In this document: positions 1 to 64,000 of the stretch, in pieces | How the letters are laid out: each line of letters begins with the position of its first letter | Position numbering within the stretch: position 1 is the stretch's first letter | Assembly: GCF_002305895.1 (NCBI RefSeq) | Contig: NZ_CP022203.1 | Location: 2,210,501 to 2,274,500 of the forward strand | DNA length: 64,000 bases | Direction: 5' to 3' | DNA from: Corallococcus macrosporus DSM 14697 | Lineage (GTDB): Bacteria > Myxococcota > Myxococcia > Myxococcales > Myxococcaceae | The notes under the pieces: model-generated | What the model saw: the letters and a program-made list of their open reading frames with translations, nothing else | Database searches by the model: none | Told to the model about the DNA's origin: nothing | Program-made: the position numbers and the translations under genes

Positions 1-255
1 GCGCTCGCCGGCCTTGAGGTCGGCTGCGGTGACTGCCACACCGCTCTTCTCGTAACGAGTGTTGGGGTCCGTCATCACGTCTTGCTGCTTCCCGTCGCTC
101 GTTTCCACTACGAGAGTGTTCTGCTTCACCTCCTTCATCGTCCCCATGACGTGAACCCCATCCTTGCCGTGGGCGAGGGCTATGGCCGGGGTCAGCAGTG
201 CGAGGGTTATCAGGACGATGCCGGTGAGGCGGGGACGGTGCATGTGGGGCTGCAT
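1..255 (-). CDS. Small exported protein of the copper cluster, C-terminus cut by the window edge
   Basis: Eighty-five codons are visible before the left edge, so the C-terminus is missing. The N-terminus is a signal peptide: a short basic stretch (HRPRL), a hydrophobic core and an ALA-HG cleavage region near residue 28. The mature part is polar and looks like short beta strands (GTMKEVKQNTLVVETSDGK, then a TRYEKSG stretch), which resembles the DUF5666-type small exported beta proteins, though I cannot name the family firmly. The ATG at 255 has an AAGGAG ribosome site nine bases upstream. It follows the cytochrome gene by 28 bases on the same strand and probably belongs to the copA transcript. 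A periplasmic role in copper handling is inferred from position only. Confidence 0.7.
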   Translation of the reverse strand, partial: MQPHMHRPRLTGIVLITLALLTPAIALAHGKDGVHVMGTMKEVKQNTLVVETSDGKQQDVMTDPNTRYEKSGVAVTAADLKAGER

Positions 256-283
256 GGCGTTGCTCTCCTTGTGTGAGTGCGAG

Positions 284-886
284 CTACTGTCCTTCGAGGA
301 ACTCGTCCTCCATGCGCTTCTCGTTGAGCTCATGCTGGGACTGGGGCATGGCGGCCTTTATGTCGTCGAGTTCTTCCGGGCTGAGGCGCGGCAACGTGCG
401 GATGAGCCCGACGAGGGCCCAGCTGTCGTTGTTGCCCGCGTCGTCGTGGGCTTGCCCCCAGGCGGGCATACCCGTCAGCCGGATGCCGTTCTGGATGATC
501 CAGTACAGCTCGCCATCGCTCAGGTCTTGGGTCGGGGCCGCGCGCATGTCGGGGGGGCGTGGATAGAGCCCTTGCCCGATGGGTGTCTGTCCGCTGCCGT
601 CCGCCGCGTGGCAGATGGCGCAGTGGTCACCCCAGTGCGCGCGCGCGTTGGCGAGCGCCTGCGACGGGAGGGGAATGAGCGGATTCTTCAGCTCCCGTGC
701 ACCCGCCGGCATGCTGAAGCTCCGTGCCGCACGTGCCACCTTTGCTTCGAGTGCCGAGGGCTCCTCCCGGGCCGAGAAGCCGCGGCGCGCCACGGCCAGC
801 CCATACACCCCGCCACCCACGCCCAGGACGAGCGCCAGGGCTCCTATCACGGCCAGCCCCCCCACTACGGTACGGCGCAAGGTCAC
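284..886 (-). CDS. Membrane-anchored monohaem cytochrome c
   Basis: A 200-residue c-type cytochrome. Residues 7-32 form one hydrophobic anchor without an obvious cleavage site, so the haem domain should sit on the periplasmic face. The haem site is CAICH (about residues 89-93) and the likely axial methionine is in RLTGMPAW (about residue 140), as in class I cytochromes. I chose the GTG at 886 rather than the longer TTG start at 913 because GAGGAG lies eight bases before it. The gene starts 37 bases after the copA stop and is likely co-transcribed with it. Small cytochromes next to copper ATPases may pass electrons for copper oxidation state control or may be metallated by the system; that link is inference. 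Confidence 0.85.
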   Translation of the reverse strand: MTLRRTVVGGLAVIGALALVLGVGGGVYGLAVARRGFSAREEPSALEAKVARAARSFSMPAGARELKNPLIPLPSQALANARAHWGDHCAICHAADGSGQTPIGQGLYPRPPDMRAAPTQDLSDGELYWIIQNGIRLTGMPAWGQAHDDAGNNDSWALVGLIRTLPRLSPEELDDIKAAMPQSQHELNEKRMEDEFLEGQ

Positions 887-922
887 TGCGTCTTCTCCTC
901 GTGAAGCTGACAAGAACGGTGG

Positions 923-3391
923 TTAGAGGTCGAGCCGCCTGAGCCGCAGGGCATTGGTGATGACGGAGACGGACGAGATGCTCATCGCCGCGCTGGCAAT
1001 CATGGGGCTCAGCAGCAGTCCGAAGAATGGATAGAGGACCCCTGCGGCGATGGGGACGCCGAGCACGTTGTAAATGAACGCAAAGAAGAGGTTCTGGCGG
1101 ATGTTGTGCACGGTACCGCGGCTGAGGTGCCGGGCGCGGACGATGCCGCGGAGATCTCCCTTCACCAGCGTGACAGCAGCGCTCTCCATCGCGATGTCGG
1201 TGCCCGTGCCCATCGCGATGCCCACGTTGGCCTGGGCGAGCGCGGGCGCGTCATTCACGCCGTCTCCGGCCATGGCCACCACCTGCCCCCCGGCCTGCAG
1301 GCGCTTCACCAGTGCGTTCTTCTCCTCGGGGCGCACCTCGGCATGGACTTCGTCAATACCCAGGCGACGGGCCACCGCTTCCGCCGTTGTCCGACTGTCG
1401 CCGGTGAGCATCACGAGGCGCAGCCCGTCGGCCCGCAGCTGCTGGACGGCCTCGGGCGTGGTGGCCTTCACCGGGTCTGCCACGCCCAATAGCCCCGCAG
1501 GTCTGCCGTCCACGGCGACGAACATCACCGTCTGGCCCTCCCGCCGCAGGGACTCCGCCTTCTGCTTGAGTGGCTCGGCGTCGATGCCGAGCCCCTCGAG
1601 GAGCCGGGCATTCCCCAGCGCCACCTGCGCACCGCCCACGCGGCCTGTCACTCCCTGGCCCGTCACGGACTTGAAGCCGGTGGCCTCCGTGAGGACGGCA
1701 CCGCGCTCCTGCGCGCCCTTCACGATGGCGGACGCGAGAGGGTGCTCGCTGCCGCGCTCGATGCTGCCGGCCACGTGAAGCAGCCGCGCCTCGTCAAAGC
1801 CGGGGGCCGGCACCACCGTGGCGAGGCTCGGCCTGCCCTCGGTGAGTGTGCCCGTCTTGTCGACGATGAGAGTGTCCACCTTCGCCAACTCCTCGAGTGC
1901 CGCCGCGTCCCGGATGAGGACGCCGACCTGCGCGCCGCGACCCATGCCCACCACGATGGAGATGGGCGTGGCCAGGCCCAGGGCGCACGGGCACGCGATG
2001 ATGAGGACGGCCACCGCGTTGACCAGCGCGTGGGCGAGGCGGGGCTCCGGCCCCCACAGCCCCCAGACGAACGCCGTCAGGACGGCGATGACCACCACGG
2101 CGGGCACGAACCAGCCGGAGACGGTGTCCGCCAGGCGCTGGATAGGGGCCCGGCTGCGCTGGGCTTCGGCCACCCGCTGCACGATTTGTGAGAGGAGGGT
2201 GTCGCGGCCGACGCGCTCCGCCCGCATCACGAAGCTGCCCGTGCCATTGACAGTCGAGCCCGTCACCCGGCTGCCGGGCGCCTTCTCGGAGGGAATGGGC
2301 TCACCCGTCACCATGGACTCGTCCACGGCGCTCTCGCCCTCCAGGACGATGCCATCCACGGGCACCTTCTCACCCGGGCGGACCCGGAGGCGGTCACCCA
2401 CGTGGACCTGCTCCAACGGAACGTCCTCCTCGCGCCCGTCCTCGCGCAGCAACCGTGCCGTCTTCGGAGCCAGCCCGAGCAGCGCCTTCAAGGCTCCTGA
2501 GGTGGCATGACGGGCCCGGAGCTCCAGCACCTGACCCAGCAGCACCAGCGTGGTGATGACCGCCGCAGCCTCGAAGTACACGGGCACCTGGCCCCCATGG
2601 CCGATGAAGGAGTGGGGCAGGAGGCCGGGGAAGAGGGTGGCGAAGACGCTGAAGCCGTAGGCCGCGCCCGTTCCCAGTGCAATCAGCGTGAACATGTTGA
2701 GGTGCCGGTTGCGCACCGACGCCCAACCCCGCTGGAAGAAAGGGAAGCCGCCCCACAGCACAACGGGCGTCGCGAGGGCGAGCTGCACCCAGGCCATGAG
2801 CGGCCCTGGGACGAGGCGCTGCACGGGCTGCCCGGGAATCATCTCGGACATACCCAGCACGAACAGGGGGAGCGAGAGGGCAAGGCTCACCCAGAAGCGC
2901 CGCCGCATGTCGAGGTACTCCGGGTCCGGCGCTTCCTCAAGGGTGACAGTCCGTGGCTCAAGCGCCATGCCGCAAATGGGGCACGTCCCCGGCTCGGGCC
3001 GAACAATCTCCGGGTGCATCGGGCAGACGTACTCGGTGCGCGTTTGGATGACTGGCTGCTCGGGCTCCAGGGCCATTCCACACTTCGGGCAGGTGCCCGG
3101 GTGGTCCTGCCGCACCTCCGGGTCCATCGGGCAGATGTACGCGGTGCCCGCGGGCGCAGGTGCCGGCGGCGGCTGGGGCTCGGGCGCGAGGTACTTCTGC
3201 GGCTCCGCCTTGAACTTCTCGCGGCACTTCGGGTTGCAGAAGAAGTACGTGTGCCCCTCGTGCACGTGGCTGCCGCCCTTTGCGGCATGGGGGTCCACGA
3301 ACATCCCGCAGACGGGGTCCTTCACTTTGCCCTCCGGCAGGTGTGGAGGGTGGTGCCCGGCGTGGACTTCTGGGGGGGGATGGGTCGTCAT
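923..3391 (-). CDS. copA: Copper-exporting P1B-type ATPase with YHS and two heavy-metal-binding domains
   Basis: An 822-residue P-type ATPase that should pump Cu(I) or a similar soft metal from the cytoplasm. In order: an N-terminal YHS domain (VCGMF, then FFCNPKC), two copies of the CPM..PGTCP.CGM metal-binding module, the membrane domain with the CPC triad in [13 protein letters not shown], the phosphorylation site DKTGTLTEG, the SEHPLA signature of the nucleotide domain, and the hinge [11 protein letters not shown]. It lacks the usual GMTCxxC HMA domain; the YHS plus CPM modules replace it. The ATG at 3391 is preceded by AAGGAAG with seven bases between; the GTG at 3409 is less likely. A sigma-54 promoter and an activator-type dyad lie upstream. 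It heads the run copA, cytochrome c, small exported protein. Confidence 0.93.
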
Positions 3392-3529
3392 CGTCGCGCT
3401 TCCTTTCACCGGAGCTCACGAAGCACCCCATCACCTCTTACAGTTTCGGGTGAATTTGGAGGCGGTCCACGGCTGCCCGCCCGCTTCGAAGGGACGCTTT
3501 CAATGAGGAGGCCTCCCATTGCGGTAACA

Positions 3530-3545
3530 AGCAACCTGGGGGCCA
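3530..3545 (-). promoter_or_regulatory. Sigma-54 promoter of copA
   Basis: Read on the minus strand this is TGGCCCCCAGGTTGCT. It matches the -24/-12 consensus (TGGCACG-N4-TTGCW), with GG and GC exactly 12 bases apart. Transcription would start near 3518, leaving a leader of about 127 bases before the copA ATG. The dyad at 3597-3617 lies about 90 bases upstream of that start, a normal enhancer distance. Confidence 0.72.
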
Positions 3546-3596
3546 GCCATGCCTGAGAGGTAAGTCCGCAGATCTGCTCAGGCGTGTCCCTTCACG

Positions 3597-3617
3597 GCGT
3601 AACCGGTGCTGTTACAC
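3597..3617 (-). promoter_or_regulatory. Probable response-regulator enhancer site upstream of copA
   Basis: On the plus strand this is GCGTAA-N9-TTACAC, a variant of the GTGTRA-N9-TYACAC dyad found at four other places in this island. A further half-site, CGGTTACACCCGG at 3629-3641, lies 12 bases away and is repeated exactly at 17983-17995. Binding by the response regulator encoded at 5947-7347 is inferred from the shared motif and the sigma-54 promoter beside it. Confidence 0.65.
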
Positions 3618-3645
3618 CTCGATGATGTCGGTTACACCCGGTTTG

Positions 3646-3950
3646 CGAACCGCACGGGCGCGCTGGAACATGAGGGCCTGTCAGAACCGCTCCCGCATCT
3701 CCCGATGGCGTGAAGAGCTGGGCGGAACCTACCGCTCCTGGTTCCTCTGGGAGGAGCGCCTGAAGAACTTCTGCTCCATCCACCGCGGCTTGGCGACGGT
3801 GGTGGAGGATATAGAGAAGGGCACCTTCGGCAACGTGTACAAGGGGACGGAGAGTTGGAGCGCCACCGAGAGGCGATGGGTTGCTTCGGGCAGGGGCTCA
3901 CGGCCGTCGAGGCGGTGGCTTGCCGCCTCCATCACTGAGTGTGTGCGGCC
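3646..3950 (+). pseudogene. Possible relic of a coding sequence between copA and the DUF305 gene
   Basis: The interval between copA and the DUF305 gene is more than 500 bases long. On the plus strand, about 3718-3860 translates into a protein-like stretch (WEERLKNF, then VVEDIEKGTFGNVYKG) with normal composition. Reading on in the same frame gives low-quality arginine- and serine-rich sequence, and there is no convincing start. I take it as a fragment left from an older gene, but cannot name the family. The left end of the interval holds the copA promoter and dyad; the rest shows nothing else. Confidence 0.2.
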
Positions 3951-3953
3951 CCG

Positions 3954-4550
3954 CTACGGCTGGCTGCCGTACCAGGCCTTGCGCCAGGCAATCATCTGCC
4001 CAATCTCCTCTGCCTGTGCGTCAATGATTCTGCGGGCAAGGGTGCGGATCTCCGCGATGCTGCTCCGCCGCAGCGCGACGGCTGCCATCTGAATGGCCCC
4101 CGAGTGGTGCGGCATCATCGAGTCGATGAACGCCTTGTCGACATCAGGCTGCTGCGCAAGCTCGTTGGGCATCAGCATTCCGCTGTTCTGCATCTCCGAC
4201 TCGCTCATCATGGTCGGCACGTCCGAGGAGCCGAAGTGGGCCTGCTTGAGGGCCTTCAGTTCGTCGATCTCCTGGCGCTGATCCTGAATCATCTTCGTCG
4301 CCAGTGCCCGGAGCTCCTGGCGCGTCCCTCGCTGCTCCTCGACAATGGCCATCTCGGTGGCCATCTGGTGGTGGGCGGCCATCATGTCGATGAACCGCTC
4401 GTCGGAGTAGTTGCCGTCCACAACGAGCTGTTCGGGGGCGACGCCATCGCCCATGGACATGCTATGGGAACTTGGCTCGTCGTCTCCGCAGCCTGCCACC
4501 ACTGCGAGGAAGACGACCGCCAGGGCACGGCACATCATAGGGGAGCTCAT
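3954..4550 (-). CDS. DUF305-family lipoprotein
   Basis: A 198-residue protein with a lipoprotein signal peptide ending in VVAGC, so the mature protein should be tethered to a membrane by the cysteine near residue 21. After a short Met/His linker (HSMSMGDG) come the two halves of the DUF305 fold, each with the family's Met/His pattern: MMAAHHQMATEMA and MMPHHSGAIQMA. DUF305 proteins are ferritin-like helical proteins often found in copper clusters; direct copper binding is plausible from the Met/His clusters but unproven here. No clear ribosome site precedes the ATG at 4550, and ATG codons four and five codons downstream are alternatives. No sigma-54 promoter is visible in the 206 bases upstream. 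Confidence 0.88.
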   Translation of the reverse strand: MSSPMMCRALAVVFLAVVAGCGDDEPSSHSMSMGDGVAPEQLVVDGNYSDERFIDMMAAHHQMATEMAIVEEQRGTRQELRALATKMIQDQRQEIDELKALKQAHFGSSDVPTMMSESEMQNSGMLMPNELAQQPDVDKAFIDSMMPHHSGAIQMAAVALRRSSIAEIRTLARRIIDAQAEEIGQMIAWRKAWYGSQP

Positions 4551-4756
4551 ATGTTCGCAGCCTCCAGGACCGACGTCCCGTACGCCTCGGCGAGCCGGGG
4601 CACCGGGAACACTCGCAGGACCGGAAGCTGAGCACGGTGCAGTTCCATGTCAGCTGTGAGCGGCGAGGTTACAGCCCTGGCCCGCGAGGCTTGCTTACGC
4701 GGTTTGGCGAACTCGCGCGCACTGCGACTTCAGGCCAGGGCTGCTGTTGGAAGGAG

Positions 4757-5791
4757 TCAGTGCTCGCGGAAGACGAGGCCGTTGGGCTTGGTGCCCACCG
4801 TGAGCGTCTTTCGGATGGTGCGCGAGGCGACGTCCACAACGCTGAGCGTCCCCGCTGTCTGGTTGGTGACGAAGGCGGTGGCACCGTCGGAAGAGAAGGT
4901 GATGCCATGTGCGCCGGCGCCAGTGGCGAGTTCCCCCTGGCGCGTCGTGGTGCCCGCGGCGAAGAAGATGAGCTTGCCGTTGTCAGTGTCCGTCACCCAG
5001 AGGTCACCGTTGGGAGCCGTGGCGGCCATGGCCGGCGTGAATCCCAGTGCGTAGATGCGCGCGACCTCAAGCGTCCCGGAGTTGATAGCGGTCAGGCTTT
5101 TCCCGTCCTCGTTGTCCACGTACATGAGGCCGTCGTTCCCCGGCCAGGCCCCCACGGGGTTGGCACCGACGGGCACTGTCTTCACTACCGCTTTAGTCAC
5201 AGCGTCGATGACAGTGACGCTGTTTGAGTCACCGTTTGCGACGAACGCATACCGCCCATCCTGTGAGAACGTCACCTCCGCGGGCAATGCCCCCACGGTG
5301 ACCGTCTGCTTCGGTTCCAGCGTCCGGCTGTCGAGTACGACGACCGCGCCCGGCTCCGCCATCAACGCCGTCCAGACTTCGGTGCCGTCTGATGAGAAGG
5401 CGCCGTTGTGGGGCATCGCGTCGAACTGCCGCACGGCCCGGGTCTCACCCGTCTTGGCGTCCAGGAGGAGGACTTTGCCCGGCATGGTGTGGCCCGCGTG
5501 GCCGCCGCCGTGCCCTTCACTCAGGTCCATTCCAGGGACGGCCACCACGAGCGAGGTCCCATCTGGGCTCAGGTTGACGTGGTGCGGATATGTCACCGCG
5601 TCCAGTTGGAGGGTACTCGCAACCTCCAACCGCTCCGCGTCGATGACGCTGAGGGAGTGGCTCCCACCATTCACGACGAAGATGACGTCCTTCTCGGCGG
5701 AGGGGAAGGTGTTCAAGTCGTCATCGCAGCCGCTCATGGTCAGTAATGCCAAGGAAGGGAGTGCCCACAGAGTTCGCTTGAGGAGTTCCAT
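4757..5791 (-). CDS. YVTN-type beta-propeller lipoprotein
   Basis: A 344-residue lipoprotein (signal peptide ending in LTMSGC) made of repeats of the YVTN/lactonase-like propeller. Typical blades are FVVNGGSHSLSVIDAERL, FVANGDSNSVTVIDAVTKA and FVTNQTAGTLSVVDVASR, each followed by a variant of the GTKPNG or GANPVG turn. A His-rich loop (EGHGGGHAGHTMPG, near residue 115) could hold copper. Such propellers are common beside copper oxidases, where they may act as metal chaperones or scaffolds; the exact role is unknown. It is 206 bases upstream of the DUF305 gene on the same strand. The 155 bases between it and the response regulator gene contain an AT-rich patch but no recognisable sigma-54 site. 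Confidence 0.85.
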   Translation of the reverse strand: MELLKRTLWALPSLALLTMSGCDDDLNTFPSAEKDVIFVVNGGSHSLSVIDAERLEVASTLQLDAVTYPHHVNLSPDGTSLVVAVPGMDLSEGHGGGHAGHTMPGKVLLLDAKTGETRAVRQFDAMPHNGAFSSDGTEVWTALMAEPGAVVVLDSRTLEPKQTVTVGALPAEVTFSQDGRYAFVANGDSNSVTVIDAVTKAVVKTVPVGANPVGAWPGNDGLMYVDNEDGKSLTAINSGTLEVARIYALGFTPAMAATAPNGDLWVTDTDNGKLIFFAAGTTTRQGELATGAGAHGITFSSDGATAFVTNQTAGTLSVVDVASRTIRKTLTVGTKPNGLVFREH

Positions 5792-5946
5792 CAGTCGAGC
5801 CTTTCGGAATGACCGCGTGATGAGTCAGGTCATGGGAGGGTCAATAAATGTGTTCCATGTGCTATTGCAACTGTGTTTCTATTTTATCTCTGCCGTGGCG
5901 TTGAAGGGAGGGGCGAGGCGTTCCTTGACGTGCGTGGGCTGGACGT

Positions 5947-7343
<1,397 letters not shown>

Positions 7344-7347
<4 letters not shown>

Positions 7348-8840
7348 GGAGTACTCCGGGGGAGATGCAGGGTGAACTCCGCGCCCCGTCCGGGAAGATT
7401 GCGCGGCTGGATATGGCCTCCATGGGCTTGAGCGATGGCCTGCGATACGGCCAGCCCCAGCCCGGTGCCTTGAGGCTTGGTGGTGAAGAAGGGCTCGAAG
7501 AGTCGCTCGTGCGCTTCAGGAGTAAGGCCCGACCCAGTGTCGCTGACAGAAAGCGCCACCTCGCCTTCTCGCGCGTGGATGGCCACCTTCACCTGCCCCG
7601 AGGGTCTCGCGGCCTCCACGGCGTTCTTGACAAGATTGGTGACCACTTGGCGAAGCCGCTGCGGGTGGCCGGCCACCTGGGCGTCGCCCTCCACCGTCAG
7701 GGAAACGTCGGAGAGCTGGATGGACTCCCGTAGCCGGGAGATGACTTCCTCTACCAGCTCTCGCAGCGCCAGCGTCTCCCCCGGAACTTGGAGCGGTCGT
7801 GACAGGTCGAGCAGCCCCTCCACGATGTCACGGCAGCGCAGCGTCTCCTCTTCGATGATGCGCAAGTCGTCCGCCAGCGCACCTTCCGCCTTGCGTTGAA
7901 GCAGACGCACGTAGCCGAGGATGACACCCAGGGGGTTGTTGATTTCATGCGCCACACCCGCTGCGAGGCGGCCAATGCCCGCCAGCCTCTCGCTGTGCAC
8001 GAGGCGCTCCTGGTGCTCACGAAGCGCGGCGGTCATTCGGTTGAACTGTTGCGCCAGCCTTCCGAACTCGTCCGGGCGGTCCAGCGCGATGCGGGTGGTA
8101 AGGTCGCCCGCAGCGATACGGGCCGCGCCGGCCTCCAGCAAGGAGACTGGGCGGGCCACCGAACGGCCAATGTAGAGGCCCACGCCGACGGCGAGGAGGG
8201 CCGCAGCGGCCAGGATTGCGAGCGTCCATCGGAAACTGGCGTGTTGAACCGTGCTCGCGTGCTCCTCGAAATTCCCAATAGCGCGCTCGTAGTGCGAAGC
8301 CAGGGTGTCAGCGCTCTCCTGGATGACGCCGACCAACTCCAGTGCCCGGGCGTGCTCGCGGACCGCCGTGTCGCGGTCCCTCCGCAGTACAGCGGGCACA
8401 AATGCCTCTCGGAAGAGCAGGTCCAGCTCCGCCGTGGTGCGGCGGATTGTGTCCACCTGGGCTTGCTCAGCGGGGGTATCCGCCTGGGCCTGGACCTCAT
8501 CGAGGAGCGCTAGTGCGCGGCGATGGGCGCCGTCGTAGAGCGGCAGGTGGCTGGCGTTGCCGAGGATGAGGGTATGCGCCAGGTGCGCGTAGATGTCCCG
8601 CACCGCGGTCGCCAGCGACAGCGTGGTACGCACGGCGGTTTCCTGCCGCCTCACGCTGTGCAGCGCCTCGTGAATCTCTGCCATGCCCTCGAGCGCAGCG
8701 TAGGCCGCCGCGCCGAAGGCCAGGACGAGGAGCGAGAAGGCGTATAGGAGCCTGCGAGCGGTTCCAGACACAACATCCCCCAGCGAACGAGAGCTGGGGA
8801 TTAGCAATCGACGGGCCAACGCGTCGTTCGCTTTAAACAC
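7344..8840 (-). CDS. Membrane histidine kinase paired with the sigma-54 regulator
   Basis: A 498-residue sensor kinase. Two membrane segments (about residues 32-52 and 205-228) flank a periplasmic, helix-rich sensing region of about 150 residues. They are followed by a HAMP linker (RPVSLLEAGAARIAAGDL), the HisKA phospho-acceptor box AGVAHEINNPLG, the N box NLVKNAVEA, and the G boxes SDTGSGL and GTGLGLAV of the ATPase domain. The GTG at 8840 has AGGAG nine bases upstream. No sensor motif for copper is evident. A 21-bp dyad of the shared type lies 50 bases before the start, which suggests autoregulation, although no -24/-12 promoter is visible here. Confidence 0.93.
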
Positions 8841-8889
8841 CTGAATTTACTCCTGCCCAGGCTTCGTTCTCGTTGGTGAGAGGGGTGGG

Positions 8890-8910
8890 GTGTGATTGAT
8901 AAGGTCACAC
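8890..8910 (-). promoter_or_regulatory. Dyad operator before the kinase/regulator operon
   Basis: GTGTGA-N9-TCACAC, with perfect six-base arms and the same nine-base spacing as the site upstream of cusC. It sits between the oxidase gene end and the kinase start. No sigma-54 promoter could be found nearby on either strand, so the site may work on an ordinary promoter, perhaps as feedback control. Confidence 0.6.
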
Positions 8911-8986
8911 TGTGATGAGCCGGGAGACCCGATTCCAGACTTGGCTCAGAGGGATTTTTCGGTGCGTGGGCCGCCGTGTAGAGGGC

Positions 8987-10429
8987 TCATTGGGAGTCCT
9001 CCGCGCGGACATCCACCAACGTCATCATCCCGGACTCGGCGTGTTCCTGGATGTGGCAGTGGAGCATCCACGCCCCCACGTCCTGCGGGAACATCGCGAC
9101 GTCCACCGTCTCTCTCGGTCCGATGAGCACCGTGTCGCGCCAGTGCCCCTCGTCCACGGGGGTGCCGTCGCGCGCCACCACGCGGAAGAACTGGCCATGC
9201 ACGTGCATGGGGTGCAGGCGGTAGGACTCATTGACGAAGCGCAGCTTGGCCCACTGGTACGCAGGGAGCCGGTAGACTCGGTGGTGTGCGGAGGCATGCT
9301 CCCCCTCGTGCCGGAAGGCCTCGTCATTGATGGTCCACTCGATGCCAAAGGGGCCTCCCTGCCTGGCGTTCAGTCGGAAGGTTTCCGAGGGGGGCAGTGC
9401 GCGCGCCGTGGCGAGGTGGGGGGCCGGCATCGTGGCCGCTTCAGTCTTCGCGGGCGGCGACACCGCCTCTCCAGATACCGCCAGCGTGGCGAGAAGGAAC
9501 GGCCTGCGTGTGAAGCGGTCCACCACCTCCAGCCGCTGCCCGCTCAGCGCCTCGGGGACGATGAAGTCCAGGTCGACGCGGTTGCCCGGAGCGAGTTCCA
9601 GGCGGGAGGCAGGCAGCGGCCGGTCGGTTGCCAGCGCGTCGACTGCGATGACAGATGCGTCCAGTCCGTCGAAGGAAGGCGCGAATACACGCCCATTGGC
9701 GACGTTGACCAGCCGCAGGCGCACCCGCTCGCCGGGCCGCAGCGCGACCTCTGGCTGGGAAACCCCGTTTACCGTTGAAACTTGGCCCCATCGGCCGTCG
9801 TGCGCGAGGTCGTGGCGCGTGTTGAATCGGGCATCGACCTGGCCACTCGTGTCGAGGCGCCAGTCGTCGAGCACCCAGACGAGCTCGCGTGTGAAGAGCC
9901 TGGGTTCCCGGTCTTCCACGATGAGGACACCGAAAAGCCCGCGCTCAACCTGCTCGCTCCCTCGCAGGTGCGGGTGGAACCAGAACGTGCCTGCATCCTT
10001 CAACTTGAACTCGTAGACGAAGGTGTCCCCGGGCGGGATGGGGGGCTGTGTCACCCCGGGCACGCCGTCCATCCCGTTTGGAAGCCGGATGCCGTGCCAG
10101 TGAATGGTCGTGGGTTGCGGCAGCTTGTTGGTGAAGCGCACCCGGACCGTGTCCCCTTGGTTGGCGCGGAGGGTGGGGCCGGGCACCTGGCCGTTGTATG
10201 CCCAGACCTCCAGACTCCTCCCATCCAGGAGCGGTAGGACGGTTGGGGCCGCGACGAGTTCGAACTCGCGCACGTGGCCCGTGGATGGGACGTCCTCCGG
10301 GTAGGGCGATGCGGAGCGCGGCTGCCGGGCCGGCGTCCCGGCATCATCCTTCTGGCCGAGACTGACTGCCGCGAGCACGGCGAGGAAAGCAACGAGAGCC
10401 GCCCCGATGAGCCATGGATTGCGATGCAT
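8987..10429 (-). CDS. Multicopper oxidase, cuproxidase type
   Basis: A 480-residue three-domain multicopper oxidase that should oxidise Cu(I) or organic reductants in the periplasm with O2. An uncleaved-looking or cleavable hydrophobic segment is at residues 6-25. The four copper-binding motifs are all present: HWHGIRLPNG, FWFHPHLRG, HPMHVHGQ and the type 1/type 3 signature HCHIQEHAESGMM, whose last methionine is the usual axial residue. The ATG at 10429 has GGAAG close upstream. The gene follows cusA by 114 bases on the same strand, with only a weak inverted repeat between them, so it may be the last gene of the cusC-cusB-cusA transcript or have its own weak promoter. Confidence 0.92.
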   Translation of the reverse strand: MHRNPWLIGAALVAFLAVLAAVSLGQKDDAGTPARQPRSASPYPEDVPSTGHVREFELVAAPTVLPLLDGRSLEVWAYNGQVPGPTLRANQGDTVRVRFTNKLPQPTTIHWHGIRLPNGMDGVPGVTQPPIPPGDTFVYEFKLKDAGTFWFHPHLRGSEQVERGLFGVLIVEDREPRLFTRELVWVLDDWRLDTSGQVDARFNTRHDLAHDGRWGQVSTVNGVSQPEVALRPGERVRLRLVNVANGRVFAPSFDGLDASVIAVDALATDRPLPASRLELAPGNRVDLDFIVPEALSGQRLEVVDRFTRRPFLLATLAVSGEAVSPPAKTEAATMPAPHLATARALPPSETFRLNARQGGPFGIEWTINDEAFRHEGEHASAHHRVYRLPAYQWAKLRFVNESYRLHPMHVHGQFFRVVARDGTPVDEGHWRDTVLIGPRETVDVAMFPQDVGAWMLHCHIQEHAESGMMTLVDVRAEDSQ

Positions 10430-10543
10430 AAAGTTCTTCCAAGAATGAAGGATTTAGACGCCCTCGCTCCGCATCCATATACGAGCGGGGAGGGGCGCAA
10501 GGCCGCCTAGGCAGAGCAGCCTGGCCGGCCCTGGCGGAGAGGG

Positions 10544-13500
10544 TTATGCAGGAAGCGCGGCAGTGCCGGGGACTTCGGCCTCGGGGGTCGCCGGGCCTGG
10601 CACCACCTCGCGGCGCTTCCAAAGGAAGTAGACGGCCGGGTAGACGAGCAGCTCCAGTAGGAAGCTCGTGGCTAGGCCGCCCACCATGGGCGCCGCAATG
10701 CGCTTCATCACGTCCGCGCCCGTTCCAGTGGACCACATGATGGGGAGTAGGCCCAACATCGCCGCCATGACCGTCATCGCCTTGGGTCGCACGCGCTTCA
10801 CGGCCCCGTGAATGATGGCCTCCACCAGGTCGCCCTCGGTGCGCAGCATCCCGCGCTTCTTCGCCTCGTCATGGGACAGGTCGAGGAAGAGCAGCATGAA
10901 GGCGCCGGTCTCCGCGTCCAGTCCCATCAGGGCAATCATGCCCACCCACACCGCGATGGAGACGTTGTAGTCGAGCGCCCAGAGCAGCCACACCGCGCCG
11001 ATGGCCGAGAAGGGCACCGCCAGCATCACCAGGCCCGCCTTGAAGGCCGACTTCGTGTTCATGTACAGCAACCCGAAAATCAACACGAGCGTGAGCGGGA
11101 TGACCAACTGGAGCCTCTCCCTGACGCGCAGCATGTTCTCGTACTGCCCGCTCCACGTCATGGAGTAGCCGGCGGGCACCTTCACGTCCGCGGCCACCGC
11201 CTCCTTCGCACGCTCCACGAAACTGCCCACGTCGTACTTCGACGTGTCGAAGTCCACGTAGACGTAGCCGGTGAGCATGCCGTTCTCATTGCGAATCATT
11301 GAGGGACCGTGAGCGAGCACCACGTCCGCGATGGCTTCCATGGGAATCTGGCCTTGGCCACCAGGAAGGGGCAGCAGCACGCGCTTGAGCGCTTGGAGGT
11401 CCTCGCGGTAGTCCCGCGCGTAGCGCACGTTGATGCCGTAGCGCTCACGCCCCTCCACGGTGGTGGACTGGTTGTCGCCCCCCACTGCGGTCATCACCAT
11501 CATGTTTGCGTCGTCCACGCTCAGGCCGTAGCGGGCGAGCTCGTCGCGCTTGAGGACGAAGTCCAGGAAGTAGCCTCCGGCCACGCGCTCTGCGAACGCG
11601 CTTCGGGTGCCCTCCACCCGGGCTACCGCGGCCTCCGTCTCGCGCGCAATCCGCTCCACGGTGGCCAGATCCGCGCCCATGATTTTGATGCCTACGGGCG
11701 TGCGGATGCCGGTGCTTAGCATGTCCAACCTGCCCTTGATGGGCATGGTCCACGCATTGGAGATGCCCGGCAGTTGGAGCGCGGCGTTCATCTCCGACTC
11801 CAGCTGCGCCTGGGTGATGCGGTCACTCCAGAAGGGGCGCAAAAGGCCCTTTAGCCACTCGGGAGCCCATCCGCTGTACCAGCGCGGCACCTCGCGCCAC
11901 TCGGACTCCGGACGCAGCAGTACCGTGGTCTCCATCATGGTGAATGGCGCGGGGTCGGTGGAGGTGTTGGCGCGGCCAGCCTTGCCGAAGACGCGCTCCA
12001 CCTCGGGGAAGCGCATGAGCAGCTTGTCCTGGACCTGCAAGACGCGCTGGGCCTCGGTGACGGACATGCCGGGCTCCACTGCGGAGGGCATGTAGAGGAT
12101 GGTGCCCTCGTTGAGCGGTGGCATGAACTCGCTGCCCAGTTGCAGGTACACGGGGATGCTAGTGGCAACCAGCAGCACGCTCACGACGAGGGTGGCCTTG
12201 GCGTGGCGCACCACGAAGCGGCAGGGGCCCTCGTAGATGCGGTGCATTAGCCGGCTGATTGGGTGCCGCTCCTCCGAGTAGTACTTGCCCACCAGAGCCG
12301 AGGTCGCCACCGACGCCAAGAACCTCGGGCGGAAGCGGAAGGGCTCCACCCGCGCGAAGAGCATCCGCATTGCGGGGTCCAGGGTAATGGCCAGCAGCGC
12401 GGCGATGGCCATGGCCAGGTTCTTCGAGTACGCCAGGGGGCGGAAGAGACGGCCTTCCTGGTCCACCAACGTGAAGATGGGCATAAAGGCCACGGCGATG
12501 ACGAGCAGGCTGAAGAAGACGCCCGGCCCCACCTCCATCAGCGCTTCCAGTCGCACCTGGTGGAAGTCGCCCTTTTTCCCGTCCTTTATCCAATGGTGGA
12601 TTTTGTTGTACGCGTTCTCCACCTCGACGATGGCGCCGTCCACGAGCACGCCGATGGAGATGGCGATTCCGGCCAGCGACATGAGGTTGGCGTTCAACCC
12701 CATCGCGTACATAGGAATGAAGGCCAGCGCCACCGACACGGGAATCGTGACGATGGGCACGAGGGCTGAAGGCACGTGCCACAGGAAGATGAGGATGATG
12801 ATTGAAACGATGATGATTTCCTCCACCATCTTGTGCGTCACCGTGCTGATGGCGCGCTCGATGAGGTCCGAACGGTCGTAGGTGGTGACGACCTCCACGC
12901 CCTCGGGCAGCGAAGGCTTGAGCTCCTCAAGCTTCGCCTTGACGCGCTCAATGACGTTGAGGGCGTTCTCTCCCTGGCGCATCACCACGATGCCCCCTAC
13001 GGCGTCTCCCTCTCCGTCCAGGTCGGCCACGCCACGGCGCAGCTCGGGGCCCAACGTCACGCTGGCCACGTCCTTGACGGTGACGGTGGTGCCTCCCTGG
13101 GCTTTGAGGACGAGCTTCTCGATGTCCTCAACGTTCTTCACGTAGCCACGGCCACGGACCATGTACTCGCGTCCAGCCACCTCCACGAGCCGTCCACCCA
13201 CGTCATTGTTGCCCTGACGGACGGCGCGCACCACCGCGTCCAGCGACAGTCCATAGCTGGCTAGCGTGTTGGGGTTGACTGTCACCTGGTACTGGCGCAC
13301 TTGGCCGCCCACGGTGGCCACCTCGGAGACGCCCGGCACGCTCTGGATGGCGTAGCGCAGGAACCAGTCCTGGTAGGAGCGCAGCTCGTCCAGCCGATGC
13401 TTGCCGCCCTTGTCCACGAGCGCGTACTGGAACACCCAGCCCACGCTGGTGGCGTCCGGGCCCAGCTCCACTTTCACATCCTGCGGAAGCTGGGGCGTTA

Positions 13501-13846
13501 TCTTAGACAGGTACTCGAGCACCCGCGTTCGTGCCCAGTACATGTCTGTGCCATCCTCGAAGATGACGTACACGTAGCTGAAGCCGAAGTCGCTGAAGCC
13601 ACGCACCGCCTTGACCTTCGGGGCGCCCAATAGCGCGGTGGTAATAGGGTAGGTGACCTGGTCCTCAATGATGTCCGGACTGCGGTCCCACCGCCCGTAG
13701 ACGATGACCTGGGTGTCGGACAAGTCAGGCAGCGCGTCCAGCGGCATATTCCGCATGGTCCACCACGCGCCGATGAGCGCCACCACGGTGGCTGCGATGA
13801 CCAGGTACTTGTTCTCGGCCGAGAATCGGATGATGGCGCGAATCAT
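10544..13846 (-). CDS. cusA: CusA/CzcA-family heavy-metal RND efflux pump
   Basis: A 1100-residue inner-membrane proton/metal antiporter of the HME-RND class, about the usual length for CusA/CzcA (1030-1100). The N-terminal membrane helix is followed by the typical porter start (NMPLDALPDLSDTQVIVYG). The fourth transmembrane helix has GVLVDGAIVEVENA, the family's conserved acidic proton-relay region, and two large periplasmic loops lie between helices 1-2 and 7-8. The C-terminus is short and Pro/Glu-rich. It lies five bases after the cusB stop and should form a trans-envelope complex with the adaptor and outer membrane channel encoded upstream. Neighbouring copper genes point to Cu(I)/Ag(I) rather than Zn/Co/Cd, but the substrate is inferred. 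Confidence 0.94.
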   Translation of the reverse strand: MIRAIIRFSAENKYLVIAATVVALIGAWWTMRNMPLDALPDLSDTQVIVYGRWDRSPDIIEDQVTYPITTALLGAPKVKAVRGFSDFGFSYVYVIFEDGTDMYWARTRVLEYLSKITPQLPQDVKVELGPDATSVGWVFQYALVDKGGKHRLDELRSYQDWFLRYAIQSVPGVSEVATVGGQVRQYQVTVNPNTLASYGLSLDAVVRAVRQGNNDVGGRLVEVAGREYMVRGRGYVKNVEDIEKLVLKAQGGTTVTVKDVASVTLGPELRRGVADLDGEGDAVGGIVVMRQGENALNVIERVKAKLEELKPSLPEGVEVVTTYDRSDLIERAISTVTHKMVEEIIIVSIIILIFLWHVPSALVPIVTIPVSVALAFIPMYAMGLNANLMSLAGIAISIGVLVDGAIVEVENAYNKIHHWIKDGKKGDFHQVRLEALMEVGPGVFFSLLVIAVAFMPIFTLVDQEGRLFRPLAYSKNLAMAIAALLAITLDPAMRMLFARVEPFRFRPRFLASVATSALVGKYYSEERHPISRLMHRIYEGPCRFVVRHAKATLVVSVLLVATSIPVYLQLGSEFMPPLNEGTILYMPSAVEPGMSVTEAQRVLQVQDKLLMRFPEVERVFGKAGRANTSTDPAPFTMMETTVLLRPESEWREVPRWYSGWAPEWLKGLLRPFWSDRITQAQLESEMNAALQLPGISNAWTMPIKGRLDMLSTGIRTPVGIKIMGADLATVERIARETEAAVARVEGTRSAFAERVAGGYFLDFVLKRDELARYGLSVDDANMMVMTAVGGDNQSTTVEGRERYGINVRYARDYREDLQALKRVLLPLPGGQGQIPMEAIADVVLAHGPSMIRNENGMLTGYVYVDFDTSKYDVGSFVERAKEAVAADVKVPAGYSMTWSGQYENMLRVRERLQLVIPLTLVLIFGLLYMNTKSAFKAGLVMLAVPFSAIGAVWLLWALDYNVSIAVWVGMIALMGLDAETGAFMLLFLDLSHDEAKKRGMLRTEGDLVEAIIHGAVKRVRPKAMTVMAAMLGLLPIMWSTGTGADVMKRIAAPMVGGLATSFLLELLVYPAVYFLWKRREVVPGPATPEAEVPGTAALPA

Positions 13847-13851
13847 GGGCT

Positions 13852-15282
13852 TCAGTGGCCTCCGTGGCCGGAGGCGGCTGGGGAAGCACTCGCCGGAGGC
13901 GAGGAGGAAGACGCCGCCGTGCCGTCTCCGGATGAAGAGGCGGCCAGCGCAGCCAGCGATGCGCGCAGGCGGGACTCGGAGTCGACGAGGAAGTTGGCGC
14001 CGGTGACAACCTGGTCGCCGACCTTCAGGCCCGACGTCACCTCCACACTCTTTCCATCCGACTCGCCCAGGTGGACCTCGCGGGGCTGGAAGCGCCCGTC
14101 GCCGAGCGCCACGAAGACGACCTGGGTGGTGCCGGTGGGGACGACCGCGTCAGAGGGAATCTTCAGCGCGTTGCGCGTCGTGCCACGGAGCACCACCTCA
14201 CCGAACATCTCGGGGCGCAGGTCGCCGTCGGGGTTGGGGAACTCCAAGCGCACCTTGACGGTGCGCATCGCCGGGTCCAGCACCGGGTCGAGGAAGGCGA
14301 CCTTCCCGGCGAACACCCGATTAGGGAAGGCCTTGAGCTGGAGCGTGGCGGGCATGCCCACCTTCGCGTGGCGCAACTCGCTCTCGTACACGTCCGCGAG
14401 GACCCACACACGTGACAAGTCGACGACCTCGTAAGGCGTAGCGCCCAGTTCCAGGCGCGCTCCCTCGACGACGTCCTTCTTGGTGATGACGCCCGAGATG
14501 GGTGACACCAAGGTGAGAGTGCGGCTGGCCTCGCCCGTTTTAGCGAGCCGCTCCAGAGTCGCTGGCGGCACGTCCCACAGTTGCAGCTTGCGTCGAGCCG
14601 CCGCGACCAGCGCATCGCCATCCGTCGCCATCCCACCGGCCTGGCTCAGCGACTGGCGGGTGCGCAATGCCAGCAGGTACTCCTCCTGCGCGGCGAGCAG
14701 CTCAGGGCTGTAGACGGAGAAGAGCGGCTCTCCCTGGCGCACCGGCTTGCCGGTGAAGTCCGCGTACACTCGCTCGACGAAAGCAGCCACCTTCATGTTG
14801 ACGCGCCGCACGCGCGTTTCGTCTATTGCCACGCGGCCGTTGGTCCGCCAGGTGCCCCCAACCTTGCCTTCCGTCACCGGCGCGGTGCGCAGGCCGATAA
14901 GTTGCTGGCGCGAGGGGTCGATGGTGAAGGGCGCCAAGCCCTGCACCGCGGAGGGGCTTGGGTCGCCGGGAGTAGCCGGCGCAGGTGTCATGGGAACCAA
15001 GTCCATGCCGCAGATGGGGCACTTCCCCGGGTGGTCCTGCACGATGCTCGGGTGCATCGGGCACTGGTACTGGGTGGCCGCCGCCTTGGAGTCAGTTGGC
15101 GCGGGGGAGGACGAGGGGGGTGACGCGTGGGCGTCGTGCGCTTCATCCCCGTGCGCCAACAGGTGCACGGCGCCACCGCCGAGGACCGCGCTGGCCAGCG
15201 CCGTCGATGCGAGTGCGACGGCTCCGAAGCGGCGGCGAGAGGGGACTGGAGAGGATGGAGGAGGGGGATTCACGGGAGACAT
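13852..15282 (-). CDS. cusB: CusB-type periplasmic adaptor with N-terminal metal-binding module
   Basis: A 476-residue membrane fusion protein. After a Pro/Ser-rich N-terminus and one hydrophobic segment (FGAVALASTALASAVLG) comes a His-rich linker and a CPMHPS..PGKCPICGM metal-binding module, then the barrel-sandwich, alpha-hairpin and beta-barrel domains expected of RND adaptors (for example GVITKKDVVEGARLELG). The tail is Ser/Ala-rich and ends in a GHGGH motif. The ATG at 15282 is 13 bases after the cusC stop and has GAGG upstream; an in-frame extension to 15426 would run far into cusC and is unlikely. It should link the CusA pump to the CusC channel. Confidence 0.9.
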   Translation of the reverse strand: MSPVNPPPPSSPVPSRRRFGAVALASTALASAVLGGGAVHLLAHGDEAHDAHASPPSSSPAPTDSKAAATQYQCPMHPSIVQDHPGKCPICGMDLVPMTPAPATPGDPSPSAVQGLAPFTIDPSRQQLIGLRTAPVTEGKVGGTWRTNGRVAIDETRVRRVNMKVAAFVERVYADFTGKPVRQGEPLFSVYSPELLAAQEEYLLALRTRQSLSQAGGMATDGDALVAAARRKLQLWDVPPATLERLAKTGEASRTLTLVSPISGVITKKDVVEGARLELGATPYEVVDLSRVWVLADVYESELRHAKVGMPATLQLKAFPNRVFAGKVAFLDPVLDPAMRTVKVRLEFPNPDGDLRPEMFGEVVLRGTTRNALKIPSDAVVPTGTTQVVFVALGDGRFQPREVHLGESDGKSVEVTSGLKVGDQVVTGANFLVDSESRLRASLAALAASSSGDGTAASSSSPPASASPAASGHGGH

Positions 15283-15295
15283 GCGGGCCTCGGAA

Positions 15296-16780
15296 CTACA
15301 TTCCGGACATGGAGGAAGCAGGGGAAGGCGTGGCACCCGGAGTGCCACCCGACGGTGCGGTGCTGCGCGCGGGAGTGGACGGGGAGCTGCCCGCACCGGG
15401 CATGCCGCCCGAGCCCAGTCCTCCACCGGCGATGGACGCCACGGGCTCCAGGCTCACTTCGGCCTGGGCGATGGCGAGGCGGTGCGCTTCGACGAGCGTC
15501 CGCAGGAAGTCTTCTTCGTCGCGGACGATGCCGGTGTTGGCCTCCAGCACCGAGGCAAACGAGGCACGTCCGACCCGGTACTGTGTCAGGGTGCTTTCGG
15601 CGGTCGCTGCCGACTGCATCAAAATGCCACTACGGAAGAGGGCCACCGTGTCGCGCAATGCGGCCAGGGCAGTGATGCGCTCCAGTACTCGCAGACGCAG
15701 CACCTGCTCCACGGCCTCCTTGGCCCGGGTGGTGGCCTCGGCATTGGCGCTGCTCTCCGCCACCGCGCGGTTCTGCTTCCTCCCGGAGAAGATGGGCAGG
15801 GTGATGCCGACATTGGCCTGCCACATGGGTGGGAAGTTTCCTCCTCGGGGCATGACTCCCGCGCTCACGGTGAAGTCAGGCAGGCGCTCACGTCGCGCCA
15901 ACGCCACCTGCTGGCCGGCCTGCTCCACCGTCGCGTGTGCCTGAGCCAGCTCGGGGCTGCGCGCGAACGCATCCTTCGTCGCCGTCTCGGCGTCGCCGAA
16001 CTCCGGCACCCCCAGGTCGCGCACGCGCAGGGTCGTCGGCAGGGGCGCATCGAGTGCCCGGCCGCTCAGCCGATTCAGGGTCTGCGCCCGAGTGCGCTCC
16101 TCGGCATTCAGTGCCACCCGGCGCTGCCGCAGCCGGTTGAGCTCGAGCTGGGAGCGCAGCAGGTCAGATTGGGCGCCCTCACCGGCCTCGTAGCGGATAC
16201 GGGCTGTCTCGGCGGATTGCTTCCAGAGCGCCTCAAGCTGGTCCAACAGCATCAGTCGCTCGCGCGTCAGCAGCAGGTCAAGGTAGCCCCGGCGCACCTC
16301 GGCCTCGATAGATAGCCGTGCGCGCATGACTTGCGTCGACGCGGCCTTGGCTCCCAGCCGGGCGACCTCTGTGCGCAGTGCGCGCTTCCCCGGGAAGGGC
16401 ACTGCCTGGGAGGCCATGATGCTGTAGTAGCTGCCCTCCATTTCGCCAATCATGAGCTCGCCAAAGCCATCGTTCTGAATGCCCAGTTGAAGGACTGGGT
16501 CCGGCAGGGCACCTGCCTGCGGGACACGCTCTTGGGCTGCCTGGGCCTGTGCTTCGGCTTGGCGCAACTCTGGGCGCGCATCAATGGCTTCCGTGAGGAG
16601 TTGCGCGAGCGTCGCGTCCGTCGTGTCCGTCGCCAGGGCCGGTATAGAAGTGGCTCGCGCGGCCGGCGTGCGAGCGTCGTCTTGGGCCAGCGCCGCCACA
16701 GGAGAGAGCAGCGCAAATAAGAGGGCAACGTGCCTCATCGAGTCGCGTCGCCACGCAGAGGAAGGGGCTGGCTGGGACAT
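15296..16780 (-). CDS. cusC: CusC-type TolC-family outer membrane channel
   Basis: About 494 residues, an outer membrane efflux channel. A signal peptide (MRHVALLFALLSPVAALAQ) lies 15 codons into the reading frame chosen here. The body has the two repeated helical halves of TolC proteins, with the conserved MASQAVPFPGKR and ANVGITLPIFSG strands. The sigma-54 promoter at 16811-16826 should start the mRNA near 16800, so the longest possible start (16798) is excluded; ATG 16780 and ATG 16738, the latter starting exactly at the signal peptide, remain and neither has a clear ribosome site. The C-terminus is Gly/Pro-rich and ends in SSMSGM. It is the first gene of cusC-cusB-cusA. Confidence 0.9.
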   Translation of the reverse strand: MSQPAPSSAWRRDSMRHVALLFALLSPVAALAQDDARTPAARATSIPALATDTTDATLAQLLTEAIDARPELRQAEAQAQAAQERVPQAGALPDPVLQLGIQNDGFGELMIGEMEGSYYSIMASQAVPFPGKRALRTEVARLGAKAASTQVMRARLSIEAEVRRGYLDLLLTRERLMLLDQLEALWKQSAETARIRYEAGEGAQSDLLRSQLELNRLRQRRVALNAEERTRAQTLNRLSGRALDAPLPTTLRVRDLGVPEFGDAETATKDAFARSPELAQAHATVEQAGQQVALARRERLPDFTVSAGVMPRGGNFPPMWQANVGITLPIFSGRKQNRAVAESSANAEATTRAKEAVEQVLRLRVLERITALAALRDTVALFRSGILMQSAATAESTLTQYRVGRASFASVLEANTGIVRDEEDFLRTLVEAHRLAIAQAEVSLEPVASIAGGGLGSGGMPGAGSSPSTPARSTAPSGGTPGATPSPASSMSGM

Positions 16781-16810
16781 GTTGAAAGTTGATTGCACGA
16801 CGATGGTGAT

Positions 16811-16826
16811 TGCAGCGCCTGTGCCA
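16811..16826 (-). promoter_or_regulatory. Sigma-54 promoter of the cus operon
   Basis: On the minus strand this is TGGCACAGGCGCTGCA. The -24 element TGGCAC is perfect and the -12 element CTGCA differs from TTGCW in one base, with GG and GC 12 bases apart. Transcription should begin near 16800. The dyad at 16919-16939 lies about 130 bases upstream. Confidence 0.8.
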
Positions 16827-16918
16827 TGCGCAGTGCCCTGCGGGTGTGGCGGACCGCAGGGGAGAACCGGACTCCATCTGCTCGTAGGTCCGATGAAGCC
16901 GGAGCCCGAGGAGTTACG

Positions 16919-16939
16919 GTGTGACTTCGAGAATCACAC
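16919..16939 (-). promoter_or_regulatory. Enhancer-type dyad upstream of the cus promoter
   Basis: GTGTGA-N9-TCACAC; the symmetry extends outward to eight-base arms (CGGTGTGA / TCACACCG, 16917-16941). Position and form suit an NtrC-type activator site for the cus operon. It is the best conserved of the five dyads in the island. Confidence 0.75.
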
Positions 16940-17188
16940 CGCGACGTGTGTGCCGCGACGATGCAGGGTTGCTTTCGGGAGGACGTCTTCTTCCGGCTCA
17001 GTTCGTCCCGGTGTAGTTGCTGCCAATGCACGAGCGCGAGGAGGGCATCCCACTGGGGCGCGTGAATCGGGCGGGCGGGCTGGCGACGGAGACTGAGGCA
17101 CTGCCGCGCTCGCTCCGACGACTTCTTGCTGCGTTGGCGGCGAGCCGTAGCGCGGCCCCACGGGAGGCTCACGCCACGGCGCGACAGG

Positions 17189-17638
17189 CTACTGGATGGT
17201 GACGAGCCCGCTGATGTGGTCCATCGCGCAGGCGTAGCGCAGCGTGCCCGACTCGCTGGGTACGAACTCCACAGTCACCGGCGTGTTCAGGGGAAGCGGC
17301 TGATTGATGCCCAGGTCGGCCGCAACGAGTTCCGTAGCGCACGTCTTGTCTGTCTTGCGGGTGACCACGAGGCGGACCGGGTGCCCCGCCTTCACCTTCA
17401 CGTTCGCGGGCTCAAAGCCCTTGGTTGTCACCGCGAGTTCGACAGTCTGGATACCGTTTTTGACGGTCGGGGAGGTAGAGGGCTTTTCCGTAGATGCAGT
17501 CCCAGTTGCGCCTCCGTGCGCGGCATGTTTGGACTGCTTGGTGGGCTCAGCCTGCTTTGCGTGCTCGGCACATGCGGCCGCCGGTGTGGCGACGATTAGG
17601 GCGAGGGGAGCGAGGGCTCCCATCAGGCGCATCTTCAT
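17189..17638 (-). CDS. Exported cupredoxin-like copper protein
   Basis: A 149-residue periplasmic protein with a signal peptide (MKMRLMGALAP..., cleaved around ATPAAACA), a His/Lys-rich linker (HAKQAEPTKQSKHAAHG) and a C-terminal cupredoxin domain. Candidate metal ligands are the cysteine in KTCATELV and the cluster YACAMDHISG. The small single-domain form resembles cupredoxin_1 proteins from copper and iron uptake or resistance loci. I chose ATG 17638 because the promoter at 17706-17721 would start transcription near 17694, which rules out the longer frame from 17743, and GGGAGA lies about ten bases upstream. It is divergent from the lipoprotein operon at 18091. Confidence 0.85.
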   Translation of the reverse strand: MKMRLMGALAPLALIVATPAAACAEHAKQAEPTKQSKHAAHGGATGTASTEKPSTSPTVKNGIQTVELAVTTKGFEPANVKVKAGHPVRLVVTRKTDKTCATELVAADLGINQPLPLNTPVTVEFVPSESGTLRYACAMDHISGLVTIQ

Positions 17639-17705
17639 CGGCTGGTTTCTCCCGGAGTGAGGATGCCCTCGTGACGTGTGGCATCCTGTTGGTACGGTTC
17701 GCTGG

Positions 17706-17721
17706 AGCACAATGCGTGCCG
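17706..17721 (-). promoter_or_regulatory. Sigma-54 promoter of the cupredoxin gene
   Basis: Minus strand CGGCACGCATTGTGCT. The -24 part is CGGCACG (one mismatch), the -12 part GTGCT (one mismatch), and the spacing of GG and GC is exactly 12. A start near 17694 gives a leader of about 56 bases. Confidence 0.62.
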
Positions 17722-17793
17722 GGCGCTGAACGCACCTCTTCATGCGGGGTTACCGGGGAGAGGCTCCTTGTCAGAGTACCCAAACGGGTTTCC

Positions 17794-17814
17794 CCGTAAC
17801 CGGCCTGGTTACGG
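17794..17814 (-). promoter_or_regulatory. Dyad operator for the cupredoxin gene
   Basis: CCGTAA-N9-TTACGG, a perfect palindrome in its six-base arms, with the nine-base spacer of the other sites. It contains GTAACCGG as does the copA site. It sits about 110 bases upstream of the predicted start of the leftward transcript. Confidence 0.62.
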
Positions 17815-17970
17815 ATGAAACGTTCAATCAGGGCGTTCAATCGAAGCGTCACAGCCCCCGGCTCGTTAGGAGCCGCTGTGTCCGCATAGGCCAATTCCGG
17901 ACTCAAGCGGGCCGCCAAGAGGGCCGCCAACCGTCAAACCGTGAGCCTCACGGCCCTCTCTAGCTTGGCA

Positions 17971-17991
17971 GTGTGATGACGCCGGTTACAC
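17971..17991 (+). promoter_or_regulatory. Dyad operator for the rightward lipoprotein operon
   Basis: GTGTGA-N9-TTACAC, intermediate between the TCACAC and TTACAC variants seen elsewhere, which shows the two forms are one motif. The right half lies in CGGTTACACCCGG, identical to the copA half-site. Its centre is about 68 bases before the predicted start of transcription. Confidence 0.68.
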
Positions 17992-18021
17992 CCGGCACGG
18001 GCCTTCGGTCTGAGAGCAGGC

Positions 18022-18037
18022 TGGCTTGGCCGTTGCT
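18022..18037 (+). promoter_or_regulatory. Sigma-54 promoter of the lipoprotein operon
   Basis: Plus strand TGGCTTGGCCGTTGCT: GG and GC 12 bases apart and a perfect TTGCT at -12. Transcription should start near 18049, 42 bases before the ATG at 18091. Confidence 0.75.
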
Positions 18038-18090
18038 CTATTGGGGCCCACTTCCTGGCTGCCATCCAGGCAAGTCTCTCGAGGAGCCCC

Positions 18091-18513
18091 ATGCGCAGAA
18101 CCCTCTGTGTGCTGGCGAATACCCTTTTCTTGGCGGCTTGCGTCTCCGAGCCGAAGAGGCTGCCCGCCTCGATGGATCCGTCGAATCCGGATGCCCCCGA
18201 GGCCCCGTCTGCTGCGCTGCCAACCGCATTCACGGCCCCCACTCCGGAAGTGCCCGCGCCCGGCAATGAATCAGAAGGAGCGGAGCATGCCCACCATGGG
18301 GCATCCTCTCCGGTCGCCGCCCCGGATGCAGGCGCCACCGTTTACACGTGTCCGATGCACCCGGAGGTGCGGTCCCGTAAGCCGGGTACTTGCCCCAAGT
18401 GCGGCATGAAGTTGGTGCCGGAGAACCCAGCGGGTTCGGAGGCCGCAGACGCGGGGCAGTCAGGCCCCGCTCCATCGGGCCATAACCATGGGCGTGGAGG
18501 GCCTCCTCCGTGA
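18091..18513 (+). CDS. Lipoprotein with a heavy-metal-binding module
   Basis: A 140-residue lipoprotein: the signal peptide ends in FLAAC (cysteine 17), followed by a long Pro/Ala/Glu-rich spacer with a HAHH cluster, then one copy of the [15 protein letters not shown] module (about residues 88-110). The tail is Gly/His/Pro-rich. The same module occurs in CopA (twice) and CusB (once) of this island, so it probably binds Cu in the periplasm or at the outer membrane. It is first in a three-gene rightward operon under a sigma-54 promoter; its stop overlaps the GTG of the next gene. Confidence 0.85.
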   Translation: MRRTLCVLANTLFLAACVSEPKRLPASMDPSNPDAPEAPSAALPTAFTAPTPEVPAPGNESEGAEHAHHGASSPVAAPDAGATVYTCPMHPEVRSRKPGTCPKCGMKLVPENPAGSEAADAGQSGPAPSGHNHGRGGPPP

Positions 18514-20018
18514 GGCTGACCTTTCTCGTGGGCGCGGCACTGCTCGCAGGCGGTTGCGCGTCCATCCAGAAGGAGCGGGGCCACGCCGAGGTAGCGGCGC
18601 TCGTCGAGGAGCGGCTGGGCCGCAAGACGCGCTGGAACCAAGGCACTCCGGAGGACGCCGAGGTCGCGCGGCATCTCGACGCGCTCCTGAAGGAGGACCT
18701 CACCTCGGACCATGCGGTGGAGGTGGCCTTGCTCAACAACCCGGCGCTCCAGGCCACTTACGAGGACCTGGGCGTCTCGCAGGCCGACATGGTTCAGGCC
18801 GGCCTGCTCTCCAACCCAACGTTGGACGGGAGCATCGGCTTTCCCATTGCCGGGCGTGGCGTGTCCGAGCACGAGGTCTCGCTGGTGCAGGACTTCGTGG
18901 ACCTCTTCACGCTGCCCCTGCGCAAGCGCGTCGCCCGGGAGCAGTTCATGGCCGATACGCTACGGGTGGCGCACGAGGCGCTGGCTACCGCGGCCGAGGT
19001 GCGTAAGGCCTTCAATCAGGTCCAGTCCCTCCAGCAGTTCGTGGAACTGCGCCGCATGGCTCTCCAGGCAGCCGAGGCGGCGGCGGACCTCTCCGCCCGG
19101 CTGCGCACAGCGGGCAACATCACGGAGCTGGACCTTGCGAATGAGCAAGCTGCCGCCGAGGGAGCCCGGCTCGAACTGGCGGAGAGGGAGCTCGCCTTGG
19201 TGGAGGCCCGGGAGCATCTCAACCGCCTCATGGGGCTGTGGGGGCCACGCACGCAGTGGACCCTCTCCGCGAAGCTCCCGCCGTTGCCTGACCAGGAGGC
19301 CTCACTGGAGTACCTGGAGTCGCTCGCCATCCGTCAACGGCTGGACATCGACGCGGCCCGAAAGCAGGCCATGTTGCTCTGGAATGCGCTGGAACTCGCG
19401 CGGAGTACACGCTTCTTCGGGCGCGTGGAAGTGGGCGTTCACGAGCACCGGGATGCGGACGGCCCCAGGCTCTTTGGCCCGACCCTGTCTTTGGAGTTGC
19501 CCATCTTCGACCAGCGCCAGGCCCTCATCGCTCGGCTGGAAGCTCAGCACCGCCAGGGCGAGCGGCGACTGATGGCGCTGTCCGTCAACACCCGCTCGGA
19601 GGTTCGCGCCGCCCGCGTCCGGCTGCTGTCGCTTCGCATGGTGGCCGACCGTTACCGGCGGGTGGTGTTGCCCCTTCGTGAGAAGGTCGTCGAGCAGTCT
19701 CAGCTCCAATACAACGCCATGCAGATAGGCCTCTTTCAACTGCTCGCAGCCAAGCGCGAGCAGGTGGAGGCGTATCAGGGCTACATCGAGTCCGTCCGCG
19801 ATTACTGGATTGCGCGGGCCGACCTTGAGCAACTCGTGGGTGGCCGACTGCGGGAGGGCGGCGCGGCATCCACGCCATCGCCCGCACAGCCTTCCCAACA
19901 CGTACCGCCTGTGACGCCCGGGCCACCCGCGCAGCCGGCACAGCCCGGGACACACACCGGGCACGGAAAGGACATCACCAATGGCACGGAGAGCCCCCAT
20001 GAGCAACCGCACGACTGA
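18510..20018 (+). CDS. TolC-family lipoprotein of the copper operon
   Basis: A 502-residue outer membrane factor with a lipoprotein signal (ALLAGGC, cysteine 16). Long amphipathic helices in two repeats, with LLNNPALQATYEDLGVSQAD and LSLELPIFDQRQ as the conserved strand regions, mark the TolC fold. The C-terminal 60 residues are a Pro/Gln/His-rich tail. The GTG start overlaps the previous stop by four bases and has a GGAGGG site. There is no pump gene beside it; it may serve another exporter or simply accompany the oxidase, as in some plasmid copper operons. It is distinct from cusC in sequence and in carrying a lipid anchor. Confidence 0.87.
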   Translation: MRLTFLVGAALLAGGCASIQKERGHAEVAALVEERLGRKTRWNQGTPEDAEVARHLDALLKEDLTSDHAVEVALLNNPALQATYEDLGVSQADMVQAGLLSNPTLDGSIGFPIAGRGVSEHEVSLVQDFVDLFTLPLRKRVAREQFMADTLRVAHEALATAAEVRKAFNQVQSLQQFVELRRMALQAAEAAADLSARLRTAGNITELDLANEQAAAEGARLELAERELALVEAREHLNRLMGLWGPRTQWTLSAKLPPLPDQEASLEYLESLAIRQRLDIDAARKQAMLLWNALELARSTRFFGRVEVGVHEHRDADGPRLFGPTLSLELPIFDQRQALIARLEAQHRQGERRLMALSVNTRSEVRAARVRLLSLRMVADRYRRVVLPLREKVVEQSQLQYNAMQIGLFQLLAAKREQVEAYQGYIESVRDYWIARADLEQLVGGRLREGGAASTPSPAQPSQHVPPVTPGPPAQPAQPGTHTGHGKDITNGTESPHEQPHD

Positions 20019-21501
20019 ACCCGAGCGCGCACCGGCCTGTAAGGATGACGTCTCCGAAACTCTGGAGCGCAGGGGGACCCCTAGAAACCCTCCGGAGATT
20101 GGAGCCGAGGGAACGTTGACGCGGCGGACTATGCTGGCGACAGCGGGAGCCACGCTCACGGGAGGCTCGCTGCTACTGAGTGGCTCTGTGGCTCGCGCCC
20201 AGTCCGCCGTCCCAGGAGCGCGCGGGCCTCGCGAGGGCTCCGCAGCTGGCACCGGTCAGCGGGATGCGCGGCAGGACTGGCTGCGCCCCGGAATGCCCAA
20301 CCGGGACTATCGGCCCGTGGTGGTGCCCAATGGCTCCAAGCTGCCGTGGAAGGTCGTGGACAACGTGAAGGTCTTCCACTTGGTAGCCGAGGAGGTGGAG
20401 CATGAGTTTGCCCCGGGACTGAAAGCGTTCTGCTGGGGCTACAACGGCCGAGTCCACGGGCCCACCATCGAAGCGGTGGAGGGGGACCGGGTGCGTATCT
20501 ACGTCACGAACCGGCTACCAGCGGCCACCACCATCCACTGGCACGGCATCCTGCTTCCCAGCGGCATGGACGGCGTGGGCGGCCTCAGCCACAAGTCTAT
20601 CGCCCCAGGTGAGACGTTCCGGTACGAGTTCACCCTGCGCCAAGTGAGTACGAACATGTACCACTCGCATCATGACGAAATGACGCAGATTGGCCTCGGC
20701 ATGACGGGCATGTTCATCATCCACCCGCGCCGACCTGTGGGGCCCCTCGTCGACCGGGACTTCGTCATCCTGCTGCATGAATGGCGCATCGACGTCGGCA
20801 CGGGACGGCCCAACCCGAATGAGATGACGGACTTCAACGTGCTCACCATGAACGCGAAGGCGTTCCCGGGCACGGAGCCGCTCGTGGTGCGCCAGGGCCA
20901 GCGGGTGCGCATCCGGCTGGGCAACCTGAGCCCGCAGAACCACCACCCCATCCACCTGCACGGCCTTCACTTCCGCATCACCGAGACGGATGGCGGGCGC
21001 GTCCCCGAGTCCGCGCAGCAGCCAGAGGGGACGGTGCTCGTCCCCGTGGGCAGCACACGCGTCATCGAGTTCGTGGCGGACGTGCCCGGGGACTGGGCCC
21101 TGCACTGTCACATGACGCACCACATGATGAACCAGATGGGCCATGAGTTCCCCAATATGACTGGCGTGAAGCCGGGGGGCCTGGACGCGAAGGTCCGCAC
21201 GCTGCTGCCGGGCTACATGACGATGGGCCAGACGGGGATGGCGGAGATGGGCGAGATGGGGATGCCCGTCCCGCCCAACTCCATTCCCATGCTGGGGGCC
21301 CAGGGCAAGCATGGTTACATGACAGTGGGAGGCATGTTCACCGTGCTCAAGGTTCGCGAGCGGTTGAAGAACTACGCGGACCCAGGCTGGTACGACAACC
21401 CGCCCGGCACCCTGGCAGTGGCGGCTAGCGCGGACGAGTTGCGCCGGGACGGTATCGACGTGAATGCCCCGGCCCCGGTCGAGCCCGGCGCACCGGTCTG
21501 A
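19981..21501 (+). CDS. Second multicopper oxidase with Tat-like leader and Met-rich insert
   Basis: A 506-residue oxidase that begins inside the end of the TolC-like gene. The leader has a twin arginine before a hydrophobic stretch (LTRRTMLATAGATLTGG), suggesting Tat export after folding. Copper motifs are HWHGILLPSGMDG, MYHSHHDEM, HPIHLHGLHF and HCHMTHHMMNQMG. A Met-rich stretch (MTMGQTGMAEMGEMGMP) near residue 415 is typical of oxidases that handle Cu(I). Two starts are possible: ATG 19981 after AAAGGA, and ATG 19999 after GGAGAG. It differs from the oxidase at 8987-10429 in the leader and in the final copper motif, so it is not a recent copy. Confidence 0.9.
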   Translation: MARRAPMSNRTTEPERAPACKDDVSETLERRGTPRNPPEIGAEGTLTRRTMLATAGATLTGGSLLLSGSVARAQSAVPGARGPREGSAAGTGQRDARQDWLRPGMPNRDYRPVVVPNGSKLPWKVVDNVKVFHLVAEEVEHEFAPGLKAFCWGYNGRVHGPTIEAVEGDRVRIYVTNRLPAATTIHWHGILLPSGMDGVGGLSHKSIAPGETFRYEFTLRQVSTNMYHSHHDEMTQIGLGMTGMFIIHPRRPVGPLVDRDFVILLHEWRIDVGTGRPNPNEMTDFNVLTMNAKAFPGTEPLVVRQGQRVRIRLGNLSPQNHHPIHLHGLHFRITETDGGRVPESAQQPEGTVLVPVGSTRVIEFVADVPGDWALHCHMTHHMMNQMGHEFPNMTGVKPGGLDAKVRTLLPGYMTMGQTGMAEMGEMGMPVPPNSIPMLGAQGKHGYMTVGGMFTVLKVRERLKNYADPGWYDNPPGTLAVAASADELRRDGIDVNAPAPVEPGAPV

Positions 21502-21981
21502 CCCTTTCAATGGGCTGGGCCCTGGCGGCGGGCACTGGGGCAGGCACTCACGAAGAATCTCCGGCGTGACTGTTGGAGGCTGTTTCTCCTCATATGTGAA
21601 AGGCGGGGCCCTGGACACTCATGGGGCACCGCTGGGGACGCAGCGGCAAGGCATCGCGGAAGGCCGATTCCCATTCCTCAATGCGGCTGCGTAGTCGGTT
21701 CCAGCGCGCGCACCTGCTCACGGAATGCGACAGCAGTTCGAACGGATGAATATGCCCGCAGACGCGATGGCGCGGGCCACGACTCGTATTGTTGGAGCGC
21801 ACCGCTTGAGGATGCGCTTCCTCGCAGCCCAGAATGAATGAGAAGGCGGGCTAAGTCGGGTGGCGGTAGAGCAGCAGTAGGGCAAGTCGACGGACGCGGG
21901 CGTGCAGCCGTCGCTCGGCGCATGCGAGGCGAAGAGCTGTCTGTGGAAGTGCGGCATGCCGCCTGCTTTCCACCCTCGACC
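21502..21981. other. Intergenic stretch at the copper island/accessory block border
   Basis: About 480 bases in which no gene could be supported. Several overlapping frames on both strands have arginine- and serine-rich, low-quality translations. One leftward frame (21590-21802) has a short protein-like piece but no recognisable family. No direct repeat or tRNA end marking an attachment site was found. Confidence 0.5.
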
Positions 21982-22356
21982 ATGAGCATGAAGAAGCGGC
22001 GGGCACTCGCGGAGCGCCTGGGGCGGGCAGAGGTGGAGTTGCAGCAGGCGTATGCGAGGTTGGACGGGAGTCCCGAAGCGCGGACGCGGCTGGCCGAGGC
22101 AAAAGCCGAGTACCGACTGGCGGAAGCCGCAGCGTTGCAGATGCTGGGCGCCCGTGAAGCCTTGGTGCTGGTGGAGGCGCGAGGGGCCGGTGAGGGCCCT
22201 CTTCGCGCCACGGTGGGCCTCCTGGCTGAAAGCCACGTCGCTGCACACGGTGGCCAGGTGGCTGAGGAGTGGCGAGGCACGCGCCGCAAGCGGCGGGCGC
22301 GGCCTGTGCCCGCTGAGCGATTCCTTCGAAGTGGAGTCGCGACGGCGCGCGGCTGA
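21982..22356 (+). CDS. Small charged helical protein of unknown function
   Basis: A 124-residue protein starting with [20 protein letters not shown]. The first 70 residues are strongly charged and heptad-like (EAKAEYRLAEAAALQML), so a coiled coil is likely; the C-terminus is basic (TRRKRRARPVP). Composition supports a real gene better than any alternative frame here, but no family is recognised and no strong ribosome site precedes the ATG; a longer frame opens at 21838. It is convergent with the leftward accessory block and separated from it by a hairpin. Confidence 0.5.
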   Translation: MSMKKRRALAERLGRAEVELQQAYARLDGSPEARTRLAEAKAEYRLAEAAALQMLGAREALVLVEARGAGEGPLRATVGLLAESHVAAHGGQVAEEWRGTRRKRRARPVPAERFLRSGVATARG

Positions 22357-22380
22357 AGCCGTCCTTCGCCGTAGGGGAGA

Positions 22381-22399
22381 GCGCGCCTTGCAGGCGCGC
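22381..22399. terminator. GC-rich hairpin between convergent genes
   Basis: GCGCGCC-TTGCA-GGCGCGC, seven perfect pairs around a five-base loop, placed between the stop at 22356 and the stop at 22402. No T-run follows on either strand. It is a plausible bidirectional terminator in such GC-rich DNA. Confidence 0.5.
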
Positions 22400-22401
22400 C
22401 C

Positions 22402-22644
22402 TCACCCCTTCGTTGCCAGGCCCTCGCGCAGCATCTCGTCCACCAGCGAGGCGGCCTTCTCCTCGTCGGTTTCACCCTGGATGCGCAGCGCGACGGACTC
22501 GAAACGCTGGGCATTGCCTACCACCCAGTCGATGTACTCGCCCAGGGACAAGCGCTCCACTCCGAAGGCGATGTCCTGCATTCCCTTCACGATTTGGACG
22601 GCAGTGCCCTGAAGGACACGCCCGTCGCGCATGACGATTACCAT
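22402..22644 (-). CDS. Small conserved-looking partner protein of the amidoligase operon
   Basis: An 80-residue protein (start MVIVMRDGRVLQGT) with a small beta-rich N-terminus, a middle YIDWVVGNAQRFE helix and an acidic C-terminal helix ending GLATKG. ATG 22644 overlaps the end of the cyclotransferase gene upstream and has AGAGGA before it, so it is translationally coupled to it. The compact form and constant position make it a candidate substrate or accessory of the amidoligase/cyclotransferase pair; this is inference. No catalytic motif is visible. Confidence 0.72.
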   Translation of the reverse strand: MVIVMRDGRVLQGTAVQIVKGMQDIAFGVERLSLGEYIDWVVGNAQRFESVALRIQGETDEEKAASLVDEMLREGLATKG

Positions 22645-23027
22645 GGCTTCCTCTCCTGTAGGTGTCGACGCCAGCAACCAGATTCGATGATGGGGCGGCC
22701 GGCCAACCGCCCCTTGGGAAACAGGTATGCCTCGACGCGGCCGGCACCGTCGAGGGCAATGGACGTGCGCTCGTAGAAGCGAGGGTGGCCCTCAAGCCTG
22801 TCGAGCGCCGCCAGCATGAGCGCGTCGACTTCGTACACCTCCCCTTCGACAGCGTGCTTGCCCCTGGCCGCGAGGGCAGGGAAGGGCCCGTAGTCGTAGA
22901 GGCTGAAGCTGGGGTGCGTCCGCGCCGGGCCGATGAGGCGTGCGCCGCGCAGGAGACGGTGGTTGGGTTCGCCAGACAGCAGCGTCCCGTAGACGAAGAC
23001 GCGCGTCGAGGCTGAAGTGCGCTTCAC
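22638..23027 (-). CDS. Gamma-glutamylcyclotransferase-fold protein, AIG2 type
   Basis: A 129-residue protein of the GGCT/AIG2 superfamily. The glycine-rich start of the fold is VFVYGTLLSGEPN (YGTL at about residues 13-16), the middle has PALAARG and VEGEVYEVD, and the candidate catalytic glutamate is in RLEGHPRFYERT (about residue 79). This family releases 5-oxoproline from gamma-glutamyl amines or cleaves related amide bonds. Its GTG start overlaps the stop of the second cyclotransferase by four bases (GTGA). With the amidoligase at 23997 it forms the kind of make/break pair reported from genome comparisons of amidoligase neighbourhoods. Confidence 0.85.
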   Translation of the reverse strand: MKRTSASTRVFVYGTLLSGEPNHRLLRGARLIGPARTHPSFSLYDYGPFPALAARGKHAVEGEVYEVDALMLAALDRLEGHPRFYERTSIALDGAGRVEAYLFPKGRLAGRPIIESGCWRRHLQERKPW

Positions 23028-23464
23028 GCCGCACCTCCCAGGGCGCCCGAGAGGGCGGCGCGGTTGAAGCCCAGGCGCCCGTATGCGTGCCAGAGGACGA
23101 GGAAGTAGCGGGCGGCGGGAGGCCAGGACTCGAAGCCTGTTTCGGGCTGGAGGTACACCAGCGCACGGCGGCGCTGGCCGGCTCTGTCCGTCACCAGCCG
23201 AATGGCGCGCCGGTATGCGAAGGGGTGCCCCTCGAAGGCGTCGAGGGCGCGCAAGTCCTCGGGCGTGAGACGGTACAGCAGCCCTTCGACGTGGGCGCCG
23301 CGCACGCGCTGGAGGCTGGCGACGGCGCCGCCCCAGCGGCGGCTGTGCCCGCCAAACACCAGGGTGTGGCCGGGAAGGGTGGCCCGGGCCTCGACGGTGG
23401 CGCCAGGGCAGCGCGTGCGCATTTGGGCCCTGTCGAGGTTGGAGCCGTAGGCGAAGTAAAGCAT
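23024..23464 (-). CDS. Gamma-glutamylcyclotransferase-like protein
   Basis: A 146-residue member of the same superfamily but a different branch: the signature is LYFAYGSNLDRAQM (YGSNL at residues 6-10), with VEGLLYRLTPEDL and the candidate catalytic glutamate in AFEGHP (about residue 78). The ATG at 23464 follows AGGAGG with a good gap; the upstream in-frame extension is unlikely. It is coupled to the AIG2-type gene downstream. Two cyclotransferase folds in one operon suggest two different gamma-glutamyl-like substrates, or one heteromeric enzyme; neither can be decided from sequence. Confidence 0.87.
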   Translation of the reverse strand: MLYFAYGSNLDRAQMRTRCPGATVEARATLPGHTLVFGGHSRRWGGAVASLQRVRGAHVEGLLYRLTPEDLRALDAFEGHPFAYRRAIRLVTDRAGQRRRALVYLQPETGFESWPPAARYFLVLWHAYGRLGFNRAALSGALGGAA

Positions 23465-23597
23465 GGGGTTCCTCCTGTTGAGGGCGGGTTCGCGGCCCGC
23501 CGTTGTCATTGCCAGCCAGGGCACCCGCAGGGCTCTGGCGCGGTGACTCCATGGTAGGGGCGTACTGGGGTGGGCTCGCCGTCCTGCGAGGCGGGGC

Positions 23598-23801
23598 CTA
23601 CCTCTCGTTGCTGACGCGGGAGGCGTCGCGCCTCTCGTTGAAGAGCTCCACCCTCGCTTGGGCCCGAGCGCGGCGGTGCGCGAGGCGCGTCCCCCGGGCG
23701 TGCGCTTTCCGGGAGAGGCGCCCGCGGTACTTCTCGACGGGGAACTTGCCGTGCCCTGGGCAGCAGCCTCTGTCCTTGCGGGTGATTCCGTATGCTTTCA
23801 T
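23598..23801 (-). CDS. Very basic 67-residue protein with a CC..H motif
   Basis: Starts MKAYGITRKDRGCCPGHGKF and continues with an arginine- and lysine-rich helix (RAHARGTR-like, then RRARAQARVELFNERR). The paired cysteines and histidine near residue 14 could bind a metal or nucleic acid. It has its own copy of the 42-bp element 37 bases before the ATG, so it is very likely transcribed. It stands between the amidoligase and the two cyclotransferases; as a small Lys/Arg-rich protein it could be a target of the system, which is a guess. Confidence 0.62.
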   Translation of the reverse strand: MKAYGITRKDRGCCPGHGKFPVEKYRGRLSRKAHARGTRLAHRRARAQARVELFNERRDASRVSNER

Positions 23802-23837
23802 TGCTGTGTCTCTTGTGCTGGCGAGGGGCACCCGCCC

Positions 23838-23879
23838 TTCGCGAAAGACATACACGCTCTGGTTCGGCATTGAAGCAAG
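23838..23879 (-). promoter_or_regulatory. 42-bp promoter-like element, copy 1
   Basis: On the sense (minus) strand: CTTGCTTCA near the start, AGAGCGTGTATG in the middle, TTTCGCGAA at the end. The start codon it serves is at 23801. All seven copies have the same internal spacing. Confidence 0.68.
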
Positions 23880-23996
23880 CCCTGTTTGAGGCGGCGCGAG
23901 GGGCGCGGGATGGGCGGGCCCGGCATCCCTCCTGGGGAGCCCCCTGGCGCGAGCGCAGGCGGGCGCCAGGGCTCCGTGGCGCCCGCGAAGGCCTCG

Positions 23997-24962
<966 letters not shown>

Positions 24963-25001
24963 GGGATTTGCCTCTCGCATTCGCGCGGGGCTGTGGCGCC
25001 C

Positions 25002-25043
25002 GTCGCGAAACACATACACGCTCTTGTGTGCGAATGAAGCAAG
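25002..25043 (-). promoter_or_regulatory. 42-bp promoter-like element, copy 2
   Basis: Sense strand has CTTGCTTCATTCG, then AGAGCGTGTATG, then TTTCGCGAC. It is the likely promoter of the amidoligase gene (start 24962). The roughly 290 bases from 25044 to the next gene end hold no supported gene. Confidence 0.7.
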
Positions 25044-25338
25044 TCCGCTTCGGCGTCTGGATTGGTGATATTTGTGTGCTTGAAATAGTCGCGAGAATTC
25101 GCGAGGTTGCGCGGCGGCCGTCTGCAGGGCGGGCGCGGCAAGTCTGCCTGGGTTGGGGCGGCCGGCGGAATTCCAGTGTGTGTGATTGCCTCGGCAGCCG
25201 GGATGCGGGGGCGATACACCCCAGACTGGATTCCCCCGCCCCAGCGGCAGGCTCAGCCGGAGGAGTCTCCTGCCTACGCCGGGCTGCTGGCGGGCGCGCG
25301 TTCCGCGTGGCGCCTGCCGAGGGGGGGCTCAGGAGGGC

Positions 25339-25644
25339 TCAACCCACGAGGCTTTTGAGCATTGCCGTCGCTCGCTCGTTCTCCTCCGGAGTGCCCTCGC
25401 CAAGCTCCAAGTACACGCGGCCCCCGGAGTACATGAGGATGTCCGGGAGGAATTCAATGTGCACATTCCAGAGCGCTCCCTCCGGGGTTGCCATCTCGAT
25501 ATCGGCGTAGAGACGATGGAGCGCGGCTCTCAACGTGCGCTGGCGCGTGTCCCTCGGGAAGCGCACCTCGATGTACGGCTGGGGAATCCCATAGCGCGCG
25601 ATGCGCTCTCCCACCATCATTGACTGCTGGCTCGTTGCGGCCAC
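25339..25644 (-). CDS. Small paralogous-family protein, divergent member
   Basis: A 101-residue protein. Its core (PQPYIEVRFPRDT, then ADIEMATPEGALW, then GGRVYLELGEG) is clearly related to three other small proteins in this block (26125, 26665 and 28679). The family pattern is an N-terminal strand ending in FPR or LPR, a helix, ELRTP, a tryptophan, and GR-YLEL-EG. No known family was recognised. The GTG at 25644 has GAGG upstream and a 42-bp element starts 30 bases before it. Confidence 0.7.
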   Translation of the reverse strand: MAATSQQSMMVGERIARYGIPQPYIEVRFPRDTRQRTLRAALHRLYADIEMATPEGALWNVHIEFLPDILMYSGGRVYLELGEGTPEENERATAMLKSLVG

Positions 25645-25673
25645 CGTTGTCCTCGCATTTTGTTGGAAGGGGC

Positions 25674-25715
25674 GTTGCGAATGATATACACGCTCTTGTA
25701 GGGGCGTGATGCAAG
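25674..25715 (-). promoter_or_regulatory. 42-bp promoter-like element, copy 3
   Basis: Sense strand CTTGCATCACG, AGAGCGTGTATA and CATTCGCAAC. It differs from the others mainly in TATA for TATG. Serves the gene starting at 25644. Confidence 0.66.
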
Positions 25716-25799
25716 TTGAGTTCGCGGGGCGGCGCCGACGCCTGGGCTCCCGTTGCTCCTGTCGTAGGGCCCCGAGGCGAGCCGTGGGGGGCGTCTGTT

Positions 25800-26045
25800 T
25801 CAGGGGGACTTCGCGGCGGACGGGCGGGAGGTGGCGCGCTGCCCGTCCTCGGCCACCAGTCGCTCCTGGAAGAGAGCGACGAGCGTTTCGTCCGGTTGGC
25901 AGTCGAGGCTATTGGCAATTTGCCTGTCCATGCGGACCACGGCGGTCAAGTAGCCGGCGCGTGCGTCAACGCTCAGGGCCGTGTTGCATGCAACCTGTCG
26001 GTACAGGAAGAAAAGGTCATCAACGTCTTCGGCGGTGAACGACAT
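25800..26045 (-). CDS. Small helical protein, duplicate of the C-terminal domain of the 27675 protein
   Basis: An 81-residue protein that matches the C-terminal half of the protein at 27675-28310 almost position by position: DVDDLFFLYRQVA against DVDDLFSLYRTIA, LSVDARAGYLTAVVRMD against LSVDARAGYLTAVVRVD, and LDCQPDETLVALFQERL against LDCQPNETLVALFRERL. Function unknown. It follows the 26125 gene by about 80 bases, with no promoter element of its own, so it is probably co-transcribed with it. Confidence 0.7.
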   Translation of the reverse strand: MSFTAEDVDDLFFLYRQVACNTALSVDARAGYLTAVVRMDRQIANSLDCQPDETLVALFQERLVAEDGQRATSRPSAAKSP

Positions 26046-26124
26046 GGGCTCCAGGTGCTGCGGTTGTTGGTGTGGCGGGGCACTCGAGCGGTGCTGCGGC
26101 GCGGGTTCCTCCCGTCCCTGCTGC

Positions 26125-26466
26125 TCAGCTCGGCAGCAGGGCGTTGAGGAGTCTCATCCCGCGCATGGCCTCGGCATGGTCTCCCTCGGCCAGCTCCAGG
26201 TAGATGCGGCCGTGGTTCGCCTCCGCGAGGCACGCGGTCTGCACAATCCACCGCTCGTAGGTTGGCGTGCGCAGTTCCACGCTGGCGGCGAAGGTGTAGA
26301 GCATCGCGCTCGTCTCCCGGTGGCTGGAGCCGCGCGGGAGGAAGATGTCCACCTGCGGCTGAGGCGTGCCGTTCTGGCTCTTGCCGAGGCTCAGATTCAA
26401 CGTGACGTTCTGGGGCTCGGTTGCCGTCGCTTGGCCAACGTGACGGGACTGGGGGGCGGTCTTCAT
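26125..26466 (-). CDS. Small paralogous-family protein
   Basis: A 113-residue member of the four-protein family. Core: TPQPQVDIFLPRGSSH, ASVELRTPTYERW and HGRIYLELAEGDHAEAMRGM. It is most similar to the protein at 26665, so these two look like a tandem duplication. ATG 26466 has AAGGAA nine bases before it, and a 42-bp element begins 37 bases upstream. An in-frame upstream ATG lies inside that element (giving MYAFREGQ) and is rejected as a start. Confidence 0.75.
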   Translation of the reverse strand: MKTAPQSRHVGQATATEPQNVTLNLSLGKSQNGTPQPQVDIFLPRGSSHRETSAMLYTFAASVELRTPTYERWIVQTACLAEANHGRIYLELAEGDHAEAMRGMRLLNALLPS

Positions 26467-26502
26467 GGCGTGCGTTCCTTTGGGGGCGGGCCGTCGTTGG
26501 CC

Positions 26503-26544
26503 TTCGCGAAACGCATACATCCCTACGTGGGGAGGCGAAGCAAG
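26503..26544 (-). promoter_or_regulatory. 42-bp promoter-like element, copy 4
   Basis: Sense strand CTTGCTTCGCC, GGGATGTATG, GTTTCGCGAAGG. The middle differs (GGGATG for AGCGTG), but the spacing is kept. Serves the gene at 26466 and probably that at 26045. Confidence 0.65.
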
Positions 26545-26664
26545 TCGCGTCTGGTGTCTTACGCCGAATGTGCCGGCGCCCCGAATTGGGATGTAATTCG
26601 GTGTCTCGGGATTGGGATGGGAGCCCGCGCGGTCCTGCGGCGCGGGTTCCCCTGCACCTTCCGC

Positions 26665-27003
26665 TCAGCCCATCAGGGTGCGGAGGAGCATCATTCCGCG
26701 CATGGCCTCGGCATGGTCCCCCTCGGACAATTCCAGGTAGATGCGGCCGTGGTTCGGCTCTTGGATGCTCTGGGTATGCACAATCCACCGCTCGTTGGTG
26801 GGAGTGCGTAGCTCCAGGTCGGCTGACAAGGCGTGGAGCGTCGCACTCAGATGCCGGTGGGTGGAGCCGCGCGGGAGGATGACGTCCAACTGCGGTTGAG
26901 GCGTGCCGTACCGGCTCGTGGCGAGGTCGATGCGCAGGGTGGTGTTCTGGAAGTCAACCACCGTCATGTGGACAAGGTGGAGGGGCTTGGGGGAGGTGGT
27001 CAT
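26665..27003 (-). CDS. Small paralogous-family protein
   Basis: A 112-residue member of the same family: TPQPQLDVILPRGSTH, ADLELRTPTNERW, HGRIYLELSEGDHAEAMRGM. It shares more than half of its residues with the 26125 protein. ATG 27003 lies 42 bases after a 42-bp element. Function unknown; the lack of cysteines, membrane segments or signal suggests a small soluble cytoplasmic protein. Confidence 0.75.
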   Translation of the reverse strand: MTTSPKPLHLVHMTVVDFQNTTLRIDLATSRYGTPQPQLDVILPRGSTHRHLSATLHALSADLELRTPTNERWIVHTQSIQEPNHGRIYLELSEGDHAEAMRGMMLLRTLMG

Positions 27004-27044
27004 GACGTGCGTTCCTGTGAGGTTTGCGCGGCGCTTCGTTGCCC

Positions 27045-27086
27045 TTCGCAAAAGGCATACATGCTCTGGTTGGCGGGTGTATCAAG
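27045..27086 (-). promoter_or_regulatory. 42-bp promoter-like element, copy 5
   Basis: Sense strand CTTGATACACC, AGAGCATGTATG, CTTTTGCGAAGG. Serves the gene starting at 27003. Confidence 0.66.
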
Positions 27087-27181
27087 TCCTCTCTGGTGTT
27101 TCGTGTCTTGTGTTTCTGGGGGTTGGGTATGTCTTTCGTGAGGGCGTCTTTGCCTTGCGTCTTCGGGTGGTGTGAGGCATG

Positions 27182-27604
27182 TCACCCTTGTTTCCGGTGG
27201 TGCGGGCGCTCCCGCGTGGCCGTGGGGCTCAGTTCGTCCAGGGCGGTTTGGGCGTCTTCGGCGCTCCAATCCACCAGCCGCGGCAGGCATAGGCCGATGG
27301 TAGGTACCCGCTCAGCGAGCCGACTCAGCGTCTCGGTGGGGACGCCCTGGTTCTCTGTTCGCACCCAGCGGCGGAGGAACCGCGCCCAGACTCTCTGGCT
27401 GGGGAATCGATACAGGGCACCTGCGACATCGACGTAGACAGGGGAGTCACTGGGGCTCTCCAGTCGCTCAATCGTCACACGGTAGTCGCCGGGGCGAATG
27501 GGGTGGGGGAGGTGCGCTTCGATTTCGGAGAGCAGGGCCGCCCGGCGGTTGGGCACGCCGAGCCTGAGTTTCTGCGGGACGGAGATGATGTGGCTTGTCT
27601 TCAT
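27182..27604 (-). CDS. Hypothetical protein of the accessory block
   Basis: A 140-residue protein (start MKTSHIISVPQKLRLG) with no recognised family. A central stretch VYVDVAGALYRFPSQRVWARFLRRW and the later SAEDAQTALDEL look like an ordered alpha/beta protein, ending in a basic tail. It lies 70 bases after the 27675 gene on the same strand and probably belongs to the transcript that begins at the element at 30035. Confidence 0.62.
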   Translation of the reverse strand: MKTSHIISVPQKLRLGVPNRRAALLSEIEAHLPHPIRPGDYRVTIERLESPSDSPVYVDVAGALYRFPSQRVWARFLRRWVRTENQGVPTETLSRLAERVPTIGLCLPRLVDWSAEDAQTALDELSPTATRERPHHRKQG

Positions 27605-27674
27605 GTCGTGAGCCGAGGCGTTGTGGCGCGCGGCGAGCAGAGGGTGCGCCGGGCGCCTGGGGGCTGGAGGACGC

Positions 27675-28310
27675 CTACTCGTCTCTCGCTGGACCGTGCT
27701 CTGCGCGGTTCAGCTCCGTCGCGGCCTCCGCGAAGCTCTGGGTCGCGAGCGGGTGGACAGTGACGCGGTGGCTGTCCTCGGCCGCCAGCCGCTCCCGGAA
27801 GAGCGCGACCAGCGTTTCGTTCGGCTGGCAGTCGAGGCGCTTGGAGATTCGCTTGTCCACGCGAACCACGGCCGTCAGGTAGCCCGCGCGCGCGTCAACG
27901 CTCAGGTCGGTGTCGTGGGCAATCGTGCGGTAGAGGGAAAAGAGGTCATCAACGTCTCCGTCGGTGTGCGGCATGTGGGCTCCGGGGGCGGCGGGGTTTG
28001 ACAGCGGAATGTGGACTCCGGGGGCGGCGGGGTTTGACAACGGAATGTGGACTCCGCGGGCTGCGGGGGTTGACAACGGATGAGTCGGCGCTGGGGTGGG
28101 GTTGGCCAGCGCGTGGTGCTTGGGTCTGGACGACTCGGCCTGGGACGGGGCGGGCGTTTCGTCCTCCCGCGCGGCTCGAAACTGGATGAGCTTGTTGATG
28201 ATCTCGGCCTTCTTGCTCTCGCCCAGGTAGGGGAAGCTGAGTCCGCGGTCGATGACGTAGCGACGTAGCTGCTTGACGGTCATCGCTTCCAATTCGCTGC
28301 GTGTCTTCAT
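27675..28310 (-). CDS. SAP-like N-terminus, repeat linker and a duplicated C-terminal helical domain
   Basis: A 211-residue protein in three parts. Residues 1-48 look like a SAP/HeH DNA-binding motif (LEAMTVKQLRRYVIDRG, then KKAEIINKLIQF). Residues 60-115 are a Pro-rich linker with a 12-residue repeat (SNPAAPGVHIPL and variants). Residues 117-190 match the separate 81-residue protein at 25800-26045. This suggests a DNA-bound helical module whose partner or copy exists alone. Catalytic residues are not evident. Start ATG 28310. Confidence 0.72.
   Translation of the reverse strand: MKTRSELEAMTVKQLRRYVIDRGLSFPYLGESKKAEIINKLIQFRAAREDETPAPSQAESSRPKHHALANPTPAPTHPLSTPAARGVHIPLSNPAAPGVHIPLSNPAAPGAHMPHTDGDVDDLFSLYRTIAHDTDLSVDARAGYLTAVVRVDKRISKRLDCQPNETLVALFRERLAAEDSHRVTVHPLATQSFAEAATELNRAEHGPARDE
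27984..28083. repeat. 36-bp coding tandem repeat
   Basis: Two 36-base units (27984-28019 and 28020-28055) identical except for one base, and a third degenerate copy to 28083. Each unit encodes 12 residues of the Pro/Ala/Gly linker in the SAP-like protein. Replication slippage would change linker length in 12-residue steps without a frameshift. Confidence 0.8.
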
Positions 28311-28391
28311 GTTGTTCTCGTGAGATTGCGTTGAGCGAGGGCTTGGTGAAGAGAAACGGTGGCGGGGCAGACGGCCCCCATCGAAAGCGAC

Positions 28392-28625
28392 TCAGATGCC
28401 ACCCAATGCCTGTGCAGCCTCTTCTCTGTCGCGGTGGATGGTGCAGGTCCTCATGCCTTTCCGGGGGCGGTGTTCGCAGTTGCCGTACAGGCCGAAATTC
28501 CTCGCGAACGCGCTGCCGGTGCTGGGCTTCTTGACGACCGCCCAGCAGTGACGAGGGTTGGTTGGGCGTCGGACGGACTCTTGGGCTCTCAGCTTCTTCG
28601 TGAACTTTGCTTCTTCAGGTGTCAT
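28392..28625 (-). CDS. Small cysteine/histidine protein
   Basis: A 77-residue protein from MTPEEAKFTKKLRAQE. It carries HCWAVVKKP, GLYGNCEHRP and MRTCTIHRD, so three Cys and several His could form a small zinc site. The ATG at 28625 has GGAAGGA about 11 bases upstream; a longer frame to 28694 exists. Family not recognised; a nucleic-acid or structural role would be a guess. Confidence 0.55.
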   Translation of the reverse strand: MTPEEAKFTKKLRAQESVRRPTNPRHCWAVVKKPSTGSAFARNFGLYGNCEHRPRKGMRTCTIHRDREEAAQALGGI

Positions 28626-28678
28626 ATCGACCGCGTTCCTTCCGGGCGGCAGGACGAGCTGCCACCCGCATGTCCGTG

Positions 28679-29041
28679 TCATCGGAGGGCGCAATGCAAA
28701 ACTTGCAACCCTCGCTCTGCCTCGTCACGAGTTGGCCGAGGACCGCCGACTCCGAGTAACAGCAGGTAGACGCGGCCCCTGAGCCCGTCGTCGAACACCT
28801 CCGATTCGACGAGCCAGTGCTCCTGCTCCGGGGTGCGCAGCTCCACCTGTGCGGCAAGAAGGAGGAGGGCTGCGTTGCGCTGGCGTGCGGAGGTGCCCTG
28901 GGGGAAGGCGACTTCGACTTCGGGTTGCAACTCGGCGCCGCCTTCGGGGAGGGCCAGCTTCACTTCCACACGGGCGCCCGCGAGCGCCTTGCGGAGTGCC
29001 TCCGCCGCGAGGGCGTCGGTGCCCTGTTGCTTCGACGCCAT
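28679..29041 (-). CDS. Small paralogous-family protein, outlying member
   Basis: A 120-residue protein with the family core LQPEVEVAFPQGTSA, AQVELRTPEQEHW and RGRVYLLLLG, related to the proteins at 25339, 26125 and 26665. The N-terminus is longer and charged (MASKQQGTDALAAEAL). It overlaps nothing and ends 53 bases before the small Cys/His gene. Function unknown. Confidence 0.7.
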   Translation of the reverse strand: MASKQQGTDALAAEALRKALAGARVEVKLALPEGGAELQPEVEVAFPQGTSARQRNAALLLLAAQVELRTPEQEHWLVESEVFDDGLRGRVYLLLLGVGGPRPTRDEAERGLQVLHCALR

Positions 29042-29045
29042 GGCC

Positions 29046-29666
29046 TTACTCCTCAGCGGCATCGGCGGCGAAGTGCGCGGCGGCTTCGGTGGCGCCCATG
29101 GCCGTCAGCTCGCGATGCACCGCTCGGCGGAAGAAGCGAGCCCGGCTCGGGAGTCCCGCTTCGCGCCAGGCCTTGTCCAGGGCCGCGAGAGCCTCCGCGT
29201 CGTACGTGAGGGGGATGACGCGCTTGCCGTCTTCGCGCACCTTGGCCTCACGCTCCGGGCGGGGGCCCACCGGCACGCGTCCGGCCTCCGCCTCCCGAAT
29301 CTTCCACTTGAGGTAGGAGGTGTCGCTGCTACCCGTCGGGCGCCCCACGACTTCGCTGTACTTCGCCTGCAACTCCGCTAGCGACATGTTTGCGAAGCGC
29401 CCGCGCCGAGGGGCAGGCTGCGTGCCTGCGGCTGGCGCGGGGGCTGGTGCGGCGGGCGCTGGAGGCGCGCTGGGGGCGGCGGCCGTCGCCCGGCGGGAGG
29501 GGCCGCGCCGCTTCTTCGCTGCGAGGGCCTCCTCGATGCGGCGGATGAGGTGCGTCTTGTTCGTGCTACGCGTCTCCTCACCCACCACTTCGAGGTATCG
29601 GGCGCGCAGCTCCGTCACGCTCATGGACTCCAGCTTCTTCGTCTTCGGTGCGGCGTTGCGAGGCAT
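29046..29666 (-). CDS. Probable DNA-binding protein with two SAP-like repeats
   Basis: A 206-residue protein. Two related segments, MSVTELRARYLEVVGEETR (about 15-48) and MSLAELQAKYSEVVGRPTG (about 92-125), look like SAP or DUF2924-type DNA-binding repeats joined by an Ala/Pro linker. The C-terminal part (PLTYDAEALAALDKAWREAG, then SRARFFRRAV) could be a ribbon-helix-helix. ATG 29666. It is probably a nucleoid or regulatory protein of the accessory block; targets are unknown. Confidence 0.65.
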   Translation of the reverse strand: MPRNAAPKTKKLESMSVTELRARYLEVVGEETRSTNKTHLIRRIEEALAAKKRRGPSRRATAAAPSAPPAPAAPAPAPAAGTQPAPRRGRFANMSLAELQAKYSEVVGRPTGSSDTSYLKWKIREAEAGRVPVGPRPEREAKVREDGKRVIPLTYDAEALAALDKAWREAGLPSRARFFRRAVHRELTAMGATEAAAHFAADAAEE

Positions 29667-29779
29667 GGTGGTTGTTCCTTTCCGGGCCGTGGGTACACGT
29701 CTGCCATTCAGGTGGGCGGCCCGGCGGCCCTCCTGCGCGGCTGCCCCGCTGAACGGGGCGTGAGTGGTGAGGGGAGGCG

Positions 29780-30004
29780 CTACTTGCTGCGGGGGCTGCT
29801 GGCGGCGCTCAGGCCGGCCTGAAAGGCGGCTTCGAGGGCATCCTTCAGGCGCCACACCGACACATCGTGAAAGTCGAGGCGGTCGCTGTTGCGTGTCTTC
29901 AAGGTGTCGATGTTGAGCGTTTCGCGTGCGATGCGCTCGAGGGTTGCCTCGGGCGCCCGGGCAGGCTTCGCGGTGCTGGTCGAGCGTGGCTTGCGGGGTG
30001 TCAT
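29780..30004 (-). CDS. Small DUF6900-like protein
   Basis: A 74-residue protein whose core (LERIARETLNIDTLKTRNSD, LDFHDVSVWRLKDALEAAF) resembles the DUF6900 small proteins found on phages and plasmids; the family assignment is from memory of its pattern. A 42-bp element starts 31 bases before ATG 30004, so it heads the transcript that runs through 29666, 29041, 28625, 28310 and 27604. Confidence 0.68.
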   Translation of the reverse strand: MTPRKPRSTSTAKPARAPEATLERIARETLNIDTLKTRNSDRLDFHDVSVWRLKDALEAAFQAGLSAASSPRSK

Positions 30005-30034
30005 TGTTTCATCCCTTGGTGCGCCGTTGGGTGG

Positions 30035-30076
30035 CGCGCGTGAGGCATACACGCTCTGTTGCGCGCGTATGGCAAG
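30035..30076 (-). promoter_or_regulatory. 42-bp promoter-like element, copy 6
   Basis: Sense strand CTTGCCATACG, AGAGCGTGTATG and CTCACGCGCG. It lies directly after the stop of the 30077 gene and 31 bases before ATG 30004. Confidence 0.68.
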
Positions 30077-30373
30077 TCATTGTGCGCTGGGATTGCGCAG
30101 GTGCGCGAAGCACTCCAAGTCGATGGCGCGCGGGTCGACATGCACGAAGGAGGTAGTGCCGTCCGGGCGAATGGGGGCCGCGTCGATGCGGTCCTCGGCC
30201 GTGACGCCCCCGAGGCGCGCCAGCTTCTCGTCCGTGTCCGCGTAGTAGTCGTCTGCGTCCGGGTCGGCGTCAGGGCGGGTGCCGCCGTGTAACACGGCGA
30301 AGATGCGGACCTTCTGTCCCTGGAGGCCGGGGATTTCGTTGCCGAGGTAGGTGGTGTCAGTGCCGATAACCAT
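30077..30373 (-). CDS. Hypothetical acidic protein
   Basis: A 98-residue acidic protein (start MVIGTDTTYLGNEIPGLQGQ). It has a beta-rich N-terminus (KVRIFAVLHGG), a run of Asp/Tyr (DADPDADDYYADTDE) and a C-terminal SFVHVDPRAIDLECFAH. No family recognised; the small barrel-like start could be an SH3-type fold. ATG 30373 has GGGAG upstream and a 42-bp element starts 26 bases before it. It is the first gene of the accessory block after the late phage genes. Confidence 0.68.
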   Translation of the reverse strand: MVIGTDTTYLGNEIPGLQGQKVRIFAVLHGGTRPDADPDADDYYADTDEKLARLGGVTAEDRIDAAPIRPDGTTSFVHVDPRAIDLECFAHLRNPSAQ

Positions 30374-30398
30374 AGGTGTCTCCCTGGCGCGCAGTGGG

Positions 30399-30440
30399 GC
30401 GCGCGAAGACATACACGCTCTGCCTTCGAGACATAGCAAG
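30399..30440 (-). promoter_or_regulatory. 42-bp promoter-like element, copy 7
   Basis: Sense strand CTTGCTATGTC, AGAGCGTGTATG, CTTCGCGCGC. It marks the right limit of the block that uses this element; genes to its right use the late-type element instead. Confidence 0.68.
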
Positions 30441-30517
30441 CGGAGAGGAGAGGGGTTCGAGGGTGCATCGAGGCGTGACGGGCGTGGAGAGTCCTCTGTG
30501 TTGCTGGCAGTGTATGC

Positions 30518-30955
30518 CTATTGACTGGACTCCCCGGGGACGCGGGGCTGCTCGTCGGGTGGCACCTCAATTCGGAGGCCCTGCGGAAACCAGCGCTCGC
30601 GAGCCTCCTGAGAAAGGGGCCGCACCACCACCTTGCCGGCGCCGCCCCCCTTGGGCTTGAGCACCGTGTGCAGGCGCCCGCGTTGGACCAGCTCGGCATG
30701 GAGGTGGCCGACGAGGAGCCGGTGCAGGTGCCCGAAGCTGCCTGGTGCCGGATGCTCCGGCTCACCCTCGGGCGCGCGGATGAGAAACTCGGTGGAGCGG
30801 CAGGCGGGACAGGGAGGGAGCTGGACGAGGCCGTCGTCCACGTCCTCCCGGCGCGCGACGCCGACCTCCAGGGTGTCGAGGGAGAGGCGATTGCCGCTGC
30901 CGCACCGGGCACAGCGTTGAAGCACGTCGTCGGCGGTGACTTCGTGAATGGCCAT
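30518..30955 (-). CDS. Small zinc-ribbon-like protein at the end of the fibre operon
   Basis: A 145-residue protein from MAIHEVTADDVLQRCARC. Two CxxC pairs (CARC and CPAC) about 35 residues apart suggest a zinc ribbon; the rest is an alpha/beta region with HLHRLLVGHLHAEL and a basic GKVVVRPL stretch. ATG 30955 is preferred to the GTG at 30970 because GAGG precedes it. It is the last gene after the tail fibre gene; a fibre-assembly or unrelated role cannot be decided. Confidence 0.6.
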   Translation of the reverse strand: MAIHEVTADDVLQRCARCGSGNRLSLDTLEVGVARREDVDDGLVQLPPCPACRSTEFLIRAPEGEPEHPAPGSFGHLHRLLVGHLHAELVQRGRLHTVLKPKGGGAGKVVVRPLSQEARERWFPQGLRIEVPPDEQPRVPGESSQ

Positions 30956-30966
30956 GGGGAGCGTCC

Positions 30967-32877
<1,911 letters not shown>

Positions 32878-32897
32878 GCCTGTGCCCTCCAGAGGAA

Positions 32898-32929
32898 GGC
32901 AAAGGCAGGGCGCGCGAAATCGGGGACAT
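32898..32929 (-). promoter_or_regulatory. Late-type promoter element A (fibre gene)
   Basis: Sense strand: GTCCCC (32922-32927), GATTTCGCGCG, then GCCTTTGC. Five such elements occur in the phage region with 15-17 bases between the two boxes. The GTCCCC box is 45-50 bases before ATG 32877. Confidence 0.66.
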
Positions 32930-32941
32930 GCTAGGCGGACG

Positions 32942-34279
32942 TCAGTGCAGTGTCGTCGTCTCGCCCAGCTCGCTGAGTCCCAGCTCCCAGTGCTCGGGGA
33001 GAATGGGGGGCAGGGGCTCCACCAAGTCGATGAAGTGGGTGTGGGCGGGCTTGAGGTACTCGACGAGGGTGCGCAGGCGCTGGCGCTCCGCAGGCGAGAG
33101 GAGGCGCTCCACCTCGACGTTGAAGGCGTAGCGGGCGAAGCGCTCCGAGGGGCCCAGCACCCAGTCCACGCCCAGCTCGGACTCACCCAGCACGAGGGTG
33201 TCGGAGGCGAACGGGGAAATGGCCCGCACCTCGATGCCAAGGAAGAAGCGGATGGCGTTGCGCAGGCCCAGCGCGGTGCCCTTCTGCTGGTACATGTCCA
33301 CGAGGATGGCGGCCAGGCGGCGCCGGGCGAGGACGTCCAGCTCGAAGGCGAAGGGGTTGCCCAAGTCCTGGAGGATGGCGTCCAGGAAGTCCTCCGGCGC
33401 GCGCTCCAAGTCGAAGACGTCGGGGAAGGCGTCCAAGTCAGCCAGGAGCAAGTCCGTCACCTCCTGGAGACAGGAGATGAAGCGGCGCAGGTCGCCCGTC
33501 ACGTCGTCGCGGCGGTTGTGGCCCGGCAGCATGTTCCAGAGCTGGAAGCTCCGGGAGGGTGGCCGGGCTGGACGGAAGCCCGCGAAGGTGGCGCGGTGGT
33601 AGGGGGCGAGCACCGGGTTGCCGTGTGCGTCCGTCACGCCCTCCACGAGGACCTCGTACCCCACGTCCGGCGTCAGCTCCGTGTCGAGGACGAGGTGGAC
33701 GAGGGGGCCGTCGGCCGCGGCCTCGAGGGAGGCCACCGGGACTGCGGGGGCGCCACGAGGCGTGAAGGTGAAGCGCGCCGAGGGAGGCACCCGCACGTCC
33801 TCGTCGAAGGCGAGGCGCACGGACTTCGGCGCCAGGGCCTGGGCGCCCACGAGCCGGGGCGCAGTGCGGTCCTCCACGGTGAAGGTGTACGTCTCGTCGA
33901 GGAGGTGCGCGCCGCCGGCCGTGGCCGAGGCGACGTGGACGGAGACGGTGGCCTGGCTGGCCAGCGGCACCGCCGGGTGGAGCACCACGCGCAGGGTGTC
34001 CGCTGTCTGCGTCACCTCCGCCAGGGGCCCCGTGAAGGCGGGTTGCACCTCGACGCTGGCCCCGCCCTCGAAGGCGAGGACTCCACCCACCCAGACGCGC
34101 GTGGCCGCCCGGGCAATGCCGTCCGCGCCGACGTCCACCACCTCCAGCTCCAGCGCGGCATCGACGGGGACGTCCTCCTCCTCGGGGCCCGGAGCGCGGT
34201 TGAGGAGGAGGGGGCGGCGCGTCTCGGCGAAGAGGGAGACGGTGTCGACGTAGAGGGCGGGCAGCTCAACCGTGGCCAT
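32942..34279 (-). CDS. Tail protein I-like baseplate protein with Ig-like N-terminal domains
   Basis: A 445-residue protein. Residues 1-230 are beta-sandwich-like repeats (for example [15 protein letters not shown], then [19 protein letters not shown]), of the Big/Ig type. The C-terminal part has the tail-protein-I pattern: [13 protein letters not shown], then [20 protein letters not shown] and [11 protein letters not shown]. It should sit at the baseplate and attach the fibre. It lies between the baseplate J operon and the fibre gene; short gaps to the neighbours suggest one operon from the element at 37459. Confidence 0.75.
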
Positions 34280-34289
34280 GGGGGCTTCC

Positions 34290-34685
34290 TCACGAGGAGA
34301 CGAGCTCCAAGCGGACGCCCACCGTGTGGACGCCGGAGAGCTTCGAGACGTTGGCGGCCATGTCTGCGACGAGGCGCTCGCGGCTAGAGCGCCCGAGGCA
34401 GCGGGCGTACTTCACCCCATCGACGACGAGGGACGCTTCCCAGGCCAGGCCCGCCGGGGCGCCTGGCGGCACACGGAGGCGCAAAGCGGTGCGGACCAGG
34501 TCCACGCCGGTGACGTCCACTGCTTGCGTCACCTCGGCAAAGTCCCCGGGGGCCAGCTCGAAGCGGCGCCCAGGCTCCTCGTCTCCGAGGACGAAGAGGT
34601 ACTCGCCCGAGGCAGGCGTGGCCCGCTGGGGCCGAATGCGGCCCTGCCCCAGGCCCAGGCGACTGGTGAATGCGGTGAGGGCCAT
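34290..34685 (-). CDS. Hypothetical tail-region protein
   Basis: A 131-residue protein from [14 protein letters not shown], beta-rich in composition ([36 protein letters not shown]). ATG 34685; five bases separate it from the next gene upstream. Unrecognised; a minor baseplate or fibre-linked protein is plausible from position. Confidence 0.65.
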
Positions 34686-34689
34686 TGCT

Positions 34690-35385
34690 TCACACCTGAC
34701 GGGACAGCTCGAGCGAGTCGAAGTAGGCCCGGCGGGTGACGTCCCGCACCGCGAAGCCGAAGCCGCCCCGGCCCGAGGTGAGGGGCTGGCTGCCGGAGTT
34801 GATGCCGAGGGCATCGTCAACGAAGTCGGCCATGCCTGGCACGGGCTGCCAGTCGGGAGGCGAGCCCAGCGGGTGCGCGGCCAAATCATTGTGGAAGGCC
34901 TTGAGGACGACATCGCCGTTGGCGTTGACGACGACGTCCAGCCGCAGGTGCAGCCAAGTGCCCTGGGTGAAGCTGGCCGAGGACTTCAGGAGGACACCGG
35001 GCCCGTCCGCGTCGGGAAGCCCCGTGGCCACCGCACCCTTGCGTAGCACCACGCGGTGCGGCTCGTCGTCGGAGAGGCCCAGGAGGTAGGCGGAGTCATT
35101 GACGGAGGTGCCCTGGCCGCAGAGGAAGAGGAAGGGGGAGAAGCCGGTGGAGCCGCCGCCGGGCCCGCGCTGAAGGCAGCCGCGGATGCTGCCTCCCTTG
35201 GCCATGGGGGCGAAGTCAGGGAGGTTGGCGAAGAGACCCACTGCGCCCTGCGCGGCGGAGAGGGAGTTGAAGGCGAAGAGGAAGTTGCCGCCGCCCGGGG
35301 GACGGGCAATGCCCGCCGTCACGCCCCTGTCCACGGTGGCGATGTCCAGTCCGCCGTTGAGGTAAGTCCAGTCTGCGAGTGCCAT
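34690..35385 (-). CDS. Hypothetical protein, possible lectin-like jelly roll
   Basis: A 231-residue protein from MALADWTYLNGGLDIATV. The pattern of strands (RVVLRKGAVATGL, TWLHLRLDVVVNANGDVVLK, then GGFGFAVRDVTRRAYFDSLEL) is that of concanavalin-like jelly rolls used for carbohydrate binding. The family is not certain. Between baseplate J and tail protein I such a protein may help host recognition. Confidence 0.62.
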   Translation of the reverse strand: MALADWTYLNGGLDIATVDRGVTAGIARPPGGGNFLFAFNSLSAAQGAVGLFANLPDFAPMAKGGSIRGCLQRGPGGGSTGFSPFLFLCGQGTSVNDSAYLLGLSDDEPHRVVLRKGAVATGLPDADGPGVLLKSSASFTQGTWLHLRLDVVVNANGDVVLKAFHNDLAAHPLGSPPDWQPVPGMADFVDDALGINSGSQPLTSGRGGFGFAVRDVTRRAYFDSLELSRQV

Positions 35386-35392
35386 GGTGTCC

Positions 35393-35923
35393 TCACTGCG
35401 TGGTGGCCACAGGCCAGCCAGTGTCGAAGTCCTCGACGGGCTGCGTGGTGTTGAAGAGGGCCCCGCGCGCCGTCACGTCCTCCCAGCGCCAGGCGTAGGC
35501 CTCGTTGGTGTGCCAGCGCTGTTCGAAGTCCTCCCGCGGCAAGTCGCTGAAGAGGCCCGCCAAGGAGGTGATGTCCGCCCAACTCGTGAGGAAGGGCCCC
35601 TGTCCCCACGTCTCGGCGGCCTGCCCCTCGAAGAGGTGCGGGACGAGCTGAGCGGTCGGCAGCTCGAAGAGGAAGCCGTCGTTGTCCCAACCTCGGGAGA
35701 AGGCCTCGAAGCCCTCGCGCTGCCCGGAGAAGAAGGCGAGGGCCACAGAGACGTCGGAGAGGGAGGTGCGCCACGTGTGCCACCGCTCGAAGTCCTCGCA
35801 GGCCTCCTCCGGCACACCGAAGCCCGCCAGGGCTTCAAAGCGCGTCACCGCCGTCAGCGTCCAGTGTGCAGCCTCGCCGGGCCGTGCGCCCGCGTCCTCG
35901 AAGCTGGGGTTGAGGAGGGCCAT
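35393..35923 (-). CDS. Hypothetical protein with repeated E-D-F-E..W motifs
   Basis: A 176-residue acidic protein starting [18 protein letters not shown]. It has four related segments, [40 protein letters not shown] and VEDFDTGWP, spaced about 40 residues apart. Family not recognised. The regular repeats suggest a small repeat protein at the baseplate rim or fibre base. It ends eight bases before the next gene. Confidence 0.62.
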
Positions 35924-35924
35924 G

Positions 35925-37436
35925 TCAGAGGAGCCCTCCGGTGTCCCCGTCCTGCAGGGTGACGCTGCCCAGCACCGGCAGCTCCCGCACCGTCAGCTTC
36001 ACGTCCGCGGGCAGGCCGTTGAGTGTCAGGTCCATTCGCGCGTCGCCCAGCTTCCGGACGCCGGACACGTCGCGGATGACGTTGAAGACGTCGGACCAGG
36101 CCACCTCGCCGGCCGGGAAGCCCTGGGCGTCCTTGAGGTTGAAGCCGAAGTCGATGCGCGGGTTGGGCGTGCCGTCCGGCTCGCTGATGCGGAAGTGGGC
36201 AGTGAGCGCCTGGCGGACACGTGCGGCGACGTCCTGGGCCGAAGCGCCCTGGCGCAGGAAGAGGCGGGCGGAGATGTCCACGCGCCGGTACACCGGCTCC
36301 TGGACGCTCACCTGGAAGGTGAGGGTGCAGGGGTAGACTTCCGTCACCTGGCGCAGCACCTGGGCCTTGAGCGCGGGCGTGGGCACCCCGCCGCCCTGGG
36401 GCACCACGTAGAGGATGCCGGCATTCTCCCCAATGGTGGCGTCCTCGTTGGACGTCAGCATGAGGGCGCGGGCCACACCGGGCAGGCGCCGGGCGTTGAT
36501 TTCGAAGTCCTCGCGGGAGACGGTGCGCGTCAGGGCCCGGAGGCTCTCGGGGACGAGCAGCTTCGCGGAGGCCACCGTCTGCCTGTCCGCGCCACCCGAG
36601 GCGGGGGCGGGGTTGTGGACGGATACCTGCACCGCGTGGCCGTGGGCGTCCCGGAAGCTGCCCTCCACGACGACGAGGCGTCCCGCGTCCACGTTGCCGG
36701 CCGCGCCGCCCCCCGTCTTGTACACCACTGCCACGGTGCCAGCGGGTGGCAGGCCGTTGGTGCCGGTGCCGAAGCGGACGGTGGCCCTGTCCCCCTGGTC
36801 GACGCTGACGAGGAAGTGGGCGTCGGAAGCGCGAGAGTTGAGGAAGGTGTCCACCTCGGTGAAGGCGCCCTGGGGGGTGGACACGCGGGCGGAGCCGTCG
36901 AGGTAGGGCGCGAAGTCCAGGTGCGCCTCGAAGTCGGCGAGGCCGCGGGCGTCGAAGAGCTGGGTGTGCGTCTTCGAGTGCTCCACCACCGCGACGAAGC
37001 GCGGCGGGTTGGCGCCGGCCGGAATGGTGACGGACGAGAGGAACTGGAAGCGGACGGCCTCCGTCACCTCCTGCGTGCGGACGATGGTGCCGGCGGGGAA
37101 GGTGACGGGGGCGGCGGGAGGCTGGGCTAGGCGCAGCTCTACCTCGGCCGTGGCCGCCTGCGCGCCGTGAAGCCGGTAGCCCAGCATGCGCGCCAGGGCG
37201 ATGACGTTGCGGCGCTGGGTCGCAGTGGAGAGTCGCGACTCACGGGCGAGGTTGTCCTGGTAGAATCCGAGGACGTCGCCGATGAAGGCGTACATCTCCA
37301 GCAGGACATTACCGAAGCTGGCGACGTCGAAGTCGCTCCAGTCGGGGAAGACGCTCTTCACAAGCGCGACGAGGCGCGCGCGCAGGGCGTCGAAGTCGCG
37401 GTGGGTGTAGTCGGTGGACGCGGAGAGAAGTGGCAC
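35925..37436 (-). CDS. Baseplate J-like protein
   Basis: About 503 residues. The wedge-protein pattern is clear: [21 protein letters not shown] near the start, [20 protein letters not shown] in the middle, and [18 protein letters not shown] and [18 protein letters not shown] at the end. It should form the baseplate wedge of a contractile tail. I place the start at GTG 37436 rather than GTG 37454: the late-type element at 37459-37492 then stands the same distance from the start codon as in the other late operons. GGAGG lies 11 bases upstream of this start. Confidence 0.85.
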
Positions 37437-37458
37437 GTCGGCGAAGGCCTCCACCGGG

Positions 37459-37492
37459 AGACAAAGGCCTGCGGCTCACTTCTTAGGGGACA
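37459..37492 (-). promoter_or_regulatory. Late-type promoter element E (baseplate J operon)
   Basis: Sense strand GTCCCC (37486-37491), an atypical TAAGAAGTG spacer, then GGCCTTTGTCTC. The outer boxes match the other late elements but the spacer does not; it is the weakest of the five. Confidence 0.5.
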
Positions 37493-37529
37493 GGTGACTT
37501 CTTTTGGTTCCCCCGAGCTGGGCATTTAG

Positions 37530-38942
37530 TACTACCCGGTCACATGCGTGACGGCCCCCGAGGAGGTGCACGGGCGTTGATGTGACGCAGGCACAGTGGG
37601 CAGTGGCCGATGCGGCGCAGCAGCAGGTGCTGAAGGCGGCGGCGCACCTCGGGCAGTGTCCAGCGTGTTCTCCTCCGGGGGGAAAAGCGCCCGGCGGAGC
37701 GCGAGGAATCCGTGGGCTACCATGCAGAGGGTGGCATGGTGGTGGAAGCCTCGCCACCCTCGCCCCTCGAAGTGGTCAAGCCCCACCTCGCCTTTGAGTT
37801 CCTGGTAGTCGCGCTCCACTCTCCAGCGCAGCTTGGACAAGCGCACCAACTCCGTAAGCGACGTGTTCGCGGGCAGCGAGCAGAGCGAGTACTTCGTTGG
37901 AGCCTTCTCCTCCTGGGGCCACTCGATGAGCAGCCATACCTCTTCACTCGGCGCAGCTCGCTGGACGTGCCGCTCCGCCGTCCGCACGCGCACGGCGGCG
38001 AACCGGGAGGACTGCTCGCCCCGACTGCCCTCGCGCCAAGAGACTGTCTGGAATTCCTCCTTCGGAAGCTGAAGCGCCAACTCCTCGATGGCCCAGGGCT
38101 GCACGCCCGCGGCCACGTAGCGCGTGCGCGTGCGCCCGTTCTGCCCCGGCTCCCTCTCGGGCTTGCGCGGCTTGGCGCCGGGCGGCCACACCTTGCGCGT
38201 GCCCTGCACACCCATGAGGTAGTGCAGGCCGCGCTCTCGCACGCCGTCGCGGAACTCCCGTGCATCGCCATACCCGGCATCGGCCAGCACGAGGTGCCGG
38301 CGTACGCCCCACGCCAAGGCGTCATCCAATTGGCGCAGCGCTATCTGCCACTTCTTCTGAAACTTCACTCCAGCCGGGACGCCCGCGGCCTTGCAGCGCT
38401 TCCTGCTGCGCGTCCACTCCTCAGGCAGGTACAACTGTATGGCGATGCAGCCGCTGCCCTTCTCTCCAGCAACATGCAGGCTGACGGCCACCTGGCAGTT
38501 CTCCGTCCGCCCCAGGGTGCCCGAGTACTGGCGCGCCACACCCACCGAATGCACGCCCTTCTTCGGCAAGCCCGTGTCGTCAATGACGAGGGCCTCCAAG
38601 CCCGGTAGCTCGCGCTCAAGCTTCCGCGCCAGACGTCGTCGCATTTCGGAGTCCTCCCAAGCCGCGCCGGACACGCACTGCTGAAGCCGCTGGCGCATGG
38701 CTTCTGTCTGCTCGGGGGCTGCGACGAGCCGGGCCGCCATGGGCTCGATGCTCTTGCGTTCTCCGTCGAGCAGCAGCCCAGTGAGGTAGCCGCCGAGGGC
38801 GCGACGTCTCTCGGTCCGGCCCATTCCCTCCGTCATCGAGTCCAGGAACTCGCTCAGCTCCCAGTCAAGCTTGTGTAACTGGGTGGGCGTCATGCTCCGT
38901 CAACACGGGGCGTCCGCACCCGATTCATCTGACCGGGTAGTG
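37530..38942 (-). mobile_element. Intact IS701-family insertion sequence
   Basis: A 1413-bp element with terminal inverted repeats TACTACCCGGTCA (left) and TGACCGGGTAGTG (right), 12 of 13 matching. It is flanked by a four-base duplication TTAG (37526-37529 and 38943-38946), which fits the YTAR target of the IS701 family. It holds one transposase gene and sits between the baseplate J promoter and an AT-richer gene. The ends and duplication are intact, so insertion is recent. Confidence 0.88.
37532..38893 (-). CDS. IS701-family DDE transposase
   Basis: A 453-residue transposase. The conserved parts are VIDDTGLPKKGVHSVGVARQ with YSGTLGR, VLADAGYGDAREFRDG (second acidic residue), and WRVERDYQELKGEVGLDHFEGR (glutamate of the YREK-like motif). 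The C-terminus runs into the left inverted repeat and is Pro/Ala-rich, ending at a stop inside the repeat. No frameshift is seen, so the element should be functional. Confidence 0.92.
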   Translation of the reverse strand: MTPTQLHKLDWELSEFLDSMTEGMGRTERRRALGGYLTGLLLDGERKSIEPMAARLVAAPEQTEAMRQRLQQCVSGAAWEDSEMRRRLARKLERELPGLEALVIDDTGLPKKGVHSVGVARQYSGTLGRTENCQVAVSLHVAGEKGSGCIAIQLYLPEEWTRSRKRCKAAGVPAGVKFQKKWQIALRQLDDALAWGVRRHLVLADAGYGDAREFRDGVRERGLHYLMGVQGTRKVWPPGAKPRKPEREPGQNGRTRTRYVAAGVQPWAIEELALQLPKEEFQTVSWREGSRGEQSSRFAAVRVRTAERHVQRAAPSEEVWLLIEWPQEEKAPTKYSLCSLPANTSLTELVRLSKLRWRVERDYQELKGEVGLDHFEGRGWRGFHHHATLCMVAHGFLALRRALFPPEENTLDTARGAPPPSAPAAAPHRPLPTVPASHQRPCTSSGAVTHVTG

Positions 38943-39022
38943 TTAGGTTTCTATGGGAGGCTCGCCGAGAAGCGTATCTTATGCTTGGCCTGGGGCGGCG
39001 ACTGGTGCGGCTGGCTCGAATG

Positions 39023-40093
39023 CTAGGGCCGTAGAATCACAGAGTCGTCGATTTGATTTCCGTTCGCATCAAAGAGGAAGCTGTACTTGCCCTCGCGGAT
39101 TGATGCTGAGATTCGTTCACGGCCTGGGTGCGTCTGTATGACGTTTGAGAGGGCGGCAAACAGAAACTCTCCGAACGGTGTTGCTGGTGGATCGTTGAGT
39201 TGTACTTCTGATGGGTGGCTGCCTTTTATTGTGTGGCAGGTCTTGTTGAAGGTGGAGTGGAATAGTGGTCGCTCTTTAAGGTTGGCTGAGATGAATGAGA
39301 TGTGCGCGAAGATTTCGCGCAATTGGGCGGGCGAGAGCGGTGCGCGAATTCTCTCGAGCTCATTCATAAATAGGCTCAGGGCGCCACAACTGTCATCGAA
39401 CACGGCGATGAGGCAAAAGTCGTTGATGCGAAGGAGGAGCGATTTTGAGGCGTAGAGATCTGCGAAGTCGAATGGTTGAATGATTCCGCTTACCTGCTTT
39501 GCCGGGAGGAACAGCAATGACCCAAACGCCGACTCATCCAAGATTGACTTCGTGTGAAATGAGCGTGCGACTGCGTGGATGTGGTGAAGATCGGCATGAC
39601 CGTATGCGTCCGCAATTCTACGAAGGTCGCCAGAGCGGCGATCTCTAGTCTGGTATAGGGTATTGTCCTTTAGGTGGGTCTTGAGGAAGATGAGTGAGAG
39701 CCAACGGAAGAACAGGGCGGTGCCGTTTTGTTTGATGAATTGACCGACGCGCTCGAGCCCGCCTTCGCAGAGTTCTTGGATGGGATTTTCAAAAGTTTGG
39801 CCCATTTGCGAGTTGCAGCTTGCGCAGCATGGGAGGGTGTATTGTCCATATGTGAGTTTTGTGTTGTTGGGGAGGGTGATTGTGCTCCGGAATAGATCGA
39901 ACTTTCGCAGTAGCCATCGCGGAAGGATGTGCTCGTCGTTGAATGCTTGGCCTGAGTTTCGGCTGGTGCCGCAAATGAAACAGGCATCTCCTCGTACGAT
40001 GTCGCGCTCAAAACGCTCTGTGCTGAATAGTAACGTCTGGCCGTCCGTTGTTTCGATGGATCCATCTGGTCTTTGAATTATCAGGTTGTTCAT
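39023..40093 (-). CDS. HNH-like protein on an AT-richer insert
   Basis: A 356-residue protein from MNNLIIQRPDGSIETTDG. The N-terminal third has CFICGTSRNSG, FNDEHILPRW and LPCCASCNSQMG, i.e. zinc CxxC pairs around a DEH-x(n)-N nuclease core. The remaining 250 residues are an unknown mixed alpha/beta domain. The gene and the 265 bases upstream are clearly AT-richer, with different codon use from all neighbours, so it was acquired separately. It sits next to an IS, between two late operons. It could be a moron or anti-phage nuclease; no defence family can be named. ATG 40093. Confidence 0.75.
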   Translation of the reverse strand: MNNLIIQRPDGSIETTDGQTLLFSTERFERDIVRGDACFICGTSRNSGQAFNDEHILPRWLLRKFDLFRSTITLPNNTKLTYGQYTLPCCASCNSQMGQTFENPIQELCEGGLERVGQFIKQNGTALFFRWLSLIFLKTHLKDNTLYQTRDRRSGDLRRIADAYGHADLHHIHAVARSFHTKSILDESAFGSLLFLPAKQVSGIIQPFDFADLYASKSLLLRINDFCLIAVFDDSCGALSLFMNELERIRAPLSPAQLREIFAHISFISANLKERPLFHSTFNKTCHTIKGSHPSEVQLNDPPATPFGEFLFAALSNVIQTHPGRERISASIREGKYSFLFDANGNQIDDSVILRP

Positions 40094-40358
40094 TGTGGCG
40101 TAGGGGTAGGGATGTGGGTTTGTGTGCTGGCTGTCTTGCGTTCGGGCGGGTGGATGTTGCCTTGTTTCGCCTCCCTCCAGGCTGGAAGTGCCACGCATGT
40201 AGGCTACACTCTGTGGTCCCTTCTCGCCTAGCTTGAGTGGCAGAGCTTGACGCTGGAGTTCAGTTTGAGAGCTCTTTCTCGCGACCGAACTTTCGACTCT
40301 GGATGAAGTGTGTCGTGAAATTCCCGATGCGAAAGAAGGTTGTGGCTCGAAGTGGTTC

Positions 40359-40739
40359 TTATTCTTCGAGATGTACGTCCAATGCCGTCGTCGCGCTGTG
40401 CTCGCGCACTCGAATACGAAGCATCAGAGTGGCTGCCTCCTGAACGATGCGGACCTGCTCGAGATGGACGCCAGGCAGCCAGCGCGCGAGGGCGTCACGG
40501 ATGTACACGCGCGCCAGCTCCGCCAACACCGTGTCGTTGCGCTGGTGGCGCAGCCGCGAGAGGCCCGCGCCGAAGCTGGTGCGCCAGGGCAGCTCGCCAG
40601 TGGAGTGAGGCGTGGCGCCCTCCGTCAGCAGCACCTGCCGCACCTTCGAGGCGAGTAGTTCGGCCCCGCTGCCCACGGCGAAGTCCCGCTTCTTGTCTCT
40701 GCGGAAGGGGATGAGGAGATTCCGAGGTTGCTGGCTCAA
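40359..40739 (-). CDS. gp25-like baseplate wedge protein
   Basis: A 126-residue protein matching the GPW/gp25 family: a short N-terminus, the helical EGATPHSTGELPWRTSFGAG segment, then LARVYIRDALARWLPGVHLE and a beta C-terminus. These form the lysozyme-like wedge part of contractile baseplates. The start is TTG 40739, with GAAGAGG before it; a longer frame overlaps the gene upstream and is rejected. It is 10 bases after the 40750 gene. Confidence 0.82.
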   Translation of the reverse strand: MSQQPRNLLIPFRRDKKRDFAVGSGAELLASKVRQVLLTEGATPHSTGELPWRTSFGAGLSRLRHQRNDTVLAELARVYIRDALARWLPGVHLEQVRIVQEAATLMLRIRVREHSATTALDVHLEE

Positions 40740-40749
40740 GGTGTCCTCT

Positions 40750-41424
40750 TCACGGAATGGGGATGGCCGCGCGCACCTGCTGCAGCGTGCGGACGATGGC
40801 GTCGAGGGGGGCAATGGCTTCTTCCAACGGGCTCCCCTCAAGGCTGGAGAAGTTCGGCACCTGGGGCCCACCCACAAGCCCCAGGAAGACGTTGAGCAGG
40901 GCCATGAGCTGGGAGAGGGCAGCGAGGGCCTTGCCGATGTTGACGGCCTCTTGCGCGGCGTTGGCCTCCGCACAGCCGGCCACCGCCAGGAGTCCCGCGT
41001 CTCCAAGCTGGGCGGCGCGTTGCCGGGCCCGCGCCACACTCGACAGGCGCAGCTGCAGGTGGACGAGCTGGTTTCGCGCTTGGCCCAGCTCGCCCAGGAC
41101 GATGTCGATGACGCCCACCACCGTGTACGGCACCGAGAGCTGGGGGACGAGGCGGAGCAGCTTGGACACCTTCTCCGCCACATTCGGCAGGGCCGCGGCG
41201 ATGGCTGTCGGGTCCGGCGGAGGCCCCAGCGCGTCAGGTATTGCCTTCACGACTTCGACGAGGGCCAGCACCGCGCCGATGATGTCGAAGATTGGCGTGA
41301 GCGGCGCGAGCGCCGGCTGGACGGCCTGCAGGAGCTGGTGGTGCTGCAAGGTGGCTCCGCCGGGCAGGGTGAGCGTGGGCGCCTCGGGCAACGGCGGGAT
41401 GTGGATGCAGATGGGTAGTGCCAT
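40750..41424 (-). CDS. Hypothetical helical tail protein
   Basis: A 224-residue, strongly helical and hydrophobic protein with no signal peptide (MALPICIHIPPLPEAPTL, then long Ala/Leu-rich helices such as VARARQRAAQLGDAGLL). ATG 41424 has GAGG at a good distance; the TTG at 41436 is rejected. Position between gpV and gp25 suggests a baseplate component or an assembly factor. Family not recognised. Confidence 0.68.
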   Translation of the reverse strand: MALPICIHIPPLPEAPTLTLPGGATLQHHQLLQAVQPALAPLTPIFDIIGAVLALVEVVKAIPDALGPPPDPTAIAAALPNVAEKVSKLLRLVPQLSVPYTVVGVIDIVLGELGQARNQLVHLQLRLSSVARARQRAAQLGDAGLLAVAGCAEANAAQEAVNIGKALAALSQLMALLNVFLGLVGGPQVPNFSSLEGSPLEEAIAPLDAIVRTLQQVRAAIPIP

Positions 41425-41432
41425 GGGCTTCC

Positions 41433-42011
41433 TCAAATCGGGTCGGCGATGGGGCGCACCACGCGCCCGGCGATGGTGACTTGAGCGGCTTCGAGGGAGA
41501 TGGCGCCCACCGCACGCAGGGTGAGGGCGGTGGTGGCCTCCAGGGTGACGGTGTTCTCCTCCGCGTCGAAGGTGAGGCAGTCACCCGTCTTCCGGTTGGT
41601 GAGCTTCAGCTTGCGGTGGCCCACGGACTCGTCCAACTCGACGCGGAAGGTGGGCGTGGCGAGGACGCGGTTGTCGGGCGGAGACACCTGGGCTTCTTCG
41701 GGCACCTCGCTCTGTCCGCCCGGCTTCCCCCAGTGCGCGCTGAGGTAGTAGGGCGCGTCGACGTCGCCCTGGTTGAAGAAGACAGCCACCTCTGCGCCGA
41801 CGTGTGGCACCGCGAAGAAGCCCGTGTCCTTGGCGCCCCCGCCGGAGGTGCCCAGGGGCCAGGCCCAGGCGGACTCGGGCTCGAGGACACCGGGGATGCA
41901 CACGCGGACGCGGCCGAGCTGCGCCTCGTCGTCGCGGCTAGTGACGTAGCCCACGTACATGCCGAGCAGGCGCGTGTCGTGGGCGAGGATGTCGTCGTCG
42001 AAGGTGCTCAT
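41433..42011 (-). CDS. Baseplate assembly protein V (spike) like
   Basis: A 192-residue protein. The gpV/VgrG-type OB-fold is visible: [35 protein letters not shown], then strands [10 protein letters not shown]. The C-terminal part has beta-helix-like strands ending in [13 protein letters not shown]. It should form the spike tip of the tail. It overlaps nothing and lies 10 bases after the hub gene. Confidence 0.85.
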
Positions 42012-42021
42012 GGTGGGCTCG

Positions 42022-43305
42022 CTACCTGGGGAGACTCATTCCGGCTTCAGGGTCCTCGACACCGATGGGCTGCCCGTCGCGGCGGTACTCGATGTACCGG
42101 GTGCCGGTGTCCCTCTCGAAGGCCTCGACTTCCTTCAGCGCCCCAGTCGCCTCGGGTGCGCTGGTGTTGGGCTGTCCGCCCTGGGGCTGGCCTTGCTTCT
42201 CGGGAGTGGCTTGCTGCCGGCGGCCGGTGCCGTCGCGCGACAGCTTCAAGGCCGTGGTGTAGCCAGACGCGGAGAGGACGTGCTTCGCCTCGGTGACGTA
42301 ATACTTCCCGGACAGGAAGCTGGAGATGCCGCGCACCTCCACGACGGACTTCGCGCGCAGGGCGGGGTTGCCCACCACCTGGAGGGACAGCTTCACGGTG
42401 CCGGCTTCCGCGCGTCGGAAGCGGGCCTCGGACTCGCGCTGGGCTTGGGCAGGTGTCGACGCCGAGGTGGGCTGGACGCTGGTGGTGCTGTTGCGAAGCT
42501 GCAGCGACGTGGTGCCCGTGCGCTTGTCCACCACCTCGAGGTAGTCCGCGAGCGTGGTGCGCTCCACGGTGGCACTGCTCGCCTGGGCGTCGATGGTTGC
42601 CTTGGCCATGGCGTCACGGCCACGGACGCCCACCTGGCCCACTCGGCGGCCCAGCTCCGACTCGACGTTGACGGAGAGGATGTCGCCCCGGCCCGCGTCC
42701 GCGTACCACCACAGCACCTGTGTGGGCGCGGCGGCCTGGTTGCGCGAGCCAAAGGTGAGGCCCCTGTCGTCGACGTGGAACTCGAACTCCTCCCGCGCGG
42801 CCAAGCGGCGGAGGAACCTCGCATCCGTCTCCCCGGCCTGGTGGATGGTGTCGAAGGGCTCTCCTGTGTCCTCGACGTGGACGGAGTCCTCCTCGTAGCC
42901 GTACTCGGCGGCCACCTCGCGCACCACCTGGGCGCGCGTCTTGCCCTTCCAGGTGCGCGTCTTCGCCTCGCGGTGCATGAGGGCGGAGAGCGCCTGGCCC
43001 TCGACGGTGAGCACCTGAAAGCCCTTCAGCTTCTTCACCACCACTCGCCGCGGAGGTGCCATGAGGCCCGGGTAGCCCCAGGACACCTCCAGCACCGCGC
43101 CGCCCACCAGCTCGGCCCTGTCGAAGAGCGCCAGGTCAAAGTTGTCCAACTGGAGGGACAGCTTGTCGGCCTTCGTCGCGGAGTCCTCGAAGGTGAGGCC
43201 GAGGACACGGCCCTCCAGGGAGAGGGGCTCACCGCTGCGGGCCTTCTCGTGTGCCAGCAGCGTGAGGCGCACGCCAGGCGCGCTCCTGTCGAGGGGCCGC
43301 GTCAT
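42022..43305 (-). CDS. Late control gene D-like baseplate hub protein
   Basis: A 427-residue hub protein of the gpD/GPD family: an N-terminal tail-tube-like domain ([20 protein letters not shown]), a middle domain with [20 protein letters not shown], and [14 protein letters not shown]. The C-terminus is a flexible Gln/Pro/Gly-rich region. ATG 43305 overlaps the LysM gene stop by four bases. It should connect tail tube to spike. Confidence 0.85.
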
Positions 43306-43643
43306 TCGCTGGCCCTCCGCCGCTGCTCGCTGAGGATGACGTCGGTGAGGACGCGCAGCGAGGGGATGTAGACGCGTCGCCCGGCCTCCAGCTCCAGCGT
43401 CGCGTCGATGATGGGCTCCGGCTGGAAGTCGGCGATGGCCCACCAGAAGCCGCAGGCGCGCGGGAGGGGCGCGAAGTAGCGGCCGGCGAGGCCCCAGAGG
43501 GAGTCGCCCTGCGCCACGAGGTGGACGCGCGTGTCCGCGTGCGGCTGGAAGCCGTAGGGGACTCTCTCGGTGAGGAAGAGGCGGCCGACCTCGTCCCGGA
43601 GGCCGAGGGAGAAGGAGTAGCGGCTGCCGGCGTGAGGGGCCAC
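43302..43643 (-). CDS. LysM-domain tail protein
   Basis: A 113-residue protein with one LysM-like fold: VHLVAQGDSLWGLAGRYF, then RVYIPSLRVLTD. Such proteins bind the tube or peptidoglycan at the baseplate (tail protein X class). Overlaps its neighbours by a base or four on both sides, so it is coupled in the tail operon. Confidence 0.85.
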   Translation of the reverse strand: MAPHAGSRYSFSLGLRDEVGRLFLTERVPYGFQPHADTRVHLVAQGDSLWGLAGRYFAPLPRACGFWWAIADFQPEPIIDATLELEAGRRVYIPSLRVLTDVILSEQRRRASE

Positions 43644-44155
43644 TACGGCACCTCCTGACGGAGCTGCTCAGAGGTGACGCGGGTGTCCAGCACCTCCTCG
43701 AAGGTGACGGTGGCGGTGTAGACGAGGACGCGTCCGTCGACGGCGAGCTGGCGGTACTGGAACTCCACGCTGGCGACGACGCACTCCACGGTGAGGATGC
43801 CGGGCCAGAGGACGAGGACACGCGGCGGTGCTGTCGCCAGCACACCCTCGGTGCCCGCCGGGGGCACGGTGAGCGCCCGCAGGAAGCCGCGGAACGCCAT
43901 GATGTTGGACGTGTCGGCCTGCTGCGTGGCGAAGAATGTGTCCAGGTAGAACTCCACGCCCGCCAACTGCCGGTTGGAAGTGCCCTGAAACTGGAGCACC
44001 TGGTGGGAGAGGCCCGGCACCGCCAGGCGATTCCAATTCACCTGGAGCTTCTCGGTGAGCTGGGTGGGGTTGAAGAGGCACTCCATGGCCTCGCCGGTGA
44101 GGACATTCACCAACACGCAGCGGGGAGGACGGGCGAGGCCGGCAGCGATGGGCAC
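43643..44155 (-). CDS. Tail tube/hub connector protein (CIS-tube like)
   Basis: A 170-residue protein resembling the N-terminal tube-type domains next to LysM proteins in contractile tails: [30 protein letters not shown], then [18 protein letters not shown]. Start GTG 44155 ([17 protein letters not shown]), 14 bases after the tape measure stop. A longer frame to 45262 overlaps the tape measure gene and is rejected. Confidence 0.78.
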
Positions 44156-44169
44156 GTGGGGCCCGCCTT

Positions 44170-46863
44170 TCAGTACGCCGGCATGGGGGAGAAGCTGCGG
44201 GAGGCTGCGTCTCTCTCGGCGCGCGCCGTGGCCTGGGCAAGCACCTCGCCGTCCACCTGCAGGCTGACGAGGACGGGCGCGGCGGGAGTCGCGGCCGGCT
44301 GCGAGGAGAGCACCTCGGGCTGGGGCAGCGAGGCCTGGAGGGCCGCCACCGCCGGCATGGACGAGGACTCCAGGGGCCAGTCCACTGGCGAGGTGGGCGA
44401 AGCGGTGGCGACGACGGGCGACGGTGTGGCGGCGCTGCCGGTGGAGTCCTCGAGGCCGAAGGCGACGGACAAGTCCCGGTGGAGGCCCAGCCGGGCAGTC
44501 CGCAGCGCCTGCTGCAAACCGGTGTTCGCTCCGAAGAGGCTCGCCACCGCGTCCACGACGCCGAGGATGGCGCCCACCAGCTCCAGGAGGACGCCGGAGA
44601 TTGCGTCGACCGTGCCGAAGACGATGAGCCTCAGCCCCGTCCAGGCCTCGGCCCAGTTGCCGGTGAGGGCGCCCCCCAACGTCAACACCACGCCCCAGAA
44701 GACGTCGACGATGCCGGAGAAGGCCGCCAGGGCGGCGTTGAGGATGCCCCCCACCACCGACACCACGAGGGAGACGGCGGACACCAGCACGCCCACGACG
44801 GTGGTGATGTTGCCGATGGCAAACCCGATGGCTTGCCCCATGGCCACCCAGATGCTGCCGCCTTCCCTCGCGGCGGAGCTGGTGCCCAGGAGGCCAGAGA
44901 GCGCCCCGCCGAGGACGCGGCCCAGGTGCGCCAGGCTGCCCAGGAGGACGTCGACGCCGGCCTTCATGTAGCCCCACTGTCCCGCCAGGCCCTCCACCAC
45001 TTCCGCGGCGGCCGTCAGGCCCCTGACGACGAAGTCGAAGACGCGGGCGAGGGCGCGCCCCACCGTGGCCCCCGCGTCGCCGAAGGCGGCGAACTTCGCC
45101 GCCGCCGTGGCCGCGTCGTCCCGCTCGGAGAGGACGCCCAGCGCCTCGCCCACACGCCGCAACGTCGCCTGGAATGCGTCGAGGGTGGGGCGTGCGGCTT
45201 CGAGCCCGGAGGAGAAGCCGTCGGCCAGGCCGGAGAAGAAGCTGTGGACGCGGTGTGCCCACAGGTAGAGGTTGATGAGGAAGTCGTTCAGGCCGGCGTT
45301 CTGCGCCTGGCCCAGTTCCTCCCGCACCGCGCCGGAGAAGCCACCGTCCTCGAAGAGCTGGACGAGGCCGCGGAAGGCGAGCGTCACCTGCTCCTGCACA
45401 CGCCGCGCGAAGTCGCCCAGGCCACCGAGGTTGTGACGGAAGGCGTAGGCGAGGCCGGCCACGGCGACACCCAGGAGGACAACAGCTGCTACCGCTGGCA
45501 GCACCGTGGCCAGGAGGCTGCCCAGCGTGAGGCCCAGCACCTTGAGGCCCACCACCATCAGCGCCAGGCCCACCTTCGCGGCGATGACGGTGCCGACGAG
45601 AGTAACCAGGCCGCCAGCTCCGAGCGCGAAGGCTGCGAAGGCGCGCTTCACCGGGCCAGGCAACGCCTGGAAGACACCCAGCACCTGCTGCACCGTGCTG
45701 GCGACGAGGGTGACGAGGGGCTTCAAGACTTGGGCGAAGGGCTCCCCGAGGACGATGGCCAGCGTCTCCAGGTTGCCGGCGAGCAGCGTCTTCTGGCCCT
45801 CGAAGGTGTCCAGCATCTGCTTGCGGAACGCCTCGGCCGTGCCGCCCGCATTCTCGAACTCATCGCGCAGGTACTTGAGGGCCTCGGCGCCGCGGACGAC
45901 TTCGCCGGTGTCCTTGCGGATGCCGTTGGTGAACTGCGTGAGGATGGCATTCACGCCGCCCAGCGCCTCGCGGCCGAAGGCCTTCAGCAGGAATGCGGAG
46001 CGCTGTGCCTCCGTCATGCGGCTGAGGGCCGGTGCCAGCTCGTCGAGGATGCCGAGGAAGGAGAGGAAGTTGCCTTTGGAGTCGGTGACGGCAACGCCCA
46101 GGCCGCGCAGGTGCTCTTGCACCTGCGGGTCCGCCATGCGCTCCATGGCGACGGCCACGGCGGTAGAGGCGCGCTCTACGCCGGGGACGACGTTCTTCAC
46201 GAGGCCCAGGGCGATGAGCGTCTCGGGCAGGGACTGGTTGAGGGCCTGCGCACCACGCGCGGCGGTTCCGAGGGCCAGGGGCAACTCATTCGCGCTGAGG
46301 GCGAAGACGTTGACGGCCTGGAGCATCTGGTCGACGGAGAGGGCTGCCTTGTCGGTGGAGATGCCGAAGGCCTTCATCGCCTGCGACGCCAGGCCCGCCG
46401 CTCCCTGGGGTGTCAGTTCCCCCAGCGAGCCACCGGCCAAATCCAGGACGGGCTCCAGCAGCTTCATGGCCTCAGCGGCAGTGAAGCCGGCCTGGGTGAG
46501 CTCGCGCAGGCCCAGCACCGACTCGGTGGGGGTGAACTGCGTGGCGAGGCTTGCTTGGATTGCCGCGTCCCGAAGCTGCCCAAGCACCTCGGCCGAGGCA
46601 CCAGAGACGGCGGCCACGCCCGCCACGGCCTGCTCAAATTGGCCTGCAGTGTTGGCCAGGGACAGCGACGCACCAAGGGTGACGGCGCCCGCCGTGAAGA
46701 GGGCCATGGCGACGCCGAGCCGCTGGAAGGCCCCTTCGATGCGCGCGGTGCCCAACCCCACGCGCCTGTCCAGGCTCATGAAGTTGCGCTCCACCCCTTG
46801 AAAGGTGCCAGAGGCCAAGTCCCGTGCCGTGAAGACGAAGCCCAGGCCGAGGTTGTTGAGCAT
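44170..46863 (-). CDS. Tail tape measure protein
   Basis: An 897-residue, Ala/Gly-rich helical protein with the TP901/PhageMin tape measure pattern near residues 80-260 ([40 protein letters not shown]). Several hydrophobic stretches follow in the second half (VTLIAAK-like, then [20 protein letters not shown]). Its length sets the tail length; 897 residues would suit a tail of roughly 130-140 nm. The large frame on the opposite strand is its shadow. Confidence 0.9.
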
Positions 46864-46866
46864 TCG

Positions 46867-47058
46867 CTACCTCCGCTTCGCGGCCTTCTCCAAGGCCTTC
46901 GCCTCGCGACTGCGCTGCTGGCCGATGCGCTCGAGGAGCCAGTCCCTGTCCGAGGTGGGCAGCTCCAGGGCGTCACCGAGGGGAGCTGCGAGGCCGCTGC
47001 CTCCGTGCTGGTGCCAGCACAGTTGGAAGAGGCCCTCGCGCCATGTCTCCAGCGTCAC
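46867..47058 (-). CDS. Small tail assembly protein
   Basis: A 63-residue protein from the GTG at 47058, which overlaps the stop of the T4-baseplate-type gene by four bases. It has [13 protein letters not shown], then a basic tail ([13 protein letters not shown]). In this position phages often encode small chaperones for the tape measure; homology is not visible. Confidence 0.6.
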
Positions 47059-47828
47059 GCGAGGGAAGAGGTGGAGCGCTCCCGGCGCCTCGTCGTCCGC
47101 TGCTTCCCCGGAAGGAAGAAGCCCCGGTCGAAAGGGAGCTCCACCTCCTGGCGCATGAAGCACTCGGGGCACTCGACTTCGAGCGTCGTGTCCACCCCGC
47201 AGTCGACGCGGTCGAACTCGTCGACGAGGAAGTCCGCGTCGCGCAGGCTCAAGTCCTCGAGGAAGCGGCGCTTGTCGCGCGCGTCCACGCCGTCGACGTC
47301 CAGCACCCGGTAGGCGAGGACAGAGGACAACAGCTTCTCCGGCGCCGCGCGCTGCAGCTGCGGCAGGCGCCGCTCGTCCTCACCCGTCAGCAGCTTGAAG
47401 CGCACGCGCTTGCCGGCGTCGGGCAGCGTCGTCTCGAAGCGGTTGCCGGCCATGAATGCCGCGCGACTGGCGTCCGAGAGGGCGCGTACCGGCAACTGCG
47501 TCAAGTCCAACTCCCAGTCGATGCGGACCCGGCAGGCGGCATTCTGGCAGGGGACGGCGAAGACGTAGTCGGGGCCGTAGGTGAGGACGCGCACCCGGAG
47601 GAGGGCGAAGAAGCGGTCCCCCTGCAGCACCTGGCCCCAGTCCACCTTCCCGTCGGCGAAGGCGTAGGGGCCTGCCTCTTGAGTCTCCTCCCAGCACGCG
47701 GAGAGCAGCTCATCCACCTGGCCGCCGCTCTTCGCCAGCTTGCGGTCAGCGAGGACCCGCTCCTCCCGCACCTTCATGCCGCGAATGCGGCCCGTCAGCC
47801 CCGAGGGGCACGAAACGATGTCGGCCAT
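47055..47828 (-). CDS. T4-type baseplate protein with zinc-ribbon motifs
   Basis: A 257-residue protein from [17 protein letters not shown]. It has [12 protein letters not shown] and [14 protein letters not shown], so a four-cysteine zinc site is likely, with helical parts between them (for example [12 protein letters not shown]). The pattern resembles the T4_baseplate family found beside tape measures of contractile tails; this match is from memory of the pattern. ATG 47828 is the first gene after late promoter B. Confidence 0.75.
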
Positions 47829-47842
47829 ATTTGTCTCCCGGA

Positions 47843-47876
47843 GACACAAAGCCCTCGGGAGGCGAATCGGGGACAT
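47843..47876 (-). promoter_or_regulatory. Late-type promoter element B (tape measure operon)
   Basis: Sense strand GTCCCC (47869-47874), GATTCGCC..., then GGCTTTGTG. It begins the operon of the T4-type baseplate protein, small assembly protein, tape measure, connector, LysM, hub, gpV, 40750 and gp25 genes. Confidence 0.68.
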
Positions 47877-47886
47877 CGCCAGGTTG

Positions 47887-48600
47887 TCACTCCATGGGGG
47901 CACAGCTACAGGAATCAGGTGCGTGGGCGGCTTTCTTCGGCCGACTGCTCCACACGGCGGCTCCGATGAGGAGCGCGGTGCCCGTGTATACGACTGCATC
48001 CACTTCCAGTACGAACTTGCCGATAAGGACGGCGGTTGCTGCCGCTGCGCCGAGAACGAGCGGACCGAGGCTGCGGTGCCTCCGCGCTTGGTAGGCGAGG
48101 CTCCCGAGGGCGATTAGCAGCGTGCCCGCGGTAATCGGTAGAAGCCACGCCGCGCCCATCAGGAAGGGTACTCCGAGTGCACTGAGTACACCGGCATAGG
48201 CGGGCCAACACGAGGGACAGGCGACGACAGGTAGCGCGGAGCTGAGCACGCTGGGCAGAATCGCGAGGCTGCTGCCGAAGCCTTTTCGGGGGCTTGCGAG
48301 CGGCGAAGCTTGCAGCGCAGTCACGATGGCGTCCATGGGAGGAGCGCCTCGAACGTCGCTCCCCATGTAGATGCGACATGCCGAGCCGCCTGCCGGCGCG
48401 TCTCCCGTGACGTCGCGGCCATCAACGAGAATGGTAGGAGAGCCGTATCCGCGAACGTGGGCGGGAGCATTCTCCGCGGTGACGTCGTGCTCGGACCATG
48501 ACGGCGACAGGCCGACCGTCGCGAAAGCGCGCAGGAGCTGCTCGCGGGCAACAGAAATGTTCGGGCAGTCAGGGAAGAACAGGAGTTCAACGGTCGGCAT
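47887..48600 (-). CDS. Probable mercury transporter: thioredoxin-like N-terminus, Mer-type membrane C-terminus
   Basis: A 237-residue protein. Residues 1-95 form a thioredoxin-like domain with FFPDCPNIS near the start and ACRIYMG near residue 81. The C-terminal part has four membrane segments of the MerC/MerT kind with [13 protein letters not shown], a CxxC pair in a transmembrane helix, and [15 protein letters not shown] at the end. ATG 48600 lies inside the end of merR, so translation is coupled. There is no merA here, so either the reductase is elsewhere or the metal is exported or bound. It sits inside a phage tail operon. Confidence 0.72.
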
Positions 48601-49018
48601 GTGCAGTTCCTTCGGAATCGAGTGCATCGAGGAAGGGGCACGCGCTTGTAGGGCCTGTCCCAGTGCAGGATGCGGCGAGCTTCGCGAGGGCATCTCGCAC
48701 CCGCTGAAGCTCTGAGAGCTTGGCATCGACATCGCTGAGTTTCTCAACCGCGCGAGCCTTCACATCCGCGCACGTCTTGCCGCGCGTAACGCGCAGCGAT
48801 AGCAGCTCGAGAATCTCCTTGAGGGTGAATCCGAGCACCTTCGCGGCCTGCACGAAGCGAATGCGTCGCACCGTGTCGGCGGGGTACTGCCGGTAGCCCG
48901 AAGCATTTCGAGCGGGCCTGGGGACGAGCCCTTCTTTTTCGTAGAAGCGCACAGTCTCGACGCCGACCCCAGCGCCGCGCGCGACTTGACCGATGCTGAG
49001 ACGGTCCTTGGAGTCCAT
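48587..49018 (-). CDS. merR: MerR-family metal-responsive regulator
   Basis: A 143-residue regulator with the MerR winged-helix (LSIGQVARGAGVGVETVRFY) and C-terminal metal-binding cysteines: GKTCADVKA, LAASCTGTG and SACPFLDAL, in the positions of the three cysteines of mercury sensors. The start is ATG 49018. A MerR-type dyad stands directly before it, with little room for a leader. It forms a unit with the transporter downstream. Confidence 0.85.
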   Translation of the reverse strand: MDSKDRLSIGQVARGAGVGVETVRFYEKEGLVPRPARNASGYRQYPADTVRRIRFVQAAKVLGFTLKEILELLSLRVTRGKTCADVKARAVEKLSDVDAKLSELQRVRDALAKLAASCTGTGPTSACPFLDALDSEGTAHADR

Positions 49019-49030
49019 GCCCAAAGCATG

Positions 49031-49054
49031 GACCCTGTAGTGCACTACGGAGTC
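49031..49054 (-). promoter_or_regulatory. MerR-type operator/promoter
   Basis: Sense strand GACTCCGTAGTG-CACTACAGGGTC, an imperfect 24-base palindrome in a promoter with -35 TTGACT and a 20-base gap to a weak -10 CATGCT. Long spacers of this kind are typical of MerR-controlled promoters. The first transcribed base would be at or within a few bases of ATG 49018, so the message may be leaderless. Confidence 0.72.
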
Positions 49055-49096
49055 AAGAGGTGCGGCGAGAGTACCTAGAGCCAGGCGCTTGGCCGC

Positions 49097-49532
<436 letters not shown>

Positions 49533-49558
<26 letters not shown>

Positions 49559-50309
49559 CTGCTTCTCCTGCTCGTTCGTTGCGCCTGCGTTCCCAATACC
49601 GTTCCCGGTCTCGACGGCTCTTCTCTTTGTGGCAGTCCACACAGAGCGTCTGCCCGTTGGATGCCGTGCCATCACCGGCCTCACATACGGGGATGACATG
49701 GTCCGTGGTGAGGTTTTCAGTGCTTCCGCAGGCTCGACAGCGGTAGCCGTCACTTTGGAAGATTTCGCGCCGAATGCTCGGAACTAAATATTGCCCGCCT
49801 CGGCCAGAGCGAACCAGGGAGCGGTCAGCAACCCAGTTCGGATGGTTCTCACGGACGCGAAGTCGCAGCATGCATTCGCGGCGAAAGGATGGAATCCCAT
49901 CTCGGTAGTATGAAGGATGGATTCTGATGGTGCGTCCGCACCCACAGGCGCATGAGTGCTCGCCTTGTTGCTCGCGCACCCACCCGGCAATGTTCTTCGC
50001 GCGCGGATGCGTCACACGCAGGGCATGGCCCCGCTTGAAGCGGGGAAAGCCCTTGCGGCGATGTTGACGCGACGGTTCGAAGGATTCTCCGCAGCCGCAC
50101 GCACAGAAATGCTTGCCTCGATTGTCAGCAACCCACTGCTCGAAACCCGTCTTGGCGTTGTGTCCAGGGAGAAAACTTGGAATGCGGTTGGGCCGCGGGT
50201 CTTTGCTCATTTCGAGGCGACCGCTGCAACCACAGAAACAAGAGTGCTCGTAGAAGCGAGGGCCGAGGGGAGCAGAAGCACGAGGAGGCGGTTGAGGAGA
50301 GGGTGTCAT
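49533..50309 (-). CDS. HNH endonuclease with three Cys-x-Cys-Gly-Cys repeats
   Basis: A 258-residue protein. The N-terminal half has three related segments ([30 protein letters not shown]), each followed by a similar FxxGH-type piece ([33 protein letters not shown]), probably DNA-binding zinc modules. The C-terminal third is an HNH nuclease: [17 protein letters not shown], then [16 protein letters not shown]. It is placed between sheath and tube genes and coupled to both, like a homing endonuclease. ATG 50309 overlaps the sheath stop by four bases. Confidence 0.85.
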
Positions 50310-52514
50310 CCAGCCAGCTCCGCTTCCAGGGCGCGGGTGTCCTGAGAAACCCGCAGGACGATGAACTCGGCGGGCTTGTTGGTAGCGAGCCCAATGCGCG
50401 CCACCAGCTTGCCGGCGAAGACGACGGACGGCGGGTTGAGGGCGTCCGAGACGTCGACGAAGAAGGCCTTGGCGGGCTCCTGGCTGCGGAACGCGCCATT
50501 CTTCATCTGGGCGAGGAGGAAGGCGGCAATGGAGCGCCGCACCTGGGCGCGCAGCCCTTCTGTGTTGTTGCGGTGCCGGGCGAACTGCAGCCCTGCCTTG
50601 AGACTGCGCTCGATGAAGGACACACCCCGCCGCTCGGCGACGTAGGGGAAGTTGCCGCTGGCCTTCAGCGTGCGCGAGCCGTCGATGAAGCGCGGCAGGC
50701 CCGGCCCCGTGGTGAGGGGATTGATGCGGCGGGGGTAGACGAGGTCCCTCTTCTTTTCGTCCAGAACTTCCTTAGACTCGAAGCCGAGGACGCCGAACAT
50801 TCGCCCGGCTTCGATGCCTGCGGGGGCGTCATACACACCGCCGGGGCGCGCGGAGTCGTTGCGCGCGAAGACGCCGGCGATGATGCCGGAGGGCGGGACG
50901 ACGAGCTGCTCCACGTTGCCGAAGACGCCGCGGGCGGGGTTGAGCACCTTGACGCGGGGCCAGTAGAGGGCCGCATGCTCAGAGAGGCCTTCGAGGGCGG
51001 CCTCCTGCGAGACGTAGGAGACGATGTCCGCCGCGCTGTAGCCCGCGGGCGAGTCCAAGAGTGCGAAGGCCAAGCCATCGCGGGCCACCTCGCAGTAGCG
51101 CACCATGGCGTTGTGGACGGCGGGCGTGGCGCGCCCGGGCACCAGGAGGAGGGAGACGTCTTGCACCGCGTCGAGCGCGTAAAAGGCCGCTCCCGCTGGC
51201 CTCGGAGCCGATGAAGTCCGTGTCGTCCAAGCCGACGAGGCCGTCCGCACCGCCCGAGAGGGCCACCGTCTGCACGTCGAGGAGCGCGTCCGGTTGCACC
51301 ATGAAGGCCCGGACGTAGGTGGAGCCGGTGCGCTCGTCATTGAGGACGCGCTCGACGTAGCGTGCGTCGCCCCGGGCCGAGGAGAGGTTGGGGAAGGACT
51401 CGCGGTAGGCACCGTCCTCGAGGACGAGGACGTCGAAGGCGTCGGGCGAGCCATTCGTCGCGAGGCGCACCTCCACCTCGATGCGGTTGGCGTAAGTGCC
51501 CGCGTCCTTGGCCTCCAGGTGGAGGGCGTCCACCGCCCCTGAGGCGTCGCCCGTGTGCAGCAGCGCGTCCAGGCCGAGGGCGGAGCCCGCGTCGCCCTGC
51601 GCAAGCAAGGAGGCTCCAGGCCCCGTGGACTGGGTGAGCACCTGCAGAGTCCCGAGTGAGGAGGGCGCCACGCGGACACCCGCCACGGCAGCCTCCATGA
51701 GGGCCCGTACCTCAGCCAGCTCGACGGCGCGCAGACTCTGGACGTTGCCGCTACCCACCTGGGGGCCGAGAGGGAAGCCGAAGGCGGCGCCAGCCACCTC
51801 GTCGCCTACCTCCAAGCGGCTGGAGACGCCCCGGGTGTCGCTGGCGATTCTCAGCACACCGTCCTCCACGGTGGCGCGCCCCCCAACGATGCTCGCGTTG
51901 AGGACGGCGGCCACCTCCTGGGCGGTGGCCTGGGCCATGTCATCGAAGTCTCGCTCGGTGAAGGGGATGAAGACGTCGCGCCCGTCGTCGACGCGCACCC
52001 GGAGCGACTGTCCGGCGGTGAGGGCGTAGGGCCCGGGGCGGCCCGCGGAGACAGAAGCCGCGGCGCCGGAGAAGACGACGTCCACCGCCTCGGCGCCGTT
52101 GACGGATACTCCCAGGCGCTGGCCGTCTCCGAGGGTGAAGGGAGGCCGCAGGGTGCCGCGCACGACAGCAGGCGTGGGCCCGCCTCCCGTGGTGAGGGCC
52201 GCCGCCGCGCGCGTGGCCGTGTGCGACTCGGGGTCGAAGGCGTCCTCGTAGTGGACGGTGCGCACCACCCAAAGGTGGCTGCCGCCATTTTCGAAGAAGC
52301 CCATGGCGGCCAGGGCCAGGTCGGAGTCCGGGGTGAAGCCGCCGAAGGTGGCCTGGTACTCATCGAAGGAGGTGCACAGCACGGCCTGGCCAATGGGGCC
52401 ACGCTCCGCCAGGCCGACGGCGCCAGCCACGGAGGTAGGGGCGGCGGGAATGCCGCGGATGCGCGGCTCCTCCTCCTCCACGACGATTTTCGACGACAGC
52501 AACTCACGACTCAT
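50306..52514 (-). pseudogene. Tail sheath protein with one apparent frameshift
   Basis: The gene reads in one frame from ATG 52514 through about 51195 ([19 protein letters not shown], the typical sheath start, to [12 protein letters not shown]) and in another frame from there to 50306 ([19 protein letters not shown], then RRISLLTTGPG-like and [19 protein letters not shown]). One extra G in the GGG at 51192-51194 explains the break; without it the protein has about 735 residues. The protein should form the contractile sheath. Either the prophage is defective or the assembly has an error. The shadow continuation of frame one is arginine-rich. Confidence 0.85.
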
Positions 52515-52840
52515 GGGGCACCTCGCTTCTTCCGAGACACGCGCGCAGACGCTTCCGGCGCGGAAAGGGGCGGAGACGACACAGGGGATGGGGATGCCGG
52601 TCGCTTCAGGACGACCTCGCCCCGGCGAATGGCAGCCGCCACCAGAGGCACGGAGAGGACGGCCTCAGGGACGTCCTCCAGCGTGACGCCCGTGGCCAGG
52701 GTGAGGGAGGAGGGCAGGCGCCGGCCGCCACGGCCTGGCTGCACGCCGCAGGCGCATGCGCCGCGCGCCACGCAGTACGACTCATGGGGCAGGAGGAAGG
52801 TGGCGAGCCTGCCCACGGCATTGGTGAGGGTGACACTCAT
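52511..52840 (-). CDS. Hypothetical protein of the head-tail region
   Basis: A 109-residue protein from [18 protein letters not shown], with a CACG motif near residue 29, a beta-rich middle ([19 protein letters not shown]) and a basic Ser/Pro tail. It overlaps both neighbours by four bases. Family not recognised. Confidence 0.65.
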
Positions 52841-53739
52841 GAGGTGCCTCCAGAGAGAGAGTCGGTTTCGAGGTGCGTCCCGGCGACGGCCTTGCCGATG
52901 TCGAGGGGCAGGCCCTCGTCCACGTCGAAGCCGCGCACCACCAAGCCCCAGGTGAAGGCGCGCACGTCGTCACGGCTGCCCAGTTGCGTGCGCACCTCGC
53001 CGTCCGCGTCCATTTCCCAGCGGACGGTGCCGAGTGAGGCGTCCTCGGCGTCCCTCGGCATGGCCAGCCAGCGGTTGCGGTTGAGGAAGGTGGCCACGGC
53101 GGCCATGAGGTTGAAGAGCTCGGCGGTGCGCTCGGAGGCCACCGTGAGGGTGAAGGCCAAATCCACCGTGTACGCGGGGCGCCTGCGCACCAGCTCCGTG
53201 CCGGAGGGGCCCTGCACCACGTCCTCATGGAGGACGTTGGTGGAGTAGCGACGACTCTCGCGCAGCGTGGGGCCTGACAGCACCACCGAGGGCAGCGAGG
53301 CCATGGCAATGACGTTGAGGCCGTCGGCCACCGTGTCGTCGTAGTCGACGGAGACGCTGGCACTGACGTTGGCCACCACCTGCCGCTTCAACTCACGCAG
53401 CAGGGTGCGTACGAGGCGGGTGAGGTCCGCTTCCTTCGCAACGCGCGGGCGCAGGTAGCGGTACGCCCCCGGAAGGACAGCGGCCTCGCCTGGAATGGGG
53501 CATCCGTCCGCGGAGAGGTTGAGCACCTCCACGTCGACGGTGCCCACCTCGTGGACCGGCGTCCGCACATCCGCGAAGTGGGTGCCCGCATCTTCACGGA
53601 TGGAGAGCACCTCCGCGCGCAGTCCGCCCAGGCGCACGGCCACGTGTGCCGCGAAGCCGACGCCAACGAGGCGGAGAATGTCGCCGCCGCTGGTGGGGCC
53701 CGAGGAGGGCGTCACGGAGGTAAGGGAGGGGACGGCCAT
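52837..53739 (-). CDS. Tail-completion-like protein with an IPT/TIG domain
   Basis: A 300-residue protein. Residues 1-95 form an IPT/TIG Ig-like domain ([21 protein letters not shown], split between strands). The remainder ([38 protein letters not shown], then [15 protein letters not shown]) resembles head-tail or tail-completion proteins placed before sheath genes. The start codon at 53739 overlaps the end of the next upstream gene. Confidence 0.68.
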
Positions 53740-54344
53740 TACCCGGGACCTCCGAGGCCCAGCTCCTTCGCGACGCGTGCGAGGAAGCGGCGACTGGCGC
53801 CTTGGCGAAACCGTGCGAAGGCCGGCCGGAGGAAGGGGCGTGCCGGTGTCTGCGTCACAATGACGCCGCGTCCACTGCCGCCGGTCCGTGACTGGCCGGC
53901 CAAGCCGGCTTGGCGCAACAGCGAGAAGAGGAAGCGCCGCATCTTCGGCGTCATGGGGATGGCGACGGGCGGACCTCCGTACTCCTGCAGCTGCGCCACG
54001 TCGACGAGGGATTCGCCGTCTGGACTCTTCGCCGAGCGCGACACGCCGATGAAGGCCTCGTCACCTTCCACGACGACGGAGATGGAGTTGCGCAGCGCGC
54101 CGGAGACGAGGAGGGCCTTCGTCCCGTTGAAGCCTGCGAGTTGGCGCGCCGCCAGGGTGAGAGGGGAGGGTGGGCGGAGTGGCTCGCCACCTGGCGCCTG
54201 CTGGGAGAGGCCCTGCACCACCTCCTTGCGCAGGGCATGCGCCTCCTGGCGCAGGGCCGCCTGCATCGCCCCCTCAAGGCGCGACGAGCCCGCCTCCAGC
54301 AGCTTACGGGCCCGTGCCCAGTCTCCGGTGCGCGAGACGGCCAT
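53739..54344 (-). CDS. Phage virion morphogenesis/tail-completion protein
   Basis: A 201-residue protein from [59 protein letters not shown], and the C-terminal [17 protein letters not shown] are the pattern of gpG/HK97 gp10-type proteins. ATG 54344 is a better start than the longer frame, which overlaps the HExxH gene. Confidence 0.75.
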
Positions 54345-54351
54345 GGGCGTC

Positions 54352-54993
54352 TCAGCCCTTCTTCGCCCGCAGGTGGGGGACGTGCGAGTTGAACCACTCG
54401 AGGGCCACGTGGGTGGCCTCACTCACCACCGCACCGTGGCGGACGGACACCGAGGTGAGGGCCAGGGTGTGCGCGGCGACTTCGACGTCCTCCGGCCGGC
54501 AGCCGTAGTGCTTGAGGCCCTCGGCCATGGGGCGCACGGCGGGCAGGGTGCCGTAGCGCCAGTAGTGCAGCTCCAGGTTGCAGGTGTACGCCTCGGCCTC
54601 GTAGCGCGCGCGCGCGGAGGAACTGGTGGCGTAGGCCAGCTCGTAGCTGGGGCCCTCCTCGTCATGCTGGACGACGTGCTGGTGCTCGTGGACGCACACC
54701 ACCACCTGGGCCCACAAGTCCCAGCCGGACTTCGGCGTGCCCACCTCGAAGGGCAGGTAGAGGGTGCGGCCCACGGTGGTGGCGTAGCGCTGGAGGAAGC
54801 GCTGCCTGTCGAGGATGCCCATGCGTTGAAGCACTTCGGCCGCAAGCTGCATTTCGAGGGAGTCGGCCTTGTTGGCCGTCTTGGTGCGGAAGCGCTCCTG
54901 CATGTACTTCCAGAAGGCCCACACCTCCGCGGGCTGGATGTCGCGCTGGAAGAGGCCGCCCACTCGGGGGAGGGACTGGAGGTAACCCTTCAC
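54352..54993 (-). CDS. Putative zinc metallopeptidase within the head-gene cluster
   Basis: A 213-residue protein with [18 protein letters not shown] near residue 105: an HExxH zinc motif with further histidines. [14 protein letters not shown] about 35 residues later could provide a third ligand. Otherwise helical. It has no signal peptide. Structural genes flank it on both sides, so it may process a virion part or be carried as cargo. The substrate cannot be told. Confidence 0.68.
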
Positions 54994-55298
54994 AGGACAC
55001 CGCCTTTCTCGGCGCCCGCGTCCACGGTGCCGGCGTCGAAGGTGCCCGCGTCCACGGTGATGGGCAGGCAGGTGTGGCCGGCGACGCCCTCTTCGTTGAC
55101 GTAGGTGCAGGTGAAGGCTGTGCTGCTGTGCTCGCTGACCGCGTCGCAGTCGGCCAGTGGCTGCCAGTTGTCGTCGCCGTTGCAGATTTCGGCGACGTTG
55201 CCGGCGCAGCGCGTGGACACCGGCGCGCAGCCGTCCGGCGCGCGGCAGCGGGTGAGGAGGGCGGTGGCGAGAAGTGGGGCGAGTAGCAGTGCTTTCAC
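54990..55298 (-). CDS. Exported cysteine-rich small protein
   Basis: A 102-residue protein with a signal peptide (MKALLLAPLLATALLTRC; the cysteine may be a lipobox variant) and about seven further cysteines (GCAPVSTRCAGNVAEICN, LADCDAV, TCTYVN, HTCLP). It ends in a Val/Asp/Ala-rich repeat (TFDAGTVDAG). This layout is common in myxobacterial secreted proteins. It overlaps both neighbours by four bases. It is unusual inside a head operon; likely cargo or a surface-active moron. Confidence 0.7.
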   Translation of the reverse strand: MKALLLAPLLATALLTRCRAPDGCAPVSTRCAGNVAEICNGDDNWQPLADCDAVSEHSSTAFTCTYVNEEGVAGHTCLPITVDAGTFDAGTVDAGAEKGGVL

Positions 55299-55819
55299 GT
55301 GAGTCCTCGGGCTTGGGGCCTGTCGTTGAAGGTGACGAGCAAGAGATTCCGGCGAGGCCTCCGGCGGTGGAGTCCGAAGCCCGTGGGGCGCGCCTCCGTG
55401 ACGTACAGCCCGGGGGGCGTCCTCACGGCCTGCACGAGGGCGCCCGCGACGTCGTAGAGGGCGCCCAGCCTGTCACTGGGACGGATGAGGGCGTCACCCG
55501 TGGCCGCATCGACGAGTCCGAGGCGCTCCAAGTCTCGGAAGTGGAAGACGAGTTCGAAGCTCGTCCGGGGGCTGTTGCCGGAAGGAGTCATGCGCAATGA
55601 CTCAAAGGCATCCGGCTCCACCTGGCAGGGGACACGCACGGGCGGAAATTCGCGACGGAAGGCATCGGCAAGGCCGTCGTCGTCCGAGTCCTCCAGCACC
55701 GGCTCGCGGAAGTCCGCGTCGTACCCGCTGGCATGGGGGCTCGGGCCCGGGCTCGCCATGGCGGCGGTGTCCAAGCGGTGCAGCTCCGCGAGGAAGGGGA
55801 AGATGAGTCTGCCCCTCAT
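55295..55819 (-). CDS. Hypothetical head-region protein
   Basis: A 174-residue protein from MRGRLIFPFLAELHRLDT. Its middle (FREPVLEDSDDDGLADAFR) is acidic and has a DxDxDG-like calcium loop, and the C-terminus (FELVFHFRDLERLG, then GLYVTEARPTGFGLHRRR) looks like a head-closure protein. ATG 55819 shares a base with the stop of the upstream gene. Confidence 0.68.
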   Translation of the reverse strand: MRGRLIFPFLAELHRLDTAAMASPGPSPHASGYDADFREPVLEDSDDDGLADAFRREFPPVRVPCQVEPDAFESLRMTPSGNSPRTSFELVFHFRDLERLGLVDAATGDALIRPSDRLGALYDVAGALVQAVRTPPGLYVTEARPTGFGLHRRRPRRNLLLVTFNDRPQARGLT

Positions 55820-56457
55820 CAGGCCACTCCGGGCAGGGAGGGCTTCACATAGGGGGCGAGGAGGGTGTCCACCTCCGGCTCTCCGGTGAGAGGCCGCACC
55901 GCGGGGCGGACACTGTCGAGGCGGTAGCTCTGCTCGCGCGTCCTCTCCTCCACCACCCGCCAGCGCGTGCGCTCCTCCAGGGAAGCCTCGTCCGCCAGCG
56001 GCGAGAGGCTGCGAAGGACGAGGAGCATGCAGGCGCGGCGGATGGCGGGCGGTGTGCGACCCTCGGGCGTCCCGTCCGCTTCGGTGTAGCCCCAGCGCGC
56101 GCCTACGGTGATGTTGTCCTCGCCGCGCGGGAAGACACGGCCATGGCGGAAGGTGAGGCGAGGCCCGTCGAAGCCCGCGCCTACCGGAGCGCCCACCACC
56201 ACCAGGCGCTCCTTGGAGAAGGACACGTCCGCCCCGTACATCGCCAGGCGGTAGAGGCGGATGGGCGGTACCGGCAGCCAGAGGGACGGGGTGCCGCGCC
56301 CGTCGAGGTGCAACGTCGCCGAGCGCGGCTCGAAGTACCACCCTGTCACCTTGTCGATGGTGCGCGTCGCCTCTTCCAGGAGGACGGCCAGGCGGGTGTC
56401 GCCCGCCATGGCCGGTGTGACGCCCTCGGCGCGCATGTCGGCCACCGTGGCGTACAC
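55819..56457 (-). CDS. Head-tail connector-like protein
   Basis: A 212-residue protein (GTG start, MYATVADMRAEGVTPAMAGD). LAVLLEEATRTIDKVTGWYF in the N-terminal helix bundle is the mark of gp6-type connectors; the C-terminal half adds beta strands (LTFRHGRVFPRGEDNITVGA). It should bind the portal ring. It follows the 56459 gene with one base between. Confidence 0.72.
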   Translation of the reverse strand: MYATVADMRAEGVTPAMAGDTRLAVLLEEATRTIDKVTGWYFEPRSATLHLDGRGTPSLWLPVPPIRLYRLAMYGADVSFSKERLVVVGAPVGAGFDGPRLTFRHGRVFPRGEDNITVGARWGYTEADGTPEGRTPPAIRRACMLLVLRSLSPLADEASLEERTRWRVVEERTREQSYRLDSVRPAVRPLTGEPEVDTLLAPYVKPSLPGVA

Positions 56458-56458
56458 G

Positions 56459-56836
<378 letters not shown>

Positions 56837-56844
56837 GGTGGGCC

Positions 56845-57785
56845 TCACAGCTGCACGTTGATGGCCTTGGCCGTGCCCGGCTCCTCCGCGAACTTCGCGT
56901 CGAAGCGCAGCGTGGCCACCACCTTCAGCGTCCCCTCGGAGATGTCGCGCGCCGACTCGAGCCGAATCTGCCGCCAGATGCCGACGTGGATATTCTTGGG
57001 GTTGCACAGGAGGATGGCCGTGCGGTCATTCGTCGCGCCGAGGTTCTCCGGCCAGAGAGGAATGGGCCGCAGCGGGACGCCCGAGTAGAGGACCGGCGCG
57101 TCGCCCTCGAGGAACTTGTCGCCGACAGCCGTGGCCCGCTCCGCCAGCGTGCTGCGGTAGTCCAGGTCCGCGTCTACGCTGGTAAGAGGAACCCCATGCT
57201 GCTCTTGTCGCGCAGATGCTCCGAGGGCAGCGACTTGAGCAAGTCGCCGAGGACGTCCTTGGAGATGGGGGCGCCGGCCGCGTCCACGACGTTGCTGGTG
57301 GCCTGCTTCAGCACGCCATCCATCGTGGCGAGGAAGGCGTCCGAGGAGGCCGTGTCCCCGTTGACGAGGATTTCCTCCATGTCGCGGCTGATGGCGTCCG
57401 CCATCATCTCCATGAGCGTCTGGCGCAGCTCGCCGCGCTCGATGGAGTCCTCCAGCACCTCGTCGGAGAGGCGCACCTCGCCCTTGAAGAGCTTGGCGTC
57501 CAGCTCCACCTGGGAGAGGTCGGGCTTCACGCGCTGGGCGGCGGGGACGGCGGTGGCTTCCTGGCCGGGGCGGAGGATGCGGCTGCCGAATTTCAGTTTG
57601 CTGAACTGCTGCTTGGGGGCAGCCATGGGCACGACGGTGCATTGCTGCAGGAGCACCGACTGCTTGATGAGCAGGCGCATGAACTTCTGCGCCTGGGCGG
57701 GCTGGAGGATGCCGCCGCCCGCCGTGAGGTCGGCGAGGGCCAGGTCGGCCTTCTCCAGGAGGGTGCGATTGTCGAGACGACTCAT
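56845..57785 (-). pseudogene. Major capsid protein (HK97 fold) with one apparent frameshift
   Basis: Reads from ATG 57785 ([20 protein letters not shown]) through [20 protein letters not shown] to about 57186, where the frame ends in MGFLLPA; the continuation in the next frame is [17 protein letters not shown] to [19 protein letters not shown] at 56845. Together this is a capsid protein of about 313 residues with the N-terminal helix, a stretch near [14 protein letters not shown] and the C-terminal strand of HK97-fold proteins. A one-base loss, or a -1 slip at CTCTTACC, explains the break. Homology is by pattern and by position after scaffold. Confidence 0.82.
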
Positions 57786-57830
57786 GAGGGCTTCCTTGGG
57801 CGGTGAGGCTTCCTGGGTGCGGGTGGGACG

Positions 57831-58519
57831 TCAGACGTCGTGGAAGGAAAGCGCTTTGTCGACGCTCTCCCGGTTGAGGGGCTTGTTGAGGTCGAGCGGC
57901 CAGCCGACGTCCTCGACGATGGGCTTGGGCGGGCGCTCCGCGGGGGCGGTGCTGTTGGGCAGGCCGAACTGCTTCTCGACGCGGCCGAGGCGCTGGTGCT
58001 GCTCCTTCACGGAGCCCTCCAGCGCGCGGACGGCGTCGGTGAGCTTCATCAGGCCTTCCATGACGCCAGAGGCGTCGGGGCCCGGCGTGGGCGCGGGTGC
58101 GGGCGGAGCCGGCGGCGGAGTCGGAGCGGGGTTGGCGGCCTTGGCGCGCGCCTCGACGTCATCCTCCTCGTCCTCGTCCTCCAGCGTGTCGGCCAGCGCG
58201 CGCAGGTGCTGGGCCACCTCCACCACACGCACGCCGTCGATGCCGTCCGTGGAAGCCAATGCCTCGACGAGGGCCGTCACCGCTTCGAGGGCTTGCTGGG
58301 CCGTGGCGAGGAGCGCGTCATCGGCCTTGGACGTGTCCGAGGTGGTGCTGGTGGCGCCCTCGGCATGCGAGGTGTCCTGGGGAGCGTCGTGCATGGTGTC
58401 TCCGTCTCGCTTCACGAGGAGGAAGCGGTGCTTGTTGGCGGCCCTGTCCACGAGGGAGACCTCCTCGACCACCATGTCGACGAGGCGGTGGACGGAGGCG
58501 GAGCCTTGGGTGGTGCTCG

Positions 58520-58523
<4 letters not shown>
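57831..58523 (-). CDS. Scaffold-like protein
   Basis: A 230-residue protein: [20 protein letters not shown] near residue 20 resembles a C-terminal prohead protease motif or its substrate, then an acidic helical region ([14 protein letters not shown]), a Pro-rich linker and a C-terminal helix ([20 protein letters not shown]). It should be the capsid assembly scaffold. It overlaps the Dam/XkdF gene by four bases. Confidence 0.72.
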
Positions 58524-59864
<1,341 letters not shown>

Positions 59865-59872
<8 letters not shown>

Positions 59873-60044
59873 CGCAGAGGCCCTCCGGGTCGAAGCCCCA
59901 CGTCAGCTCTCCTGAGGTGGGGAGGTTGAGGTCGCGAGGCCAGACGACGGGCGTCGCCTCGGCCTTGGTCGTGGACTCCGGCGTTGTCGTGTTGCCCTCC
60001 GGCGTCGGAGGTGAGGTGGGAGTAGGTGTCGGGGTGGCCGGCAT
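59865..60044 (-). CDS. Small Thr/Pro-rich protein
   Basis: A 59-residue protein that starts at ATG 60044, with GGAG upstream: a Pro/Thr-rich N-terminal half (MPATPTPTPTSPPTPEG) and a more ordered C-terminus (VVWPRDLNLPTSGELTWGFD). Its stop overlaps the start of the Dam/XkdF gene. It is the first gene after late promoter C. No homology recognised; possibly a coat or regulatory peptide. Confidence 0.6.
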
Positions 60045-60063
60045 GGCGTTTCGTCTCCGAAAG

Positions 60064-60096
60064 AGACAAAGGCCCGCGGCGCGAAATCGGGGACAT
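60064..60096 (-). promoter_or_regulatory. Late-type promoter element C (capsid/sheath operon)
   Basis: Sense strand GTCCCC (60089-60094), GATTTCGCGCC..., then GGCCTTTGTC. It should start the long operon from 60044 through capsid, sheath, HNH and tube genes. Confidence 0.7.
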
Positions 60097-60099
60097 CAC

Positions 60100-61179
60100 T
60101 CAAGTGACGGCCAGTGTCCCGGTGCGGCAGAGGGCGTGGAAAGGAGGGAAGCCCACGCCTGCTTCCGCGAGCTGTCTGTCCGAAGCGAGGGCGCGGAACT
60201 CGCCGACGTCGTCGCGTGTGCCGGCGGCGGAGCGAAGCACCTCGGCCAGGCGCGTTTCCTGGCCCCGTCGGTTGACGTAGAGGAGGACGCGCCCCGTTGC
60301 CGCGTCGACGCGCTCTCTCACCCAGGGCAGCTCCTGCTTCACCTCTTCCGGGCGCTCAAGGGACGCCACTCGCTCGAAGCGCTGGAGGGCCTCGCCCACT
60401 GAGAATGTCTTCCCGTGGAGGAAGCGGCACACCTGGGTGGTGGCTTCGTCGAGGACGGCCTCGATGCGGTAGCGGCGAATGCCGGCCTCGGCGTAGCTGC
60501 TCATCTGGGCGAAGGAGCGCCCCTGGCCGATGAAGTGGCTTGCCACCACCTCCCAGTAGAAGGGGGCCCGCTCGACGAGGGCGCCGCGCGCGGCCCTCTC
60601 CAAGGACTCGGCGATGTCGCCTCGCCCGAGGCCGGCCTCCAGCCCCTCGGCCACAAGCCGCCGGGCCTCCTCTCCGAAGGCGTCCAGTCGGCGCCCGTAC
60701 TCGTCCCGGACGAAGTTGCCCTGGGTCCGGACGATGTGTTGGGCAATGCGCCTGTCCACGGCGTTGAAGCGGGCGGCGAGGGCGAGGCCCTGCTCGCGCC
60801 GGGCGTGGCTGCGGGTGGACGCCACCACCTCCTCGGCTGCGTCGCCCAGGGGGGCCTGGATGCGGGAGGGGATGAGGGCCGTCTGCCGGCCGGCCGCCTC
60901 CAGTGCCTGGGCGACGAGGCGCCTGCGCTGAGCCGCCGTCGTCGCCCTCCAGTCCACGTCGAGGACGGCCACCGCCTCCCGCATGGCGTCCACGTCCGCG
61001 CGCCCGACGGCGCGACGGAGGCGCGCGGCGAGCAGGGCCACGGCGCGGTCCATGCCCGCGGCAGTGCCAACGTCCAGGGCCTTGGCCACCGGCAGCCGGA
61101 GGACGTCCCCCAGCAGGACGTTCGCCACCGCCCGCGCCTCGTGCAGGAGGAGGAGGCTGTCAGCGGGGGCCGTGCACAC
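60100..61179 (-). CDS. Head morphogenesis (minor capsid) protein
   Basis: A 359-residue protein with the SPP1 gp7/Mu F pattern: helical N-terminus (VASHFIGQGRSFAQMSSY, at about residue 215), then YRIEAVLDEATTQVCRFLHG and the C-terminal GFPPFHALCRTGT, whose Cys/His residues are typical. GTG 61179 with GGAGG. It attaches to the portal inside the procapsid. Late promoter C lies directly after its stop. Confidence 0.85.
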   Translation of the reverse strand: MCTAPADSLLLLHEARAVANVLLGDVLRLPVAKALDVGTAAGMDRAVALLAARLRRAVGRADVDAMREAVAVLDVDWRATTAAQRRRLVAQALEAAGRQTALIPSRIQAPLGDAAEEVVASTRSHARREQGLALAARFNAVDRRIAQHIVRTQGNFVRDEYGRRLDAFGEEARRLVAEGLEAGLGRGDIAESLERAARGALVERAPFYWEVVASHFIGQGRSFAQMSSYAEAGIRRYRIEAVLDEATTQVCRFLHGKTFSVGEALQRFERVASLERPEEVKQELPWVRERVDAATGRVLLYVNRRGQETRLAEVLRSAAGTRDDVGEFRALASDRQLAEAGVGFPPFHALCRTGTLAVT

Positions 61180-61437
61180 GGGGCACCTCCTGCGTCACCA
61201 GCTCCACGGGGCGGCGGCGCCTGGCGCGCACCTCGACGCCAGCTGGAGTCGGGGAGAAGACGACGTCGTGGCTGGCCGCGCACCTGTCACACAGGGCGAA
61301 GACGAGGAGGCCGTTGCGCCACAGCGTCGTCGACTCCTCAAGGGGGCCGCGCCTTCGGCACATGCGGCACTCCAGGACACCGCGCTCGGCGTCGGCCTGC
61401 GCTTGGAGCACCCACGCGCGCTGGAGCTGCTCGGGCG

Positions 61438-61441
<4 letters not shown>
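61160..61441 (-). CDS. Small zinc-finger-like head-region protein
   Basis: A 93-residue protein starting at ATG 61441, overlapping the portal stop (ATGA). It has CRMCRRRGPLEE and ALCDRCAAS, two CxxC pairs about 30 residues apart, hence one zinc site. C-terminus basic (VEVRARRRRPVELV). Family unknown; DNA or portal contact is possible. Confidence 0.65.
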
Positions 61442-63233
<1,792 letters not shown>

Positions 63234-63237
<4 letters not shown>

Positions 63238-63437
63238 GGACGGCCCTCCACGTAGGCCAGGAGGCCCGTGGGGGTGTGAGAGACGGCGCGCACGCGCTGG
63301 CCGCGGGCCGCAATCTCGACGCGTGCGGCCTCCAGCAGTCCGTCGAGGGTGGAGGCTTCGACGGTGAAGCTCGGCCCAGGGAGTGGCGCGCCGCCCGAGC
63401 CAGAGGAGAGGACGAAGACTTTGACGTCACGCTGCAC
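63234..63437 (-). CDS. Small hypothetical protein before the portal
   Basis: A 67-residue protein from the GTG at 63437 (MQRDVKVFVLSSGSGGAPLP), preceded by GGAGG. Residues 20-60 (FTVEASTLDGLLEAARVEIA) are a small alpha/beta domain. It overlaps the portal gene and is the first gene after late promoter D. Function not known. Confidence 0.6.
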
Positions 63438-63532
63438 ACGGGCCTCCCACACGAAGTGGAGGCAAGGCGCGCAGTGGGAGGGGTGCCCTCGTCGTGAGAG
63501 GGCGTTAGGGGCCGCGCGCCTTACCTCCAGCG

Positions 63533-63567
63533 AGGACAAAGGCCTCGGGCCCGATTTCGGGGACATC
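63533..63567 (-). promoter_or_regulatory. Late-type promoter element D (portal operon)
   Basis: Sense strand GTCCCC (63559-63564), GAAATCGGGCCC..., then GGCCTTTGTCC. Its first gene starts 96 bases beyond the CTTTGT end, further than in the other late operons. Confidence 0.64.
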
Positions 63568-63647
63568 GGGTGGGAGTGCTTTGCGGTTGTGTCGAGACGA
63601 GCTGCGACACGCCAGGGAGGGCGCTGCGGTGCCGTCTGTGGCGAACA

Positions 63648-63668
63648 CGTTGAAGTCCCTCTTCAACG
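63648..63668 (+). promoter_or_regulatory. Hairpin next to the ribosome site of the right-edge gene
   Basis: CGTTGAAG-TCCCT-CTTCAACG, eight perfect pairs with a five-base loop, ends one or two bases before the GGAGGAG of the gene at 63682. It could limit ribosome entry or be an operator in the divergent region between element D and that gene. Confidence 0.55.
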
Positions 63669-63681
63669 CGGAGGAGACACC

Positions 63682-64000
63682 ATGGACACCTACCATGTCG
63701 CGAAGCTGCCCGCGCGCCTGCGTGGCTTCGCGCTTCCGGACACGAGCACGTCACCCGAAGGCTTCGTCGAGGCGGGCGACTACCTGGTGCTTGAGGAGAA
63801 GGCCCGATACCCCACGCCCGACACCGACTACGCCCGGCTGGTGGTGCCGCAGTTGGGCGTGCTCGGCACCTGGATTTGCACGCGCTGGCGCACCCAGCGC
63901 TACGCGACGCTCGCCTCCCAGGAGCGCGCGCCCGCCATGGCCCGGCTTTCATTCGACGACGAGCGGCTGGCCGTCCCGGAGGAGCGGCTCACCACGCTCC
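63682..64000 (+). CDS. Right-edge gene of unknown function, C-terminus missing
   Basis: A rightward gene from ATG 63682 (MDTYHVAKLPARLRGFALPD), cut by the window after 106 codons. GGAGGAG precedes the start. The visible part is alpha/beta, with EAGDYLVLEEKARYPTPDTD, LGVLGTWICTRW and a following TQRYATL. No family is recognised. It is the only rightward gene near the phage region and divides from the late operons, so it may belong to lysis, early control or the host. Confidence 0.68.
   Translation, partial: MDTYHVAKLPARLRGFALPDTSTSPEGFVEAGDYLVLEEKARYPTPDTDYARLVVPQLGVLGTWICTRWRTQRYATLASQERAPAMARLSFDDERLAVPEERLTTL

What the first reader, a model, noticed from the sequence alone, without database searches (positions are those of the whole stretch)
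3530..18037. One sigma-54 copper regulon with five copies of a new dyad, GTGTRA-N9-TYACAC
Seen: four promoters with perfect 12-base GG/GC spacing (3530-3545, 16811-16826, 17706-17721, 18022-18037). Five 21-base dyads (3597, 8890, 16919, 17794, 17971) share six-base arms and a nine-base spacer, and four of them lie 65-130 bases upstream of these promoters. Known: NtrC-type regulators bind such dyads and need sigma-54. Inferred: the local kinase/regulator pair drives copA, cus, the cupredoxin and the second oxidase operon. The dyad before the kinase gene has no -24/-12 box, so autoregulation may use another sigma factor.
Basis: partly seen in the sequence, partly recalled or inferred. Interest (0 to 1): 0.75.

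Follow-up and report, generated by a model that had tools for sequence, protein, structure and literature searches.

The report
CorR operator of a σ54 copper regulon
The repeated 21-base palindromes are real and conserved, and they mark where a known type of copper-sensing activator (CorR, described in Myxococcus xanthus) most likely sits to switch on five copper-defence promoters; the circuit is known, but its DNA address has not been reported in the papers I could search.

Summary
All five dyads are where stated. The exact motif occurs three times in the 8.97-Mb genome, all in this window. A fourth has one arm mismatch; the fifth (17794) matches only 8 of 12 arm bases but is conserved. The claim that the kinase-gene dyad lacks a −24/−12 box is wrong: TGGCCCGTCGATTGCT lies at 8818–8803 (−), 71 bp from the dyad, so all five dyads have a σ54 box. 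The gaps (30, 51, 71, 72, 92 bp) form a ladder of about 21 bp, i.e. one helical face. The module is conserved in related myxobacteria. Spacer N9 gives 25 hits at CorR loci; other spacers give 0–1. Presence of CorR and dyad is correlated across 145 genomes, and in one genus both dyad and σ54 box are usually absent where CorR is absent. The cluster is orthologous to the known M. xanthus curA/CorSR operon, whose copper induction needs CorSR. I conclude the dyad is the CorR enhancer site, inferred and not footprinted. A sixth conserved dyad (4654–4674) has no σ54 box. This is a known kind of system, with a newly defined operator.

The parts
3597..3617 (-). CorR dyad upstream of copA: GTGTAACAGCACCGGTTACGC (gene strand); a weaker GTGTAACC half-site abuts it at about 3638-3618
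   Evidence: aligned in five relatives
3530..3545 (-). sigma-54 -24/-12 box of copA, TGGCCCCCAGGTTGCT, 51 bp from the dyad
923..3391 (-). copA, P1B copper ATPase with HMBD/YHS domains; likely ATG at 3391 (ORF listed to 3409)
   Evidence: Pfam; start
284..913 (-). cbb3-type cytochrome c subunit III-like protein (orthologue of curA gene H)
   Evidence: Pfam; order as in M. xanthus
3954..4550 (-). DUF305 lipoprotein (curA gene F)
4654..4674 (-). sixth dyad, CTGTAACCTCGCCGCTCACAG (gene strand), upstream of DUF305; no sigma-54 box within 150 bp
   Evidence: conserved in all aligned relatives
4757..5791 (-). beta-propeller protein (position of curA gene E)
5947..7347 (-). CorR: receiver (D54), sigma-54 AAA+ (GAFTGA at 219), Fis-type HTH with ERESLHRLLKRYG
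7344..8771 (-). CorS: membrane histidine kinase (HAMP, HisKA, HATPase); likely start GTG 8771, downstream of its sigma-54 box
8890..8910 (-). CorR dyad upstream of corS, GTGTGACCTTATCAATCACAC (gene strand)
   Evidence: conserved
8987..10429 (-). cuoA-type multicopper oxidase
   Evidence: 84-91% matches in relatives
10544..13846 (-). CusA-type RND pump
   Evidence: Pfam
13852..15426 (-). CusB-type periplasmic adaptor with HMBD domain
   Evidence: Pfam
15296..16780 (-). CusC-type outer-membrane efflux protein, likely ATG 16780
   Evidence: Pfam; start
16811..16826 (-). sigma-54 box of the cusCBA operon, TGGCACAGGCGCTGCA, 92 bp from the dyad
16919..16939 (-). CorR dyad upstream of cusC, GTGTGATTCTCGAAGTCACAC (gene strand)
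   Evidence: same 92-bp gap in L193 and L200
17189..17638 (-). cupredoxin (curA gene A), likely ATG 17638
17706..17721 (-). sigma-54 box of the cupredoxin gene, CGGCACGCATTGTGCT, 72 bp from the dyad
17794..17814 (-). divergent-arm CorR dyad CCGTAACCAGGCCGGTTACGG (gene strand); relatives have CTGTGACC-N5-GGTTACAG
17971..17991 (+). CorR dyad upstream of the HMBD-OEP-MCO2 operon, GTGTGATGACGCCGGTTACAC
18022..18037 (+). sigma-54 box of the HMBD-OEP-MCO2 operon, TGGCTTGGCCGTTGCT, 30 bp from the dyad
18091..18513 (+). HMBD (heavy-metal-binding) lipoprotein, first gene of the operon
18510..20018 (+). outer-membrane efflux protein (OEP)
19981..21501 (+). second multicopper oxidase (MCO2, cuoB-like)
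   Evidence: 58% to the MCO in the cuoB position of M. xanthus-type clusters

Best explanation
The 21-bp dyad (refined: GTGTGACC-N5-GGTCACAC; arms GTGTRA/TYACAC, spacer exactly 9) is the enhancer site of the NtrC-type response regulator encoded at 5947-7347, the orthologue of M. xanthus CorR. Under copper, membrane kinase CorS phosphorylates CorR at D54. CorR dimers bind the dyad, assemble on one face of the helix, and their AAA+/GAFTGA domain opens sigma-54 RNA polymerase at five promoters: copA, corSR (positive autoregulation), cusCBA-cuoA, the cupredoxin gene, and the divergent HMBD-OEP-MCO2 operon. Shown here: the dyads, sigma-54 boxes, phased spacing, conservation, and correlation with CorR. 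Shown elsewhere in M. xanthus: CorSR-dependent copper induction of the gene-A, cuoA and copA promoters. Inferred: direct CorR binding, phosphorylation, transcription starts, and copper as signal in this species.
For: Genome-wide, exact dyads occur only in this window. At 20 CorR loci spacer 9 gives 25 hits (17 distinct), other spacers 3-17 give 0 or 1. A relative (L193, CorR 94%) has all five dyad+box pairs with gaps 30/50/72/72/92, against 30/51/71/72/92 here. Over 145 genomes of the order, exact dyad and CorR (62% identity or more) co-occur (41/4/32/68, Fisher p=1e-11; within the family 38/3/9/46, p=1.5e-14); 70 dyads against 6 for the backward control. In genus g6 CorR is unlinked to the OEP operon, yet 10/10 CorR+ genomes have dyad plus sigma-54 box at a fixed 73-bp gap, while 4/5 CorR-negative genomes have the OEP gene without either. 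Gaps are phased at 10.5 bp (R=0.94, n=7 promoter families, p about 1e-4). The HTH helix ERESLHRLLKRYG is shared by CorR proteins from distant families and differs (DRSNFRRLLKQYE) in the ~49% outgroup regulator of dyad-free genomes. Gene order equals M. xanthus curA, where deletion of corSR abolishes or strongly reduces induction. RpoN is present.
Against: No binding or expression data for this dyad or species. 32 CorR+ genomes have no exact dyad (many carry 1-2-mismatch versions). G072 has the dyad but no detected CorR of this class. The sixth dyad has no sigma-54 box, so not every conserved copy fits the simple model. The 17794 site has poor arms in this genome. Promoter families for the phasing test were grouped by hand. 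Co-occurrence counts are not corrected for phylogeny.
Confidence: 0.9

Rival explanations
1. The dyad is bound by a different dimeric regulator (for example a CRP/FNR-like or MerR-type protein), and CorR acts elsewhere in these promoters.
For: The arms resemble the CRP half-site TGTGA (own knowledge); no footprint exists.
Against: Spacer is 9, not CRP's 6, and is strictly 9. The dyad tracks CorR across genomes and is lost with it, and sits at phased enhancer distances from sigma-54 boxes. CRP-type factors do not activate sigma-54 promoters this way (own knowledge).
Confidence: 0.06
2. CorR binds the dyads but some of the promoters (notably corS and the 17706 box) are really sigma-70/ECF promoters; the sigma-54 boxes are chance matches.
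For: Box counts in the window are at chance level. M. xanthus copA also has a CorE (ECF) promoter.
Against: Boxes are conserved with fixed gaps to the dyad, while surrounding sequence is diverged. CorR has a complete AAA+/GAFTGA module.
Confidence: 0.05
3. The five dyads are recent duplications of one promoter segment or chance palindromes, without shared regulation.
For: They lie within 14.5 kb.
Against: Spacer and flank sequences differ between the five sites, gaps differ by about two helical turns, and unlinked copies elsewhere control the same class of gene.
Confidence: 0.01

Closest known systems
CorSR / curA operon of Myxococcus xanthus (Sanchez-Sutil et al. 2013, PMC3707914)
   Same: Same TCS, same order (cupredoxin, cuoA, corS, corR, lipoprotein, DUF305, copA, cbb3-III), sigma-54 promoters predicted upstream of A, B, corS and copA; copper induction CorSR-dependent for genes A, cuoA and copA.
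   Different: cusCBA is inserted between cupredoxin and cuoA; a divergent HMBD-OEP-MCO2 operon is added under the same dyad; gene E position here is a beta-propeller; the paper's text contains no 'binding site' for CorR.
CorE ECF copper regulon of M. xanthus (PMC3107203)
   Same: Copper-induced cuoB/copB/copA-type genes.
   Different: CorE is an ECF sigma factor with its own -35/-10 promoter; the window's cuoB-like operon instead carries the CorR dyad and a sigma-54 box. In M. xanthus-type genomes the HMBD-OEP-MCO2 orthologue has neither.
NtrC/glnA-type enhancers (bacterial enhancer-binding proteins)
   Same: Palindromic, often tandem sites upstream of sigma-54 promoters, helical-face dependence (own knowledge).
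   Different: Different arm sequence and spacer; copper-efflux target genes.

Membership tests
CorSR/curA copper regulon | CorR: receiver + sigma-54 AAA+ (GAFTGA) + Fis-type HTH | tested here: met
CorSR/curA copper regulon | CorS: membrane histidine kinase with HAMP, next to corR | tested here: met
   N-terminal hydrophobic segment
CorSR/curA copper regulon | Gene order cupredoxin-cuoA-corS-corR-lipoprotein-DUF305-copA-cbb3 III | tested here: met
   (with cusCBA inserted)
CorSR/curA copper regulon | sigma-54 promoters upstream of cupredoxin, corS and copA | tested here: met
   the cuoA promoter is here replaced by that of cusCBA (no separate box aligned before cuoA)
CorSR/curA copper regulon | CorSR-dependent, slow copper induction | not testable with these tools
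   shown only in M. xanthus (PMC3707914)
NtrC-type enhancer / sigma-54 promoter pair | Inverted-repeat site upstream of GG-N10-GC | tested here: met
   all five dyads paired
NtrC-type enhancer / sigma-54 promoter pair | Cognate enhancer-binding protein correlated with site | tested here: met
NtrC-type enhancer / sigma-54 promoter pair | Direct binding of the activator to the site | not testable with these tools
   needs footprinting
CRP/FNR site (TGTGA-N6-TCACA) | Spacer of 6 between TGTGA half-sites | tested here: not met
   spacer is 9; GTGTRA...TYACAC with N6-N8 gives 0 hits at CorR loci

The most novel reading that the evidence does not exclude
A single CorR operator, read through a rule of two-helical-turn steps (gaps about 30, 51, 72, 93 bp), defines copper-defence regulons across Myxococcota. 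Operons have been moved in and out of this regulon by promoter replacement (HMBD-OEP-MCO2 has it here but not in the M. xanthus type), and a conserved dyad without a sigma-54 box inside the operon (4654) has a second, non-promoter role such as a remote enhancer or roadblock.
Probability: 0.35. Interest if true: 0.6.

Novelty: new member of a known kind. Interest (0 to 1): 0.45.

Why it matters
CorSR was known genetically in M. xanthus, but no CorR operator was found in the literature searched. A sequence-level operator makes the regulon predictable in any myxobacterial genome and adds cusCBA and a second oxidase operon to it. The ladder of gaps gives a sharp test of helical-face requirements in natural σ54 enhancers. 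The presence/absence pattern in genus g6 is a natural experiment on how an operon leaves a regulon when its activator is lost.

Tried and rejected
A relaxed 19-base pattern with 1 mismatch is too unspecific (121 hits against 79 control). The scan of genome contigs with CorR found only one close named relative (Corallococcus interemptor, 62%; the rest are 51% or less), so the unnamed order-wide genomes were used. Off-window 1-mismatch dyads were checked: only one (G000:C1:3634019) has a σ54-like box nearby, before a putative lipoprotein, not a copper gene; it is treated as chance. I considered CRP-type sites and rejected them on spacer. I looked for dyads before cuoA and before the beta-propeller gene: none convincing. 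I looked for a σ54 box at the sixth dyad: none conserved. I looked for tandem sites: the PWM score is raised at offset −20 and visible at copA, but not strong enough to claim for all five. CorE promoter motifs in this window were not tested, because their published consensus is in a figure not held.
Full report
What is there. The window is part of a single-contig 8.97-Mb genome (G000:C1:2210501-2274500). The first 21.5 kb hold a copper-defence cluster (Pfam). On the minus strand, in order of transcription: cupredoxin, cusC, cusB, cusA, a cuoA-type multicopper oxidase, a membrane histidine kinase, a response regulator, a beta-propeller protein, a DUF305 lipoprotein, a copA-type P1B ATPase and a cbb3-III cytochrome. 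Divergent on the plus strand: an HMBD lipoprotein, an outer-membrane efflux protein (OEP) and a second multicopper oxidase. Apart from the inserted cusCBA and the divergent operon, this is the order of the M. xanthus curA operon (MXAN_3421–3413), which contains and is controlled by CorSR (PMC3707914). The response regulator is therefore called CorR. It has D54 in the receiver, a GAFTGA motif and a Fis-type HTH, and the genome has one RpoN.

Checking the dyads. All five coordinates are right. Exact GTGTRA-N9-TYACAC is found three times in the genome, all here. With one mismatch there are seven sites, four of them here, and the three outside equal the three hits of the backward-read control. A composition model expects 0.5 exact sites per genome and 0.0008 in this interval. 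The arms are perfect at 8890, 16919 and 17971, 11/12 at 3597 and 8/12 at 17794. A position weight matrix built from sites in relatives and from this window ranks these five plus 4654–4674 as the top six places in the 64 kb. The three perfect sites and 3597 exceed the best score seen in 30 Markov copies of the window (18.6); 4654 (16.3) and 17794 (15.0) do not, and rest on conservation.

Checking the promoters. The four listed boxes are present. σ54 consensus matches as such are not enriched in the window (9 found, 11.3 expected), so the boxes need other support. The corS start is better placed at GTG 8771. The upstream ORF start at 8840 lies before this box, which may be why it was overlooked. 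Every one of the five dyads thus has a box downstream, with edge-to-edge gaps of 51 (copA), 71 (corS), 92 (cusC), 72 (cupredoxin) and 30 (HMBD operon). M. xanthus corS was also predicted to have a σ54 promoter and its lacZ fusion was copper-induced, so no other sigma factor need be invoked for autoregulation.

Conservation. CorR relatives were collected from 145 genomes of the order, and 20-kb loci were fetched. In the 20 first loci the dyad with spacer 9 gives 25 hits (17 distinct sequences); every other spacer from 3 to 17 gives 0 or 1. One relative (L193, CorR 94% identical) has all five dyad–box pairs with gaps 30, 50, 72, 72, 92. Alignments of the promoters show dyad and box conserved with fixed gaps while flanks drift. 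Clusters L125–L129 have the M. xanthus layout, including the divergent copper ATPase, OEP and MCO in the positions of copB, MXAN_3424 and cuoB. They carry the dyad–box pair before cupredoxin and corS, and in most of them before copA, so the published CorSR genetics applies to promoters that carry this dyad.

Linking dyad to CorR. Across the 145 genomes there are 70 exact dyads against 6 for the control pattern, and 42 of the 70 lie within 60 kb of a CorR gene. Presence of CorR and dyad is associated (41/4/32/68; Fisher p=1e-11; within the family p=1.5e-14), uncorrected for phylogeny. Of the unlinked dyads, a large group stands 72–74 bp from a good σ54 box before an OEP gene that matches the window's. 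In genus g6 all 10 genomes with both CorR and the OEP gene have this pair, while of five genomes with the OEP gene and no CorR, four lack both dyad and box (hypergeometric p=0.004, my arithmetic). The exception, G072, keeps both. Paralogous CorR proteins (about 65%) have dyads 20–70 kb away before another OEP-family gene, and share the recognition helix ERESLHRLLKRYG. The next-closest NtrC-type regulator, present in genomes without dyads, reads DRSNFRRLLKQYE.

Geometry. Gaps cluster at 30, 50–52, 71–74, 82–84 and 92 bp. For seven promoter families of the home family (one per gene, grouped by hand) the phase at 10.5 bp is R=0.94 (p about 1e-4 against uniform gaps), and 10.5 is the best period. 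With 16 families including distant ones R=0.74. So the enhancer keeps one face of the helix towards the promoter. This is expected behaviour for enhancer-binding proteins at short range (own knowledge), but it is unusually clear here. Adjacent weaker half-sites are visible at copA (GTGTAACC directly upstream, conserved), and the mean score is raised at offset −20, suggesting tandem dimers.

What does not fit. A sixth dyad, CTGTAACC-N5-GCTCACAG, sits upstream of DUF305 in the relatives that keep that gene (and in L128, where no DUF305 match was found), with no σ54 box in this genome and none conserved. In the M. xanthus-type genomes the HMBD-OEP-MCO2 operon (OEP and MCO about 92% identical) has neither dyad nor box, and a different conserved upstream sequence. 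Its control has therefore been exchanged at least once.

Literature. Seven library searches found no CorR binding sequence. The CorSR paper contains no 'binding site'. The library lacks most subscription papers, so this is absence from what is held, not proof of novelty.

Verdict. The operator is real and most likely CorR's; the regulon is a member of the known CorSR kind with two extra operons. Direct binding, phosphorylation and copper response in this species remain inferred.

Noticed in passing
4654-4674: Sixth dyad, conserved in all aligned relatives upstream of DUF305, with no sigma-54 box; function unexplained.
   Followed up: partly
L206, L207, L208 (upstream of HMBD-OEP-MCO2): In M. 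xanthus-type genomes and in a CorR-less relative the orthologous operon has no dyad or sigma-54 box but shares another conserved upstream sequence (CTGACAGTTTCAATGT...CCGGAG): a promoter swap.
   Followed up: partly
L130-L133, between cusA and corR: corR (84-85%) follows cusA directly with no corS match beside it; an orphan regulator or one served by a paralogous kinase.
   Followed up: no
L214 (G072): OEP operon keeps a perfect dyad and sigma-54 box although no CorR of this class was found in that draft genome.
   Followed up: partly
G000:C1:3634019-3634039 (L006), outside the window: One-mismatch dyad with a sigma-54-like box 54 bp away before a putative lipoprotein gene; possibly chance, possibly an extra regulon member.
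   Followed up: partly
L138 (dyad at 9065): In an order-level relative one dyad lies midway between two divergent sigma-54 boxes, 84 bp from each.
   Followed up: no
L160, L166, L167, L168, L176, L183, L186: Paralogous CorR genomes have a dyad 50-52 bp from a variant box GGTACG-N4-TTGCG; where checked (L166, L168) the gene behind it is an OEP-family efflux gene.
   Followed up: partly
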